The position numbers and the translations under genes are program-made. From positions 6,392,321-6,456,320 of the forward strand of contig NC_132897.1 of NCBI RefSeq assembly GCF_030463535.1: a stretch of DNA of 64,000 nucleotides, in the 5' to 3' direction. The notes under the pieces were generated by a model. That model was not told the origin of the DNA and did no database searches. It saw nothing but the letters and a program-made list of their open reading frames with translations. This DNA comes from Salminus brasiliensis (lineage: Eukaryota > Chordata > Actinopteri > Characiformes > Bryconidae). Positions 1 through 64,000 of the stretch are shown here, one piece after another; position 1 is the first letter of the stretch; every line of letters starts with the position of its first letter.

Positions 1-157
1 GAATGGGTATTAATTACATTTAATTAAGTGGGTATTAATTACATTATTAATGATGTATTTGTACATACTTCTTTGTGCATTTTATACAATATTAGCAAAT
101 AACCACTTACTACCCCACTTACTGAGTAGTACTGTGTGTATACATACTGTGTGTGTA

Positions 158-162
<5 letters not shown>

Positions 163-197
<35 letters not shown>
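163..197. repeat. (GT)n/(TA)n microsatellite
   Basis: GTGTGTATGTGTGTG runs into a pure TA tract. A second TA tract is at 402-434. Confidence 0.95.
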
Positions 198-198
<1 letters not shown>

Positions 199-275
199 GT
201 ATCTCCAAAATGTCAACCTTCTTAACTTTCAATGGAAGTCAAGGTAAAAAGATTTAGTTCATATTTAGTTTAGAA

Positions 276-399
276 GTCATTTTAGTCATTTTTCCAAGTC
301 ATTTTACATTTCTATTGGTCCATTCATCCATTCATCATGACATTTTGACACAATATAAAAAGCAACTGCAAGGTTCACACTGTGTCAAAAGGTGAAAAT

Positions 400-439
<40 letters not shown>

Positions 440-1085
440 TAAGCATATTTATATGAAAATATGTTTACTTTTTTATCATAAATATTCATTTGTATTCCGG
501 GTGTTGTTAGATGTTGCATGTTTGCCTTTTCAATAATGTCTTGTTTAAGCACAATACTGCACAATGTGCACTTCTAGTAGATGCATTTTGTTGCCTTGTA
601 CCTGTACTAAGCAACAATAATAAAGTTCAGCTATCTATCTATTTTCAGATTATAGCATTTTTTACTTAATAAAGTGCATCTGTGAAGAAGAGAAATTGTT
701 TATTCACTCGGTTATATTTTAATTATTTAGTTCCTAATCACTTTTTCTTTTATGTTGGTTGAGCTCAGTTTTGCACATTATCAGGATATCTCAGGATATT
801 TTTTGGACCTGTTACTTTTGTAGTTTTGCTCAAGTTGTTTTTTGGTACCAACATTTCCACAGTGTTTTTGTGGGTGTTTATAGTCTATAAGGTTGTATCA
901 AAGTGTATTATCCAATGCAATAACAGTAAGTTGTCAAACCTATTGCAGCTGTCAAACAAAAACCTTGTATATCCATTTTTCACTTTTTGCCATTTTGGCA
1001 ATGTGAACCTGGCAGTTATTGTATGAATCAGATTTGCATGATGAATGGACCAATAGAAATGCTCCAAAATGAGCTGGAATACAAT
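276..1085. repeat. inverted pair of a dispersed repeat
   Basis: Positions about 276-400 (minus) and 880-1085 (plus) are related in inverted orientation: both hold GATGAATGGACCAATAGAAA and the nearby ACTGTGTCAAAAGG / TTTTTGCCATTTTGG side. A third copy lies at about 45005-45180 (plus). The sequence between them includes a TA tract and a LINE 3' end. Unclassified; could be the arms of a non-autonomous DNA element. Confidence 0.55.
540..645 (+). mobile_element. 3' end of a non-LTR retrotransposon (L2-like)
   Basis: The run from GCACAATGTGCACTTCTAG through TTTTGTTGCCTTGTACCTGT to AATAATAAAGTTC and a TATC-repeat tail has the layout of fish L2-type LINE 3' ends. Only the 3' UTR is present. Confidence 0.55.
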
Positions 1086-1429
1086 TTTAGAAGGTAAAAA
1101 GGTTTTTTCTTCTCCTGTTCATTTGCCATGTTGGAGATCAAAGTTTTTCGTGTGAATGTGATGCTATGTTGGCGTATTCCAATTCCGATGTTTAAAAGGG
1201 AAAAATGGGGAAAAACATACATATATTTTCCTCAAGGTTGATAACAGTGTGTTTTTAGAGAACCTTTTTATACCTATTAACATCTCACAGTGAAGATTAG
1301 ACTGTTTTTTAAATGTTTTAAACATATCTTTGGCTGTTTCTTTTTCTTTAACTAAACTAACTTTCATAAAAATGGTTTCTACATCATTTCACCTTTATCT
1401 TGCTTAATTAAATTTACGTGTTTTTCATT

Positions 1430-2745
1430 TCCTTTTGTTTATACAGTATTTTGTCTTATTTCTTGATTCCTGTAAAGCTGATTTCTAATGATGCCAGATT
1501 GAAAAGTCTTTATATGAATAAACTTGATTTCATTTGACTTTTGTTTACACTTTAAAGATAGATATGTTGTTTAAATGCAACAGATAACAACATCTCACTC
1601 TGAATTAAAGCTGAAATGTGAAGTTAACATAAAAAAAAACCTGATTATTATTTAACCTAGTAACTTTAGAGAATCTAACTTGAACCACATCCATGTATAG
1701 TGTAACGGTACACCTGAGCGTGACACTGGGCATATGTGGTGTTAAGGTGACTTTACACCGTTTATTAGTCATTTCTAAATAGCTTTGACCAGAGGAGGAT
1801 GGGTCCCCCATAAGGTGTCTTGGTTCTTCTCAAGGTTTCTTCTTCCAACTTTGAGCAAGTTTATCTTGCCTCCTTGTCTCCTTTGATTTCTTCACTTGGT
1901 GTAGGTGTTTGATTTTTTCAGTTTTACAGTATTTTGTGTTATTTCTGGATTTCTGTAAAGCTGATTTCTGATGACACTAGGTCGTAGAAAGCACTATATG
2001 AGTAAATTTCACTGGATTGGACTGTTTACACACCAAAAAAATATATATTTCAATCAGTAGCAAACATCTGACTGCAAATTAGCTGAAATGGGATGTTAAC
2101 AAAATTAACATCAACAAAAACCCAGATTATTTGATCTGAATAACCTCAGAATAAATACACACAGGTATTACATTGGACTTAAGGTGACTTTATACTATTT
2201 ATTAGTCATTTCTAAATGGTTTTGACCAGAGAAGGAAGAGTTTACCTCTTATCCTGGTCTTGGTTCTTCTCAAGGCTTCTTCCTCCAGCTTTCAGCAAGT
2301 TTATCTTGCCTCTTTCTCCATTGTCTTGTTCGCTTGGTTTAGGTGTTTAATTTGTTTATACAATATTTTGTGTTGTTTCTTGATTTCTCTAATTTGACTT
2401 TTGTTTCACCTTAAAAATGAATATTTTGTTGAAAAGCAACGAATAACACAACTTGACTATGAATCAATGCTGAAATGGGAAGTTAACATTGACACAAAAA
2501 CATTATTCATTATTAATGAATCTTTATTATTTTTTCGTTTCCACAGTATTTCGTGTTATTTCTTGATTCCTGTAAAGCTGATTTCTGATCATGCCAGGTT
2601 GAAAAAGTGCTATATGAATAAAACTTGATTTGACTTGATTTACTTTGTTTATACCATGTGTATTTTGTTGAAAGGCAACAAATAACAAACTTTGATTATA
2701 AAATAAAGTCAAGAATAATGTCAAGTTAACATGAACAAAAAGCCA
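1430..2745 (+). repeat. tandem array of a ~480-bp unit derived from a LINE 3' UTR
   Basis: The segment CAGTATTTTGTGTTATTTCT...TGTAAAGCTGATTTCT recurs with the hallmark TGTAAAGCTG at 1471, 1953 and 2571, with a shortened copy near 2373. Between them repeat the blocks TTATTAGTCATTTCTAAAT, CTTGGTTCTTCTCAAGG and GCAAGTTTATCTTGCC, and the A-rich block with AAGTTAACAT. The unit ends TATATGAATAAA(A)CTTGATTTGACTT, matching the tail of the LINE copy at 52.5 kb (minus strand). Units are diverged and the third is internally deleted. Confidence 0.75.
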
Positions 2746-2868
2746 GATTATTATTTTTTCTTAATATGTTCAGAAAATGTAATAGTTAATAAGAAAAAAT
2801 AAGGACGATACAAAGTTTTAATAATTTTACTCTTATGTTTTACACGTTTCTATATAGTGTATAGTATT

Positions 2869-2929
<61 letters not shown>

Positions 2930-3282
2930 TTTTATTATTTCTGCAGATATTCTATGTCTATTTATTTGTATGGGACTTTTTTTCAGTTCATTAGTTTATC
3001 TTATTAGTTTATCTTATTGTTTCATGTGACCAGACAGTTATCAAAGCCTTTCACAGCTTTGTAGTAGCACAGTGTATGAGTTTTTATCAGACAAATAACC
3101 TTTGATTTGATTTGATTCATTTTTGTTGGTCTTTTTATGTTTGTACTTATGGCTGTGCTTTAGAGCATATGTCTCCTCTCTTCCACTCTCCTGCACTCTC
3201 CTGCTTTAGCAGCAAGGCTTTTACAGTGGGAGGCTTCTTGCCACCCACCCAGCTGGAATGTCATGCATGCAATTAGGGGAGA
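2746..3282. other. AT-rich intergenic sequence with a TA microsatellite
   Basis: Holds a TA tract of about 50 bp (2873-2923) and a LINE-tail-like TTTGATTTGATTTGATTC at about 3102. Nothing else recognised. Confidence 0.6.
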
Positions 3283-3362
3283 TTGCAGCAGGGGCTGGGG
3301 GCTGGGGGGCCTGGGCTGGAGGGCTGGGTTAGGGGCTGAGGCTGGGGGTTAGGGGGAGGAAT
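3283..3362. repeat. G-rich low-complexity segment with G-quadruplex potential
   Basis: Many runs of three to six G separated by short CT/CTGA loops (GGGGCTGGGGGCTGGGG and so on) on the plus strand, followed by purine-rich (GA)n sequence to about 3740. Confidence 0.8.
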
Positions 3363-3599
3363 GAGGGGCTGCAGCCCAGCCTGCCTAAAGAGTCAGAGTG
3401 AAAATGGGGGGAGAGAGAGGGGACTTCGTCGCTTAGGGGGTGGGAAGTGGGAATGAAAGGAGAGGCAGAGGGTAAAAGATGAAGGGGGCTTCATTTCCAA
3501 GAGAAGCTGAGGGGTGAGGGTGTGGGGGCGTCTATAAGCCTCCTCCCACCTCCAGCAAATTCACAATTTCGACTAACTTTCTTAGTCATCAATACCCAT

Positions 3600-3745
3600 C
3601 AATGAGAGAGAGACGGAGAAGGAGAGAGAGAGAGGTTGTGTGTGAGTGAGGAGAAATAGAGTGAGAGTGTGTGAAGCAGAATGGGAGGGGGGGAGAGAGA
3701 GAAAGAATGAGCGAGAGAGAAAGAAAAGGAGGGGTAAAAGGGAAG
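3600..3745. repeat. GA-rich low-complexity stretch
   Basis: Plus-strand purine tract (GAGAGAGAGACGGAGAAGG type). ORFs here are translations of the repeat, not genes. Confidence 0.85.
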
Positions 3746-4129
3746 CCACATGCACCATTTGGGAGCGGAAGGAAACCCCTGAGTCAGAGAGGAAAAGAGA
3801 AGCGTTTAAAGTGTGGTTCCTGTCAAGCAGCTCACCAGCACTGAAATGATACAGATATCAAAGAGAAGGTTTCCACCTGTCAACGTCACTTAGATAGGCT
3901 CAGCTCACTGAATAGGGATCCCACATGTAGTACTTTTCAGTCATGCACATGAAAAGCCACACTTGTCACATTTTTAACATCATTAATTTCCATGCTTTCT
4001 TTAGAACTGCAGTATAACCCTTCTATTCATCAGTGTCCATCAGGGTGATCTGCTGGAACCTTGGATCACAGCACAACAGTAGTTAAACAACTCCCCAAGC
4101 AGACAAACCATTTCTCTCAGCAACAAGAG

Positions 4130-4320
4130 AAGAGTTTTTACTGTAGAAACTCCAGATCTCATTAGCGCAGATGCAGGTAAACATAAATACAGTAAAAAGG
4201 AACATTTAGGAACAGGCATTTGAAGAAAGTAGATCTTGTGAGCTAGTCTGAGGAACAAAGCTTGGTTCCAGGTTTCTCCTGGACGCCCCCAGTCCAGCCA
4301 GCACAGTTCATTTTCATTAT

Positions 4321-4352
<32 letters not shown>

Positions 4353-4425
4353 GCTCACCTGATTTACCATCACCTGGTGTTTTGGTGATCACCATAACTA
4401 ATTCTAGACTCCCATGAGGAGAACT
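4130..4425 (-). repeat. dispersed unclassified repeat, copy 1, with (CAG)n
   Basis: Reverse complement matches 22735-22990: shared blocks TAAATCAGGTGAGCTGCTG, GTGCTGGCTGGA, GCGTCCAGGAGAAACCTG, GAACCAAGC and CAGACTAG...CTCACAAGATC. A CAG/ATG-type trinucleotide expansion (about 4318-4352) sits inside this copy only. A short third copy is near 43115-43190. Confidence 0.65.
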
Positions 4426-5019
4426 TTGGAAATGCTTTAATGAACACAGTGATGGAAAACCACACCATTGTGTAGATATGTTATTAGTATTTGTTCTAAT
4501 ATCAGTCTTTTACTGAGGAAATAAACCCTTACTGTTCAGATAAGCAGCTTTTTCAGTCTAATTTCATTTCCTTTAACGGCACCTAAAACCTTTTGCCCTG
4601 CACTGAATATATAAACATAAAAAAAAACAGTTTGGGAAGGAAGAGGAGGAAACACAATCAAACAAAATAGAAATAAAAAATACATAAATAAAATATGAAA
4701 ATGGTATATAAGACAAGAATCCAATCAGATGTCTGTTACTGTGCAGTTTATGCTGCTACTTTACACTGGTTTTGGTTTACAGGTGTTTTATAGGTGGTTT
4801 ATCTATCTTTGTTGACCCATGCAGTTGTTCAGTGCGGTATGGACAATACCCTCTGCACCCACGTAATAGTCATTATAATTTTTGCACACAACTGCTTGCC
4901 CTGTCTGGAAAGACCATGAGCATTTCTGAGTTTTTGAGTTAGGTATTTTGAAGTACTCAATACACATTAATTGACATTAAGGAACCAGAAAAGAAGCTTT
5001 TTCGTTCTAATTATTACAG

Positions 5020-5084
<65 letters not shown>

Positions 5085-5207
5085 AACCATGTTTCATCAG
5101 AATGGTGACTTTACAACTATACAGAGTGTACAATATACAGAGCAGCTACAGGCTATGGGTACAGGGTATTTATATGATGCAGAAAACAGACAAAAAGGGA
5201 GATACAC

Positions 5208-5292
<85 letters not shown>

Positions 5293-6540
5293 TATACACA
5301 AATGTGTACAAAAATATATAGAGTACATATATAGAGTAAAGTAAAAAGAATACCACATTTACAGTGTCCTGCAACAACAAATATGTACAGAGTACTCAGT
5401 GTATAGTGTACAGTGTACAGTATGATGTGTTTTAGTTCAATAAATATGAATAAATGGATGTTGTATTATATTGCTAAATATGTTAATAACATTAACACTA
5501 ACAATAACATTAAAAAAACTATTTTGTAATATTTGTAATATGTTAAAGTAATGTTTTGAATTTAGTAATTTAGACTAAATGTAATGAACTGATTCGTAGT
5601 GACTTCAAAACCCCAATTAAGCTAATTTACCACTTTAAATTGGCATTCATATTTAATATTATATATGTATACTTTTCTTATTTTACAATTATTAAATGAG
5701 TAATAATTGTATTTTATAATTAGCAAATGAACATATTTTCAAAGACACTACAAATGGATATATATATAACAGGTATTGTTTATTATGTGTCATTATAGAT
5801 CACAAAATATTGTTTTATTGTTTGAGATTAATTTGTTAGATTAATTTAAATAATCTTTAGTAAATGTAAATGTTTTTGAAATATTTTAAGCTAAGTTTTG
5901 TATATTTTGTAAATAAATAAATATAAATCATATATATAAATTATATATAAATCATCAGATGTGATCTGAACTAAAGTGGGTCGGTTTCTATAGTTTACTT
6001 AAAGGTATTTCAATGCGAACCTTTCAACCACAGGACTAAGGCTCCAGAGAGGGTTCATTAGCTGTAGCTGAGGGCAAGAAAACAAGTAGAACTGGAGCTG
6101 CATGAATTTAAGAAGCTGTGTGTCAATGTTTCTCAGTCTTGCCTCTGGACACACTCCTTTCCCTGCACATTTTAATGCTACATGTGATCTTATATAAGCA
6201 GTTCAACCTAATAATGAGCTGATAGGTTTAAAATAAGGCTGTTAGAGGTAAAGCTTATAGATTAGAGCAACACCCCTGGACTCAGCTGTGATTAACAGGC
6301 ATCGAGGTGGTGTGTAGTGGAGCTGCATGGGTTTGAAAGTAGTACATTTTAAAAGGAGAAGCACAAATATGTGGATTGGGAAACTTTGCTCTAGGAGTGG
6401 TGCAAGCGCGGGCGTGGTTAACGGCATGTCACGTGCTCGGAAGGGGTGGGGATACAGTGGGAAATTGAGTATGGAGTGTTTTCCTGTTACTGCATGAGGG
6501 GAGCTGGTTGTTCGTATAGGCCGCTGAATGTACAGGAGGG
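4426..6540. other. AT-rich intergenic sequence with TA and GATA microsatellites
   Basis: TA tract 5023-5078; TA followed by (GATA)n 5211-5292. The remainder shows no exon, hairpin family or element I recognise. Confidence 0.65.
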
Positions 6541-6555
6541 CCCTAGAGTCTGAAT

Positions 6556-6597
<42 letters not shown>

Positions 6598-6851
6598 CAA
6601 GCACGCGCGCGGTTAAAAGAATACCCCTTCATGCTAGTCATACCCCTGAATATGTCTCTACATTGCATGTCATGAGTTAGCACGTATATGTGTGTGTGTG
6701 TGTGTGCGCGCGTGCAGTGGTGGCACATATTAAGCACGCGACGTTGTTCCCCGTCGTTTACGTGCTCGTGCACAAGAAATGTTGCTCAATAAAGTAAACA
6801 TTAACCAGCACGAGGAGAGTGGGCTTTATGGGTTGCGTAGTAAGCGAAAAC

Positions 6852-6882
<31 letters not shown>

Positions 6883-7085
6883 CAGTGTGTGTGTGTGTGT
6901 GTCAGTGTGTGTTTAGCAAGTCTGAAAAGACCGATCTGTTGATTTTTTAATAATGTATGTAAATGAACTCGTGCACGATGCTCATAGGTCAGGTCTAGAT
7001 CTTCATGTGGCCGTTTTCCAGCAACCCCTTACTTTACTTGGAGCTACATACCTCCGCGTGATTTACACTCTGCACCCCTCCCCTG

Positions 7086-7120
<35 letters not shown>

Positions 7121-7220
7121 TCTTCACATAGTCTGTAGTACACCAGGAGGATATCAATAGCTATTTGTTTGGCAAAAAATGCGTGTGTGTGTGTGTGTGT
7201 ATGTGTGCGCACGCTCGTGC

Positions 7221-7262
<42 letters not shown>
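6541..7262. repeat. cluster of GT/CA microsatellites
   Basis: GT tracts at about 6557-6592, 6690-6708, 6858-6911 and 7183-7261, and a CA tract at 7087-7118. The strand bias switches once. ORFs rich in His-Thr or Cys-Val here are artefacts. Confidence 0.95.
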
Positions 7263-7264
<2 letters not shown>

Positions 7265-7489
7265 CCGAAGCCCACTGAATTCACGCTCTGCTTTGGATCA
7301 AACGCTCTGCACCGATTAGCTACACAATCAGGTCCCCGCAGTAAACGGGGGGAGAGTGAGGCAGTGAGAGAGGCGAGAGGCGGGCGCTTTTCCGCCGGAC
7401 AATGCCATTATTTCAGCTCCATTGGTCAGGAATGCCGGATTTTACAGGCCGCTGCCCTCCTCCAGGCGTCAACCAAAGCGCCTCCAGTG

Positions 7490-8115
7490 ACCGTCCGCCT
7501 CCGGACCCCCTCCACCCAACCCCCCTCCCCACACAACCCGTACAACATCACTTCCAGAACCCCCTCTACCAACCACTCTTCCACCAACAATTCACCCCAA
7601 CAAAACTTCCTCCACCACTTTCACCCCCCCCCCCCTCCCCAAACAAACTTCCTCCACCCCATCAACCCAGCCACCATTCTACCACTCCACCAACTCTCCT
7701 AGCCGCCCTTACACCCCATCAACCTTCCTCTGCCCTCCACTAATCCACCAAGCCTCCTCCAGCAAACAATGTCTTCCACCAACCCTCCAATCAAGCCTCC
7801 TCCACATTCTACCACTACCACCCACCAACCGTCCTCCACAGACCACCAACCAACATTTCCACCCATCCACCCTTGTACCCCCATCAGCCCTCCTCTGCCC
7901 CCACCAAACCACTCATTCCAACCCTCTTCCAGCAAACCACATCTTCTACCAATCCAACCCCCACCAACCTTCCTCCAACACCCAAAACATCTCTTCCACC
8001 AATATACTTCTTCCACCTCAACCCCCACCCACCAACACGTCCAACAATTCGCCCCTTCAACCCCTTTCCCAAGCCCCCTCCTTCCCTCAGCCACCATATC
8101 ACCATATCAGCCACG
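7490..8115. repeat. C-rich, G-poor minisatellite-like segment
   Basis: About 620 bp of degenerate CCACCAACC / CCTCCACC / TTCCTCC repeats on the plus strand with almost no G. Long overlapping ORFs occur on both strands only because of the composition. It sits just upstream of the candidate miRNA cluster promoter. Confidence 0.85.
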
Positions 8116-8859
8116 ACCACCTAGAAACTGCCTTCTTCATGAGCGTCACACTTCCTTCTCCAGCCTCTGGTAACTTGTCAGTAAGCAACAAAGTTTCAGA
8201 GAAGCTGGTAGAAGAAGCCGTGTTCACGTGCCTCAGACGTATGGTGAACATGCTAGATGATAGATCATTGAGCTCATAGATATGAACAAGAAGCTGCAGC
8301 AGCTTGAGACAACCCTTCATATTTTTTGTTATTTATGTTGATTGAACGTTAATGAAGTTCATTTCGACTTGAAATGAATTGACACATTACATAAACCCAC
8401 CCTTTAGTCCCTGAACCTTCAAATGCTCTCAATAATAACAACAATTTCATAGACCCTAAAATAGAACCCTGTGGGACGCCGTCAAATCTGCCACACAAAG
8501 ATTTCCTAGTCGTTTCTGCACAGTGTTTTTAATAATACAATTACAAACCTGCAGTTCAAAAGGTTAATAAGCCCCCACAGATTATACACACCATCTATCC
8601 AACGAGAAGAAGGTTTGCTTATTATTTCAGTTGTTTATTTGTGTAGTTTACTGTACCACATTTGTGTCATGTGTCATGTAATTGCTTTGGCATTTGAGCC
8701 GGGCTCATTGGGCTATTCCGTGTGCACGTTTCTGCATCAGAAAACCTCCCAATCCAGCAAAAACCACGCAGAAAGCTCGCATCGGATAAATGAAGTGACC
8801 ATGTTTTTATGAATGGGGAGCAGGATTTCGAGCCTTCATTGTTAAACTAAAAACTACGC
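8116..8859. other. intergenic, nothing recognised
   Basis: Mixed-composition sequence with no clear exon or repeat, ending in CpG-bearing sequence that leads into the candidate promoter. Confidence 0.5.
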
Positions 8860-9010
8860 GGTGACGTAGCGCGGCGGGTGACCAATCAGGGCGGAGAAGA
8901 GGCATTTAAATGCCTCGGACGTCGACCAATGGCTCGTCGAGCGGCAAAGACTAGCGCAGAAACGGACCAATCGCGGCGGGAGTATGCAAATGAGGAATTC
9001 GCTTCAGCGA
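8860..9010 (+). promoter_or_regulatory. candidate CpG promoter of the miRNA cluster
   Basis: Three ACCAAT boxes (GACCAATCAGG near 8879, GACCAATGG near 8924, GACCAATCGCGG near 8965) are spaced about 45 bp apart and followed by an octamer-like ATGCAAAT (about 8983-8990), in a locally CpG-rich stretch (TGACGTAGCGCGGCGGG just upstream). Regular CCAAT boxes suggest NF-Y binding. A TATA-like ATTTAAAT occurs at about 8904. It is the only promoter-like CpG segment upstream of the plus-strand miRNA hairpins that I noticed. The assignment to the cluster is inference. Confidence 0.5.
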
Positions 9011-9189
9011 GAGCTGAATGTCAACTAGTCAAAGATGGAGTCTGGAGCCGAGAGGCCGTCAGGCTGGTCATGGATAAATTACAATTTGCGTTAGCAGGAC
9101 GAGGCGCAAGAAGAGTGGGCGAGGATGGCAGGATGGCATAGTGTTAAAAGTGGACGAATGCGAAGGAAACGGGTTGGAGATATTTATGG

Positions 9190-10018
9190 CTCTTGTTTTT
9201 TGCCTTGCAGTCATTTTTGCTCCAACTTTTCTCTCTCTCTCTCTCTCCCCTCTCTGTTCTCTCCTCTCTCGCTCTTTTTGTCGTTTCTTCTGTTTTCCAA
9301 GGATTGTCCCTCCCTTGGCCAGGTACCATTCATGATTTTTTTTTAAAGGGGGGGTCCTTTCTGTTTTGTGAGTAGCATCCGGGTGGTTTCGTGGAAATGG
9401 CGGGAGCTGAAGGCAAAAAAACGACAATATTGTATCGTTTTGGGTTGGTGGGTTGGTGGGTGGTTGGGTGGGTGGGTGGTAGTTGGAGGACCTGAACGTG
9501 GCTTGTAGTTTGGAGATGTTGGGCAGAGGGAGGGCATTCAACACTGCACTGGTTGCCTTCACACCAGAAGACTTTGCCAGTCTCGGTCTTATGAAAAGCA
9601 GAAGGACTTCTGGAGCTTCCTCAACTGTTGGTCCAATTGGTCTGGAGTTGTCTGTGAATTGTTTATCTCTAGTCTCTAATCTCTAAAGCTGAATTTTAGT
9701 GCCTACTTGTAGAGGGCTTAGCTCAGTACTTCCAAAAAACACTGGTGTGCAAGGTTTAATTGGCCTAACGGGCCCCAGGCTGAGGAGTAGAGGCCTGCCT
9801 GTTGAAGTCTAACACCACACTTGGTTGGGTTTAGTGAGATTTCTCTCACTCGCCTGCTTGGAGATCACACTGAATTAGCCATGACTATGTATTTGCTGGG
9901 GGAATTTTTTCACCCCTCATTCTTTCTACGGTGCTATTATTTTCTGGGGAGATTTTTAAAGACGAAATTGAAGAGGAAAAAAAAACTTAAATACAAAAAA
10001 AAGTTCATTTTTTATTCT

Positions 10019-10071
<53 letters not shown>

Positions 10072-10818
10072 TTTTTAAAAGACAAATGTCCATATAAAGG
10101 AAAAGTAGCCCATGTGTGTAGCGTTAAAGAACTGACAGTAGATATTTAAGTCTTAAATACGTGGTTAATCTAATCAAACGAAGGCCTAGCAGACTAACAG
10201 GCTTAGGCCATATTAATGTCCTCCACTGGCTTTGCAAGTGGTCAGAAGCTGCACTATAGTGAAGAGTGAAAATAAGAGCCTTGTGCAGCCCCCGCCCCCT
10301 CGCTGCATCCCCCCAAACAGGAGGGGGGTTTCAAATTGCCACTTTGGCAAAGGGGATAAGAATAGTACATATTAAATGAAGGATTCTGGTATTGTATCTC
10401 GGAATGTGCTCTTTGCCCTCGTTTTTTTTTTTTGCCCCCCTTTCCCTTCGTTTTCTATGGAGAAGCGTCGAGTTTGTATCTTTTTTCCAGGAGCTGCTGA
10501 TGTCTGATTACGGTCTGATTACTGTTATTCTTTGATAAGCAGTCGTTTGTAAATTAGGAGTGAATTTCGAGAGTTTGCAGACCTGAGTTGCTTCTGTTTG
10601 GGTGTATCCAATTTAATCCAACTAAAGCTGTTTCTAATGTCCACAGCAGTGACTTGGTTTTGGCTTCGAATTATTTATTAAGTATGAACATGAAACTGGA
10701 ATTAACAGAAGTTAAAAAAATGCATTTCCCCCCTTTTTTGACACAGTTAAAGCCTAACCTAACTTCTGTTTGTGGTTTCCTTTTCCTACGATTAAAACCT
10801 GATTTTGCATCGTCTTTT

Positions 10819-10849
<31 letters not shown>

Positions 10850-10909
10850 GGGGGACAGTAAAAAACGAGACCACAAATTAAACTGTGATTGTCTGTTTCT
10901 AGTGGCTGC
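9190..10909 (+). other. 5' part of the presumed pri-miRNA; low-complexity tracts
   Basis: Contains a CT-rich tract (about 9225-9290), a (GGTT/GGGT)n tract (about 9438-9485), a TA tract (10027-10069) and a T12-G26-type homopolymer junction (10816-10854). No conserved hairpin other than mir130c was found. Confidence 0.6.
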
Positions 10910-10994
10910 TGTTGTTAACCAGGGCCCTTTTTCTGTTGTACTACTGTGAAATCAGATGAGCAGTGCAATATTAAAAGGGCATTGGATGACAACA
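10910..10994 (+). ncRNA. mir130c: pre-miRNA hairpin, miR-130 family (miR-130c type)
   Basis: The 3' arm at 10961-10982 starts CAGTGCAATA and ends AAAAGGGCAT, matching the zebrafish miR-130c mature form as I remember it; seed AGUGCAA. The 5' arm (about 10924-10945) contains CTGTTGTACTACTG and pairs with the 3' arm across a loop of about 15 nt (GTGAAATCAGATGAG). The stem continues below the mature duplex (TGTTGT at the base pairs with ACAACA). It is the first hairpin of a plus-strand cluster with 301, 454 and 130b types, about 0.7 kb upstream of the 301 hairpin. Family role: post-transcriptional silencing through a seed shared by miR-130, 301 and 454. The exact paralogue letter is from memory. 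Confidence 0.93.
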
Positions 10995-11345
10995 AAAACA
11001 CCTACACCTCCCCTTTTAGATGTACCACGTCAAATTATTGTGATTCTTATATACAGGATTTAATTATCTTTAGGAGTTTATTAGCATTTATAAAGATACA
11101 ATTACATTAGGATTTACAAGCTATTTGAAATGGCTGTGTATTAAGCTTAATGTATGCATTTGTTGTATTGGGGTATGGAATTAAATCATTATAAGCCTAG
11201 TAAATCATATTAAAATGTATACAAGTAAATAAACAATGTACAAATAACTATATTAACTACTGCAGGGTTTATCACCTCTTGTTTATCAAACAGCTCAGAA
11301 ATACAATAATGTGTAGTATAGTATTGCAAGTATTACAAGCTTAAT

Positions 11346-11346
<1 letters not shown>

Positions 11347-11396
<50 letters not shown>
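11347..11396. repeat. (GT)n(TA)n microsatellite
   Basis: GTGTGTGTATATATA tract between mir130c and mir301c. Confidence 0.95.
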
Positions 11397-11602
11397 TGTG
11401 TGCATTTGGTGTATTGTGGAATGGACTGATATGATTATAGACCTAATAAGTCACATGCAAATATATAATATTAATATATAGATGCTTATATGAACTAAAG
11501 CAGAGTTTAGCACCGTATTTAAGGAGTAATGTATAGTGTGTACTCTACATATCATGCTGCACTATGGCTCCTAACCTGCTCCACTGTTTGAACGTGCTTA
11601 AG

Positions 11603-11678
11603 TCTCCTGCTTTGACGATGTTGCACTACTGAACCATCTTATCAAGCAGTGCAATAGTATTGTCATTGCATTCGACTC
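11603..11678 (+). ncRNA. mir301c: pre-miRNA hairpin, miR-301 family (miR-301c type)
   Basis: The 3' arm at 11647-11669 begins CAGTGCAATAGTATTGTCAT, which is the miR-301 pattern; the ending TCATTG fits zebrafish miR-301c better than miR-301a/b (TCAAAGC). The 5' arm at 11609-11630 contains TTTGACGATGTTGCACTACT, very close to known miR-301b-5p. The loop is about GAACCATCTTATCAAG. The seed is identical to that of the neighbouring miR-130 hairpins. It lies between mir130c and a GT-rich minisatellite, in the same orientation as the other three hairpins, so one primary transcript is likely. Confidence 0.94.
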
Positions 11679-11839
11679 AAGCTAAATCGTAGCACAGAAG
11701 ATTAAGTCAGGGCCGATGGCAGCATGAGGTGTGTGTTGTTTAAACGAGGTCCTTTTTAATGTCGTATCCAGAGAGTCCCATAACCCCTCTACCTGCTATA
11801 TAATAACACTGCTATAACAGGCAGAAGCCAGTTCTAGTG

Positions 11840-12046
11840 ACATTGACCCGTGTGTGTGTGTGTGAGCTCATGTGCCATGTGAGCATGTGCTGTAACATAG
11901 CTAGCGTGGCCTACGAGTGTGTGTGTGTGTGTGTGTGTGAGTGTGAGTCTGTGTGCGCGTGCTTTATGGCAGCTATAACCATGTGCCATGTGTTCGTTGC
12001 GTATGTGTGCGAGAGAGCTAGCCTATAGATCCATGTGCCCCCCCCC

Positions 12047-12079
<33 letters not shown>

Positions 12080-12397
12080 TTTGTGCGTGCAATAGGACAG
12101 TTGTGGCCTGTGTGTGTTGCTCAGCTAGCCGTGTAACGTGTGTGAGGTAGGCAAACTAGCAAACGAACAGGGCCCGTGTGTAAGCGTGTAAGCGTGTGTG
12201 TGTGTGTGTGCGCGCGCGCGCTCGCTCGCACCGTAGGACTATTAACCCTGCGCCATGTGTGAGAGGGGAAGGTATAGCCTAGCCAGCCGTGCGTGCGTGT
12301 GTGTGTGTGTGTGTGTGTGTGAACGAGTGTGAAAGAGCTGTTGCACAGCGAGCCATGCGCCATGTGTGTGTTATATGTAGCACACCTTATCAGTGCA

Positions 12398-12440
<43 letters not shown>

Positions 12441-12790
12441 CTATTGCACAGCTAACGCCTAACATGTGTGTGTATCATATGTAGCACACCTAGCCATACG
12501 CCATGTGTGTATGTGTATGTGTGTGTGTGTGTTAGTTGTAGCACACCTAGTCATACGCCATGTATGTGAGCTATTGCACTGCTAGCCAGTCATACGCCAT
12601 GCCATGTATGTAAGAGTGTGAGAAAGAGTGCAATTGCTTGGCTGTGTGTGTGTGTGTGTGTGTATGATAGATGTGGCACACCTAGCCATGCGCCGTGTGC
12701 GTGAGCTATACCACATGCCATGCACTGCGTATGTGTGCATGCATATATATGTGTGTGTGTGTGTGTGTATGTGTGTGTGTGTGATACAGC
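11840..12790. repeat. GT-rich compound minisatellite within the miRNA transcription unit
   Basis: Repeating units of roughly 70-110 bp combine a (TG)n core with a shared unique part: AGCACACCTAGCCATACGCC, ATGTGTG, GAGCTATTGCAC(A/T)GCTA. At least eight diverged units can be followed (for example near 12320, 12440, 12480, 12540, 12570, 12600, 12680). Units near the left end are more decayed. Confidence 0.75.
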
Positions 12791-13583
12791 AGTTAGCCTA
12801 TAGTACAAATGCTCCTTCCCAGTGTCTGGAAAGGCCTCCACACCACACCACACCACGCCTCCTCAGAAAGAACATTTTGTTCGACGGGACTTCAGAGGTC
12901 GTCTTCGTTTGCAGTGAAAAAAAAAAAAACACCCACGTGTTACATTAAGTAACATTTGAGCAATGCTTTGAAGGTAGTTCTTTTACTTTTACGCACGTTT
13001 TTGAACGTCTCGAGACACCAACATATAGCCAAAGCCCACCACACACGCGCGTGCACACACTCACACAGACGGCTAAAAACGTTACACGTCTAAAACAATG
13101 TCACTTATAATATAAATACAGCCCTATTTCTGCCCCAAATGCCTCCATATGGCTTCACATTAAATATTATAGTCTGTAATTAAGCACACGTCATGTTTTT
13201 ATTACTTTCTGACGAATCTGAGGAGAAGACGAATCTCTTCAGAGGACCGTGAGGCTTTGTAATGTAGCCAGGCTTGCGTGTGTGATTTATTAAGTCACGT
13301 GCTAATTATTTTTTTTTTATATTCAGTATTTTATATGAACTAAGACTGAACGATGAGAGACGTGCTGTCACTTTATTTTAGCTGTAGAAACGAGAATAAA
13401 TAATTATCCCAATATTTAAAGCTGCTGTGAACGGATTTCGTCTGGGTGTCCTTTATTTTTTTTTAATATTTAGGTGTAGAAATTGTTATTTCTCAAAATA
13501 TTAGAAATACTAATAGCACACCTCGTCTCGTGTGCGTCATGCAGGATAGCTAAAATACTGGTGCATTGGTGACTAGCATTGCA

Positions 13584-13658
<75 letters not shown>

Positions 13659-14835
13659 GTAAAATGAGCAAAGACATATTTGTGAAGGTTTAAATGGTAA
13701 GAAGGCTGTGGAACAGAGGAGGAGGAGGAGGAGGAGGAGGAGGGATGAAATTTCCTATTTGAGGCAGGTCGGTGGGGGATGGGACTATTTGTAAGGAATG
13801 CAGGGGGCAGGTCTGGTTCTGCGAGGGGGAGGAAAAAGAAGGGGTGGGGACATCACCCAGAGTGACATTTTATTCTTGGTCAGTGTCTGCAAGGTTGAAC
13901 TTTTACTTAATTGCACATTCGCGTGCGCAGACCCCTTAAAACTACGCCAAGGGTAGCCTTAATGCAAGGGTAGTGGGCGCGCAGTGGCGTTAGCCTAGCC
14001 CTAGTCCTTATACTAAGACTGCGCTGGAAAACAGTCACGTGTGCATGGTATTCATTTCCACAGGAATTAAATCACATTAAAAGCCCTCTGGAAAGCAAAC
14101 CTGTATTAATGTCCTACGTGTTCTTACGCATTTCATGCACATGCATCTGGTGGTGGTCTTGGGGCGCAGCCCACGTATGGCCATGTTAGAAATGACAGCA
14201 TCGTGTTGGCTGCATGGCCCTGAACACGCATGCGCAGTACCCTCTCACGGGCCTACACCTTTTCTCACTCCTCGGGATCAGGGCTCGTCTGTAGGACCAG
14301 GCCTCAGTGTGTTGGCCCTTTTTTCTTTTCTTTTTTTTTGGTGGTAAGTGCAAAAGGTCATTGTGCTGTACCCCCCCTCCCCTCCCCCATCTCTCTCTTC
14401 TACGTATTCTACGTAACTAATAGCTCCACAAATACGTAACAAAATAAGCAAACGCACGTAGTTATATCTAAACATCTCCACTTGTATTTGTTAACGGGGT
14501 CTAAACGGCTGGCTTATCACTGTTAGGGGCTGTTGGGCGCATTAGGCGCTATACTGCAGCACGTCTCGAGGCGCTGGCCGTAATAATCGCGCTCAGGCTG
14601 TTTTAATATACCACCACTGATACGCCACACGTGTGTGTGTGGTGTGTGTTGAGTAGAGCCGTCCATTTTTAGGGAGCAGCCCTCGCCTCCGTTTCCACAG
14701 TGTAGATCTCCGTGGACTTCTGTTTGGCTTTGCAGTGCAGAAAGCCTCCTGTCTTTCAAGCTAGTCGCCAGCAAGGGAGGGACAAGTACGATCATGCATG
14801 TAACTTCAATGTGAAATCCCCCAAGAAAAGAAAAG

Positions 14836-14875
<40 letters not shown>

Positions 14876-15059
14876 TTTGTTTGAGCATGTCATTTGCTCG
14901 CAGGCAAAAGCTGGTATGCGTGGAATTACAGTCCACTGACAGGAGGCTGCATTAAAGAGAGGGAACCATATGAAACTTTAGCATTTTGGCCAGTTTTTTT
15001 TTTTCCATGTGATACGCACTAAAGAATAGCCGTGCACGAGTCGTTAGTCCACTACGCGC
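12791..15059 (+). other. presumed pri-miRNA interior
   Basis: Holds a TA tract of about 67 bp (13585-13652), a (GGA)n tract (13719-13743) and a CA tract (14840-14873). A CpG-bearing stretch lies at about 13920-14640. No conserved hairpin or exon was recognised. Confidence 0.55.
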
Positions 15060-15665
15060 GAGGCGAAGTTGCGTCACAATCACCATTTTTATTCGAAGTC
15101 ACGTAAGCAATCAAAACACGTTCCACCTTTATTGGACTGCTATATTACGTCACAATCACAATAATTTGCCTAGAATCTAATCCTAGTTGCCCAAGTCACG
15201 TCACAATCAGGAAATAGCTTCGTCATTATTATTTGGTTACTAAGTTACGTCACGGTTGCACAATAGTTAACTTAGTAATTCCATTTTTATTATGTGACTA
15301 TTATTATGTCACAATCAATCACAGAACAGGTTGCTAAGTAATTAGTCCGTCATAATTAGGCCGTTATTTACAAATGAGGTTATTATATATGGGGCTAAGT
15401 TACCTGTGTGCAATCATGGGTAGTTTAATAACTATTTATTACATTACATTTGGGCCAAATTGCTCATGAATTACTTCTTGAAATATGAGGCGAAGCTACA
15501 TCCAAGTCACAAATTATTTGCCATTTTATTGGGCAAGTTACATACTAACCAGAACTAATGTTAGTATCCATTAAACGCTGCAAATATGCATCTCAATCAC
15601 TAACATTTTTAAGAGCTCAGTATATATTTGGCTAAGTTACGTCTTGGTGACGTTACGTACTGGGC
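15060..15665 (+). repeat. diverged repeat array carrying TTACGTCAC (CRE-like) sites
   Basis: Units of roughly 50-70 bp share (T)AAGTTACGTCACAATCA and TTTTTATT blocks. CRE-like cores occur at 15071-15077 (GCGTCAC), 15145-15153 and 15245-15253 (TTACGTCAC), 15196-15204 (TCACGTCAC), 15304-15312 (TTATGTCAC) and about 15640-15657 (TTACGTCTT...GACGTTACGT). Copies decay to the right. Confidence 0.65.
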
Positions 15666-16585
15666 TGCATTCTTACCACTTAAGAATTATTATTACCTAT
15701 TAATTCATTACCTATTAATCATACTGCCAATCCTGTTATCTGCTTATTACCTATCAATCACAAATACTTTGTTTGATAGTGTTTTTGAGATTTGAATTTA
15801 TGTAAAATAATACTTTTCTTTATTTAACCTATTTATTCTGCTTTTGCATTATTTTAATCAAACATTTATTACAGTGTAGTTCAGTGTAAATGTGCCTAGG
15901 GTACTAGTACTAATTAGTTAGTACTAACTTGGTACAAGGACGTGTCATGTATTTTTTTCAGGCAGTAAAAGGACTTTCTAAAATGTGATCTTTGTGTATA
16001 TATTTTTCTGTATATGTATTTTTTAACTGCCAAGTCTCACTTTGAGGCGTATGTAGGCCAGCAGCATACATATGCAAAGAAATGGCAGTGGGATCTCCAT
16101 TTCATAGCAATATGAGCCATATTGAGTGCTTTACTTTGATCAGATGGTAATCAGATTAATATGAAAAGATCATATTTGGTGGAAAAGGTGAGAAAGGTCA
16201 TACAGTTTAAGGACACAGGAGTGTAAGTTTATGAATACATGGATAGGGCAGTTGGATAGATCAGGTGAACTTGAATATGAAACGATGAGCACATTTCATG
16301 TTTTAATGTTTCATTAATGTGTTACAAAATATGTTTGATGGAAATGCATTTAGGCAGGCTGGTAGAGGTTAATGTGGCAGGTTGGATAAAGTGTCTATTC
16401 TGTGGTCTGTAGTGGGTTGCAGGGTGGGTGGTGGTGGGAAAGGGGGCGTGGTTAAAAGCCCTTTTACCCATCCTGAAAATGGTCTTTAAAGTCATATTTG
16501 GTCTCTTTTTGCCTTTTTAATAATAAATGTCTAGATCTCTTTACTGTAAAATGTTGTGCTGTGTTTACTGCTCTGTCTACCTTGC
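15666..16585 (+). other. presumed pri-miRNA interior, nothing recognised
   Basis: AT-rich sequence between the CRE-like array and mir454b with no element I can name. Confidence 0.5.
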
Positions 16586-16664
16586 AGGCGAGACCCTATC
16601 AATATTGCCTCTGCTTTTTTAACTGTAACTGGAGTAGTGCAATATTGCTTATAGGGTCTTGACT
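16586..16664 (+). ncRNA. mir454b: pre-miRNA hairpin, miR-454 family (miR-454b type)
   Basis: The 5' arm at 16593-16614 begins ACCCTATCAATATTGCCTCT and the 3' arm at 16635-16657 begins TAGTGCAATATTGCTTATAG. These are the two miR-454 arms with near-perfect pairing (AGACCCTAT with ATAGGGTCT). The loop is TTTTTTAACTGTAACTGG-like. In human, miR-454 sits beside miR-301a on another chromosome (17), so its presence here beside 301c and 130b types reflects the ancestral linked arrangement. It is about 5 kb downstream of mir301c and 2.7 kb upstream of mir130b. Confidence 0.95.
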
Positions 16665-18342
16665 TTAAGGGAAATCTGCGAAATAACATTTTTACCTGAG
16701 GACGTCTTTGCGTTTAACGCTACAGTAAAAATGTATGATAGTGCATGGCAAGCCCTTACAGGTTTCAGTCTGTCACTGATTTAATGATGTGTGCTGTTTG
16801 ATTTGTCAGAAATGGCTTGACGATTTTTTCATTTGCACTTCTGGTGCATTTGTTCAAAGGGTTAAGGTATTTAAAATATAAGTCTACAGCTGTGGGTTCA
16901 CAGAAGTGATGTCTTGAGCTCATTAGGCCTTTCATCGTCTAGATTGGTGACAAACCACTCAGTATGACACAGCTACTTGAGGTTTACTATCTGGTTTATG
17001 GGAGGTTATAGGAATAAGTAAAGATAGAGCGATTTCAACATACAAAGGTTAAAGGATGCTTTTTTTAAACCCATGTTTGCAATCAGTGCAATCGGTTACC
17101 TTTTAACCCCAAAGATTGGAGGCAGCTGGGAATTATAACATGTAGGAATTACACCACAATAAACCTAATTAAGTTAAGTATTTTGGCTATATATGAGACA
17201 GATTGTACAAAAATAAACCAAAAATGTTATATTTGAGAAATAGATTAAATTGATATAAATTAAACACTGAATAAATCAGTAAATAAATACATAAATAAAT
17301 AAAGCTTCATGGAGATGAGATTTATTAGAGTAGGATCTGAAAACAAGTGTATAGAGGGTAATATTTCCTTCATTTGGAATATTGCATCTCATCGGGAGTG
17401 TTGCTTTTATCTTGTGTAATTACAAGCAGCGGCAGCAGTAGCATTAGTGTTATATTTAAACCAAATATAGCAGCACTGAACAGTATTGACAGTCCATATT
17501 TATGGTATTATCAGAACAGAATCGCTGTGAATGTGGAATAGGAAACTAAACAAACTAAATAAGAACAGGGAGGACATCGTCTGGACAGTGTTCAGAGCAG
17601 CTACAGGGTTCAAACCATGGACAAAACTGAAAATGGACAAAAATGGAGATACGTGTTTTTCATTGGACAGCAGCGATATGAGGAATAGGCTAGAGAAATT
17701 AATCAAACAGGCTAAACACCACCTTGTGGTTCAAAACCATAGTGTTTTGTTGGAAAGGACAGTTACCACCATATGAAAATATATTCTGTGTAGAGACCTT
17801 GCTTTGCATTTCAGCAATAAAGGCATTTAGGCATTGTTATGGTGGTTTATACGTAGGGTATGGTAATTCTTCTTTCACACTGTAAGATTATTACTGAAAC
17901 TAAGGAAATAAGTCCAGATCTTTTTCTGATATGTTTGCAAGATTCTGTTCATTTTAAAGCCTCAAGCCCTGTGGTTTTTAATCAGTTATTAATGTTAAGG
18001 TATATAATTTAAACTACTATGAATTATAATCGTTTTAGTAGGGATGTATAGATGCGTCATTTATAATCATATGTAGATCTTATGTAATATGTAATCAAAA
18101 ATACTGTTTTGTTTTTACATCAAAGCAAAATAATCAAATCATATCTGAAGTAGGGATTTCATACATGGAATGGAGATTTACACCAATAGTAACTACTGTT
18201 AAACAAATCAGAATTTAACATAGTTCTGGTTTTGGATTTAACGTAGTTCTGATTTCAGGTTGAACTGAGATTAAACACATATGAGTTTAAAAGGTAAAAG
18301 ACCTTCCAAACACATTGAACTATTATAGAATATAGTATAGGT

Positions 18343-18400
<58 letters not shown>

Positions 18401-19246
18401 CTTGTAATTAATGAAAGCTGCTCGAGGTGCTCAAAGTTCCCCTCCATGCTGCTTACATGTCGCAGACTGGACAGGGCGGAGTCACGTGACTACACACTCG
18501 GTAGTATGTTTTTAAGAGGACAGTACATGAACACACACAGTGGGGAAAGTATTACCAGGATTATAAAAAGTATTAACAGACTTAGAAGTTCTAAATGTTC
18601 CTTTTGATTAATTGTGCAGCCCTAATAGAACCTCTAGACTCATGCTACTGCACTGATTTAGTGTTTTTTCAGCTTTCTCAAGTGATTTGATTAGTTAAAT
18701 CTATGCCAAGCCATATTAAAGCTCTTCTTCCAGTGCAACATGAAACACACCACACGTGGATGATATTTTATATCTACAAGGTTTCATACTGTTCATCTTT
18801 CAACAGCCTCTTGTGATTAATGGATGCACAATTATAGTCTGTAAATGAGAGCTCATGTGTGGGCTCCTGAAACGCTGGGTTTGAATGAAAAAGGTCGCTC
18901 GTCTGAACTTATGGCCCACGTTTGTCATTTTGAATTGGTTTGGACAATTGGTTCTGTTGACAAACTGCTTTATGGAAAGTGTCTTCACACAGCAAACCTC
19001 ACGGGTACTTAAACCCTTTATGGCCTAGAAGGATCTTATGTTTACATGGTAGCATGTAGTAAAAGAAAAGGTTAACTGAGCTGTATCTTCTGTGTATGCA
19101 TTTTTGACAAGAAGGTGAAGATCAGTGTGTGTGTATGTCGAGAATGGGAGAAAGAGCGAGAGAGGGAGAGAGAGAAAGCAATGCGATCATATGTGTGCGT
19201 GTGTGTGTGTGTCTGGAATGGATCTTGTATCCGCTGGCCGGTAGTC
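16665..19246 (+). other. presumed pri-miRNA interior between mir454b and mir130b
   Basis: Contains one TA tract (18350-18398) and a GA/GT-rich stretch directly before mir130b (about 19120-19213). An 81-codon ORF near 17.5 kb has no recognisable family. Confidence 0.55.
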
Positions 19247-19335
19247 GTCTGTTGCCTGACACTCTTTCTCTGTTGCACTACTGTGGGAGATGCAGCTAGC
19301 AGTGCAATAATGAAAGGGCATCAGTCCACTAGACT
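19247..19335 (+). ncRNA. mir130b: pre-miRNA hairpin, miR-130b type
   Basis: The 3' arm at 19300-19321 begins CAGTGCAATAATGAAAGGGC, the zebrafish miR-130b form. The 5' arm at 19261-19281 is ACTCTTTCTCTGTTGCACTA plus C, one base from the human miR-130b-5p form as I recall it. The stem extends outward (CCTGAC with the TCAG side). This is the last hairpin of the cluster; a canonical AATAAA with GT-rich sequence follows about 225 bp downstream, which suggests the primary transcript ends there. The nearest gene, sdf2l1, is convergent and about 5.4 kb away. Confidence 0.95.
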
Positions 19336-19546
19336 AAAACACACACACATACACACACACACGTACCTACTCATCCATTCCTCCGCAAAGTGTGTGTTTT
19401 TGACTCCTGTAGCTGGCCACCAGGCTGAGCTACCAACCTCTTATCTAACCAGATGTTCCACAGTTATGTATGTAGGAATTTTTTTGTCTCCTGTTTTTTA
19501 CTGTTGAAATGTTGGAGGTGCAGCTGAGCTTCTTTGTAAACATCTG

Positions 19547-19590
19547 AATAAAAGTTGAGAAGATTTATTCAGTGTGTTTGTGTTGTTTTA
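19547..19590 (+). terminator. candidate poly(A) signal of the pri-miRNA
   Basis: AATAAA at 19547-19552 is followed 20-35 bp later by a GT-rich element (GTGTGTTTGTGTTGTTTT). It is placed just after the mir130b hairpin and before the region reached by the convergent sdf2l1 gene. Confidence 0.45.
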
Positions 19591-20029
19591 ATGCCTGTCT
19601 CCGTAATCGTGCACTTGTGATCAACACCTAAATGGACTCCTGTGACTTTGAAGCCATTGAACCGGAAATGAGATCAAGAGCTCTCAAAGAGATCAAAGGT
19701 TCTAATAAATAAGTTCCTATAAAACCTGAAAACACCTTCTTTATTAAACATGCCATTCTTAAAAGCAAGTAGTTAATACTGTCACAGTCATCCAGGCTCT
19801 TTTCAACTTCTGTGACGCAAACTGATGTATCAGGAAATTATAACCAGCCTAATTCCCCATCAGATGTGGAACCACGTCTCAAAGTTAAAATGTTTAATAT
19901 GCGTGCACGTAACCCATATAATACTTGCACGCATATTAATAATCAATAACACATAATGGGAACTGAATTCTGATTTTAGATGTTTCAGTCTAGTGTTTAC
20001 ACTGATAAATAAATATCACATGTGTAGCA

Positions 20030-21740
20030 GCAGACAGTAGCTCTCTTAAATCTGCAATATTAATCTGCAATATGTTGCTGCTATATAGTGCACCATAGTA
20101 CTATTATATTACCAGTATTATAATATAATAGTAATATTAGAGTTATAGTAATGTAATACTTATAAACTGTCTGTCTTGAAGCAAAATATCCAAGTTCTAG
20201 TGTTTTCTAGCTATCCAGCTATCTATAATACTTGTCTTATATTTATTACAGCTCCCTCAGTCTCCCTGTGAATAGATTCCCTGCCCCTCTGCACTGATTA
20301 TTTAAACTATATGGGGTGGGGCTTACAATGACAGCTATAATAATACTGTAAGAGACAAGAGACACTTTCCACAGTGCTGTATAATACTGCTAAAATGTGG
20401 ATGGATAGACAAATTCTAGATGCTAGTAATTAATATTGCATATTACTAATAATATTATAATGCAATAGTAATATTATGCTTATAGTAATGTAAAAGTTAT
20501 AAACCATCTGTCCTGTAGTGCAGCCTTATTGTATCTATATTTGTGTCCTGTACAAAAAGTTGTATTTTATAGCAGGCCGTAGCTCCATCAGCCTCTCTTA
20601 GACAGTACTGCCTGCCCTTCTGCACAGATTATGTAAACTATAGGCTGTTGCTCTTACTAAGACATCTAGCAGTATATAACAAACTATTAGATTTCTGCAG
20701 TAATATGCAGTACTGCTGTAATAGTATGTAACATTATCCATAAATAGATAGTAGTACTAAAAGTATACCAGAGTAATACAATACTTGTGTAGTATTTTTT
20801 CATAGTAATCTGTAATCCTGTGGAACCTGTATCCTGTAGAAATGCCTATAACCTGTAATTGTAGTACACAGTAGGTGCCTCAGCCTGTCAAAAACAGACT
20901 GTCTGCCCTTAAGCACTGATACATTAATCTTTAAGGGGTTATTCCTACAAAATAAGCCCACATTAAAACTAACTATGCCATTTCCACAGTGCTGTATAAA
21001 ACTATATTACTAGTATACTACTAATATGTTCACTGTTAGATAAATAGTTAGAAAGATACTTAGTAGTACTGTTGTAACTACTGTAATATGTGGTAGTGAT
21101 ATAGCTGTCTGTCCTAAATCATGGAATTCCTGCACCGTAAATCTTAAAATAATCTATAATACTTGTATCCTATAGAGTAGCTCTCTGAGCCTTTTCCAAA
21201 ACAGATTGTCTGCCCTTCTGCACTAATTATTCCTACAAAATAAGTCTATATTAATTCTGTGACAAACACATTTTCACAGTGCTGTGTAAAACAGCTACAT
21301 GTGCAATATTTCTTTCTGCTAGGTTGGTAGATACTCATACTATAGTAATTACCATTGCATTGCTGTATTACTAGTAATACAACTGTCTGGTACTAATAGG
21401 AGAAATAGTTGTATCTTATGGCAGACAGTAGCTTCCTGAGCCTCTTTGAAATAGAAAATAGCGTGTTTTAAAGATAGACAGTTGTTGTTACAGAGACATC
21501 TGTAGTAATGATATAAGAAAATATACGATTTCTACCATGCTGTGTAATACTGCTTTAATAATGTGTAGTAGTCTACATCTATATAGGCCTAGATAAAATA
21601 AAATAGAGGCCTTATAAAATAGCCTCTTAAAAGAAAAAAAAACTGTAGTACTTTATTATTGTATGTTAAAATACATGTAATAATCTGTACGAATGCTTGT
21701 ATCCTATAGTAAGATATAACTACCTGATTTTACTATGAAA
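20030..21740. repeat. long diverged tandem repeat, about five units of ~300 bp
   Basis: Recurring ordered blocks: GTAGCTC..TCAGCCTCT, then CTGCCCTTCTGCACTGATTA, then CTATA.G and AAGACA, then TTCCACAGTGCTGTATAA, then TAATATGTAGTAG. Units start near 20265, 20580, 20880, 21178 and 21425; the last is partial. Confidence 0.65.
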
Positions 21741-22734
21741 GCCTTACTATGAATATATACTAAATAAATGTTTGTCTTGTTTAACAATGTTTTTAAAGGA
21801 TACAAACCTTTTATCTACTAATTGTAACTACTGATTTATGTGGATATGACATAATAATAATATTAAATGTAATAATTATAATAATAATAATTATTATTAT
21901 TATAATACAATGAGAGGTCAGTATTGGTAGATTTTAAGATTTAGGCTCAGATAATTAACAATGACTCCATTAAGCAAGACAGCAAGGAATACTAGTTGAA
22001 ATAGTCCATAATATATATATTTAAGTATGTATAAATTGAACGTTGAGTCTACGCAGTATTTCTGAAGGCCAGGTAGGACACGTCAGTCAGATGTTTGAGA
22101 GGGTTTCGCTGGCGTGTTTGGTTTCAGAGCTGCACTTTCTTCATTCTCCATTTTAGAGCATAGAATAAGTGATTAAACACGAATTAACCTAAATCTCACC
22201 CATACTGTTAACATGAACGTTGTCAGCTGGCCAAATAGTTGGAAATAATTAGATTTAGAGTCACACTACTGTCTAAATCAAGCTCGCTGTTTAAGGCTGA
22301 TCCTCAGGTTCACAACTTTGGGCGCCATGATGAGAGACTGCTTTGGACGAGCTGTCTCAGCTAGATAGAAAACAGCGGGTAGTTTCTGGGATTTGTAGTT
22401 TTCCCTGAACATTAGGGCGACGTTTTTGAGTGGATAATCAACTCTTCAAACTTTTATCAGCCCAATAACTCGGGTCATATCAAATCACAACATGGAGGAC
22501 CTCGTTATTGCCCAAATGGCATGAGATTCAGCACTGTTGTGGTGTTACTGCGCCATCTGCTGGAGGGACTGGGTTCATCCTCACACTCAGGGTGGATCTG
22601 TTTATAGTATAAATGCCTTAGAGCTGCTTATCTGAGCAGTAAGTTTTATTTGCTTAATAAAACAGTAATATTAGAATAAATACACACAACTATCATACAG
22701 AATTTCATGGTTTTACATAATCTGTTCATCTCCA
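21741..22734. other. intergenic sequence 3' of sdf2l1
   Basis: AT-rich on the left, repeat-free and more balanced at about 22050-22600, where the CTCF-like site lies. No exon recognised. Confidence 0.5.
22552..22563 (-). promoter_or_regulatory. CTCF-consensus match
   Basis: GCCATCTGCTGG on the plus strand is an exact match to GCCMYCTRSTGG, the reverse complement of the CTCF core. It lies between the miRNA cluster and the 3' end of sdf2l1 in repeat-free sequence (about 22080-22570). Confidence 0.45.
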
Positions 22735-22990
22735 AAGCTCTCCTCAAGGAGTCTAGTATTAACTATGGTTATCATCCAACACCTGGTTTGGTAAATCAGT
22801 GCTTAATGAGAGTAAATCAGGTGAGCTGCTGATGTTGGAGTTGAACACATCCACGCTGTGCTGGCTGGAGGCGTCCAGGAGAAACCTGAAGGAACCAAGC
22901 TCTATTCTTCAGACTAGACTTTTTCAGGCTCACAAGATCTTGCCTACTTTCTCTCTTATTGCTGAGAAAAATGGTTATAACTCATGCGTC
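22735..22990 (+). repeat. dispersed unclassified repeat, copy 2
   Basis: Same family as 4130-4425 in opposite orientation (shared GTAAATCAGGTGAGCTGCTG and GCGTCCAGGAGAAACCTG). This copy lacks the trinucleotide expansion and has the extra TTGGAGTTGAACACATCCA. Confidence 0.65.
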
Positions 22991-23172
22991 TAAATAATAT
23001 CTGTACAGTGCTGTATTCATGAGTGGACAAAAAGGCCTGTGTTTAGAGTCATTTGCAGCTAATATTGTGTGTAGAAAGGAAACACATAAATTCATTGATT
23101 TTACACAGCTTGTGTTTATCCACTTTTAAAGTGTATTCAACCCGTAGAAGCTACTTTTTATTTTTTGCAGAA

Positions 23173-23290
23173 CCGTGTAAGATAAGATAAGATAGTCCTT
23201 TATTAGTCCCGCAGTGGGAAAATTCCCACTATTAATGGATTTCACTAATAGTGGGAAATTCCCACTATTAATGGATTTCAGTATATCAAA
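23173..23290 (-). mobile_element. 3' end of a LINE with (AGATA)n tail and small palindrome
   Basis: AGATAAGATAAGATAGTCCT then TTTATTAGTCCCGCAGTGGG is a typical fish LINE 3' terminus in minus orientation. It is followed by a duplicated GGGAAATTCCCACTATTAAT block forming short palindromes. Confidence 0.6.
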
Positions 23291-23487
23291 TCATGTGATC
23301 ATGTCTGTAAAGTGTATCAGCATAAATTAGGACGGAGTAGTATCAGCAGCCTAATAATAATAATCTCAGTCATTTCAGTCATACTTATTTACTTATGCAA
23401 CTTTTGCAGTAGAAACGTCAGATAAAAAAATCCTTCAATATCTGTTTACTTGGATTTTTAATATTTCATACTGAAATATTTATGATG

Positions 23488-23996
23488 TCCAAAACCTCTT
23501 CTAATGAATGCATTCAGCTATGTTAAGTTGCACTCCTTGCTGACACGAGTGTGCAAATGCACAGAGCTTGTCTAGTCCCTGCAGAGAAGTACTGCCTATA
23601 GGACTCTCTGAAGGCATGGGATTTTCTGAAATCACTAACCCTGTTGTAATTACTGGACAACACAGGTAAATGTGCATGTATTTGTCACTGTACTGTGTAC
23701 AGCAAAATGTGTCCTCTGCATCTGTGGTAGTGAACACACACTGGTGAACTGGTAAGCACACACCCAGTGGGCAGCCAACTCCAGTGCCCGGGGAGCAGAG
23801 GGCCAACAGTGGCAGCTTGCGAGCCTGGGTATTGAACCCACAACCCTGTCATTAATAGCCCGGAGTTCTAACCGCTGAGCCACAACTGCCACACAGATGG
23901 TAAGTCCACCAAAAGCAGGATAAACTCGTTTTAATACCCTTGATTTCTGAAAGTCTAAATATGCAGGTGTCCCAATACTTTTGTCCATATAGAGTA
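23488..23996. mobile_element. miniature DNA element (GTGTCCCAATACTTTTGTCC end) split by a SINE
   Basis: The left part (23488-23660) and right part (23897-23996) match the uninterrupted relative at 62518-62815: AATGCATTC.GC, GTGCAAATGCACA, TTTTAATACCCT.. blocks. The right end GTGTCCCAATACTTTTGTCC is a widespread Tc1/mariner-like terminus. A SINE lies in the middle. Confidence 0.65.
23660..23896 (-). mobile_element. tRNA-derived SINE, copy 1 (minus)
   Basis: Reverse complement has A box TGGCTCAGCGG and a slightly mutated B box (GGTTCAATACC); the body reads CTGCCACTGTTGG, CCCGGGC, GCTGCCCACT, CACTGT..GACAAATACATGC. ACACAG flanks both sides (23660-23665, 23891-23896) as a likely target duplication. 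Same family as copies near 32.4, 33.1 and 58.4 kb. Confidence 0.8.
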
Positions 23997-24685
23997 TAAC
24001 ATTTTGACTGATATTTTCCATATCAGTATCCACTGATTTGGATAAATCATTTATTAGTCCAGAACAAAAATACAGTAGTAAGTGGTGACATTATTGGCAT
24101 ATTATTTGGAGCTTCTAATCCAAGTGTCTTATTGTCCAAATGCAAATAATAATAATAATAATAATAATAATATTGGACTGACAATAAGAGAGATAACAGT
24201 TTTTTTATTTAATAGAACCTCTTTTCTGGTGTCTTTATAATCACCAAATTCCAATTACATGTTTGTAAAAACAACAAATGAACCCCATTACAGTATAATT
24301 CTTCTCTTTAGTCCTTCAAACAGCCGGTTATGCCACTGCAGTACCACAGATAAATAAAACACAAATAAAACTAGTAGTCTTGTGTGTTTTTACATTTACA
24401 TTAAAAAAAAAACAAAAAAAACAAAAAAAACCCAAAATAAGACAAAATAAGACACAAAATCCAATCGTTCAGTACAGTATACTCTTTAAACGTATACTTC
24501 TTTTGGTGTATGCATTTCTAAACAGGCATAAAGCACAGAAAATAAGAAAAATCCTAAGAAACTAAACTGAAGGTGAACTGGCTGATCACATGAGAGGTGC
24601 AGAATGAAGAACCTAAAACAGTGAGTGAAAACAGTGAGTGGAACAGTCTTCATTGGCTGGCCGCCGTACAGTACGCTCTGCAGCA

Positions 24686-26647
24686 TCACAGCTCGTCATG
24701 ATGGAGAGGTTCATTGCTGGGTTGGATGAACACTCCCTCCATCACCTTCCAGTAGTTGTGCTGATTGGGCGAGGGCATTCCGTGGACCTCACGCTGGCCT
24801 CTGATTGGATGGCCGTACTGCTCTCCAGTTACGCTGAGAAAGACGCTGGTGCCGAGATGTTTGATCCGAACAGCATCGTCACGCTCCCAGTAAGTGCCAC
24901 TGCACTGGACCGCCCAAACGTCTAAATCGTCACCCTCTCCGTTCTCCCCAAACGCACTGACCTCCTGCACAAACCGAAAAAAGTGTTTCACATGGTCAGA
25001 ATACACTGGAATAGTAAACGCTTTCTAGCCATCAGCCATAACATTAGCACCGCCTGCCTAATAGTAAGTATGTCCCCCTTCTGATCTCTGAAGGTGTCCT
25101 GTGGTATCTAGCACCAAGACGTTAGCAGCAGATCTTTCCAAGTCCTTGCAAGTCCTGCAAGGCGTGAGGTGGGGCCTACATGGAGCGCATTAATGTGCCT
25201 TAGGTGCTCATAACCCTGTTATGAGGGTTTTCATACCCCAAAAGACCTGCCTGATGTTTTTGAGATGTTCTAGACATTTGAGTCTTTCCCTTATCAAAGT
25301 GACTAAGGTTCTTTCACTTGCCCATTTCACCTGCCCTTAACACATCACCTTCAAGATTGGACTGCTCACTTGCTGCCTAATGTATCCCCCACCTTGACAG
25401 ATGAAGCCACTGTAGATGAAGATAATCAGTGTTTTTCCCCTTCACCTGTCACCGGTTCTAATGCTATGGTGGATCGGTGTATTGTATTGTATTGTACTGT
25501 TTTATGGCTTGTGCTCAAACACACCAGCTTGTAACTAGGGTGTTATTGGTACAATATGAAACACAAATTGTTTAGAAACCAATCTGAACAGATTAAAACA
25601 ACAAAAACCCACTTATAAAGTCATAAATACTGCATTTTTATCATTTTTAGTTATTTATCTGTTTTAACTAACAATAAAAAGAAAAAGGCATGTTTCTAAG
25701 TACTCCTTATATCTGTTTAATAGAATAAAAGAAGCCAAGCAATCTTGAAACCCACAGCTTAACCACAGTAGTTCTCAAACTGGTACTCATGGATCACCAG
25801 TTGGTTCACATTTGCCCTCTATCCCTTTGTGTTGTGAGCTTTGGAACTGGTTTGAAAACCAGTCCTCTAGCACAGGGATCACCAGTCTCACCACAAAGAG
25901 CCAATGTAACTGCAGGTTTTCATTCTAAACAAATTGGTGCACGACTGACTCCACTTGTTTAAATAGTTAGTTTTAGTCTTCAAACAGGTGATTAGTTATA
26001 TGAGATGTGTTCCTGCTTGGATTGAATGAAAACCTGCAATCCCATCAGGCCTTGAGTGTGAGCGGGACTGGTGGCTCCTGCTTGAGCAAGAAAGCTACTT
26101 TGCACAGTACCCACATTATATCCCCTGGTTATGTGTGTAGAAGCCAACAAAAAGGTGCCAAAACCCACTTTTGGTTTCTGCTAATTTTTCAATGGATGCA
26201 ACTCAATGAAACCATAATTGTAAATATCATGGTTTAAGGTCGATTAAGGCTTTTAGTACTATATATTCCACACTAGAACCATTTATGAACTTCTCAAGGT
26301 CACATACCTAGAGATAAAGTTAAACCATGAATGTATTTGAGATAGCAATGAGCCTCGAGCACCAGTATCTTCCTAAGTATGTTCTTGAATTTGTTCTTAA
26401 GTAAAGTTCCAACAGAAAGTCTACATTTTATTCATGATGTGTTCACATATCTGCTCTTATGATGGATTCCATCGTCACTGTAAACTGAACAAATTCCAAA
26501 TAAGAAAACACTGGTGAATGCCAAATTCTTCATGAAAACTGCACAAGGGAAGTTTAAGAAGAAATTTCTTCTTAAGAACGGATAGTGAATATGGCCCCAT
26601 GATCTGATTATAAGAAAATGATGATAACAATAATAATAGTAATATTT

Positions 26648-26686
<39 letters not shown>

Positions 26687-28433
26687 TAGAAGAAGAAGGT
26701 CACAAGGTTGCTTAAGGTAGAGGAGAGCTGAGGTCAAATTTCTACATTTGTGTGTGTGCTGGGGTTGGTTACAGAGAGGCAGTCAAATTACCTGGTTGTT
26801 AGAAAGGGGAGAGCTGAAGTGGTGAGTGTGGAGGTTGCGTCCGGTTTTCATATGAGTGAAACGGATGGCCTGACCACACTTAATGGGCACTCCTCGCTGG
26901 CACGTTTCATTTGGTTTACCACGGATACGCCAGTAACTGTTTGCATCATCCGCTGTATCCACACCAGTAACCGACTGCTGCCCGCTACCTACGGGATAGA
27001 GTTACAGTTTAGCACAACATAAAAGACAAGGTTCACAAAAACGACATCCATCTGCATGTGTTACAGGTTAGGCTTAGTGATACTGCAACTGATTCCTGGT
27101 CTAAGGAATTTTTTAGTTTTGTTGTGGAAACATTGTTGGATGATGGATCCAATGGGTGTTCAGATTTTAATAATTCATACTGATAATTGATGAAGTTTTT
27201 ATTGTATGTTGGATGATCAGAATGTTTAGGTGCTGCTGGGCTGTAATCCTCAACAAATGCATGTAATATTTTCTCATGATTAAAATCCATGTGGATTTAG
27301 ACAAAGTTTATAGATTTTGTTTATGTATCAGGATGAGCATCTTCATTTGCCCATATCACTGCACCCTTGGTAGCAGTAATAATACTACTAATAATACAAT
27401 TATATAATAATAATACATTTTGTTCTTAGTAAATTAGGTTATCTTTGTTACATCAGGTAGTCTGTTCCAGTGATGCTTGATGATTCAGTACAGAGTGGTG
27501 TTGAAAGTGATCAACTATAACATCTAAAAAGGTGGGCCTGCCATGGATCACATCTATGAGCCTTTCTCAGAAGCTCAGATCACTTTTGGTAGGCAATGAT
27601 CACAGCATACCACACACACCTATAAGACCTGCCTGATGTCCCAGTCATCTAGCCATCACAGTTTGGCCTTTGTCAAGATGGCTCAGATTCTCTCCTGCTT
27701 CCAGCGCATCACTTTCAGGAACTGATTGTTCACTTGCTGACTAATATAGCCACCACTTTTATAGGTGCAGAGGTGCAGAGGGGGCACCCCTAGTTGTAGG
27801 TACAGAGAGTTTATTGGAATTGCATTTGGTTGCACCAATTTTATACACTTTTATCCAGATGTCAGCTACCGGTCAGAAATGACCAGAATTTTTTAGTATG
27901 TAACAAAAGTGGAACTCTTCCTTGTTGAGCTGGATCTTGCTGCTCCATCAAGTCCCTCATTGGTCATCATATCAAAAGACCCCTTTCTTTATGTAATCTG
28001 TAGTGTATCTATCTCTGAACAGACCCTGAATTACACCCTAAATTACACCCTAATGCAATCAAACAAGGAAACACAATGCTGTAGGTCCATGGTTGGCTGC
28101 CATTAGCTTGCAGGCTAAACCCCCAAACGGCAGGTCCAACCTAAGCCCCCCCATAACGTTAAATATTGCCACTGAAAATCAATGATCAATACTAATGCAC
28201 ACGATTCATGATCCACGTGTCCACTGGTCTGAACCTGTCCAGCAGGTGAGTTTACCTGAGCCGTATTTGACATCATGGGAGTGCAGCCTGACGTTGTGCC
28301 GTGTGTTCAGCAGCTTCACTAAAGACCCACATGTGACATAGCTGGAGTCCGGGTCGCGGGCCTGGCACGTGGCCAAGACCACGAATAGCAAAACGACATC
28401 CAAACAGACACGGGTGGTCTTTAACGGCTCCAT
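24686..28433 (-). CDS. sdf2l1: stromal cell-derived factor 2-like protein 1 (ER chaperone cofactor)
   Basis: Coding exons on the minus strand: 28433-28256 (59 codons plus 1 nt), 26988-26792, 24964-24686; total 217 aa, close to the human length (221). Donors and acceptors are GT/AG and phases fit (exon 1 ends at the G of a split Gly codon; exon 2 ends CAG|GT). Residues 1-25 form a signal peptide (hydrophobic VVLLFVVLA, likely cleaved after ATCQA). The body carries the three MIR repeats of the family (VTCGS.VKLLNT at the first; GQAIRLTHM.TGRNLHTH in the second; HLGTSVFLSVTGEQY in the third), and the C-terminus is HDEL, an ER retrieval signal. The family protein works in the ER lumen with ERdj3 (DNAJB11) and BiP in protein folding. 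The start ATG was chosen because it begins the signal peptide. Intron 1 (26989-28255) and intron 2 (24965-26791) hold miniature transposons. Confidence 0.96.
25018..25479. mobile_element. miniature Tc1/mariner-type element in sdf2l1 intron 2
   Basis: Imperfect terminal inverted repeats: TCAGCCATAACATTAGCACC on the left and, reverse complemented, CACCATAGCATTAGAACCGG on the right, with TA after the right end. Internal GGTATCTAGCACCAAGACGT and ACCTGCCTGATG blocks recur in the copies at 27.5, 51.8 and 55.8 kb. No coding capacity. Confidence 0.7.
25866..26085. mobile_element. fold-back miniature element in sdf2l1 intron 2
   Basis: Ends are inverted: GCAGGTTTTCATTC near 25913 and GAATGAAAACCTGC near 26023, with GGGATCACCAGTCTCACC opposite GAGCGGGACTGGTGGCTCC. 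No ORF of note. Confidence 0.65.
26648..26688. repeat. (AAT)n microsatellite
   Basis: Long AATAATAAT tract in sdf2l1 intron 2. Similar tract at 24146-24172. Confidence 0.95.
27473..27790. mobile_element. decayed miniature element in sdf2l1 intron 1
   Basis: Shares ACCTGCCTGATG, ATGGCTCAGATTCTC..., GCGCATCACTTTCA and TGTTCACTTGCTGACTAATA blocks with the element at 25018-25479. Terminal repeats are eroded. Confidence 0.5.
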
Positions 28434-28700
28434 GCTGCAAACTAGTGTGTTTCCTACATAACAGCTCAGAGACTGATAAAGAGGGAGAGCCGCGTTCACA
28501 CACCGGGGCAGCAGCGGGCCAATCGCGTCACGACAAGTCCGAAAACAAGGAAGCAGCGCGCTCACACACGGAGGTCCGTGATTGGCTGAGGAAGTCATGA
28601 CGAGCCGCTGTAGAACCCTGGGCGCGTCACAGACGGACAGTCACTGCCTGCAGCCTGGCTGTGTGCTGCTAGCTGCCTAACGAGTCACCCTCAAATCGAC
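28434..28700 (-). promoter_or_regulatory. sdf2l1 promoter region and 5' UTR
   Basis: CpG-richer segment directly upstream of the sdf2l1 start codon, with CCAAT boxes in both directions, a GCGTCACG motif and the ERSE-like site. No clear TATA box. The transcription start is not determinable here. Confidence 0.55.
28567..28585 (-). promoter_or_regulatory. candidate ER stress response element (ERSE) of sdf2l1
   Basis: Read on the minus strand the site is CCAAT, nine bases, CCGTG; the ERSE consensus is CCAAT-N9-CCACG, so one base differs in the 3' half. It is about 135-150 bp upstream of the sdf2l1 start codon in a CpG-containing promoter segment with another CCAAT (plus strand, about 28519). SDF2L1 is a known unfolded-protein-response target in mammals, so an ERSE is expected. 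Binding by ATF6/XBP1 is inference. Confidence 0.6.
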
Positions 28701-31160
28701 CCCTAGATCTTTGCGTTGTGAGTTACTGAGTGCGTCTCCAAGCTTAAAATAATGACAATTAAAAATTAGCATAAAAAAGAGGGAAATGTGTGTTAGTACA
28801 TTATTTCTTTGTTGTAATAATGCTTATTGGCAATAAATCGTATACAGTTGGAAAGCCTGTTAATTTCCCTTTGAAATAATTCCACATTTGTAAGGAACAT
28901 GCATTTACGGGATGGCCAGCAGAGCTGAGTATGTGGGATGCACCCATTAAAAATTTGCCAAATCCCCTCTGCCAATGCCAAACATCTTACTCTGCCATTG
29001 ACTCGTTTAGGGGTTGGTGGACTGGATGATTGAAGTTTGAATAAAACAAGACATATTGGCAACTAAGAGTTTTGTATTTAACAAACAGGAGAAGGCCGAG
29101 GCTTCTGGTATTTTGTTTACCAACATGCCAAATCCACATCAGATTAGCATACACTATATATCCTATAGTATTAGTAGTATGCAAGTGGGATGCACCTAAG
29201 CTCTCTCTACTTTGTTTCCTTTGGTGTTTAAGAACTTAAAACATTGTAACGTTACACTATGAATGGGGAAAAGATGGAAATTAGGTCTATACATATTTAT
29301 AAGCCATGGTCTAAGATCATGAAAGGGATAGCAGTTACTCTTGGGTGGGATCTAGGCCTTCTACAAGGGTTTAAAGATCTGACTACACCCCCATGCATGT
29401 GGGAAAGTCACACATTTACCCACCTGAGTAACTCCTATGATGAAGTGAAATCTGGTTAAATTCCAAGGTGAGTGAAAGCTTCTGTGGTATCTAATCAAAT
29501 GTGGATAGAGTAGACTTAAATAAGGCTACACTTGGATAAATAAAACCTTTATATTCCAATAATTCATGACTAATTTACAACAGTAACAAAAAAAAAAAAA
29601 ACATACCAGGCTGTTATTTAATATTGGAGTTATAATCTGAAAGCAGGTGAGACCCTGAAGTGACAATTTTTGACTCAAACCCGTTTTCTCTGAGCTGAGG
29701 GCAGAGTTGTGGCAGAGCAACGACTTAATTTATTTTTTTGGGAGATGAGTAAACTGAAATGGATAGTCAGAAAGGTGAAAAAGGATGATGAGGATTTTGC
29801 TTAGACTGCTGGAGGCCGGGTTTGAACCAGCGACCCACTGCACCACAGGGGAGGTGTGAAAAGGAGTGGAGAAAACACCCCAAAAAGTGGTGAGAGAAAT
29901 GGCAAACAAAGGAGACACACAAAAAAAAATGGTGTACTAAAACAAAGGGAGGCAATAAACAGCAAACAGGGTTCAACAAAAGACACCCTCAGCCTAGGGG
30001 CTGAAAATAAGGCCGTAACTAAAAATTCTCACAGGAATGAATAAACTTAAAGGCAGTAAGCTGAGCCCTTGGATCAGCTCACACTTCAAACACAGAGTTT
30101 CTTTCCTAAACCCAGAATCCACTTGACTTGACTTTTCTTTTTCTTTTTCTTTTTCTTTTTTTCCATGTTTACTTGTTCTTAGCTTCCTTTGTCTTTTCTT
30201 TCTCTCTTTCCTTTCTTTCGTGCTAGTTTTCTCTTTACCAGTTTACCGTCTGCCCCTCTACAAAGGTGCAGCACTGAGCAACACTTTGGAAGAGCTTTTA
30301 TGCAGAGCCCAGCAGGTGCATCTAATCAGCAGCAATCAGCGCTGGGCTTCTGGGAAATTGAGTTTTTAGGGCTGCTCCCAGCTGCTTCCTTACTACTACA
30401 CCGCCTTGGCCCCCTGCTGGTGTTTGGCGGTGTGGACTGAACCCTTACAGAGGGAGGCTTGTAAAAAGTCTACACCTCCCAATGACTTATGTAATGTACT
30501 TACATACAACTGTTTGATCTTGTGATCTTCCGTTGTTTGAAAATGCTCCATTAGACATTACTGACTATACTAACGCTAACACTGCAATGGTAACAGTACC
30601 GCTGACCCTGTATCAGCTAACATGTCCATGTATGGCCTGTATAGAGAGCCCCACTGAAACCAGAAAGCTATATCCTTGGGTTCCACATTGGTCCCAACTA
30701 TGGATGCGCTTAAGGGTCAGTGACGGGATCAAGAGGGGTTAAACGTGGGCCCATCTTCTCGGTTGTACACTGCACACGAGGCCTAGATGGGACCAGTGTG
30801 AGATTAAGGTGGGCTGATTTAACGATGGGGCCCATTGGGAGCTCAACTGGGTAACAGTTAAAACTCATGTACGAACCCACTCAGAGCCAAAGCATGCCTG
30901 GAACTACACCCGTATTGAAAATTTAGGACATTTGGAACATTCTGGCACATTTCCTATTTATCATTATTTGATTTGACCTTCCTTTTATGTGTATTCTGTA
31001 TTTGTCTTGGATTTACTTTGCAGGAGCTCTTAAACCTAAGCTTATTTTATCTTAAATATATACCTGATATTAAAAAAAATCATTTATAGCATTGTAAAGT
31101 GGAACTGTTCTCCATACAACCTCTAATTCACATCAACACACAACACTCATTTACATAAGC
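28701..31160. other. intergenic between the divergent sdf2l1 and ydjc
   Basis: No exon recognised; the position of CCDC116 in human holds no match I can see. Contains a decayed tRNA-like segment (GGGTTTGAACC near 29819), a polypyrimidine (CTTTTT)n tract (30134-30165) and the CTCF-like site at 30409. Confidence 0.5.
30409..30420 (-). promoter_or_regulatory. CTCF-consensus match
   Basis: GCCCCCTGCTGG on the plus strand is again an exact match to the reverse CTCF core, in the same orientation as the match at 22552. It lies between the divergent sdf2l1 and ydjc promoters. Confidence 0.45.
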
Positions 31161-31269
31161 ATTTGCATATTCAAATAAATACTCATACTCAGTACTCAGG
31201 TAAGTTCCAAAGCCTCCCAATAGGGGACGTTGTTCGAGGAAGTCTATTTAAGCCATCCTATTTTAGGAG

Positions 31270-31400
31270 GAGTGTTCTGACGTCACGGCTCCCTCACCAT
31301 TCTGCTCTGGGATTGGTTGGGGATTTCCCCCTCCTCTCATATTGGCCAATCGCTCCTTAGAATGAGCAATTTAGCCAATCCCAGTGCAGGAGAGTGGGGT
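31270..31400 (+). promoter_or_regulatory. candidate ydjc promoter with full CRE and CCAAT boxes
   Basis: A perfect palindromic CRE, TGACGTCA (31278-31285), is followed by GGGATTGGTTGG, ATATTGGCCAATCG (overlapping CCAAT boxes on both strands) and TTAGCCAATCCC, about 0.75-0.85 kb upstream of the ydjc start codon. The distance suggests a non-coding first exon or a long 5' UTR. Confidence 0.55.
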
Positions 31401-32120
31401 TTATCTAAAAACGGGTGGGGAAAAAAAAAAACCCAAGCAGAAGAGAACAGGGCAGCGACAGCCAACTGCAACCGGCACTAATGGCACAGATCTGGTAATA
31501 AGATGGGTGAGTTGCGGGTCATCTGTTCCTTTGTGTACGTATACAATCAAATGTAGCTGGGGCTTTGATGGGCCAAAGCTGGTTGACGTGATATGATGCA
31601 TGTATTTGGAATATTTGCCCATAAAGTAGAGATTATCGATAATATCGATCAGTAACAGAGATGTAGGCGCGCGGACGTGTAGCTGGGACGTGTTCGCCCC
31701 CTGTGTAGGACGTTTGACTGGGGGCTTTAGGGACTCTGCTGTTTAGATTGGGTCCAGGAACCGGTTTAATGCCAGCTGACAGCTGAAACATGTAACCCAG
31801 CCAGGCTGGCAGGATGCGTGTGGGGTTTTTTGTGAATCCTATTGATTAGGTCTGTCCTTCCTGCTGTGGGTTCAACCCCAGTTTGGCTGGAAGCCAAGTG
31901 TAAACATGGTGAAAATAGTGGTGTCGAGGTTTCTCATAAGGTATGTGTGTCATAGCTGTAGTCATCGGCCTGTTTAGGTCATTCTCCATCATGACTAGGC
32001 GTTTGAGGAAGCGACGTGGATCATCAGTAACGTCACGCTTTTTTATAGACATATGGTCATTATCAATTTTCATGGATCCAGTCTGTTGGTGTCTGTGTCG
32101 CCCAGCAGCGCCCGGTGAAA

Positions 32121-32399
32121 ATGCCTCAGCCCAAAGTCAAGTTGGTCGTGACCGGAGATGATTTTGGGTACTGCGAGAGAAGGAACCGGGGAATCGTGGA
32201 CTGCTTCCAGGCTGGGGGGATCTCCAACGTGTCGCTGCTGGTTAACGCCGCCTCGGCGGAGGACGCAGCAGAGCTGGCCAAGAGGTGAGGGGGTGTAGAC
32301 TTGTAGACCACCATTCAGACTTTGAGTCTTTCAAAGGTCAAAGGTGCACGTATTTGTCATCCGCATGTGTCATCTGCATTTAACCCATCTGTGGTAGTG

Positions 32400-32434
<35 letters not shown>

Positions 32435-33157
32435 GAACTAGGGGCAGTGAGTACCCACACACACCCAGAGCGGTGGGCAGCCAACTCCAGCGCCCGGGGA
32501 GCAGAGAGGGTAAAGGGTCTTGCTCAAGGGCCCAACAGTGGCAGCTTGCCAAACCCGGGAATCGAACCCACAACCCTGTTATCGATATCCCGGCGCTCTA
32601 ACCGCTGAAAAAAAGGGGGAATTCCACAGATTTTCCCATCATTTCAGGGAGTAAACTTTCAGTCATTCAGTATTTTAATGAAAAAGGAAATATTCATTAT
32701 ATAGAAGCTTGCCAGCTTGGATTTATCTGCACTTGTGGGGAAGGGACCCAGTGGATCTCAGCATATCTACACAGATCAGACAAATATTTTGTAGCTCTCA
32801 GGTCTCCACAAGACATGGCTGGCAAATGCTGTGCTTGTGTCTTTTGTAAGATCTGACCAGGAGGGCAGCCTTCGCTCCCCATGTGCGTCAGTGAGCCGTA
32901 AGTGCCCCACAAAGTCCTTATAAGCAAGGCTGCTTTCTCTGCGGTCGTCGTTGCAGTGCTGCCGGGCAGTTATTTCCAGTCACACAAGACCAGACCTCAC
33001 AAGACCTCCTTGATCAAATGGGTAGTTTAAAGTGAGGAAACTTTCCCAGTCCTATTATGGGCAGTGGTGGCTCAGCGGTTAGAGCGCCGGGCTATCGATA
33101 ACAGGGTTGTGGGTTCGATTCCCGGGCTCGGCAAGCTGCCACTGTTGGGCCCTTGAA

Positions 33158-33195
<38 letters not shown>

Positions 33196-36100
33196 TGTGT
33201 GTTCACTACCAGATGGGTTAAATGCGGAGGACACATTTCGCTGTACAGTGTACACTGTACAGTGACAAATACGTGCACCTTTACCTTTTGGCTCAGATGA
33301 CACTAGCGAGACGCAGTGGCATGGATTGTATTAGGTGACGGAAGGTTAACTGCTCCAGTGGTGCGTCGAATGCTCTGTATCACTCGCCGGATTCATCATT
33401 CCCCACTGGTATCAGTGGCCTGTGGGGCACCACTGTTACTCCATTGGGACTCACTCAATGTACTCTACAATATACACTACAGTGGCTCTAAAACATCCCA
33501 CAATGTTAGCAGCTTTCTCATTGTGTTTACTGGGTATTTTCACAGGCTAACACTTAGGCCCCTAAGTAAAGCTTTTCTTTAAATTGTAAGTACATTTGAG
33601 AGGAAATTAATCTATTTCACTTAGTTCCATTTATTCCTTCAGATTTTGTGTCCAGTGCAATTTCTTTGGGTTATTTCAGTCTGTTTTGTTAGTGGCAGCA
33701 CCTGGGATGGTATGGTGTTAGGCACATCTCTCACTTAAGAGCTTTATTAGCTTATTTTAGATCAAATGTCACACAATCCGAGCTATTCTAGCACCTCAGC
33801 TCTCATGATGGATTGGACTGAGACGCTGCATATTGTAGACAACACAGTATGGCAGTTCTTTTTAAAGCAATAGTTGCTTAAAATAGTTAATAGTTTTTGT
33901 TTACTACTTTTAATTTATCTTAAGTCATTATTTTATTGAAGCAGTACTTTGACTTGAGTTTAAATATATTAAATCTATATTATAAATATATATTATAACT
34001 CTTTACAGTAGGCTGTATACAGTAAGTGAAAGAAATAATGGGAAATAAATGTGCAGTCATTAATGCACAACACATCGTCAGGATCACTAGTTGTATATGC
34101 CCTCACAATCACACACAAAAGTGTGTTGCTTCTTAGTTTCAGCTGGAATGTGGTTCTTTTTCACCCACATTAATAATACAAACGGCTTCTGTTACCCTGT
34201 GTTCCTCACCTCAGGCATCACATTCCTATTGGACTTCATGCCAACCTCTCAGAGGGTGTTCCAGTGTGTCAGGAGCTGAAGAGATCCACACTTCTTAATA
34301 AAGATGGCTTCTTTCATGGCAAAATGGGCTTCCGGGAAGTTTTGCAGAGTGGACAAATGAACATGACTGAGGTAGGAGATACTGTGCAAATACTTCTCGC
34401 AACTGAACAGATGAAATGAAAGAGATACATTTAAGGTCACCTAGCAGGCTTTCATAAAGCGAGCAAATATACTCTTTGTGGGAAGTATGATTTACAAATG
34501 TTCCCTTCCCTGTTGGCGAATCTCCTGTTCATTTACCTGGTTATGATACAAGATCAACATTACGAACAAACAAAAAAAAGAAGCTAGATTTACGCAGGTC
34601 GCTCCTCAAATACAGCTCAGTCAATGTAAACGAACGTCATATAACTCTTGGCCCAGTGACAGTAAGACGTGTGTGCCTGTCCCATTTCTCAGAAAGGATT
34701 TGTCTTACGTCCTGTGTCCGGACACAAGGAGGAAAAGTTTAGAAGAAATCCAGATCCAGAGTTCATATTTAGCTTGGCACCCATCTTAAGCATTGACAGA
34801 AAACTTGATGTTTGATTTTATCAGGATGTAAACAACAAAAAAAGATCCCTAATCAGTACTCTTCCTCTCCAAAAGTTCTCTCTAATAGGTCCCTGTTTTG
34901 ACAACGGAGAGTATAGAGACTGCTTAGGCTACATTCACATTACAAACCCTCCTAATCAATTCCAGTAATTTGCTCAGATCAGATTTGGCTATCTTGACCG
35001 TTCACATTTATAAATGTAAGTGACCCGTGTCCGTCTATAATGTGAACCGATGTGTCCCTGAAACGGCACGCGTGTGCCGCTGTCGCCACAGTTGTTCTCT
35101 CCTCCATTGTTGTTTTGTCGTGCTGTTGGTGCTGGCTGATGACGACCGCACCAAGCCCATGCTTACAGGCAAAAAGACACGGTGCATTTAATCTGATCGT
35201 TTGCATTGATGTCGCATGCCTACAAATCGGATACGTATCTGATCCAGGACTGCATATAAGACTCAAATCTGTTTTGAAAAGATTGGATTTGACACACAGC
35301 AAAGAAAAAAATGTGATCTCACATCTCACAAAATGTTTTGTAATGTGAACAAAGCCTTATTTTTTAAAAATCTTAAGAATCTTACTTCTTAATCTTTAAG
35401 ATTTCTCATTTTGTTTTGACTTTGGTCTTAAAAATATTTTAAGAATGCTATATGATTATATTATTAACCTTACTGTTATCTCACACTTGCCTTTGACTGT
35501 AAGTGGCCTTCAAGTAGTTTAATTGACAGATGTATTGTCTTGTTTAGTTTCTATAAGGGAATTAATGCCTTTCCTATTTCACACCATATTCATATTTTCC
35601 AATAGGATTTTTTCTTATTGGTTCTTTTTTGTTGTTGTAATGTTTAATTTGATTTAGTTTTTCCTCCATGTTGCATGAATTAAACTGAAAAATATCAAAT
35701 AAAAACTCACATTGTTTATGATAAGCTGTAAAATGCAGACAAAAACGCTTCTTATATATGACCTATAGAAAAAAAATAACAAGGAAGAGCACCTTTAAAA
35801 CATTAAGACTTTAGAGAATATTTAAGAATGTCTTTTTTTTTAATTGCAATTAAAAATATTCTTATATTTATTGTTTATCTAAATAATTTTTTGAAGTTTA
35901 TTCTTAGGAATGTTTTTGTGAATCTGGCCCCTAATATAATTTTCACTCTGGATGTAAACAGCAAAAACTGATGCTTGATCAGTACTCTTACTCCTTTACT
36001 CACATACTGAGAAATAAATCTCTGTTTTGACAGTGGAGGCTTTCTTTTCTAAATTCCAGAGCAGGTCTGAAGATGCTCACACCAAACTCCTCCTTGCAGA

Positions 36101-38363
36101 TTTGGAAACTGAAGTCAAGCACTAAATCATTTTGCATGTATTGTTTTGCAATTTGCATTCAAAACCTATTTTTTTTCCTGATTGACAGGTGGAGGCGGAG
36201 CTTAGGGCTCAGGTTAAGCGTTTTTGTGAGCTCACTGGTCACCTGCCCAGTCACATGGATGGCCACCAGCATGTACATGTGTTGCCAGGTAAGAGCAGGG
36301 GCCAAGGTGCTAAACAACACCTGCAAGAGGTACTACCTCAGTTTTTCCCTCAGCAACTGTTGACGTTTCATATTTCCTGCTGCAGTTCAGTTGAATATTA
36401 TCTGGCCTCAGTGTTTAACTTAAAATGAACAGATCCTGGCAGATGTGTGCCTTGACTTTGACTGTTGCTCTTTTTCAGAGGTGCGAGATGTTTTTGCGCA
36501 ACTTCTCTCTGACTTTGGGATCTCTTACACACGCGTCCCAGTGGAGCCTGGTCTGCATTCATGTCCTTTTCTACCTCCCCATCTCAGAGATTTCTACTTG
36601 CAGGTTGAGCAAGATGCCCTCCAGTCTGTGGAGGTCTTCCATCGCCATGGCATCAGGTGTGTAGGTCCAGAGGAACGTCATGATCTACCAATCACACAGA
36701 CCAATCGCAGTTGTTGCAGTCTGCGTCGCCATGACCCATAGTTGCGTTTTTGAGGATGTGGGTGCCTGGCTATGGTGTAGGGTATACGGCTATGCATAGA
36801 CTGTGGCGTAGATTCAGTGCAGAAGCATACATTGGCCTCTAGGGCAGTTAGAATGGGCAGCCACCTTAGCACCCATTAATCAATTGGACGTTAGGTGCCT
36901 TGCTCAATGGCATCTCAGCCGTGAATGCCAGTCCTGAGGATGGAAACGGTGACCTTCAAGGCTTAAGACCACCTCTTTAAGCTTTAGGCCACAGCTGCCC
37001 TCTGTATAGTGCAGTAACGCAATCAGGTTTGGTCAGAGGTTAAAAGGAGGTCGGTTAATCTGCAATAGAGGGTATGCGCTTGGTGTCGCTTGCAGTCACG
37101 AATTGGAATTGCCTAAAAGTTGCCTGAACTGATTTGAGCCTCAGTTAACTGGAAGTTCCTGGCTACATATCACTGTCCATGGACCATTGCTTCTTTCGTA
37201 TGTTGGATGGATCGATTTTGAGTCCAACTGCCTTTAATTTAAGCAGAAACACTGCCCGTTTCGTTCCTATTTTGGCCAGTTCCACTAATAAACGCAGCCA
37301 TGCTGCAGAGTGTTTTGCCACTCAGTCCGACTAAAGGAGGCGTACCTTCTATACAGTTAATTAGACCATAAATGATGCAACTGCATTGTTTACAGCTGCA
37401 TGGTTAGCTTATGCTGTATGTTATTATATGTATTGTATGTAATTATGGAAAATCCTAATTACAGTATATGAATTACATGATTTGGGCAGAGTGGAAGCTG
37501 CTTTTTGTTCCTCTATGTTTTGCTAAAGGAATCAGTTTAGAGGGCTTACAAAAACCCACCTACTTAGAAAATTATGGTGCACGAAGAACACCAAATGTCT
37601 CACACTTCTTAAAAAAATGAAAAAATAAAAAAGTGCTTCCAGTCGTTCTTTGAGCGATGCTGTTTCTTCCTAACATTGTTCTTTATGGAACTATGGAACA
37701 ATATAAACTATATGTATATTTGTTTCTTCCATGCTATCGCAAGAACCAATTGAAGCACCTTTACTTTAAAGGGTGCAGAAACTGAGGATACGCCTTTTGG
37801 GCTGGCTTCCCACGCCAGATTAAGGCTAATCTTAGACTAAAAAGGAATTTCCAGTGGTGATCCACCATTGGCACTGGAATTTAGTTCAAAACTAAGCTTA
37901 ATCCATGTCTGGGAAACCGGCCCTTAATCACTGTACAGAACGACAGCACATAAACAACAGTTAAAGTCAAAATTGTGCTGTAATTTTCCTGACTGACTCA
38001 CTCACTGTTGTTCCTGGTTTCTGCAGATGGCCTGATGTCTACCTGGGCCTAAGCACGATGGGGCAGAACATGTCCCTCGCCAACCTCAAAAGAGCCCTGG
38101 GCTTTGCTCTGGAGGCGCGGACATCTACGGTGGTGCAGTCTGATGATCTCTGTGCCCCTGACTCGAATCAGCCAATCACAGTGGAGCTGATGGTGCATCC
38201 TGGATACCCGAGTCATCCTCTGCAGGGTGGCTGTGGCGAAGGGCCAGACGACTTTTCCCAGTCCTCTGATCGTCTGCATGAGCTGAACACGCTGAGGGAC
38301 CCGGCACTGCTCAGCTACTATAAGCAGCAGGGAATCCTCCTCTGTGCCTTCAATGACTTTTAA
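32121..38363 (+). CDS. ydjc: YdjC-like carbohydrate deacetylase
   Basis: Five coding exons: 32121-32284, 34215-34371, 36189-36288, 36479-36656, 38027-38363; total 936 nt, 311 aa (human about 323). All borders are GT/AG and phases join in frame. Metal-binding and catalytic family motifs are intact: TGDDFGY (11-17), [14 protein letters not shown] (56-69), [10 protein letters not shown] (128-137), and MVHPGY (255-260). This is the YdjC/ChbG (carbohydrate esterase-like) fold, whose bacterial members deacetylate chito-oligosaccharides; the vertebrate substrate is not established. No signal peptide or membrane segment, so probably cytosolic. Intron 1 contains two opposite SINE copies, intron 2 a Harbinger-type miniature element, intron 4 a small fold-back element. 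Neighbour ube2l3 is convergent, as in human. Confidence 0.95.
32333..32611 (-). mobile_element. tRNA-derived SINE, copy 2 (minus), in ydjc intron 1
   Basis: Nearly complete: reverse complement holds AGCGGTTAGAGCGCCGGGAT, B box GGTTCGATTCC, CTGCCACTGTTGGGCCCTTG, CTGCCCACCGCTCTGGGTGT, an internal (GT)n run and a tail ending ACGTGCACCTTTG. Opposite orientation to copy 3, about 450 bp away, so the two could pair in the pre-mRNA. Confidence 0.88.
33058..33290 (+). mobile_element. tRNA-derived SINE, copy 3 (plus), in ydjc intron 1
   Basis: A box TGGCTCAGCGG at about 33069 and B box GGTTCGATTCC at 33112-33122, then the CTGCCACTGTTGGGCCCTTG block, an internal (GT)n, AATGCGGAGGACACATTTCG and the tail ACGTGCACCTTTACCTTTT. 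It lacks the middle block that copy 2 keeps. Confidence 0.9.
34927..35356. mobile_element. PIF/Harbinger-type miniature element in ydjc intron 2
   Basis: Ends GGCTACATTCACATTACAAA and, reversed, GGCTTTGTTCACATTACAAA form inverted repeats, with TTA on both outer sides (34924-34926 and 35357-35359), the TWA target duplication of the PIF/Harbinger group. 430 bp, no transposase. Confidence 0.82.
35365..35935. other. AT-rich intron sequence with a possible old miniature element
   Basis: The phrase TTTTTGTGAATCTGGCCCC (about 35910-35930) resembles the terminus of a common fish non-autonomous element; a similar AGTGAATATGGCCCC is at about 26585-26600. The left end is unclear. Confidence 0.3.
36855..37005 (-). 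mobile_element. possible old SINE-like fragment in ydjc intron 4
   Basis: GGGCAGCCACCTTAGCACCC, GGTGCCTTGCTCAATGGC, and GGCCACAGCTGCCC at the end resemble a reversed tRNA-derived SINE body, without clear A or B boxes. Confidence 0.3.
37797..37924. mobile_element. small fold-back element in ydjc intron 4
   Basis: GGCTGGCTTCCCACGCCAGA with TAAGGCTAATCTTAGACTAA faces TTTAGTTC..ACTAAGCTTAATCC and ATGTCTGGGAAACCGGCC in inverted orientation. About 128 bp, palindromic for most of its length. Confidence 0.7.
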
Positions 38364-38980
38364 ACCATTAAGAACCACTTAAGTGGGTCCACAGGTGCTG
38401 CAGGTCCCGAGGGGCTTTTTAAAAAGACGTGGAATGTAACACCTGACTTCACTAACAAGGTTTTTCCCAGAATCCTCCTGACATAAATTAGCTACATGAT
38501 TGGGTGGTGCGACCCATGGGTAGGAAAGGTAATTGAGATGTTTGTGTCATCTAGTGCTGAAGCACAACATTGTTTTTAAGCTTGGATCAGATGTTCAGAG
38601 AGAAGATGCAGGGGACTGATCCAGGGCCTGTGCTTGGAGGCAACATCAACACCACTCATTGTTTTGTTCACTGTGACACGAGTGTCCTCCCTCAGTCAGG
38701 GGGTGTGCTTCCAACAGTTCTCTTCATTATTAAATGAAGGTCTTTTTTTGTTGTTTTTTAGCATCTGCCTCAGTAGAAAAACGAAAACGCTCAAGAGAGT
38801 GTGTGGTTTTAATTATTATTATTTTTAATATTAGTAATTACTGGACATTTTATGATGTTTTAAGCAGACCAGGCCATTTCCAACACTTGGAACTGTCCGA
38901 GTTGTGATTGTATTGCACATGAAGATTTCAGTGTCCAACTGACCGTGTAGCAATTATATATATATATATATATTTTTAAA

Positions 38981-38986
38981 AATAAA
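38981..38986 (+). terminator. candidate ydjc poly(A) signal
   Basis: AATAAA in an AT-rich stretch about 620 bp after the ydjc stop codon. Other A-rich hexamers lie nearby, so the exact site is uncertain. Confidence 0.45.
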
Positions 38987-38989
38987 TAT

Positions 38990-40180
38990 TGTATATTTTT
39001 CTTACATGTAACAAATGTATTTATGATATATTGATGTAACAATATTTGAATTAAAATGTCTTTTATTCCACATTAATATTTGATGTTTTATTGTCTATGA
39101 ACTGAGATTAGAGGTTACTGTTGCAAGTGAAGGCTGCATACAACACTGCTAAAATTACTGCACAGCTGAGTCAACCAAACCACCATCTGATTCTCCTGCA
39201 GCAGCTGATGACCTGTGGAGCCTTTAAATGGATGAGAACAGACAGCGTGGTGCCATAAGCCTCTCAGAACGAACCTGTTCACAACAGTCTCACACAGCCT
39301 CCAGCAGCTGGTCATTACACAGGGCCTAATGGGAGCCAGCATGCTTTCTGTAAGCATTTCTGTAAGGTAAACATGAAATAGGAAAATAAACTGGATAAAG
39401 AAAAGGGTCTCTTTAGAAACAAGATGGACTTGTGAGTCACTTCCAACTCAGAGTTGCTTTTAATTGAGGGTTTTCTACTTTTTCTACTAATTAAAGCCAT
39501 AAAAACCTATAGAATCCTATTTATTGCTATGTCATTCTTTTGAGATGCTTTGTCTCTATTTTGAGATACTAAGTCATTTTGTTGAGATTTATTTTATGCT
39601 TATTATTTTGAGGTATAAAATTAATATTTTGAGATACTACATTTTGTGATATTAAGTGACCATTTTGAGGTACTCCTTATTGTTGAGATACTTATTTTCA
39701 GATGCCAAATTATTAAGACACTCACTATTTTTAGATACAAAACCATTATCTTGAGAAACTAAAGTTGTCGTTTTGCAATAGTCGTTCTTTTTATACTAAA
39801 GTCATTATTTTGAGATCACTTTTTGAGATGCTGAGTATGCTTTCTTGATATTTAGCGATGGCTCTATCATTTTGAGATGCTTTATTGATGCTTTACAAAC
39901 ATCTCATTATTTAGATGTTCTTCATGCTTTTGGAATGGAAAAAAAAGTTTTATTTTAAGTGGTGTGAATAGGGCTTCAATATATTATTCATCAGAAATGA
40001 CTTGAGCAAAATCTGTGGAATATTTGAAAATTGTAGATCACATTACATATATTAATTAAGAATGTCTTACAACAGAATATCTTGAGATTTGTAAAAAAAA
40101 ATCTGCTTGAATTGTTTTAAATTGAATTGTTGTTTTGTTTCTTTTTTATCTTCTAAAATAGCAGCAAGAAAACGTAGTGT
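38990..40180. other. intergenic, ydjc-ube2l3 interval, left part
   Basis: Contains a recurring phrase TTTTGAGATAC / TTTTGAGATGCT about every 30-45 bp from 39537 to 39890, a weak tandem repeat. No exon. Confidence 0.5.
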
Positions 40181-40181
40181 A

Positions 40182-40300
40182 GCATAGTGGGTAAAACACT
40201 TTCCCAGTGGCGGACTAAGGTTTGCTTCCCTGTCCAGGTAGGCAAATGTCATGTTTGAGATCTTGCCCAAAGACATTTACTAGTGTGGTGTCCCTGTCTG
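40182..40300 (+). mobile_element. decayed tRNA-derived SINE
   Basis: TAGCATAGTGG (about 40180-40190) fits the A box TRGCNNAGTGG; the B box is eroded (GGTTTGCTTCC near 40219). Different family from copies 1-4. Confidence 0.45.
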
Positions 40301-40398
40301 GGTTGGGGAATTGGATTCTAGTCTGCCATGTGGAAGGAAGTGTTGTAAACTACCCCAGCACTAAACACTGTAGGTCATAAATGATTTTAGATTCAGGC

Positions 40399-40404
<6 letters not shown>

Positions 40405-40438
<34 letters not shown>
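40405..40438. repeat. (CA)n microsatellite
   Basis: Pure CA tract of about 34 bp. Confidence 0.97.
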
Positions 40439-40949
40439 CCTTTTCTTAGACCCAGATTAAGCCTAAACCCAAACTACATTACATTCTATGTTATCACTTT
40501 TAACTGAATTTTAGACCACCACTAGACTTGATCTATGGTCAGGACACTGCCCCCCTGTAGGATACTGAAACTGTGCATAGCCTGAGATCCAGAAAAGGCT
40601 TTTTTTTTTTTTTTAAATGCTGCCACCTTGTGGTTTTACATGGAAGAACATACTAATATGAGCATTGCTGACAAATTAGGTGTGTAGTATAAAGTCGTGT
40701 GCACTCTGAGTATTATATTTGTAAGAAACTGTATTTATGAAAAAAATGATCATCTGCTTCACACCTGAGCTACATTTTTACACCTACTTAATAATTACTC
40801 ATTTCTTTCTATGTTTAAATGGAATGGTGGCCACCAATTTTTGAGTTTTATCCTATTGTTTTAGAGCAAAAGGACCCTAAAAAGGAAAATCTATTATCTA
40901 ACTTTAGTTCATATACTGATCAGTGCTATGTTCCACAGCAAAATTCATT

Positions 40950-41001
<52 letters not shown>

Positions 41002-41008
41002 CACATAC

Positions 41009-41057
<49 letters not shown>

Positions 41058-41082
41058 TACATACATACACACACACACACAA
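40950..41082. repeat. compound (GT)n(AT)n(CA)n microsatellite
   Basis: GT, then TA, then ACAT, then CA tracts in succession. Confidence 0.97.
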
Positions 41083-41209
41083 AATCATTACTTCAGAAGT
41101 AAGTACAAACCTCTAAGTGGTGCAGTTTTCATCCCAGTGTCTCAGTTCAGAGCTCTTTTTGACTGGAGAATCCCAGACAAATAGTCTCGTTGGTTAGCTG
41201 GCTTTATTA

Positions 41210-41300
41210 GGAAATCTTTGACCAATCAGAGAGTCAGCACACTCAGAGTGACCAATCGGAGTCAGCCGCTCTGTATATAACGTCATTCTCATGACTGTAC
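41210..41300 (+). promoter_or_regulatory. orphan promoter-like segment between ydjc and ube2l3
   Basis: Two GACCAAT boxes about 34 bp apart, then TGTATATAA (TATA-like) and ACGTCA (CRE half-site) within 90 bp on the plus strand. The layout resembles a compact polymerase II promoter, but no coding exon follows on the plus strand; it lies at the presumed end of the ube2l3 3' UTR. It may be chance or a non-coding RNA promoter. Confidence 0.3.
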
Positions 41301-41339
41301 ATTTGGTCTTCCTTTTTTTTTTTTTCCTCCTTACATTTT

Positions 41340-42722
41340 AATACACAAAATAAGCGAAGTGTCTGTAAAAGAATTCATGAGAATGGGTGAAAATGAGCCT
41401 CGACTCTCAGAACTGCTGATATTACCGTACGAAAGGTGCAAAGTGGCTTAGAGGGGCACGTTGCCAGTGAATAAGATTTTTAATACATATTCGACCAAGA
41501 TTTCTACGTACAGGCCTACTAATGAAAAGTGCGAAATTACACCTCCTCTGAAACACTTACTCCACTATCAAGTACATCTTCGTTAAAATGATGAGAAAGA
41601 GGGTGATAGTCTGTTCGAAAACGGATAGATTGGATATATGAAAGGAACTGCAACAGTATGTTGTAAATAGATCTCCGCTGCCAACTACTCTTTATTCTGT
41701 CTTAGGAGGAATGAGCAACAATGATCTTTTTCAGCCTCAGGAGTGTATAGACCTGTACACCTGGAGGCACTACTTCCATTTATACCCTAAATTCAAAGAA
41801 TGAACATAGTACAAGACGCGTCTGTGAAACGTGTTAAAATAAAAGGTGTCTTTAAAATTAGTTATCGTCACCATGACAGTATGTTCACTCACACAAAGAC
41901 TGGTTTTGCCCGTCCTTTTTTTCCATTTGTGAAACAAAGTATTCCATAACAATATTGGTGTCTAGGCTGCCTTTGTTGTTGACTATGCAAATCCAAGGGT
42001 TTGCTAAGGGGCGGCGAGGAGGCCGTCCCACAGAATACAGTGCAACTCGAGAAGCGCAGTGAAAGTAAAAAGATCAGTATGAAAAAAGTACTGCCACACT
42101 CCTCCAGTATCAAGCTGTGTAACCTCCATCACCTCATTCATTTTCAAACATCAAACAATTTCCTTTTTTTGAGCGCAAATATAAGAATAGGGAACAACGA
42201 CAACAGAAAAAACTTATTATACATGATAAATTACACCTTTTTCTTCGTTTTGAATAATCAGATCAAAGAAGTGCATACTAATGCAGTGATGCTTTCACTC
42301 AGAATAGGGTCAGACAGCAAACGATATCCAGATATCCCAACACAATTTCTAATTCCTTTACCAGATTACCAGTCTTCTCTTTCCCCCTATCCAATTCTCC
42401 AGACATATTTAAACTTTTAAACTTAAAAATAAAGAAAAGAAAAAAACAAACCAAACAAAAAAAAAAAAACAGTAGAAAGTTAGTAAGGGCCTCAAGCTAA
42501 CACCAGGCAGACAGACTGGTGATATATCCACACGGAGTCCTGCTTTAAAACGGAGGCTGCAGCTGTGGTGCAATTCTCCAGCTCAACTAGAATGACACGT
42601 GTGTAGGGAACAGGAGGGAGAGAGGAAGAAGGAAGGGGACGGAAAGGGAAGAGAGAGAGGCAGGGGGAGCAGAGGAGAATTTATGTTTGGGAGGAGAGGG
42701 GCTACACACTTGTCAGGTATCA
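41340..42722 (-). other. likely ube2l3 3' UTR
   Basis: Unique sequence without repeats directly after the ube2l3 stop codon. On the minus strand it ends near ATTAAA (about 41336-41341) followed by an A-rich tract, a plausible poly(A) site. It carries one 7-mer match to the miR-130/301/454 seed (42039-42045). Length is inference. Confidence 0.45.
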
Positions 42723-45700
42723 TTAGTCCACTGGCCGCTTTTCACCATGTTTCTTTGTAAACTCTTCTGCGTTCTTAAAGAATTTTTTACGGTCCTTTGA
42801 GTATTCTTCTGCTAGGTCGGCCCTCAGGGGGTGTTCTGGCTGTGGGTCGTTCACCAGGGCAATAAGCGACTGAATAACTGCAAAACAAATATAAATATTG
42901 ATGAGGACACCAATAATGCATTCATCTGCATAGGCATAGAGCCTCTGTGTAAAATAAATAATCTAATAACCCAAGGTAAATGAAGTTTTCCATGTTGTAA
43001 TCGCCATTCATAATGTATTAAACATCAGAAACCTTTACTGGTTTAGCACTACCACTGCCAGACTTTATCTATTGCATTGTGTTTGGGTTTCCAGTTCCCA
43101 TTAAATATCATCTTTATGTATCTGTCCTTCATTAAACTAAAGTAAACCAGGTAAGCCGCTGGAGGAGCTGAACATATCCAGTGTTTTTTTCTGTGATCTA
43201 TATTGCAATTAGGGTTGCACCAGTTTTAGGGTTACCATGGCATAAAAAAAAAAATGTATGGCTATCATAGTGTGCATGTGTTTAATACTGGTATTAACAA
43301 AATGTAATCAAACAGGATTTCACTGTCACAATTTCTTACTATTTTTGAAAACCAAACAGCCAATTGTTAATTTTAATTTATAATGAAAATAATAATATAT
43401 AATAAGCTAGATACTAAATAGTTTTTGTATAAAAAAAAACTTCCAATAGTAAGATCATTTTACCTATAGTAAAGAATTTATCCAATGAAATAAACCTATG
43501 TAAATACCATTGTATCTGCTAATGATAATAAGAATAAGAAGTGTGAATAGTGTGCTGTTTCTTTCTGTGTCAAACAGCAAAAATAAAAAATTCATACACA
43601 TCCTATAAATAAATAAATAAATGACTGATTAAATGTCCGTAATTTAAAATGATAAAGACAGGCCTAAATCTAAATGCTGAAATTTTTTTATATTAAATAT
43701 TTTGCAGCTCTTGTTGGAGCTCTCAGAGAAGCAATACAATGTGTTATTGTAACATACATATTAAGAACTTTACTAAAACAAAACATTATAAATATATATG
43801 CATTATTTACTGTAACCTGACGCTTTACAAGCAAACCATAAATAACTACTTCATTAACTGCTGCTTGATTAATTACAGAATCAATAGTGCCAGCTATACA
43901 CAGCACCCAACACTGCACATTGCTTTAAAGCATAGCACGCAGCCTAATGCTGCAGTGGGTTCACTCACCTTGGTCAGTTTTGGTGGCTGGTTTCCAGTTC
44001 TCTGCACTAATCACAGGCAGGCAGACCTGTCCTTTCTCGTCAATGTTGGGGTGGTAGATCTTCGTCTTGAACGTGATCTTTGGAGGTTTGAAAGGATATT
44101 CTGCAGGAAAGATGATCTCGATCCTGAATGCCCCTTTGTCATAGGGAGGGTTATCCTAGAGATGGAAGAAGGTAACATGAAGACATGCATAGTGTTAAAA
44201 ATGATTTATTTAATTATAATATATATACATAAAAAAAAAACAAGCTTCACATTACAGAAGTACAGCACATACAAACTGGAAGTGAAACTACTGGCAATAA
44301 CTCAACCTCACTCTGACCAAAATGCAATCCTGAAAACACGGCTGTAGACAAAGTTTATTGTCTATAAAGTACAATGAAGTCTTTGCTAAAGCAGAAGATC
44401 ATTTTTCTTATACTCAACAATTCAGTAACTGAAAACGTCACTTACTGGAACAATGAGGCCCTGCCATGTCAATATATTAGATTCATCGACTTGAATGTTA
44501 CGGAAGTTTTTCATTCCAGATTTGCGGATTTCTTCAAGCTCCTGTGAAAACGAACAGACAGAAAGGTTGGACTGTGAGAGGATGTTCAGAAAGCATATCT
44601 TCCAGGATATATCTACTTAACAGAAATTATTACATAGACTGGTTTCCCAAACACAAACTAAGCCAAGCTTTTTTTTTTTTAAATTAAATAACACCACTGT
44701 TGCCTGTTTCTCGCTAGTTCTGAACCATTCTTCATCGGCATCTACCAAACTAGTCCTACGAGCTTAAATCATGCACCCTGCCATTTCAAAAGGTAGATTT
44801 CACATCTCCACAACAAACATTACACATATTGCTATCGATGGGTGTTGGTATCAGCATAATATCCTGGATATTGCACTGTAGGGGGGGAAAAGAAATTTGA
44901 TTCAATCCTGTGTGACGTGAGGGTAGCTGTGTGTTTCGGCCTGTGGGGTAGTAAAGCGCTTGAGTAGTCATATCAGATAAACATGGGTCACCAGACGTAA
45001 ATATCAGAATTAGTATCATGAAGTTATATTGTGCCTTTAGTATATTGCTTCGGTCACAAAAATCTTGTATCTCCATGTTTTGCCTTTTCCCCCACCTCAA
45101 TTTCTGACAATGCGTGTTTACACTTCACATTAAACGGACCAATAGAAATGCTCTGAAATTACATAAATGAATAAAATCTTTTCAAGTCTGACAGGTCCAG
45201 ACCCATCCGGGAGATATAAGGTTTTTTTTTTTAAATGAATGCTATGAATTGGGTATTATCCATATGGTAAGCAGGCCTCTAAAGGGACATGACACCACCT
45301 CATAAATATGATAATGTATGTATATCATAATCATCAGCCATGTTAGTATCATTAAACAAGACGTCTATAAATAGTCATCCCCTCATAAGGACAATCTCGT
45401 GATGACTTATTTCCCTTCCTCACTACAAAGACCTAATTGAGCAGTTACAGCCTCTCTTATCAGATGAGGAAGTTGTTCTCCTCGCTAAACAACACTTTGA
45501 CACCACTGAGAGCAGCTCTCCAACTTAGCAGCAGCTGCTTCCACATAAGTGACCAGTGAAAGGCGTTAAAGGCAGCTATATATACACTGAGCTATACGCA
45601 GTAAACAGAGGATCCTCGTTAACGCAACCCTGTCAGATTTAGGGAATGAATGAACAAGGCCGATGTGTTGTGGGTGGCGGACGAAGAAAAGCCTCCCTGA

Positions 45701-46615
45701 AGTGAAACCCGCTTTACGCAAAGCCAACTTGCGCTTTCGTTTTTTACTTAAGGGCGTTAGCCAGCTAGGTAGCCCACCTCGCTAAAGCTAGATAGATAGT
45801 CACACACAAAGACTGGCTTTGCTCTTTACTGGTAGGCTCGGCGAACAGCCAGAATATCTGAACTTTTAATTTATCTAGCTATATTCACATAAACTCCAAC
45901 TAGCTATAAACCGTGTTAGATAGATAGCTAGCTAAGCTAAGCTAATATAGCTACCTATATTAGATAGCTAGCGCCAGCTAGCTGTTAACGTCCGTAAAAT
46001 CGTGTCTCAGCGGCGACCACCAGCTGGGCGATCTAGTTTTTTGCATGGTATATATTATTAATACACAGCCTGTTTAGAAAATGCATAAAAATAAAATGTA
46101 AATGTCTTTATTTGCTCAAATTGGGGCGGAAATGGTAAGGTTGTCTGCTAGCTACGCCACCGACAGAGCTAGCGCTAGCTACCGTTAGCTAAATGTCACG
46201 GCGAGCTGACACCGGGCTCTCTGGCCCAACACCGATTTTAGGGTTAAACAAGCCACCAAGTCGCACTTGTAACCTCGTTTTTAACACTTTAACTAATCAT
46301 ATTCCACACTATAAGCGTTAATAGTCTTGGGGCGGGATAAAACGAGGCTTTTCGTCCCTCCAAACCCGGCTTTTCTCCCCCCTCTCTGTACCTGTTTAGC
46401 TGCCCAAGCTAACCGACACCGTCTCGGCGAAACACTTTTTTGAACGCGGCTAAATCACAAACCAGCGAGCGAACGAGCCCACCGGTCGTGTATTTCGCTT
46501 CCTCGACGTTTACATTGCCACAAAAGCACCGTTTGACCTGGGTTACAACTTAAAATGTTTATTTAAAAAACCGAGGAAAGCCTTCTACCTTGTGCAGCCT
46601 CCTGCTCGCAGCCAT
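42723..46615 (-). CDS. ube2l3: ubiquitin-conjugating enzyme E2 L3 (UbcH7)
   Basis: Coding exons on the minus strand: 46615-46589 (MAASRRLHK), 44541-44446, 44155-43969, 42877-42723; total 154 aa, the same length as human. All splice borders are GT/AG and in phase. The UBC fold motifs are present: [11 protein letters not shown] (61-71), YHPN (75-78), and the active-site Cys86 in KGQVCLPV; Phe63, the contact for HECT and RBR E3 ligases, is kept. The two other cysteines I recall in human UBE2L3 are replaced (Ser17, Phe137), leaving only the catalytic cysteine. The enzyme passes ubiquitin to cysteine-using E3s (HECT and RBR classes such as parkin and HOIP) in cytosol and nucleus. The tiny 27-nt first coding exon is the family arrangement. 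It converges on ydjc. Confidence 0.98.
43115..43190 (+). repeat. dispersed unclassified repeat, short copy 3, in ube2l3 intron 3
   Basis: TAAACCAGGTAAGCCGCTGG and GAGCTGAACATATCCAGTG match the central block of the copy at 22.8 kb. Confidence 0.45.
45005..45180 (+). repeat. copy of the dispersed repeat seen near 1 kb, in ube2l3 intron 1
   Basis: CTTGTATCTCCATGTTTTGC and ACGGACCAATAGAAATGCTC match 960-1065. Confidence 0.55.
45755..46200. repeat. (TAGC)-rich degenerate tandem repeat in ube2l3 intron 1
   Basis: Many TAGCTAGC, AGATAGATAG and GCTAAGCTAA motifs across 450 bp. Confidence 0.7.
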
Positions 46616-46720
46616 CTTGGATCGTCCAACTGTTCCCACAGTGCACCGCGGCAGCGAGGCCTCTCCAAAAAGTGAGGTTTAGTTTCAGGAGGAACTAGTT
46701 TATCTTTTTTTTTTTTAATT
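46616..46720 (-). promoter_or_regulatory. ube2l3 promoter and 5' UTR
   Basis: CpG-rich segment around and upstream of the ube2l3 start (CACCGCGGCAGCGAGG), continuing the CpG-rich first intron (about 46330-46590). A TGTGGGAA (RBPJ-like) motif occurs on the minus strand just upstream. No TATA box. Exact start of transcription not visible. Confidence 0.45.
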
Positions 46721-47013
46721 CCCCTTCAGTCCTGTCAGTTGGTTACTTTCATCTCTATCAGTAAAAAGCTTTCTAGTTTCGCTTTTGCCCGGTTTTTAAC
46801 CCCTTGAAGAGCTGAAGCAGGGCGAGCCTGGGACATGGAGGCAGGATGCCAGAGCCGGGACTGTGGGTACTTTCCATTACAAGGCAATAAAAAATGTGGT
46901 CTTTGCAGCTTGGTTTTCTATTATATTCTTGATTATAGTGTTTTCTTACTGCTGTTACACATTCTGTCAACCTTCAGTTATATATGACCTGCTAAAAAAA
47001 AAAATAAATAAAT

Positions 47014-47065
<52 letters not shown>

Positions 47066-47903
47066 GATGACCTCTTAGCATCACTTGCATGAATGTAGGC
47101 CATAAGAGAAATCCCACCTATTTTCATTTCTTTTGTGGATAATTCAGTCATTAAGATGTAAAAAGTAATTAAAAACTATTTGATATGAAATGCTCTATTT
47201 ACCATTTAAAATGACCAGCAAAAATACACATTTTAATTTAAAAACTGTCCAAAAGTAATCACATCAGGCAGCATATTAATAAACATTTCATCTAATGGTT
47301 TCCTTTGAGATCATTTTTAAAGAAATTTTAAATGCTTACAGAAACTTTTTTCAAGTAGAAAATGCAATTATCTAGGTATCTACACTTACAGTAGTTTCTA
47401 CTCTACAAAAATGTAATGTCTAATTATACTTTTACATGTACAATTTTAATTACAGATAAAAAAGAAAGAGATGACATCCTAAAGAATATGTCATCCTGGC
47501 AGTATGACTAGTCAGAACCACTTTATAGATCTGTAGAGCTGATATTTTTATGGGACATTGCATTGCAGAGATCTTTTACTAGTAGAAATTGAGCCTAGCT
47601 TGTGTCACTGGTGGCTTTTTAGAGTAAGATCATATTGCCAAGAAGTGTAAACAGTTCAGACTCAGGGGGGTTGTCTTAAATGGCACATTTCATTTCCTTT
47701 TACATAATTATTCAGATATTGTAAAACATTATAGTGGATTCCCTTTAGGGAAAATGAGTTTTATGTATTTTTTAGTTTCTGAGTGTTCAAATGATAATAG
47801 CATTACTTATATTTGTGTTTAAGAAAGTATTATATTTCCGTTATGAATCGCTTCTTATTTTACATCAATTTTTTTTTTACATTTATTTTCTTATTTGTTT
47901 ATT
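46721..47903. other. intergenic, upstream of ube2l3
   Basis: AT-rich with a GA microsatellite (47020-47060). No exon recognised. Confidence 0.55.
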
Positions 47904-48057
47904 TAACAGATTTATTTATATAAAGTTGGTGCACTCTTGTTGTTAGTTGTTAATAGTACAGGCCTGAAATGCACATGCATAACATTTCTGATCACTAAAC
48001 CATAACATTTGCAGTGTTTGTTGTTTCAATTTAAGATTTACAAGGTTAATCGTACAA

Positions 48058-48102
<45 letters not shown>

Positions 48103-48895
48103 GAGTAGTAGTAGTAGTAGTCAGCAAAAATAAACAAACTCACTAATGAGTTTCTCTTTCTGTTTAGACGATACACATACAAATGACTTTAAACAAGCAG
48201 ACCTGTTTTCCTGCATTGCGATCTGAAGAAAACCACTGCATGATGATTTGAATTTTCCATTTTGTGACTAAAAGGTGTCACTCTGGTGTCAAGCTGGAGT
48301 TTTACATTCAAAGTCTCAGCATTTCTTTATATAGAGATAAAAAGAAGGCTAAACAAGACTAAAAAGACTATACCAGTGGGCCACTTTAACATCTTGTGAA
48401 TGTAAGAGACTAGGTACACACATTACATATATTTAAAGAAAGTGGAAGTAATTTATGAACTTTGTCTAATTTCTGTGAACAAATCTAGTAAATGAATATG
48501 TTTAATGGGTTGTAGATCTGGGTTATATATTTATAACAGTAAATTTACAGCCTATAGAATAGTGTGCTTTTCACATAGTATTATAAAAACAGTGAATTCA
48601 CGGCCTATAGTGTAGCAATCTCTTCATTAGTTAACATACCATGAATTTTACAGTGAATTCACAGCCTATAGCATGTTGTGCTAATATTGTAATAAAAATG
48701 AATTCACAGTCTTTGCCATAGTGTGAATTCAGGCAATTTTGTAATAACAGATTTATTTATATCAAGTTGGTGCACTCGTGTTGTGAGTTGTTAATAGCAC
48801 AGGCCTGAAATGCACATGCATAGCATTTTTGATTAGGGAATCACTAAACCATAACATTTGCAGTGTTGTTTCAAATGAAGATTTACAAGGTTAAG
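47904..48895. repeat. local direct duplication (~145 bp, 840 bp apart)
   Basis: 47904-48048 and 48745-48895 share AACAGATTTATTTATAT, AAGTTGGTGCACTC, ACAGGCCTGAAATGCACATG, ACTAAACCATAACATTTGCA and GATTTACAAGGTTAA. Between them lie a (TTA)n tract (48060-48102) and a short tandem repeat (48530-48740) of the phrase CAGTGAATTCACAGCCTATA. Confidence 0.8.
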
Positions 48896-49147
48896 TATCA
48901 TAGCAGGCTATTTAAGTAATATACAGTGAATACAGTGTTCACATATCTCACCAGTGTGTGAAGTACTAATCATTGTGGGGTCCCTATGGTCCAGTATTGT
49001 CTGGCTGCCAATAATTTTGACATTTTGATCTGAGTTTTAGGTGCAGATACAGATTAAGCTTTGACAGGAAAGCTGGTGGTTAACTGGGTGTATCAGAGCC
49101 ACATCATGGTGTATCATTGCATTCAAACATAATATCAGGCACAAAGT

Positions 49148-49558
49148 AAAATGTCAGTTCTTGAAGTTCTTGATATGTTGGAATCAGGACAAATGGGCAA
49201 ACGTAAGTATCAGAGACACTCTTACAAGAGCAACAATGTGGTTGGTGTGGCACAACAGATAAAACCACTAGCTGCCAGTGAGCTGTTACACCATGTGGGA
49301 GACCAGGGTTCGATTCCCAGTCTGGGTGACCGTATGCTGCTTTACACCAAGAAGAATTCCTGGGCAAGACTCCTAACACTACATTGGCCCACCTGTGTAA
49401 TACAAGTCACCTTGTAAGTTGCTCTGGGTAAGAGCGTCAGCTCAATTGCGATGGCTGGGCAGCTGGGCAGCTGGGTCAGAGCATGTCCAAAACATCAGGT
49501 GGGTCTTGTGGGATGTTCTGGGGCACCTAAGGCTCATTGACGTGATCCGTATATTGGT
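49148..49558. mobile_element. older miniature element interrupted by the SINE
   Basis: 49148-49230 and 49470-49555 match consecutive parts of the element at 55806-56227 (TTGAAGTT.TTGATATGTTG, AAATGGGCAA, GTCTTGTGGGATGTTCTGG, AAGGCTCATTGACGTGATCC). Confidence 0.5.
49238..49452 (+). mobile_element. tRNA-derived SINE with the common fish 3' end
   Basis: A-box-like TGGCACAACAG (near 49247), perfect B box GGTTCGATTCC (about 49307-49317), and the 3' module AAGTTGCTCTGGGTAAGAGC then GTCAGCTCAATTGCG, which is the LINE-related tail found in many fish SINEs. Different family from copies 1-4. Confidence 0.85.
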
Positions 49559-49559
49559 A

Positions 49560-50845
49560 TTCACAGCAGGCGAAATAAGTATTGAACATGGCACCAAAAG
49601 TGCTATTGACCAGACATTCTCACCAGGCATAGATGTCCATAAATGAAGTTATGTGTAATGAGAAATGACACAGTGAAAAGTTTTAAATACATCAAGAAAG
49701 AGAGGTGCAAAAAGCCATGGAAAGTCACAACACCAGCAGATCAGTAATTAGAAAGAAACCCTGACACTTAGTGCAAAGTAATATCTGCTGCTTCAACAGA
49801 TGGCCTATAAAAAGGTGTCTTACTACCAAGGTGCCACACAAGAAACATCTCATGATGGGTCAAACCAGTGAGCTCTTCCAAGACCTTCGCAACCGTACTG
49901 TTACAAAACTGTGTGGCACTGATGCCACTGGTTACAGAAGACTTTCTAAACTACTGAAGGTTCCAGTGAGCACTGTTGGGCCCATAATCCGGAAGTAGAA
50001 AGAACATAATTTCACCATAAACCAGCCATGACACAGTGTCTCCTGCAAGATGTACACAAGAGTTGTCCAAGAGCCAAGAGAGTTGTCCAAGGACCACCTG
50101 TGGAAAGCTACAGAAAGACCTGCAATCAGCAGGTACAGTAAGTAATGCACTCAACTGCCATGGCTTGTAATGTTGTATAGCTCAACAACATTTAGACAAG
50201 CCTGTGAAACACTGGGAGAATATAGTCTAGTCAGATGAGACCAAAATCCAAAACTCTTTAGATGCCATAATACACACCATGCAGGTCAAAAGACACTGGA
50301 TATCACCCCAAAACACCAACATACCAACAGTAAAGTGGGAGATGGGGCTGTTTTTCAGCATACGGCACAGGCACTCTTCATATAATTGAAGGAAGGATGA
50401 ATGGACAAATGTACAGAGACCTTCTTGATAATAATCAGCTGCCTTCTACCAGCATGATGAAGATGAAACAAGGGTGGACATTTCAGCAAGACAATGATCC
50501 CAAACACACAGCCAAGGAAACTCTATGGTTGGTTTTAGAGAAAGGAACCTAAAGCTGCTCTAAAGCTGCTACTACGGCCCAGCCAATCATCTGACCTGAA
50601 TCCAAGTGAAAATCTATGGAAGGAACTAAAGCTCAGAGTTCGTAGAAGAAGCCCACTGAAGCTTCAGGATTTAAAGAATGGGCCAAAATCACACCTGAGC
50701 AATGCATGCGACTAGGTTCTTCACACAGGAGGTCATCACCATCAAAGGCTTTTGTACTAAGTATTATATAGTCAAAAGCATCTTTAGAAATATATTTACT
50801 TAGAAAATTGGTGGCGTGTTCAGTAGTTATTTCACCCGCTGTCAG
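49560..50845 (+). mobile_element. dead Tc1-like DNA transposon, nearly full length
   Basis: 1286 bp with TA on both sides (49558-49559, 50846-50847) and ~33-bp terminal inverted repeats (CAGCAGGCGAAATAAGTATT against the reversed CAGCGGGTGAAATAACTACT). The transposase remnant runs on the plus strand: HTH part with ELFQDLRNRTVTKL (about 49870-49912) and GYRRLSKLLKVPVSTVGPII, then a stop at about 49996; further on, SDETK (catalytic Asp) near 50236, [13 protein letters not shown] (second Asp) near 50493 and [13 protein letters not shown] near 50600. Frames change between these, so it is a pseudogene. Confidence 0.88.
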
Positions 50846-51249
50846 TAATACACAGTGAATATGCAGTGAATTTAAAGCCTATTGCATAGTGCACAAGCAA
50901 GAACACATAAGTCTCACTAGTGTGTAAAATAACCAGCATCATTTGGGCTTTGGGTAGTGCCTATGGTCCAATATTGGCTGGCTACTATTAATTTTAACAT
51001 CTGGGCTACAGTTGGAAAGCTTGCTGCAGCTTTAGCTACACTAAAGACAGAAATCTGCTGTTTTGAGGGGAAAAGCAAGCTCGAATAAAACACAGTACCA
51101 ACAGCACTTGCCCGAATTCATATTTGACATCTAACTATAACTGATAATTAGATTTCTGTGGGCCCCCCCAGAATTTCCATTGTCAATGGATCCACTGTAT
51201 TTCACTCCTTGTCTCTTACAACAAGCAAACCCTTCACCCAGCAATTTGA

Positions 51250-51460
51250 GCTAACATCTAGAAGATGTGGTTTTGAAGTTCTATTCTATGTCCAAAAGAT
51301 GTCACTGCAGTGTTAGAGTTGTCACTGACTTTAAATAACCCTCTTTCCCAGCAGAGGTCAGAAGCCACAGTATAGATGATGTAGTTTTGAAGTTCCATTC
51401 CATGACCAAAAGATGTCACTCCAGGCTCCAGTGTGAGAGTTACAACCGCAGGAAAGAGAT
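51250..51460. repeat. short tandem duplication
   Basis: GATGTGGTTTTGAAGTTCTA with CAAAAGATGTCACT (51263-51307) recurs as GATGTAGTTTTGAAGTTCCA with CAAAAGATGTCACT (51377-51421). Confidence 0.7.
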
Positions 51461-51731
51461 CCTGTGAGGCACTGATTCAGCTTCTGCTTGGATCACATCC
51501 CAGTTCACAGCAGTGAAATGACCAGTGACGACAAAGTGGCGTGTAACCACCGAAACCACAGACAGAGATTAGTCACCCAAACACAGCTGTAAATGTGGCC
51601 TACGGGATTGTAATATAAAAAAATAATTGTAAGGGACCTACGATGTTGTAATATTGGCATCTTACTTGGGCCCAAAGTTACCACATGGGTTTAAGCATTA
51701 AACATTTTTATCAGAATTAGCACAGCTACAT

Positions 51732-52035
51732 TATATGGACAAAAGTATTGGGACACCTGCTCTTTCGACTAGATTTTGGAGCATTGCTGTAAGGATTTGA
51801 TCTGTGTGCAAGTGAGAAAAATGAAACATCTCCAAAACCTCAGACAGGTCTTGTGAAGTGTTCCTTGTCTGCTCTGGTCAGTACCAACCAAAAAAAAAGA
51901 GCTCTAAGGAAGGACAACTGGTGATCATGAGCACCCAAGGCTAATGTATGTGGTCTATTAAAAGATCTGCTGCTAACGTTAGTCTTGGTACCAGATACTA
52001 CAGGACCCTTTCAGAGATCTTGTAAAGTCCAAAGC
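51732..52035. mobile_element. fused fragments of two miniature element families
   Basis: It begins with TATGGACAAAAGTATTGGGA (51735-51754, terminus of the family at 23.5 kb) and passes at about 51840 into AGACAGGTCTTGTG, CTGGTCAGTACCAACC, GGTACCAGATACTACAGGA, which match the family at 55.8 kb. Confidence 0.55.
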
Positions 52036-52230
52036 CTGAGACTAAACGCACAAAATGCAGTTCCTCAGAGTGGTGGGTGGTAAGATAACAGTGTCAATTA
52101 CGACCACACATGCACGAGCCCTTACGGATCTTATCTAATCAAAGCTGTGGGCATTGCGGTGTTACCAGAAACGGAGTTGTTTGTTCATGCATGCATGGCT
52201 AATCTGTGTGTGTACAACCTGTTCTTGTAC

Positions 52231-52269
52231 ACACACACACACACACACACTCACACACACACACACACA
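52231..52269. repeat. (CA)n microsatellite
   Basis: CA tract with one TC interruption. Confidence 0.95.
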
Positions 52270-52501
52270 AAGTTTCCTTTTACCATAACCCATGTGACTA
52301 ACACAACATGCAGAGACTTGCCTGCATTTTTCTTCCTTCAGGATACTTCTGTCCAAAATAGTGTATCAAAAGACAGCTCTTTGCTACTTTGATGTGTTCC
52401 CACTGCTAACACAGGCATTCAGCTGTGCTCTGGAGTAGCCACACATGACCCTAAGGTCATCATGCCACCTGAGGTTCACCTAAGGTTCCCCATACAGCTG
52501 C

Positions 52502-55500
52502 AGAAGTCAAGTCAAGTCAAGTCAAATTTATTTGTATAGCGCTTTTTACAACTGTTGTCGTCACAAAGCAGCTTTACATAATTAGTACTTAATAAAGGAC
52601 AGAGACAGAGAAGAAAGAAGAAATAGGATGAAGGGTCAAAGACCCCCGTGAGCAAGCCAACGGCGACAGTGGCAAGGAAAAACTCCCTTAGAGCTGGAGA
52701 AAGAAACCTTGGGAGGAACCAAGACTCACAAGGGGGACCCGACCCATCCTCCTCTGGCCAGACCATTTAAACATTAATGGTAAAAATTACCAAAGCAGAT
52801 ACAACAGAAAGTTGATAGTGGTGATATTAATAGTGTCAGACAGACACGAGTCCATCTAGGTTTCAGCACGGCCACCAAACAGGCAGCAGCGGCAGGCGGG
52901 TGAGCCATGGGTGGTGGCAGGTTGGGGGGGGACCCGCTGGCCGGACTGGTAGGTGGCAGCTGGTTAGACGCAGGTAGAGGGGACCTCAGCGGGCAATCTT
53001 CCAGCAGGTCGGGTTGGGTGGCCATTTACTCTAAGAAGGTAAAAAGAGAAAAGTTAGTTCTAAGAGGAATTTTATGGAGGGCAGAGAATGTTGAGAATCA
53101 GCATCTGGGTATGTCTGACGACTCCGGCAGGTCTGATTATCACAGCATAATTAAAAGGAGAGAGCTAGAAGGTAACATGGACACGGGCGCACCCTGAGAA
53201 CACCAGCATCTATCTGCTCCACCGTCAACAAACCTGAGTGATCGCGTGTAAGCAGCGAGACGACAGCTCCAGCATCTCAGTGTACTACAATTCCCTGGGT
53301 CCGCAAACCCCTGGACCTGCAGCCCTTATCTAAGAAACATTAATTACCAAAAGCTAAACTAAACATATACGTTTTCAGCTTAGATTTAAAGATTGAGACT
53401 GTGTCTGAGTCCCGAACATTATCTGGAAGGTTATTCCAGAGCTGGGGGGCTTTATAAGAAAAGGCTCTTCCCCCTGCTGAGGTTTTCTGAATTTTGGGAA
53501 CGAGTAAGAGTCCAGCACCCTGAGATCTAAGTAGTCTTGATGGTTCGTAATACACAATAAGATCCTGCAGGAACTCAGGAGCGAGGCCATTTAGGGCCTT
53601 ATATGTTAATAGAAGAATTTTGTATTCGATATGGAATTTAACTGGGAGCCAATGAAGTGCTGATAGAACTGGACTGATATGGTCAAATTTTCTAATTTTA
53701 GTAAGGACCCTGGCTGCAGCATTTTGCACCAGCTGAAGTTTATTGAGGTTCCTGCTGGAACAACCTGACAGTAGTGCATTACAATAAACTAGCCTTGAGG
53801 TAATAAAAGCGTGTGCTAGCTTTTCTGCGTCTTGTAGTGATAAGGAGTTTCTTAGTTTGGAGATGTTCCTAAGCTGCATAAAGGCTGTTCTACTAATATT
53901 AGCTATATGTTGCTCAAATGATAAATCTGAGTCGAATGTGACGCCAAGATTTTTAGCTGCTAAACCAGGAATGATGGAAGCATCAGCCAAGTCTAACATT
54001 AAGTCTGATAGTTTATTTCTAGAGTCTTTTGGACCTAAAAGGAGAACTTCGGTTTTGTCACTGTTGAGGAGAAGGAAGTTATGTGACATCCAGAGTTTTA
54101 TATCCTTTACACAGTCCTCCATTTTCTGTAGTCTAAATTTATTGTCAGGTTTGGCTGATATATAGAGCTGTGTGTCATCTGCATAGAAATGGAAATTAAC
54201 GCCATGTCTGCTTATAACTGAGCCCAGTGGTAACTTGTATGATGTAAATAATAGCGGTCCTAAAATTGAGCCATATCTTACTTCTGCGTAGCTTGAAGAT
54301 AAATCTTTTATCTTTACAAATTGATAGCGTCCCGTTAGATATGATTGGAACCATGATAGGGCTGTCCCTGTGATTCCAACCATTCTCTAATCTTTCTAGT
54401 AATATAGAATGATCTATTGTATCAAAGGCTGCACTAAGGTCTGGTAGGACTAATAAAGATACGTAGCCTTGATCAGAGGCAAGAAGGAGATTATTCGTAA
54501 TCTTCACTAGGGCTGTCTCTGTGCTGTGATTTGGTCTAAATCCAGATTAAAATTTCTCATACATGTAATTTTTACTCAGGTATAAGCAGAGTTGTTGGGC
54601 CACAGCTTTTTCTAATATCTTAGATACGAATGTTAAGTTTGAGATGGGTCTATAATTAGATAATACGCTAGGATCAAGATTTGATTTCTTGATTAAAGGT
54701 TTTATAACTGCTAATTTAAGGGTTTGGGGTACATGCCCAAGGCTAAGGGATGAATTTACAATTGTTAAAAGAGGTCTGATTATAATTTGGAGAATTTCTT
54801 TTAGCAATTTAGAGGGAATCGGGTCGAGTGTACATGTTGTACAATTAGCTGAGGAAATAATTTTTTCTAGTTCTGGCTGTGGAAGTGGGTAGAAGGCTTC
54901 CAGCCTTTGTTCTACAACTAAGTTATGTTCTAAAGCAGCTTAAAATAGTCCATAAAAACATGACTGGTTAAAGATGTTGGGATCTGGGGTTGAGAATCTG
55001 CCTGGCTTTTAGTAAGTTTAGAGATCTCATTAAAAAGAATTCTGGGATTGTTTTTCTCGATCAGCGAGGCCAGATACACTGAGAGAGCTTTAATGAGTGC
55101 CTTTCTATATGGACTAAGGCTGTCCTTCCACGCAGAGTGGAACACCTCTAGTTTGGTTGTCCGCCATTTACGCTCTAGTTTCCACACTGTTTGTTTTAAG
55201 GTACAAGTATGATCACTGTACCTCGGTGCGAGCCTTTTTTGCCTTGTCATTTTATTTTTAAACGGTGCTACTTTGTCTAAGGTCGATCGAAGGGTATTTT
55301 CTAGATCGTTTGTTAATTTAACTAGCTCAGTTTGGTCTGACGGAGTGTAAGCTAAGGTTGATAGGGGTGGGAGATTTAGTAAACTGTACAGCTGTCATTG
55401 GTGTTATTGTGCGCTTTAGTGTTGGGGAGACGAATTAACATTTTGCCTTAGATGTAGCTCAAAGGAGATTAGATAATGATCCGATATTACTGAGCTTTGA

Positions 55501-55600
55501 GGTAGAATATTTAGCTGATCAATGCTAACACCCAGGGTCAGGACTAAATCTAGGGTATGAAAAAAACAAACAAACAGTGGAACTATTTTTTCGGGAGTGA
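52502..55600 (-). mobile_element. 5'-truncated non-LTR retrotransposon with broken reverse transcriptase (Rex1/L2-like)
   Basis: Minus-strand LINE. The 3' end is at 52502 with a TTGAC-repeat tail after GCGCTATACAAATAAATTTG. A 347-codon ORF (54383-53340) holds the reverse transcriptase from the palm to the C-terminal region: GSILGPLLF (38-46) and catalytic YADD (67-70) in FHFYADDTQLYIS, then LHWLPVKFHIEYK and RAFSYKAPQLWNNLP near the end. Upstream pieces are in other frames: [18 protein letters not shown] (54507-54196 frame) and the RT start SNYRPISNLTFVSKILEKAV (54807-54547). The most 5' part is the end of the endonuclease domain (TLDLVLTLG...SDHYLISFEL, 55613-55416). Frameshifts, stops and a Gln-to-Tyr change before GSILGP show it is dead. 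About 0.8 kb is 3' UTR. Confidence 0.88.
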
Positions 55601-55800
55601 TAGAGCTCCACACAACATCTTTGGGATGGTGCTTATGATCCAGAACTAATCATTCAACATTAGTACAGCTCTCAGTACTGTTATAGAGACTGAATGCAAA
55701 AAAAATCCTCACAGCATGTTCCAACATCTGGTGTAATGTCTTCTAAGAAGCAAAGGAGGACAAACTGCTCTATGAAAACCATTGAACAGAATGATTAACA
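55601..55800 (-). mobile_element. fragment of a Tc1-like or miniature element
   Basis: AGCTCCACACAACATCTTTG, GGATGGTGCTTATGATCCAG and TTCCAACATCTGGTGTAATG resemble the 3' coding end of common fish Tc1/mariner-like elements with GTGTCCCAATAC termini. Strand uncertain. Confidence 0.35.
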
Positions 55801-55805
55801 ACATA

Positions 55806-56227
55806 CACTGATCAGCCATAACATAAGCACCAAGTGGAGGTGCAGTGTCGTCTATCAAGGGGTGGATATATATTAGGCAGCAAGTGAATGCTCATGTCTT
55901 GAAGTTGATGTGTTAAAAGCAGGAGAAATTGGCAAGTATGAGAATCTCGGACAGAGTTTCTCAGGCAGGTCTTGTGGGTTTTTTTTTCTGGTATGCAGTG
56001 GTCAGTACCTACCAAAAATTGTGAACTGGTGACAGGCTTATTGATGTGATCCATGGAGGCCCACCTCATAACTTACAGAATCTACTGCTAATCTTGGTGC
56101 CGGATACCACAGGATGGCTTCAGAGGTCTTATGAAGGTTATTCGCAAATGATCAGATCTGTTGTGGCTGCACAAGCTGGACCTACTCAATATTAGACAGG
56201 TGGTACTAATGTTATGGCTGATTGGTG
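55806..56227. mobile_element. complete miniature Tc1/mariner-type element
   Basis: TA on both sides (55804-55805, 56228-56229), ends CACTGATCAGCCATAACATA and, reversed, CACCAATCAGCCATAACATT. 422 bp, no coding capacity. Best-preserved member of the family also at 25.0, 27.5, 49.1 and 51.8 kb. Confidence 0.85.
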
Positions 56228-56499
56228 TACCTCTTTTATAGGAAAAAAAACAAGAATTTTGTGGGTTTGGGTTTTCTGAAAACAACACAGTCCCATGTCC
56301 CCTGGCAAGTTGCACCTTCACCAGAAGTTTCTGGCAGAATTCTGGTTGAATATCTGACCCGTGTTCTTGTCAGAAGTGCTAGAGTTCAATTGAATGTATT
56401 GATGTCCTGGCAGTGTCACTGTCTACAGCCATGGGAGTTTTGCTATGGTCCAAAAACAGCACCTCTGTAATTTAGAGCTGACCAAATTTAGGAACACAT

Positions 56500-57400
56500 G
56501 ACCTTCTGAAAAAAAGTGTGAGACAATGATGAGACAAAGATGAAGTTGTTTGGCCTCAGTGACCACAGGAATGTTTGAAGGAGTGAGGCCCGGGCTTCGG
56601 GGAAGGCCATTCTAACTGCTTAACGTTCTAGCCTGTTCTAGCCTGCTTTATCTATTGCTCAACCACATTTGATGTGTGTTTGGAGTCACTGCCCTGTCTG
56701 AACACCCTGTTTTGTCAAAATTACAATCATCTAGCAGATTGTTTGTGGCTATGCTAAAGAGTTCAGTGGTCCTCCTCCTTGATTTTTCCACTTTTTTCCA
56801 CTTTGCATAACAGTTGGTGCAACTGTTGGCGCAGTGTTCTTGGGGTTGAATGCCTCACCTTTACTCCTTCAAACATGCCTCTAGTCATGGTAGCTAAACA
56901 ACTCAATCCTTGTTTCATCAAAATTTCCCTCCAGAGGGCTTTTTCTTTAGACTTTGGAGCATGGTTTTCTTTCTTAGATGGCAGCCTATAAATCCATGGC
57001 AATCTGAAACTTGCTTGACCGTAGACAGTGACACCAGTGTTATAGCAGCTTCCAGTACATGGCAGGCCTGTGCCTTGATGGTTGTGTGTGGCAGGCCTGT
57101 GCCTGGATGGGTTGTTTCCATCTGAATTCATTTCCTCTCAGCTTAAAGTGATAGTTTGTGTCGTCTTGCAGACCTTGGCAAATGTGGCTACACATCCCAA
57201 TAACTTGTATCTGCATATGGTTGTTTGAACTGATGCTCTTGCAATCTGTAGTTGTTCAGAAATGGCACCAAGACACAAAGGCTACTAGCTGTAGTCAATC
57301 ATGAGCACTAATAGAAAGTCATTAGGAAGACTTTTAGGACCTTTTAGCATCACTCAACCAATAATCTGACTGGGTGTATGTATTTATTTGACCCTGTATT
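56500..57400. mobile_element. two oppositely oriented Tc1-like transposase fragments
   Basis: On the plus strand 56518-56590 reads DETKMKLFGLSDHRNV-like; on the minus strand 56950-56840 reads the same transposase region (FDETRIELFSYHD-like, followed by RHVWR...GEAFNPKNT-type sequence in shifting frames), and 56760-56640 (minus) holds the later part (CAGTGACTCCAAACACACAT, the DPKHT region). A 122-codon minus ORF (57131-56763) is a frame-mixed by-product. Broken in every frame. Confidence 0.6.
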
Positions 57401-58285
57401 TATAAATATGGCCCTTTTTCCTATGAAAATTAAAACCTGTGCCACAGAATGTTTTTTTTACTATTAAGATGTATGTTGTTTAGTTATTCCGCCCCAGAAA
57501 AGGGACAGTTCAAAGAAATAATTGAAAAACTTCATATTGCCATGATACTCAGGCCCATGATGAGTATATGTAAACCTCAGACCACAACTGTAAACAGTGA
57601 CACCTATTGGAGTTACACAGAGTTAGTTGTATCAACAGTACAGTGTTATTTTCTGTGTACTTTTTTTTATTATGACTAATTACAAACTGAACTTTGATTA
57701 TTTATTTCTTGGTATTTCATTGTGATCCCTTACCCATTAATTGGAAATTATCAAGGGGGGGCTGATAAGTTAAAAAAAATGCAAATAGAAAGCCCCTAAT
57801 GCAATTGTTTTGTGTGCCATCTCAAGATCAAAGAAAAAAAAAAGATGATTACAATCAAAGTGACTATAATTCTCCACCCCCATAAACACACACACCTGTT
57901 TTTGATGTTTTCCCGGTGTGTGTGTTTGTTGGGGTGGGGAGGTATGTCATTCACCTTGAATGCAATGACAATGATAGGACCGTAACCGTCTATTATACGC
58001 GTTGAGTGTAGGAGGTAAAATGATCTCTTATACTTCTGATTCCTTAGGTTTTTGTTTCCTGTACAACAGGACAGAAACTGGGGCAGTCAGGTTTTCCTGT
58101 GTAGGCGTAGAAGCCCTGCAGGAAAACAGAAGAGTTTAAGTACCGTTTATTTTCCAACATGACAGCTTAATAACACTTAATTTTAGTCTGAAAAAACAGC
58201 AGTTGATAAGAACACCTCTATTCCCAGTCTGTAATTAAACATTCATATGTTCACAATTAACTTGGACACATGCTCAAACTTTTGA
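57401..58285. other. intergenic, nothing recognised
   Basis: AT-rich; short GT stretch near 57916. No gene or element identified. Confidence 0.5.
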
Positions 58286-58289
58286 AATA

Positions 58290-58426
58290 AAGGTATGGCT
58301 CCTGAGTGGTGCAGCCATCTATACACTGGCCTTATCATCAGATAAAAAGGTAAAGGTGCACATATTTGTCACTGCACTACATACAGTGAAATGTGTCCTC
58401 TGCATTTGATCCATCTGTAGTGGTGA

Positions 58427-58457
<31 letters not shown>

Positions 58458-58620
58458 CTCTAGTGAACTAGGGTCAGTGATCACACACACCCAGAGCGGT
58501 GGGCAGCCAACTCCAGTGCCCTGTGAGCAAAGATGGGCCTTGCTGAGCCCATGTTTAGAACCCCCAAAAACCTATTATCAATAGCCTGGAGCTCTAACCG
58601 CTGAGCCACCACTGCCCCAT
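58290..58620 (-). mobile_element. tRNA-derived SINE, copy 4 (minus), next to another SINE head
   Basis: 58347-58620 matches copies 1-3 in reverse (GGTAAAGGTGCACATATTTG start, internal CA run, CCAGAGCGGTGGGCAGCCAA, CTCTAACCGCTGAGCCACCA end). The B box is mutated. Directly before it, 58290-58345 (plus) CTCCTGAGTGGTGCAGCCAT looks like the tRNA head of a different SINE. Confidence 0.85.
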
Positions 58621-59329
58621 GCGTGCATAGTATCAGGGGGCCAGGATGTGTGTGTGTGGGGGTTAGCATCTCCTGTGACTGACAGTGGCCTTAAGAAGAT
58701 ATGAACGTGAATGTAGCAATCCTCCAAAGAGCCTTTCAAAAGCTGATAAACCTTCACACATTGTAAAGGGCCTTTATGATGAGGTTTATTTCTATAATCA
58801 TTCCTACAAGCAGAACGTTTTTTTTATGGTATTGAGTAAGTACTGTATGGTTTAGTTTTGTTTAAAGAACTATGTAAATGAGGTACACAAGTATAAAAAA
58901 TAAAGATGGAGTTTTCTGGAATAGTGCATCTACATAGGAACCTTTATGAAAATACAGTGAATCCATGGAATATGTTTCTGGTTTAAACTGTAGGTAAAGA
59001 GGGAAATACTGCAGAACTGCATCTGCATATGAAGTTCCTTCTTACATTTCTGCAGACAAATGAACAAGGAACTCTGAAAAGAAGAAGTTAGTTTTCAGAT
59101 GTAACAGACTCTTGTGTCAGAGTTCTGTAGAAGGTAAACAGATGACACATTAAGTGTAGGAATATAGACCATGTTTCCATGTTTCCCAACAGTAAATATA
59201 CTCTTGAAAATAGGGTTCTGCAGAGTACTGCCATGGAAGAAGCACTTTAGATTCCACAAGAAAAGTTAGTAATGTTAGTCAGCTGCTGTAATCAGTCTCG
59301 ATTTCACACTGTTTGTAAAGTCTTATTTA
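58621..59329. other. intergenic, nothing recognised
   Basis: AT-rich sequence with no exon or element identified. Confidence 0.5.
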
Positions 59330-59752
59330 CTTAATAATACAGTGCGGTTTCAGAGTCAGATCTGTTTGTTTCTTTTCTTCTACAGTTTTTGGCAAAGGGA
59401 TCCCTTCAGTTAAACACTTTGCATCCAAATTTCCATTTCCTATCCAACATTTTCCAATTAAAATAAAACATTTAATGCTTTTAATGGAGGCACGCACACT
59501 GTCGCTAGCACTGCGTGTTGACACATGCAGGCACTTGCTGACTATTGTAGGCATTTTCAATTCCTCAATGCACCACACAGCATTTTCACAATAACACATT
59601 AAATAAAAGCCATACTGGGACCACAGAAAGCCACCATCGATAACACGTGACTTGAAAATAACCTCCTCTAATGTTACTATCCCAGCCCTGTACAGCTCAT
59701 ACAGTCTGCCGCCACTGCTGAAAAAAAAAAATCCTAGAGGAAACACTGCATA
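59330..59752 (-). mobile_element. possible hAT-type element fragment with a 139-codon ORF
   Basis: Read on the minus strand it begins CAGTGTTTCCTCTAGGATTT, a terminus seen in many fish hAT-like repeats, and continues into an open frame (59746-59327) that encodes no family I recognise. The ORF may be chance. Confidence 0.35.
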
Positions 59753-60279
59753 TTATGTGTGAAACCAGCCTTATGTTTGCTCATAGCGCTTATATAGCCC
59801 TCATATGATCAAATTGTATGCTGTGACTTGCCATGTGTTCTTAGCTTTCTCAGTGTGAAACTGCACTCGCGTTCATGTCCTGTGCAACACTCTGCTAAAG
59901 CGGAAAACCCCTCGTAAATAACTTAGAGGGGCTGCTAAGTGTTTTTGTCCAGCAGAGAGAATACATCATGCTCATGAGGTCAAGGAGTCTGCAGAGACTA
60001 AACAAAGATTACAGTAAGTTTCTAGAGTGCTAGTTCCGAGAATTTCTCCAGATTCACTTTCAGGGTTAAGGCTATCAGCGGACATTCTCTTGATTTCCAG
60101 ATTATTAGTTGCCCCCACCTTGTAACTCCTTTAAATGATTCTTCCAACATCTACCTCTGTTAAACCCCCACTGACCAGATATTATTAGAGAGGTAGATCA
60201 TTCTCGACACAACAAACTGACATGGTTGAGAGAGGTCCACCACACAGTAAAATCTTGGCAACATTGATTGTGTTGTCTT

Positions 60280-61060
60280 ATAGAATCAGAATCAGAATCA
60301 GAATCGGACTTTGGCCAAGTATGCTTACACATACAAGGAATTTGTTTTTGGTTACAGTAGCTCACAGTGCACGATAACTGACATTACAGAAGTAACAAAC
60401 ACACCCAACCTTCACACAAACACACACACACACACACACACAGTGACATACACGCACAGACACACCTGTAAACTTAACATGTGCAGAGTTGTATATTTAA
60501 AGTAAAGTGATAAGTGCAGCAGTAAAGAACAGTGCAGACTGGATTAAATAGATATAAATAAGGAGAACAGAGGAGTCACTGGTTGAGACGGTAGTACAGG
60601 TTGTTCTGAGACACTATCAGATAAATAAAGTGCAGTACAGAGAAAGGAGAGTGAGAGAACATCTGGATAGGATGTATGTATGTAGTAGACTGTATACAGA
60701 AAGTATTGTTGTAATGTTCAGCTGTTCATGAGTGTGATGGCGTGTGAAGAAGCTTCTCTGTAGCCTGGAAGTCTTGATCTTCAACTGGCTGAAACGCAGA
60801 CCTGAGGGAAGATACTGGAACAGGTGATGTCCAGGGTGTGACGGATCACGGACGATGTTCTCTGCACGCTTCCTGGTTCTGGCCGTGTGCAGGTCCGGTA
60901 GGGAGGGCAACTTCACACCGATGGTTCTCTCTGCAGACCTGATTAGGCGCTGCAGTCGGTGGGTGTCGTGTTTGGTGGCTGAGCTGCCCCACACTGTGAC
61001 GGATGCGGTGAGGACAGGAATATATATATAGAGGGAATGTCGATACTGAAGTATCACTAC
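60280..61060 (-). mobile_element. 3' fragment of a second non-LTR retrotransposon
   Basis: The tail is (GATTCT)n on the minus strand (60283-60306), preceded by the fish LINE 3' UTR phrase CAAATTCCTTGTATGTGTAA. The minus ORF 61057-60617 has the C-terminal region of LINE ORF2: DTHRLQRLIRSAERTIG, LPSLPDLHTARTRKRAENIV, DPSHPGHHLFQYLPSGLRF, KTSRLQRSFFTRH. The rest of the element is missing. A CA tract (60418-60442) lies in the 3' UTR. Confidence 0.85.
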
Positions 61061-62517
61061 TTAGTGTTCTTCTTGCTCTTATACACTTAAGAGCACTGCT
61101 GATTGGTTGCATTAGGTGTGCAGAGAGCTAGAGAGGGTCCAACATGTGTAGAACATTGGCATACAGTTAGTGTGGACAGTGTGTAAAATGCCCATCCACA
61201 CTCCAGCAACTGATAACACTCGTCTCAATGCAGTACCACACCACTACTATGTTGATGTGACATGCTGTGCAAATTCACCACCCAAATAATAGCATTTCAG
61301 CAGTATTTGAATGGTGATCCCATTGATAAATCTGATCTAAGATTGGGCAGCAATATATGTGCTATAGTTGCCACTTGGTAAGGGTGCTTATAGTCTACAT
61401 GCACAGACCTAGGTGCTCATAGTTTACATGCACTATATACTGGTGTATAGTGTATATACAGGACAAGCATTGCTGCTTGGATTGGAGGCCTATAGCTTGT
61501 GGTGTGGATATAAATCGAAGTTGTTGTTGTTTTTTATTTACCATAGGTAATTTGTGGTAATTAAAAGGAATGGAATTGGTTGGCCAAATGTTTCATTTAA
61601 CCAGCAGTGATTACCAAATGCAGGACTGGAAACTGGATCCATGGTCCAGAAATATGTTCTAGTAGTAAAGAGTACAAACCGGGTCCTTAAAACCTGCTGT
61701 GGTTGTTAATAATACCAGCTGTAATAATTCCAACTGTTTTCAACCGTCTGGAATCGTGCAATGCAAGTGGGAGTGCAATTACAAGTATCTACTGTAAATG
61801 ATCTCATGGGGGACAGCACAATTACAGTCACTGGATAACATCATCATTATCTCTTAATACCTTTGGACCATGTGAATACTTTGTCACTATGGAACATTTC
61901 ATAGCACATTGTCATTTGGGGCTTTTGTTGAAATAGTTCCTGTGCTTCTTAGGGGGGGAAACATGTTCTTTTGTCCAGCACACACCCTTTCAATCTACAC
62001 AACAGAAGCATGACCCACAGGAGACCTTGGCTTTGCAAAACAAGGAAACTACCCTCTCTTGCCAGGTGGGATTCAGACTTGTGCTGTGGTGGTGTTACAG
62101 TCAGTTCAGTAACAGTTCAGTTCAGGGCATGGCCCTAATCTGGCTATGGTATATGGCATACTATTATACTATAAACGTCCATTCTGCCCACTCTCTCACT
62201 ATACATGCTGTCCATCGGGGGCCAGCTATTCAATAAAATAATCAATGAACATTCAAATGTTTTCTAAAATCGTGTTGTAAAGACAACTGCATCAAACACA
62301 CATGCTGAAAACATCACAGTGTTTCTGGTTGCCATAGCGACACTTCCTCTAATTTTGGAGGGTAAATGACCCAATTAACCCTCTGCTCCCTCGGGTAGTT
62401 GGTGCCCATGAGCTCTACCCAATAACACAGAAGTTATAAGGAGTGTTTCAGTCCAGACAGCTTTTAAAATGAGGTATGTTATAGGACAACCAATCAGAAC
62501 TTAGATTAATTACATAC
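61061..62517. other. intergenic, nothing recognised
   Basis: No exon or identified element. Short near-repeat around 61380-61440 (AGGTGCTTATAGTCTACATG and AGGTGCTCATAGTTTACATG). Confidence 0.5.
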
Positions 62518-62815
62518 ACCACATGTCCATGTCCAAATGCCCCCTCCAACGAATGCATTCGGCTTGTTAAAGTTGCAACCATTGCTGACACAGATGTGCA
62601 AATGCACACACACAGCCTTTCTAGTCGAGTCATAAACATGAACCTACTTGCACCATGCCTAATTTCAGATGTGGGTTAGAGGGGTATAAAGCTCCACAGC
62701 TCAATGCTGGAATTGTGGTGCTCCATCCAAAACTTTAATAAGTTGGGGAGTTGGAGATGAGGTGGGGTGGTGATCATCAAATAAATATTTTTTTAATACC
62801 CTCAATTTCAGACAT
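62518..62815. mobile_element. miniature DNA element (same family as 23488-23996)
   Basis: CATGTCCAAATGCCCC, AACGAATGCATTCGGC, GTGCAAATGCACACA, GGGGTATAAAGC and TTTTTAATACCCTCAATTTC match the SINE-split copy at 23.5 kb and give its uninterrupted form. The right terminus is lost. Confidence 0.6.
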
Positions 62816-64000
62816 TAGCTTTGTAAGTAACAAAGGCACAGTAACAATAATGGCCTGTATATAGGTGTTTTTATATATGATTTTGTATATATGATTTTGG
62901 TGCATAAAAACACACATATGACCTCAGGGAGAAAAATAAATTGCAAGACAAAAATGTGTAAATATTTAAAGTGTAATTGCTGTTGTAACATTTGATGTAG
63001 AGAGAGGATGGACGTTTCTTATTAAATGCACAATGCACATTTTCTTTTATTACATGCATTTTGCATTGTCCAGCAATGTAGCTCCTGACAATAACACTTC
63101 CTGGAAGATTCTTATCTACCACATGTCTTTGTTATCATTTCAGTCATTTACCACATGTTCTCCAAACAAGACTATCAACTGTAAAATCCCTTCTGCAGGA
63201 CTTACTGTAAGTACTATCTTAGCGGTATAATGGCCCGCCTCCTTGACATCAAACCTCAGGCATGAGAAAGTGGCAGCAGGCATGAGAAAGTCTGCATTGC
63301 ATCATCACATTTTTCCTTATGGAAACAGCATAAATCATTGCCTGTTGGCTCCGACAGGTTGAGCCATGTGTCTATTGTTACTTTTACTTGTGTGATGTGT
63401 ACACAGACTCAAATAAATACATTAGCAGCAGCTCAAATGCGACATGAGACAAGTGGGAAATAAACTCTAATATAGACCAGCGTTATTTAATCCTGCTCCA
63501 GGCGTTATGATTTAGATAAGAATTTTAAGGGGCCCTATAATGTCAAACTGTATTTTCTTGGGCATGTTGTATGACGAAAGAGCTGTAAAATGATCCAGTT
63601 CTAAAATCATTTGTGAATCATTATAGAGCAGCTACCCCAGCACTGTTAATGTTGTAAGCTTGTAAGTTTATATTAAGTGGATGAAGTCTTTTATTCATAG
63701 CAGACAGACCATGCAAAACTGACTCTGCCAGCACAGTCTGCAGATTTCCCTGCTCTAACAGACCTACTACGCCTGACAATTAACAGGTGAGTTGAATCAG
63801 GTGTGGTTAAGTAGGAATTGCCCCTCTCACTCGATCTAGAGGCTATTCAGTTGTGAAAATGCAGCTAATGTAGTGTTTGAGTCCGTACTACCCAATAAAA
63901 ATCCATGCACAAGATATTTAATCAGAATTGCTCTTTATTAACCCCTTAAAAAGTGTTATTATAGACTTCTATTACAAGTGAATAGCCCTGCCAGTCCCTG
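62816..64000. other. intergenic with a partial miniature element
   Basis: 63724-63812 (TTTCCCTGCTCTAACAGACC, CCTGACAATTAACAGGTGAG, GAATCAGGTGTGGTTAAG) is a piece of a common fish fold-back element. A short tandem repeat GGCATGAGAAAGT..GCAGCA is at 63259-63291. Nothing else recognised. Confidence 0.5.

Follow-up and report, generated by a model that had tools for sequence, protein, structure and literature searches.

The 64,000-nt window of Salminus DNA analysed here, meaning the whole stretch, carries four miRNA precursors, all on the plus strand between positions 10,913 and 19,331. We read them, with a probability of about 0.93, as the teleost mir-130c-2/mir-301b/mir-454b/mir-130b cluster beside SDF2L1, whose hairpins are predicted to derive from a common primary transcript and, by way of their seed AGUGCAA, to repress a single set of mRNAs. 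This four-gene cluster is already known, since two earlier reports describe it in zebrafish (PMC2427041) and in teleosts and coelacanth (PMC9245644). With Salminus, the list of fishes for this described and deeply conserved miRNA locus grows by one, and the anatomy of the locus is given.

Four precursor hairpins with one seed

When the whole window was searched on both strands with Rfam cmscan, 43 matches were listed up to an E value of 0.5, and the only four that reached their gathering score are the four hairpins. The other 39 were below threshold and consist mostly of matches to microsatellites and of secondary hits to these four hairpins, either antisense or by the model of another family. 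No further known miRNA family rose above its Rfam cut-off on either strand of the window.

The first hairpin, mir-130c(-2), occupies 10913-10991 (5p strand 10924-10945, 3p strand 10961-10982) and scores 54.7 bits with the Rfam model mir-130 (RF00258; cut-off 40.6, E 1.5e-8). It is followed by mir-301b at 11598-11682 (5p 11609-11630, 3p 11647-11668), which matches mir-301 (RF02061) with 60.9 bits (cut-off 56, E 6.4e-11), and by mir-454b at 16571-16674 (5p 16593-16614, 3p 16635-16656), which gives the strongest match of all (mir-454, RF00746; 94.7 bits, cut-off 60, E 6.5e-21). The last, mir-130b, lies at 19250-19331 (5p 19261-19282, 3p 19300-19321) and is again recognized by RF00258, with 45.2 bits and an E value of 5.2e-6. 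From one 3p start to the next the distances are 686, 4,988, and 2,665 bases.

A preliminary description of this DNA had proposed four hairpins of the miR-130, 301, and 454 types in one orientation with a common 3'-arm seed, and the Rfam scores and strands bear this out for every one of them. Folding, whose failure had been named as a refutation, also yields the predicted stems, with z-scores of -5.35, -4.00, -6.31, and -2.68 for hairpins 1 to 4. Among 200 shuffled versions of each, none folded equally well for the first three hairpins and one did so for the fourth, whose fold is the least convincing of the set. The word AGUGCAA stands at nucleotides 2-8 of the predicted 3'-arm mature strand in all four. 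Three hairpins contain CAGTGCAA, and the 454 hairpin has TAGTGCAA instead. Sparse Drosha motifs count against the reading: with 5p starts that we assigned ourselves, a basal UG at -14/-13 is found in two of the four hairpins and a CNNC at +16 to +18 in one.

The window holds CAGTGCAA nine times against 3.94 expected, and four of 100 shuffles reached that number; seed counting was dropped as evidence because the count is near chance. Outside the hairpins, five of the six CAGTGCAA sites (all but the one at 44871 on the minus strand) and one AAGTGCAA site at 14346 showed no precursor-like fold, with z-scores from +0.39 to -2.87. The lowest of these values belongs to 14325-14420, where the stem is short, at about 13 pairs, and the seed word falls in the 5' arm. 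Neither 17084 nor any other folded site was accepted as a fifth hairpin, as their folds are not precursor-like.

Identity of the members

Mature sequences printed for other species allow each member to be named. The 5p strand of hairpin 1 is identical to snakehead miR-130c-5p over the 22 nt printed in a small-RNA table, and its 3p strand is identical to a sardine sequence whose reference is dre-miR-130c-3p. The sardine table lists miRNAs that were identified computationally with zebrafish sequences as references. Hairpin 3 agrees in its 3p strand with the miR-454b of both snakehead and sardine over the 22 nt printed in these tables. For hairpin 4, the first 20 of 22 nt of the 3p strand are identical to chicken miR-130b-3p, and nucleotide 21 differs.

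The second hairpin had been assigned to the 301c type, and here the name has to change. Over the 22 nt printed in the snakehead table, its 3p strand equals miR-301b-3p and differs from 301c-3p, so that it is a 301b. With this revision, all four members of the teleost sdf2l1-top3b cluster (130c-2, 301b, 454b, and 130b) are matched by sequence, member by member.

It is extremely improbable that the four hairpins are dead relics or chance hairpins that happen to carry the seed. The near-chance count of the seed 8-mer is what such a reading would have in its favor, but it is opposed by Rfam E values of 5e-6 to 6.5e-21 and by mature strands that, over 20-22 nt, agree exactly with the published ones of other fishes and chicken.

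Flanking genes

Downstream of the cluster lies SDF2L1 (24689-28361, minus strand), which is transcribed towards the hairpins and was recognized in segments 28361-28254, 26998-26786, and 24994-24689. Of two fragments submitted, one contains the MIR domain; the PDB matches are 1d10 from C. elegans and an SDF2-like protein. A tblastn search with a human SDF2L1 query gave 67-70% identity, and the joined protein scored 87% to Tachysurus SDF2L1. YDJC follows on the plus strand at 32049-38363, its YdjC domain distributed over three open frames (PF04794 in all three submitted). UBE2L3 is represented on the minus strand at 42726-44544 by three coding segments that cover residues 9-154. Two of its three submitted fragments contain UQ_con, the middle segment has UBE2L3 as its best PDB match, and tblastn with a human UBE2L3 query gave 88-98%.

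No convincing match to TOP3B was found in the window by tblastn with a human query (best E 0.70), where the side on which it would be expected extends for only 10.9 kb; the same holds for YPEL1 by tblastn in the window (best E 0.40), the gene to which the search for neighbors of the chr11 or chr17 type was confined. The open frame at 8851-9141, in a CpG-rich stretch, and a proline-rich frame at 7491-8279 have no Pfam match, and a protein-coding gene at either place was accordingly dropped.

The cluster in other vertebrates

For teleosts and coelacanth, PMC9245644 describes mir130b, mir301b, mir130c-2, and mir454b in an interval bounded by sdf2l1 and top3b. The pair mir130b and mir301b is reported there throughout vertebrates, with mir130c-2 and mir454b in addition in teleosts and coelacanth. 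Salminus shares the four genes and the SDF2L1 flank with this arrangement, whereas the TOP3B flank described there is not seen in the window. Because platyfish and medaka are listed without mir301b, the full four are not kept by every teleost, and the cluster is gone altogether in the syngnathids examined in that source. The same members are found on a single chromosome in zebrafish, where Table 3 of PMC2427041 gives miR-130b/454b-2 and miR-301b/130c-2 on chr5. These are the same two close pairs as in Salminus; the table counts them as two transcripts under a 3-kb rule, and our comparison is one of membership and pairing.

Chicken offers a further parallel. There, the sequence of gga-miR-130a-3p is that of 130c, and its gene is on chr15, on the same strand as 130b and 8,822 bases upstream of it, a distance that compares with 8,339 bases in Salminus. 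Although this copy bears the name 130a in chicken, its sequence and position indicate that a 130c copy likely survives in birds; the comparison covers the 130c and 130b types. The chicken coordinates also suggest that mammals, rather than a common ancestor with birds, would account for part of the losses at the chr22-type locus. The accessible text of MirGeneDB 2.1 (PMC8728216) holds no discussion of synteny for the miR-130/301/454 family, and that of PMC8789304 no mention of mir-130.

Relation to the human loci

SDF2L1, YDJC, and UBE2L3 are the neighbors of MIR301B and MIR130B on human chr22. By these flanking genes, the Salminus cluster is likely the orthologue of the human pair, with which it shares 301b and 130b members. 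In human, the cluster and SDF2L1 have one orientation, whereas the Salminus cluster runs towards SDF2L1, and the chr22 locus is not known to carry a 130c- or 454-type copy. The Salminus set is richer than the human chr22 pair. PMC5430834 places a MIR301B-MIR130B cluster on human chr22.

The preliminary description went further and saw in this locus an undivided ancestral set. One part of this view stands: the four-gene set is old at the locus, as its report in teleosts and coelacanth implies (PMC9245644). The other part, a single locus later broken into three places in human, appears unlikely. It draws on the four members here and in coelacanth and on the three human loci, on chr11, chr17, and chr22. 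However, the Salminus neighbors match the chr22 locus. Moreover, besides its chr5 set, zebrafish has two groups apart from it on chr10, one of 130a/301a/454a and one of 130a/301a (PMC2427041), and mir301a resides in a ska2 intron in some tetrapods and teleosts (PMC9245644). Human chr22 and chr17 members would therefore line up with different fish loci. It is more likely that the human loci are the survivors of several duplicated copies with differing losses, so that the apparent human split looks instead like clusters that were duplicated and then differently pruned.

The same families and the same seed could also mean that the Salminus locus is of the ska2-associated 130a/301a/454a type, or of the 301c/130c type of zebrafish chr10. 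There is very little chance of this, given that the 301-type 3p arm is that of 301b rather than 301a or 301c, which are printed beside it in the snakehead table, and that the neighbors are SDF2L1, YDJC, and UBE2L3.

A predicted primary transcript

The candidate promoter of the cluster is a CpG-rich stretch at 8701-9200 on the plus strand, with a CpG observed/expected ratio of 1.23-1.28 and CCAAT at 8882, 8926, and 8967. Among 300-base windows that start at 8850-8900, the best comes 44th of 6371 when all are ordered by CpG ratio. Of 200 Markov-simulated sequences as long as the window, 144 have a CCAAT triple somewhere on one strand, and the three boxes were dropped as proof of a promoter; the assignment, made from sequence features, is a weak prediction. 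A bacterial promoter scan of 8500-9500 is uninformative on an animal promoter. A predicted 3' end is marked by the candidate polyadenylation signal AATAAA at 19547-19552 (plus strand), which is followed by a GT-rich stretch and lies about 225 bases past hairpin 4. The common transcript, made by RNA polymerase II, would then begin near 9.0 kb and be polyadenylated near 19.57 kb. Its cutting by Drosha and Dicer would yield the four miRNAs, of which mainly the 3p strands would enter Argonaute.

Two primary transcripts, 130c-301b and 454b-130b, might exist in place of one polycistron, and we regard this as possible but doubtful. Hairpins 2 and 3 are separated by a wide gap, 4,988 bases, which counts against a single transcript, and the hairpins on either side pair up at 686 and 2,665 bases. 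CpG-rich windows also occur between the pairs at 11.9-12.5, 14.0-14.3, and 14.5-14.8 kb, and the zebrafish paper gives the four genes as two groups (PMC2427041). That division, however, follows from its 3-kb distance rule, and in chicken the outer two members have a similar order and are about as far apart.

Predicted function

Acting from a single transcript, the four miRNAs would repress a common set of mRNAs by pairing of the seed AGUGCAA with UUGCACU sites. With the seed present in four copies, dosage on that target set would add up, while the differing 3' halves and the 5p strands could still give individual members targets of their own.

In a highly speculative idea, to which we attach little credence, miR-130b would sit inside an outer stem formed by two repeat tracts, one TG-rich (19190-19212) and the other CA-rich (19343-19365). 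Variation in repeat length in this TG/CA stem could then tune Drosha cutting of miR-130b and so shift the output of the four-member, one-seed set.

A Four-Member miRNA Cluster with One Shared Seed

A covariance-model scan of the entire window on both strands, with Rfam matches listed up to E 0.5, placed four of 43 matches at or above the curated cut-offs, every one on the forward strand. These are mir-130 (10913–10991; hairpin 1), mir-301 (11598–11682; hairpin 2), mir-454 (16571–16674; hairpin 3), and a second mir-130 (19250–19331; hairpin 4). The 3' arms of hairpins 1 to 4 read CAGUGCAAUAUUAAAAGGGCAU, CAGUGCAAUAGUAUUGUCAUUGC, UAGUGCAAUAUUGCUUAUAGGGU, and CAGUGCAAUAAUGAAAGGGCAU, and thus all four carry AGUGCAA at positions 2–8. 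Each sequence folds as a pre-miRNA hairpin, with 0, 0, 0, and 1 of 200 shuffles folding equally well. The four hairpins of one orientation and common seed proposed in the preliminary description are therefore real, and their predicted stems form on folding.

The seed word by itself would not have been convincing. CAGTGCAA occurs nine times in the window against 3.94 expected, a count equaled in 4 of 100 shuffles. None of six further sites (five CAGTGCAA and one AAGTGCAA) gave a precursor-like fold, the CAGTGCAA site at 44871 on the reverse strand being outside the folded set.

According to a snakehead small-RNA table, miR-130c-5p, miR-301b-3p, and miR-454b are letter-identical to hairpins of the window (PMC4783888). 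Hairpin 2, initially named 301c, is instead 301b because the snakehead 301b-3p is identical to its 3p strand, and the different ending of the 301c-3p in that table rules out the earlier name (PMC4783888). Sardine miR-130c-3p and miR-454b, listed with zebrafish references, have the same letters as hairpins 1 and 3 (PMC7320087), and chicken miR-130b-3p agrees with hairpin 4 at nt 1–20 of 22, with a mismatch at nt 21 (PMC6586908; PMC6121889). Hairpins 1 and 4 are the closest pair (54 of 79 aligned positions identical); the remaining five pairs share 36–43 of 69–80. This likeness fits, without proving, a tandem origin that would have left two 130-type members.

Flanking Genes and Probable Human Orthology

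The cluster is followed by SDF2L1 (24689–28361, reverse strand; MIR domain, PDB matches, and tblastn), YDJC (32–38 kb, forward; an open-frame domain match), and UBE2L3 (42.7–44.5 kb, reverse; domain match, PDB match, and tblastn). We take these genes to be the neighbors of MIR301B/MIR130B on human chr22q11, which makes orthology between the locus and the human pair likely. Among the best 120 of 1145 SDF2L1 protein matches, clustered at 90%, full-coverage identity is 87% for Tachysurus fulvidraco (catfish), 86% for Brachyhypopomus (knifefish), 85% for Silurus, 84% for Chanos, and 80–84% for cyprinoid fishes listed by name; among entries of partial length, the highest value is 89% over 72% of the query (Xyrauchen). 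These identities indicate that the source is likely an otophysan fish and probably closer to catfishes and knifefishes than to zebrafish.

The miRNA cluster and SDF2L1 are convergent (10913–28361), the hairpins being oriented towards the gene. In human, MIR301B/MIR130B and SDF2L1 presumably share one direction of transcription, in which case the fish and human lineages would possibly differ by a local inversion.

Relatives in Birds and Other Fishes

Chicken chr15 presumably corresponds to human 22q11. In a chicken table, "gga-miR-130a-3p" carries the exact 130c sequence at chr15:399369–399390 (−), and miR-130b-3p lies at chr15:390547–390568 (−) (PMC6586908). The spacing is 8,822 bases versus 8,339 in the window, with order and strand alike. 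Because of this sequence and arrangement, the 130c member likely survives in birds, its probable orthologue hidden by the name miR-130a. Literature searches not aimed at this point found no prior statement to that effect.

Several fish clusters overlap in their member types, and the one described here corresponds, through its flanking genes, to one human locus. Human mir301a, which we take to be the chr17 member, belongs to another cluster. This assignment follows from its reported location inside ska2 in some tetrapods and teleosts (PMC9245644). The four-member cluster of the preliminary view is real, but its reading as an undivided ancestral set, split in human over chr11, chr17, and chr22, probably needs correcting. 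Synteny and two papers suggest, as the simplest history, an old multi-member cluster that was copied with the genome and whose copies were pruned differently.

Zebrafish chr5 is listed with miR-130b beside miR-454b-2 and miR-301b beside miR-130c-2, and chr10 with miR-130a-1/301a-1/454a-1, miR-130a-2/301a-2, and "310c"/130c (PMC2427041, Table 3). The cluster is reported absent from seadragons, pipefishes, and a seahorse, and platyfish and medaka also lack mir301b (PMC9245644). From these reports, the locus is therefore an ordinary instance of an already described cluster.

Expression and Sequence Surroundings

The primary transcript may start in a candidate CpG-rich stretch at 8.7–9.2 kb with three CCAAT boxes and end at a candidate AATAAA (19547) followed by a GT-rich tail. 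In 144 of 200 simulations, chance alone yields a CCAAT triple somewhere in window-length sequence. By CpG ratio, the best of the 300-base windows that begin at 8850–8900 is number 44 of 6371. Judging from the family, standard Drosha/Dicer processing and then Argonaute loading would be expected. With 5p starts assigned by us, two of the four hairpins carry a basal UG motif and one has CNNC at +16 to +18. Members with the same seed would sum on one target set; expression of the chr22 cluster in human stromal cells is reported to be inverse to PPARgamma (PMC5430834).

A TG-rich tract upstream of hairpin 4 and a CA-rich tract downstream are predicted to pair as an outer stem (19180–19375; −73.6 kcal/mol, z −3.86) that would enclose the hairpin and a second small one. 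A dense TG microsatellite field (11900–12790) directly follows hairpin 2 and could make the interval between hairpins 2 and 3 change in length. Also between these hairpins, 14950–15350 has the highest CpG observed/expected of the window (1.55, GC 0.39, in the sub-window starting at 14991) and several acgtcac-like words.

Transposon remains are also present. A Tc1/Sleeping Beauty-type DNA element is marked by an HTH_SB match (PF25787; 49765–49998, forward), and frames up to about 50715 resemble its remainder; the one tested, 50334–50552, had no Pfam match. A frame at 54547–54939, itself without a match in a Pfam search, reads like part of the LINE-type retrotransposon whose remains lie just downstream of it (53340–54386, reverse; reverse transcriptase match PF00078).
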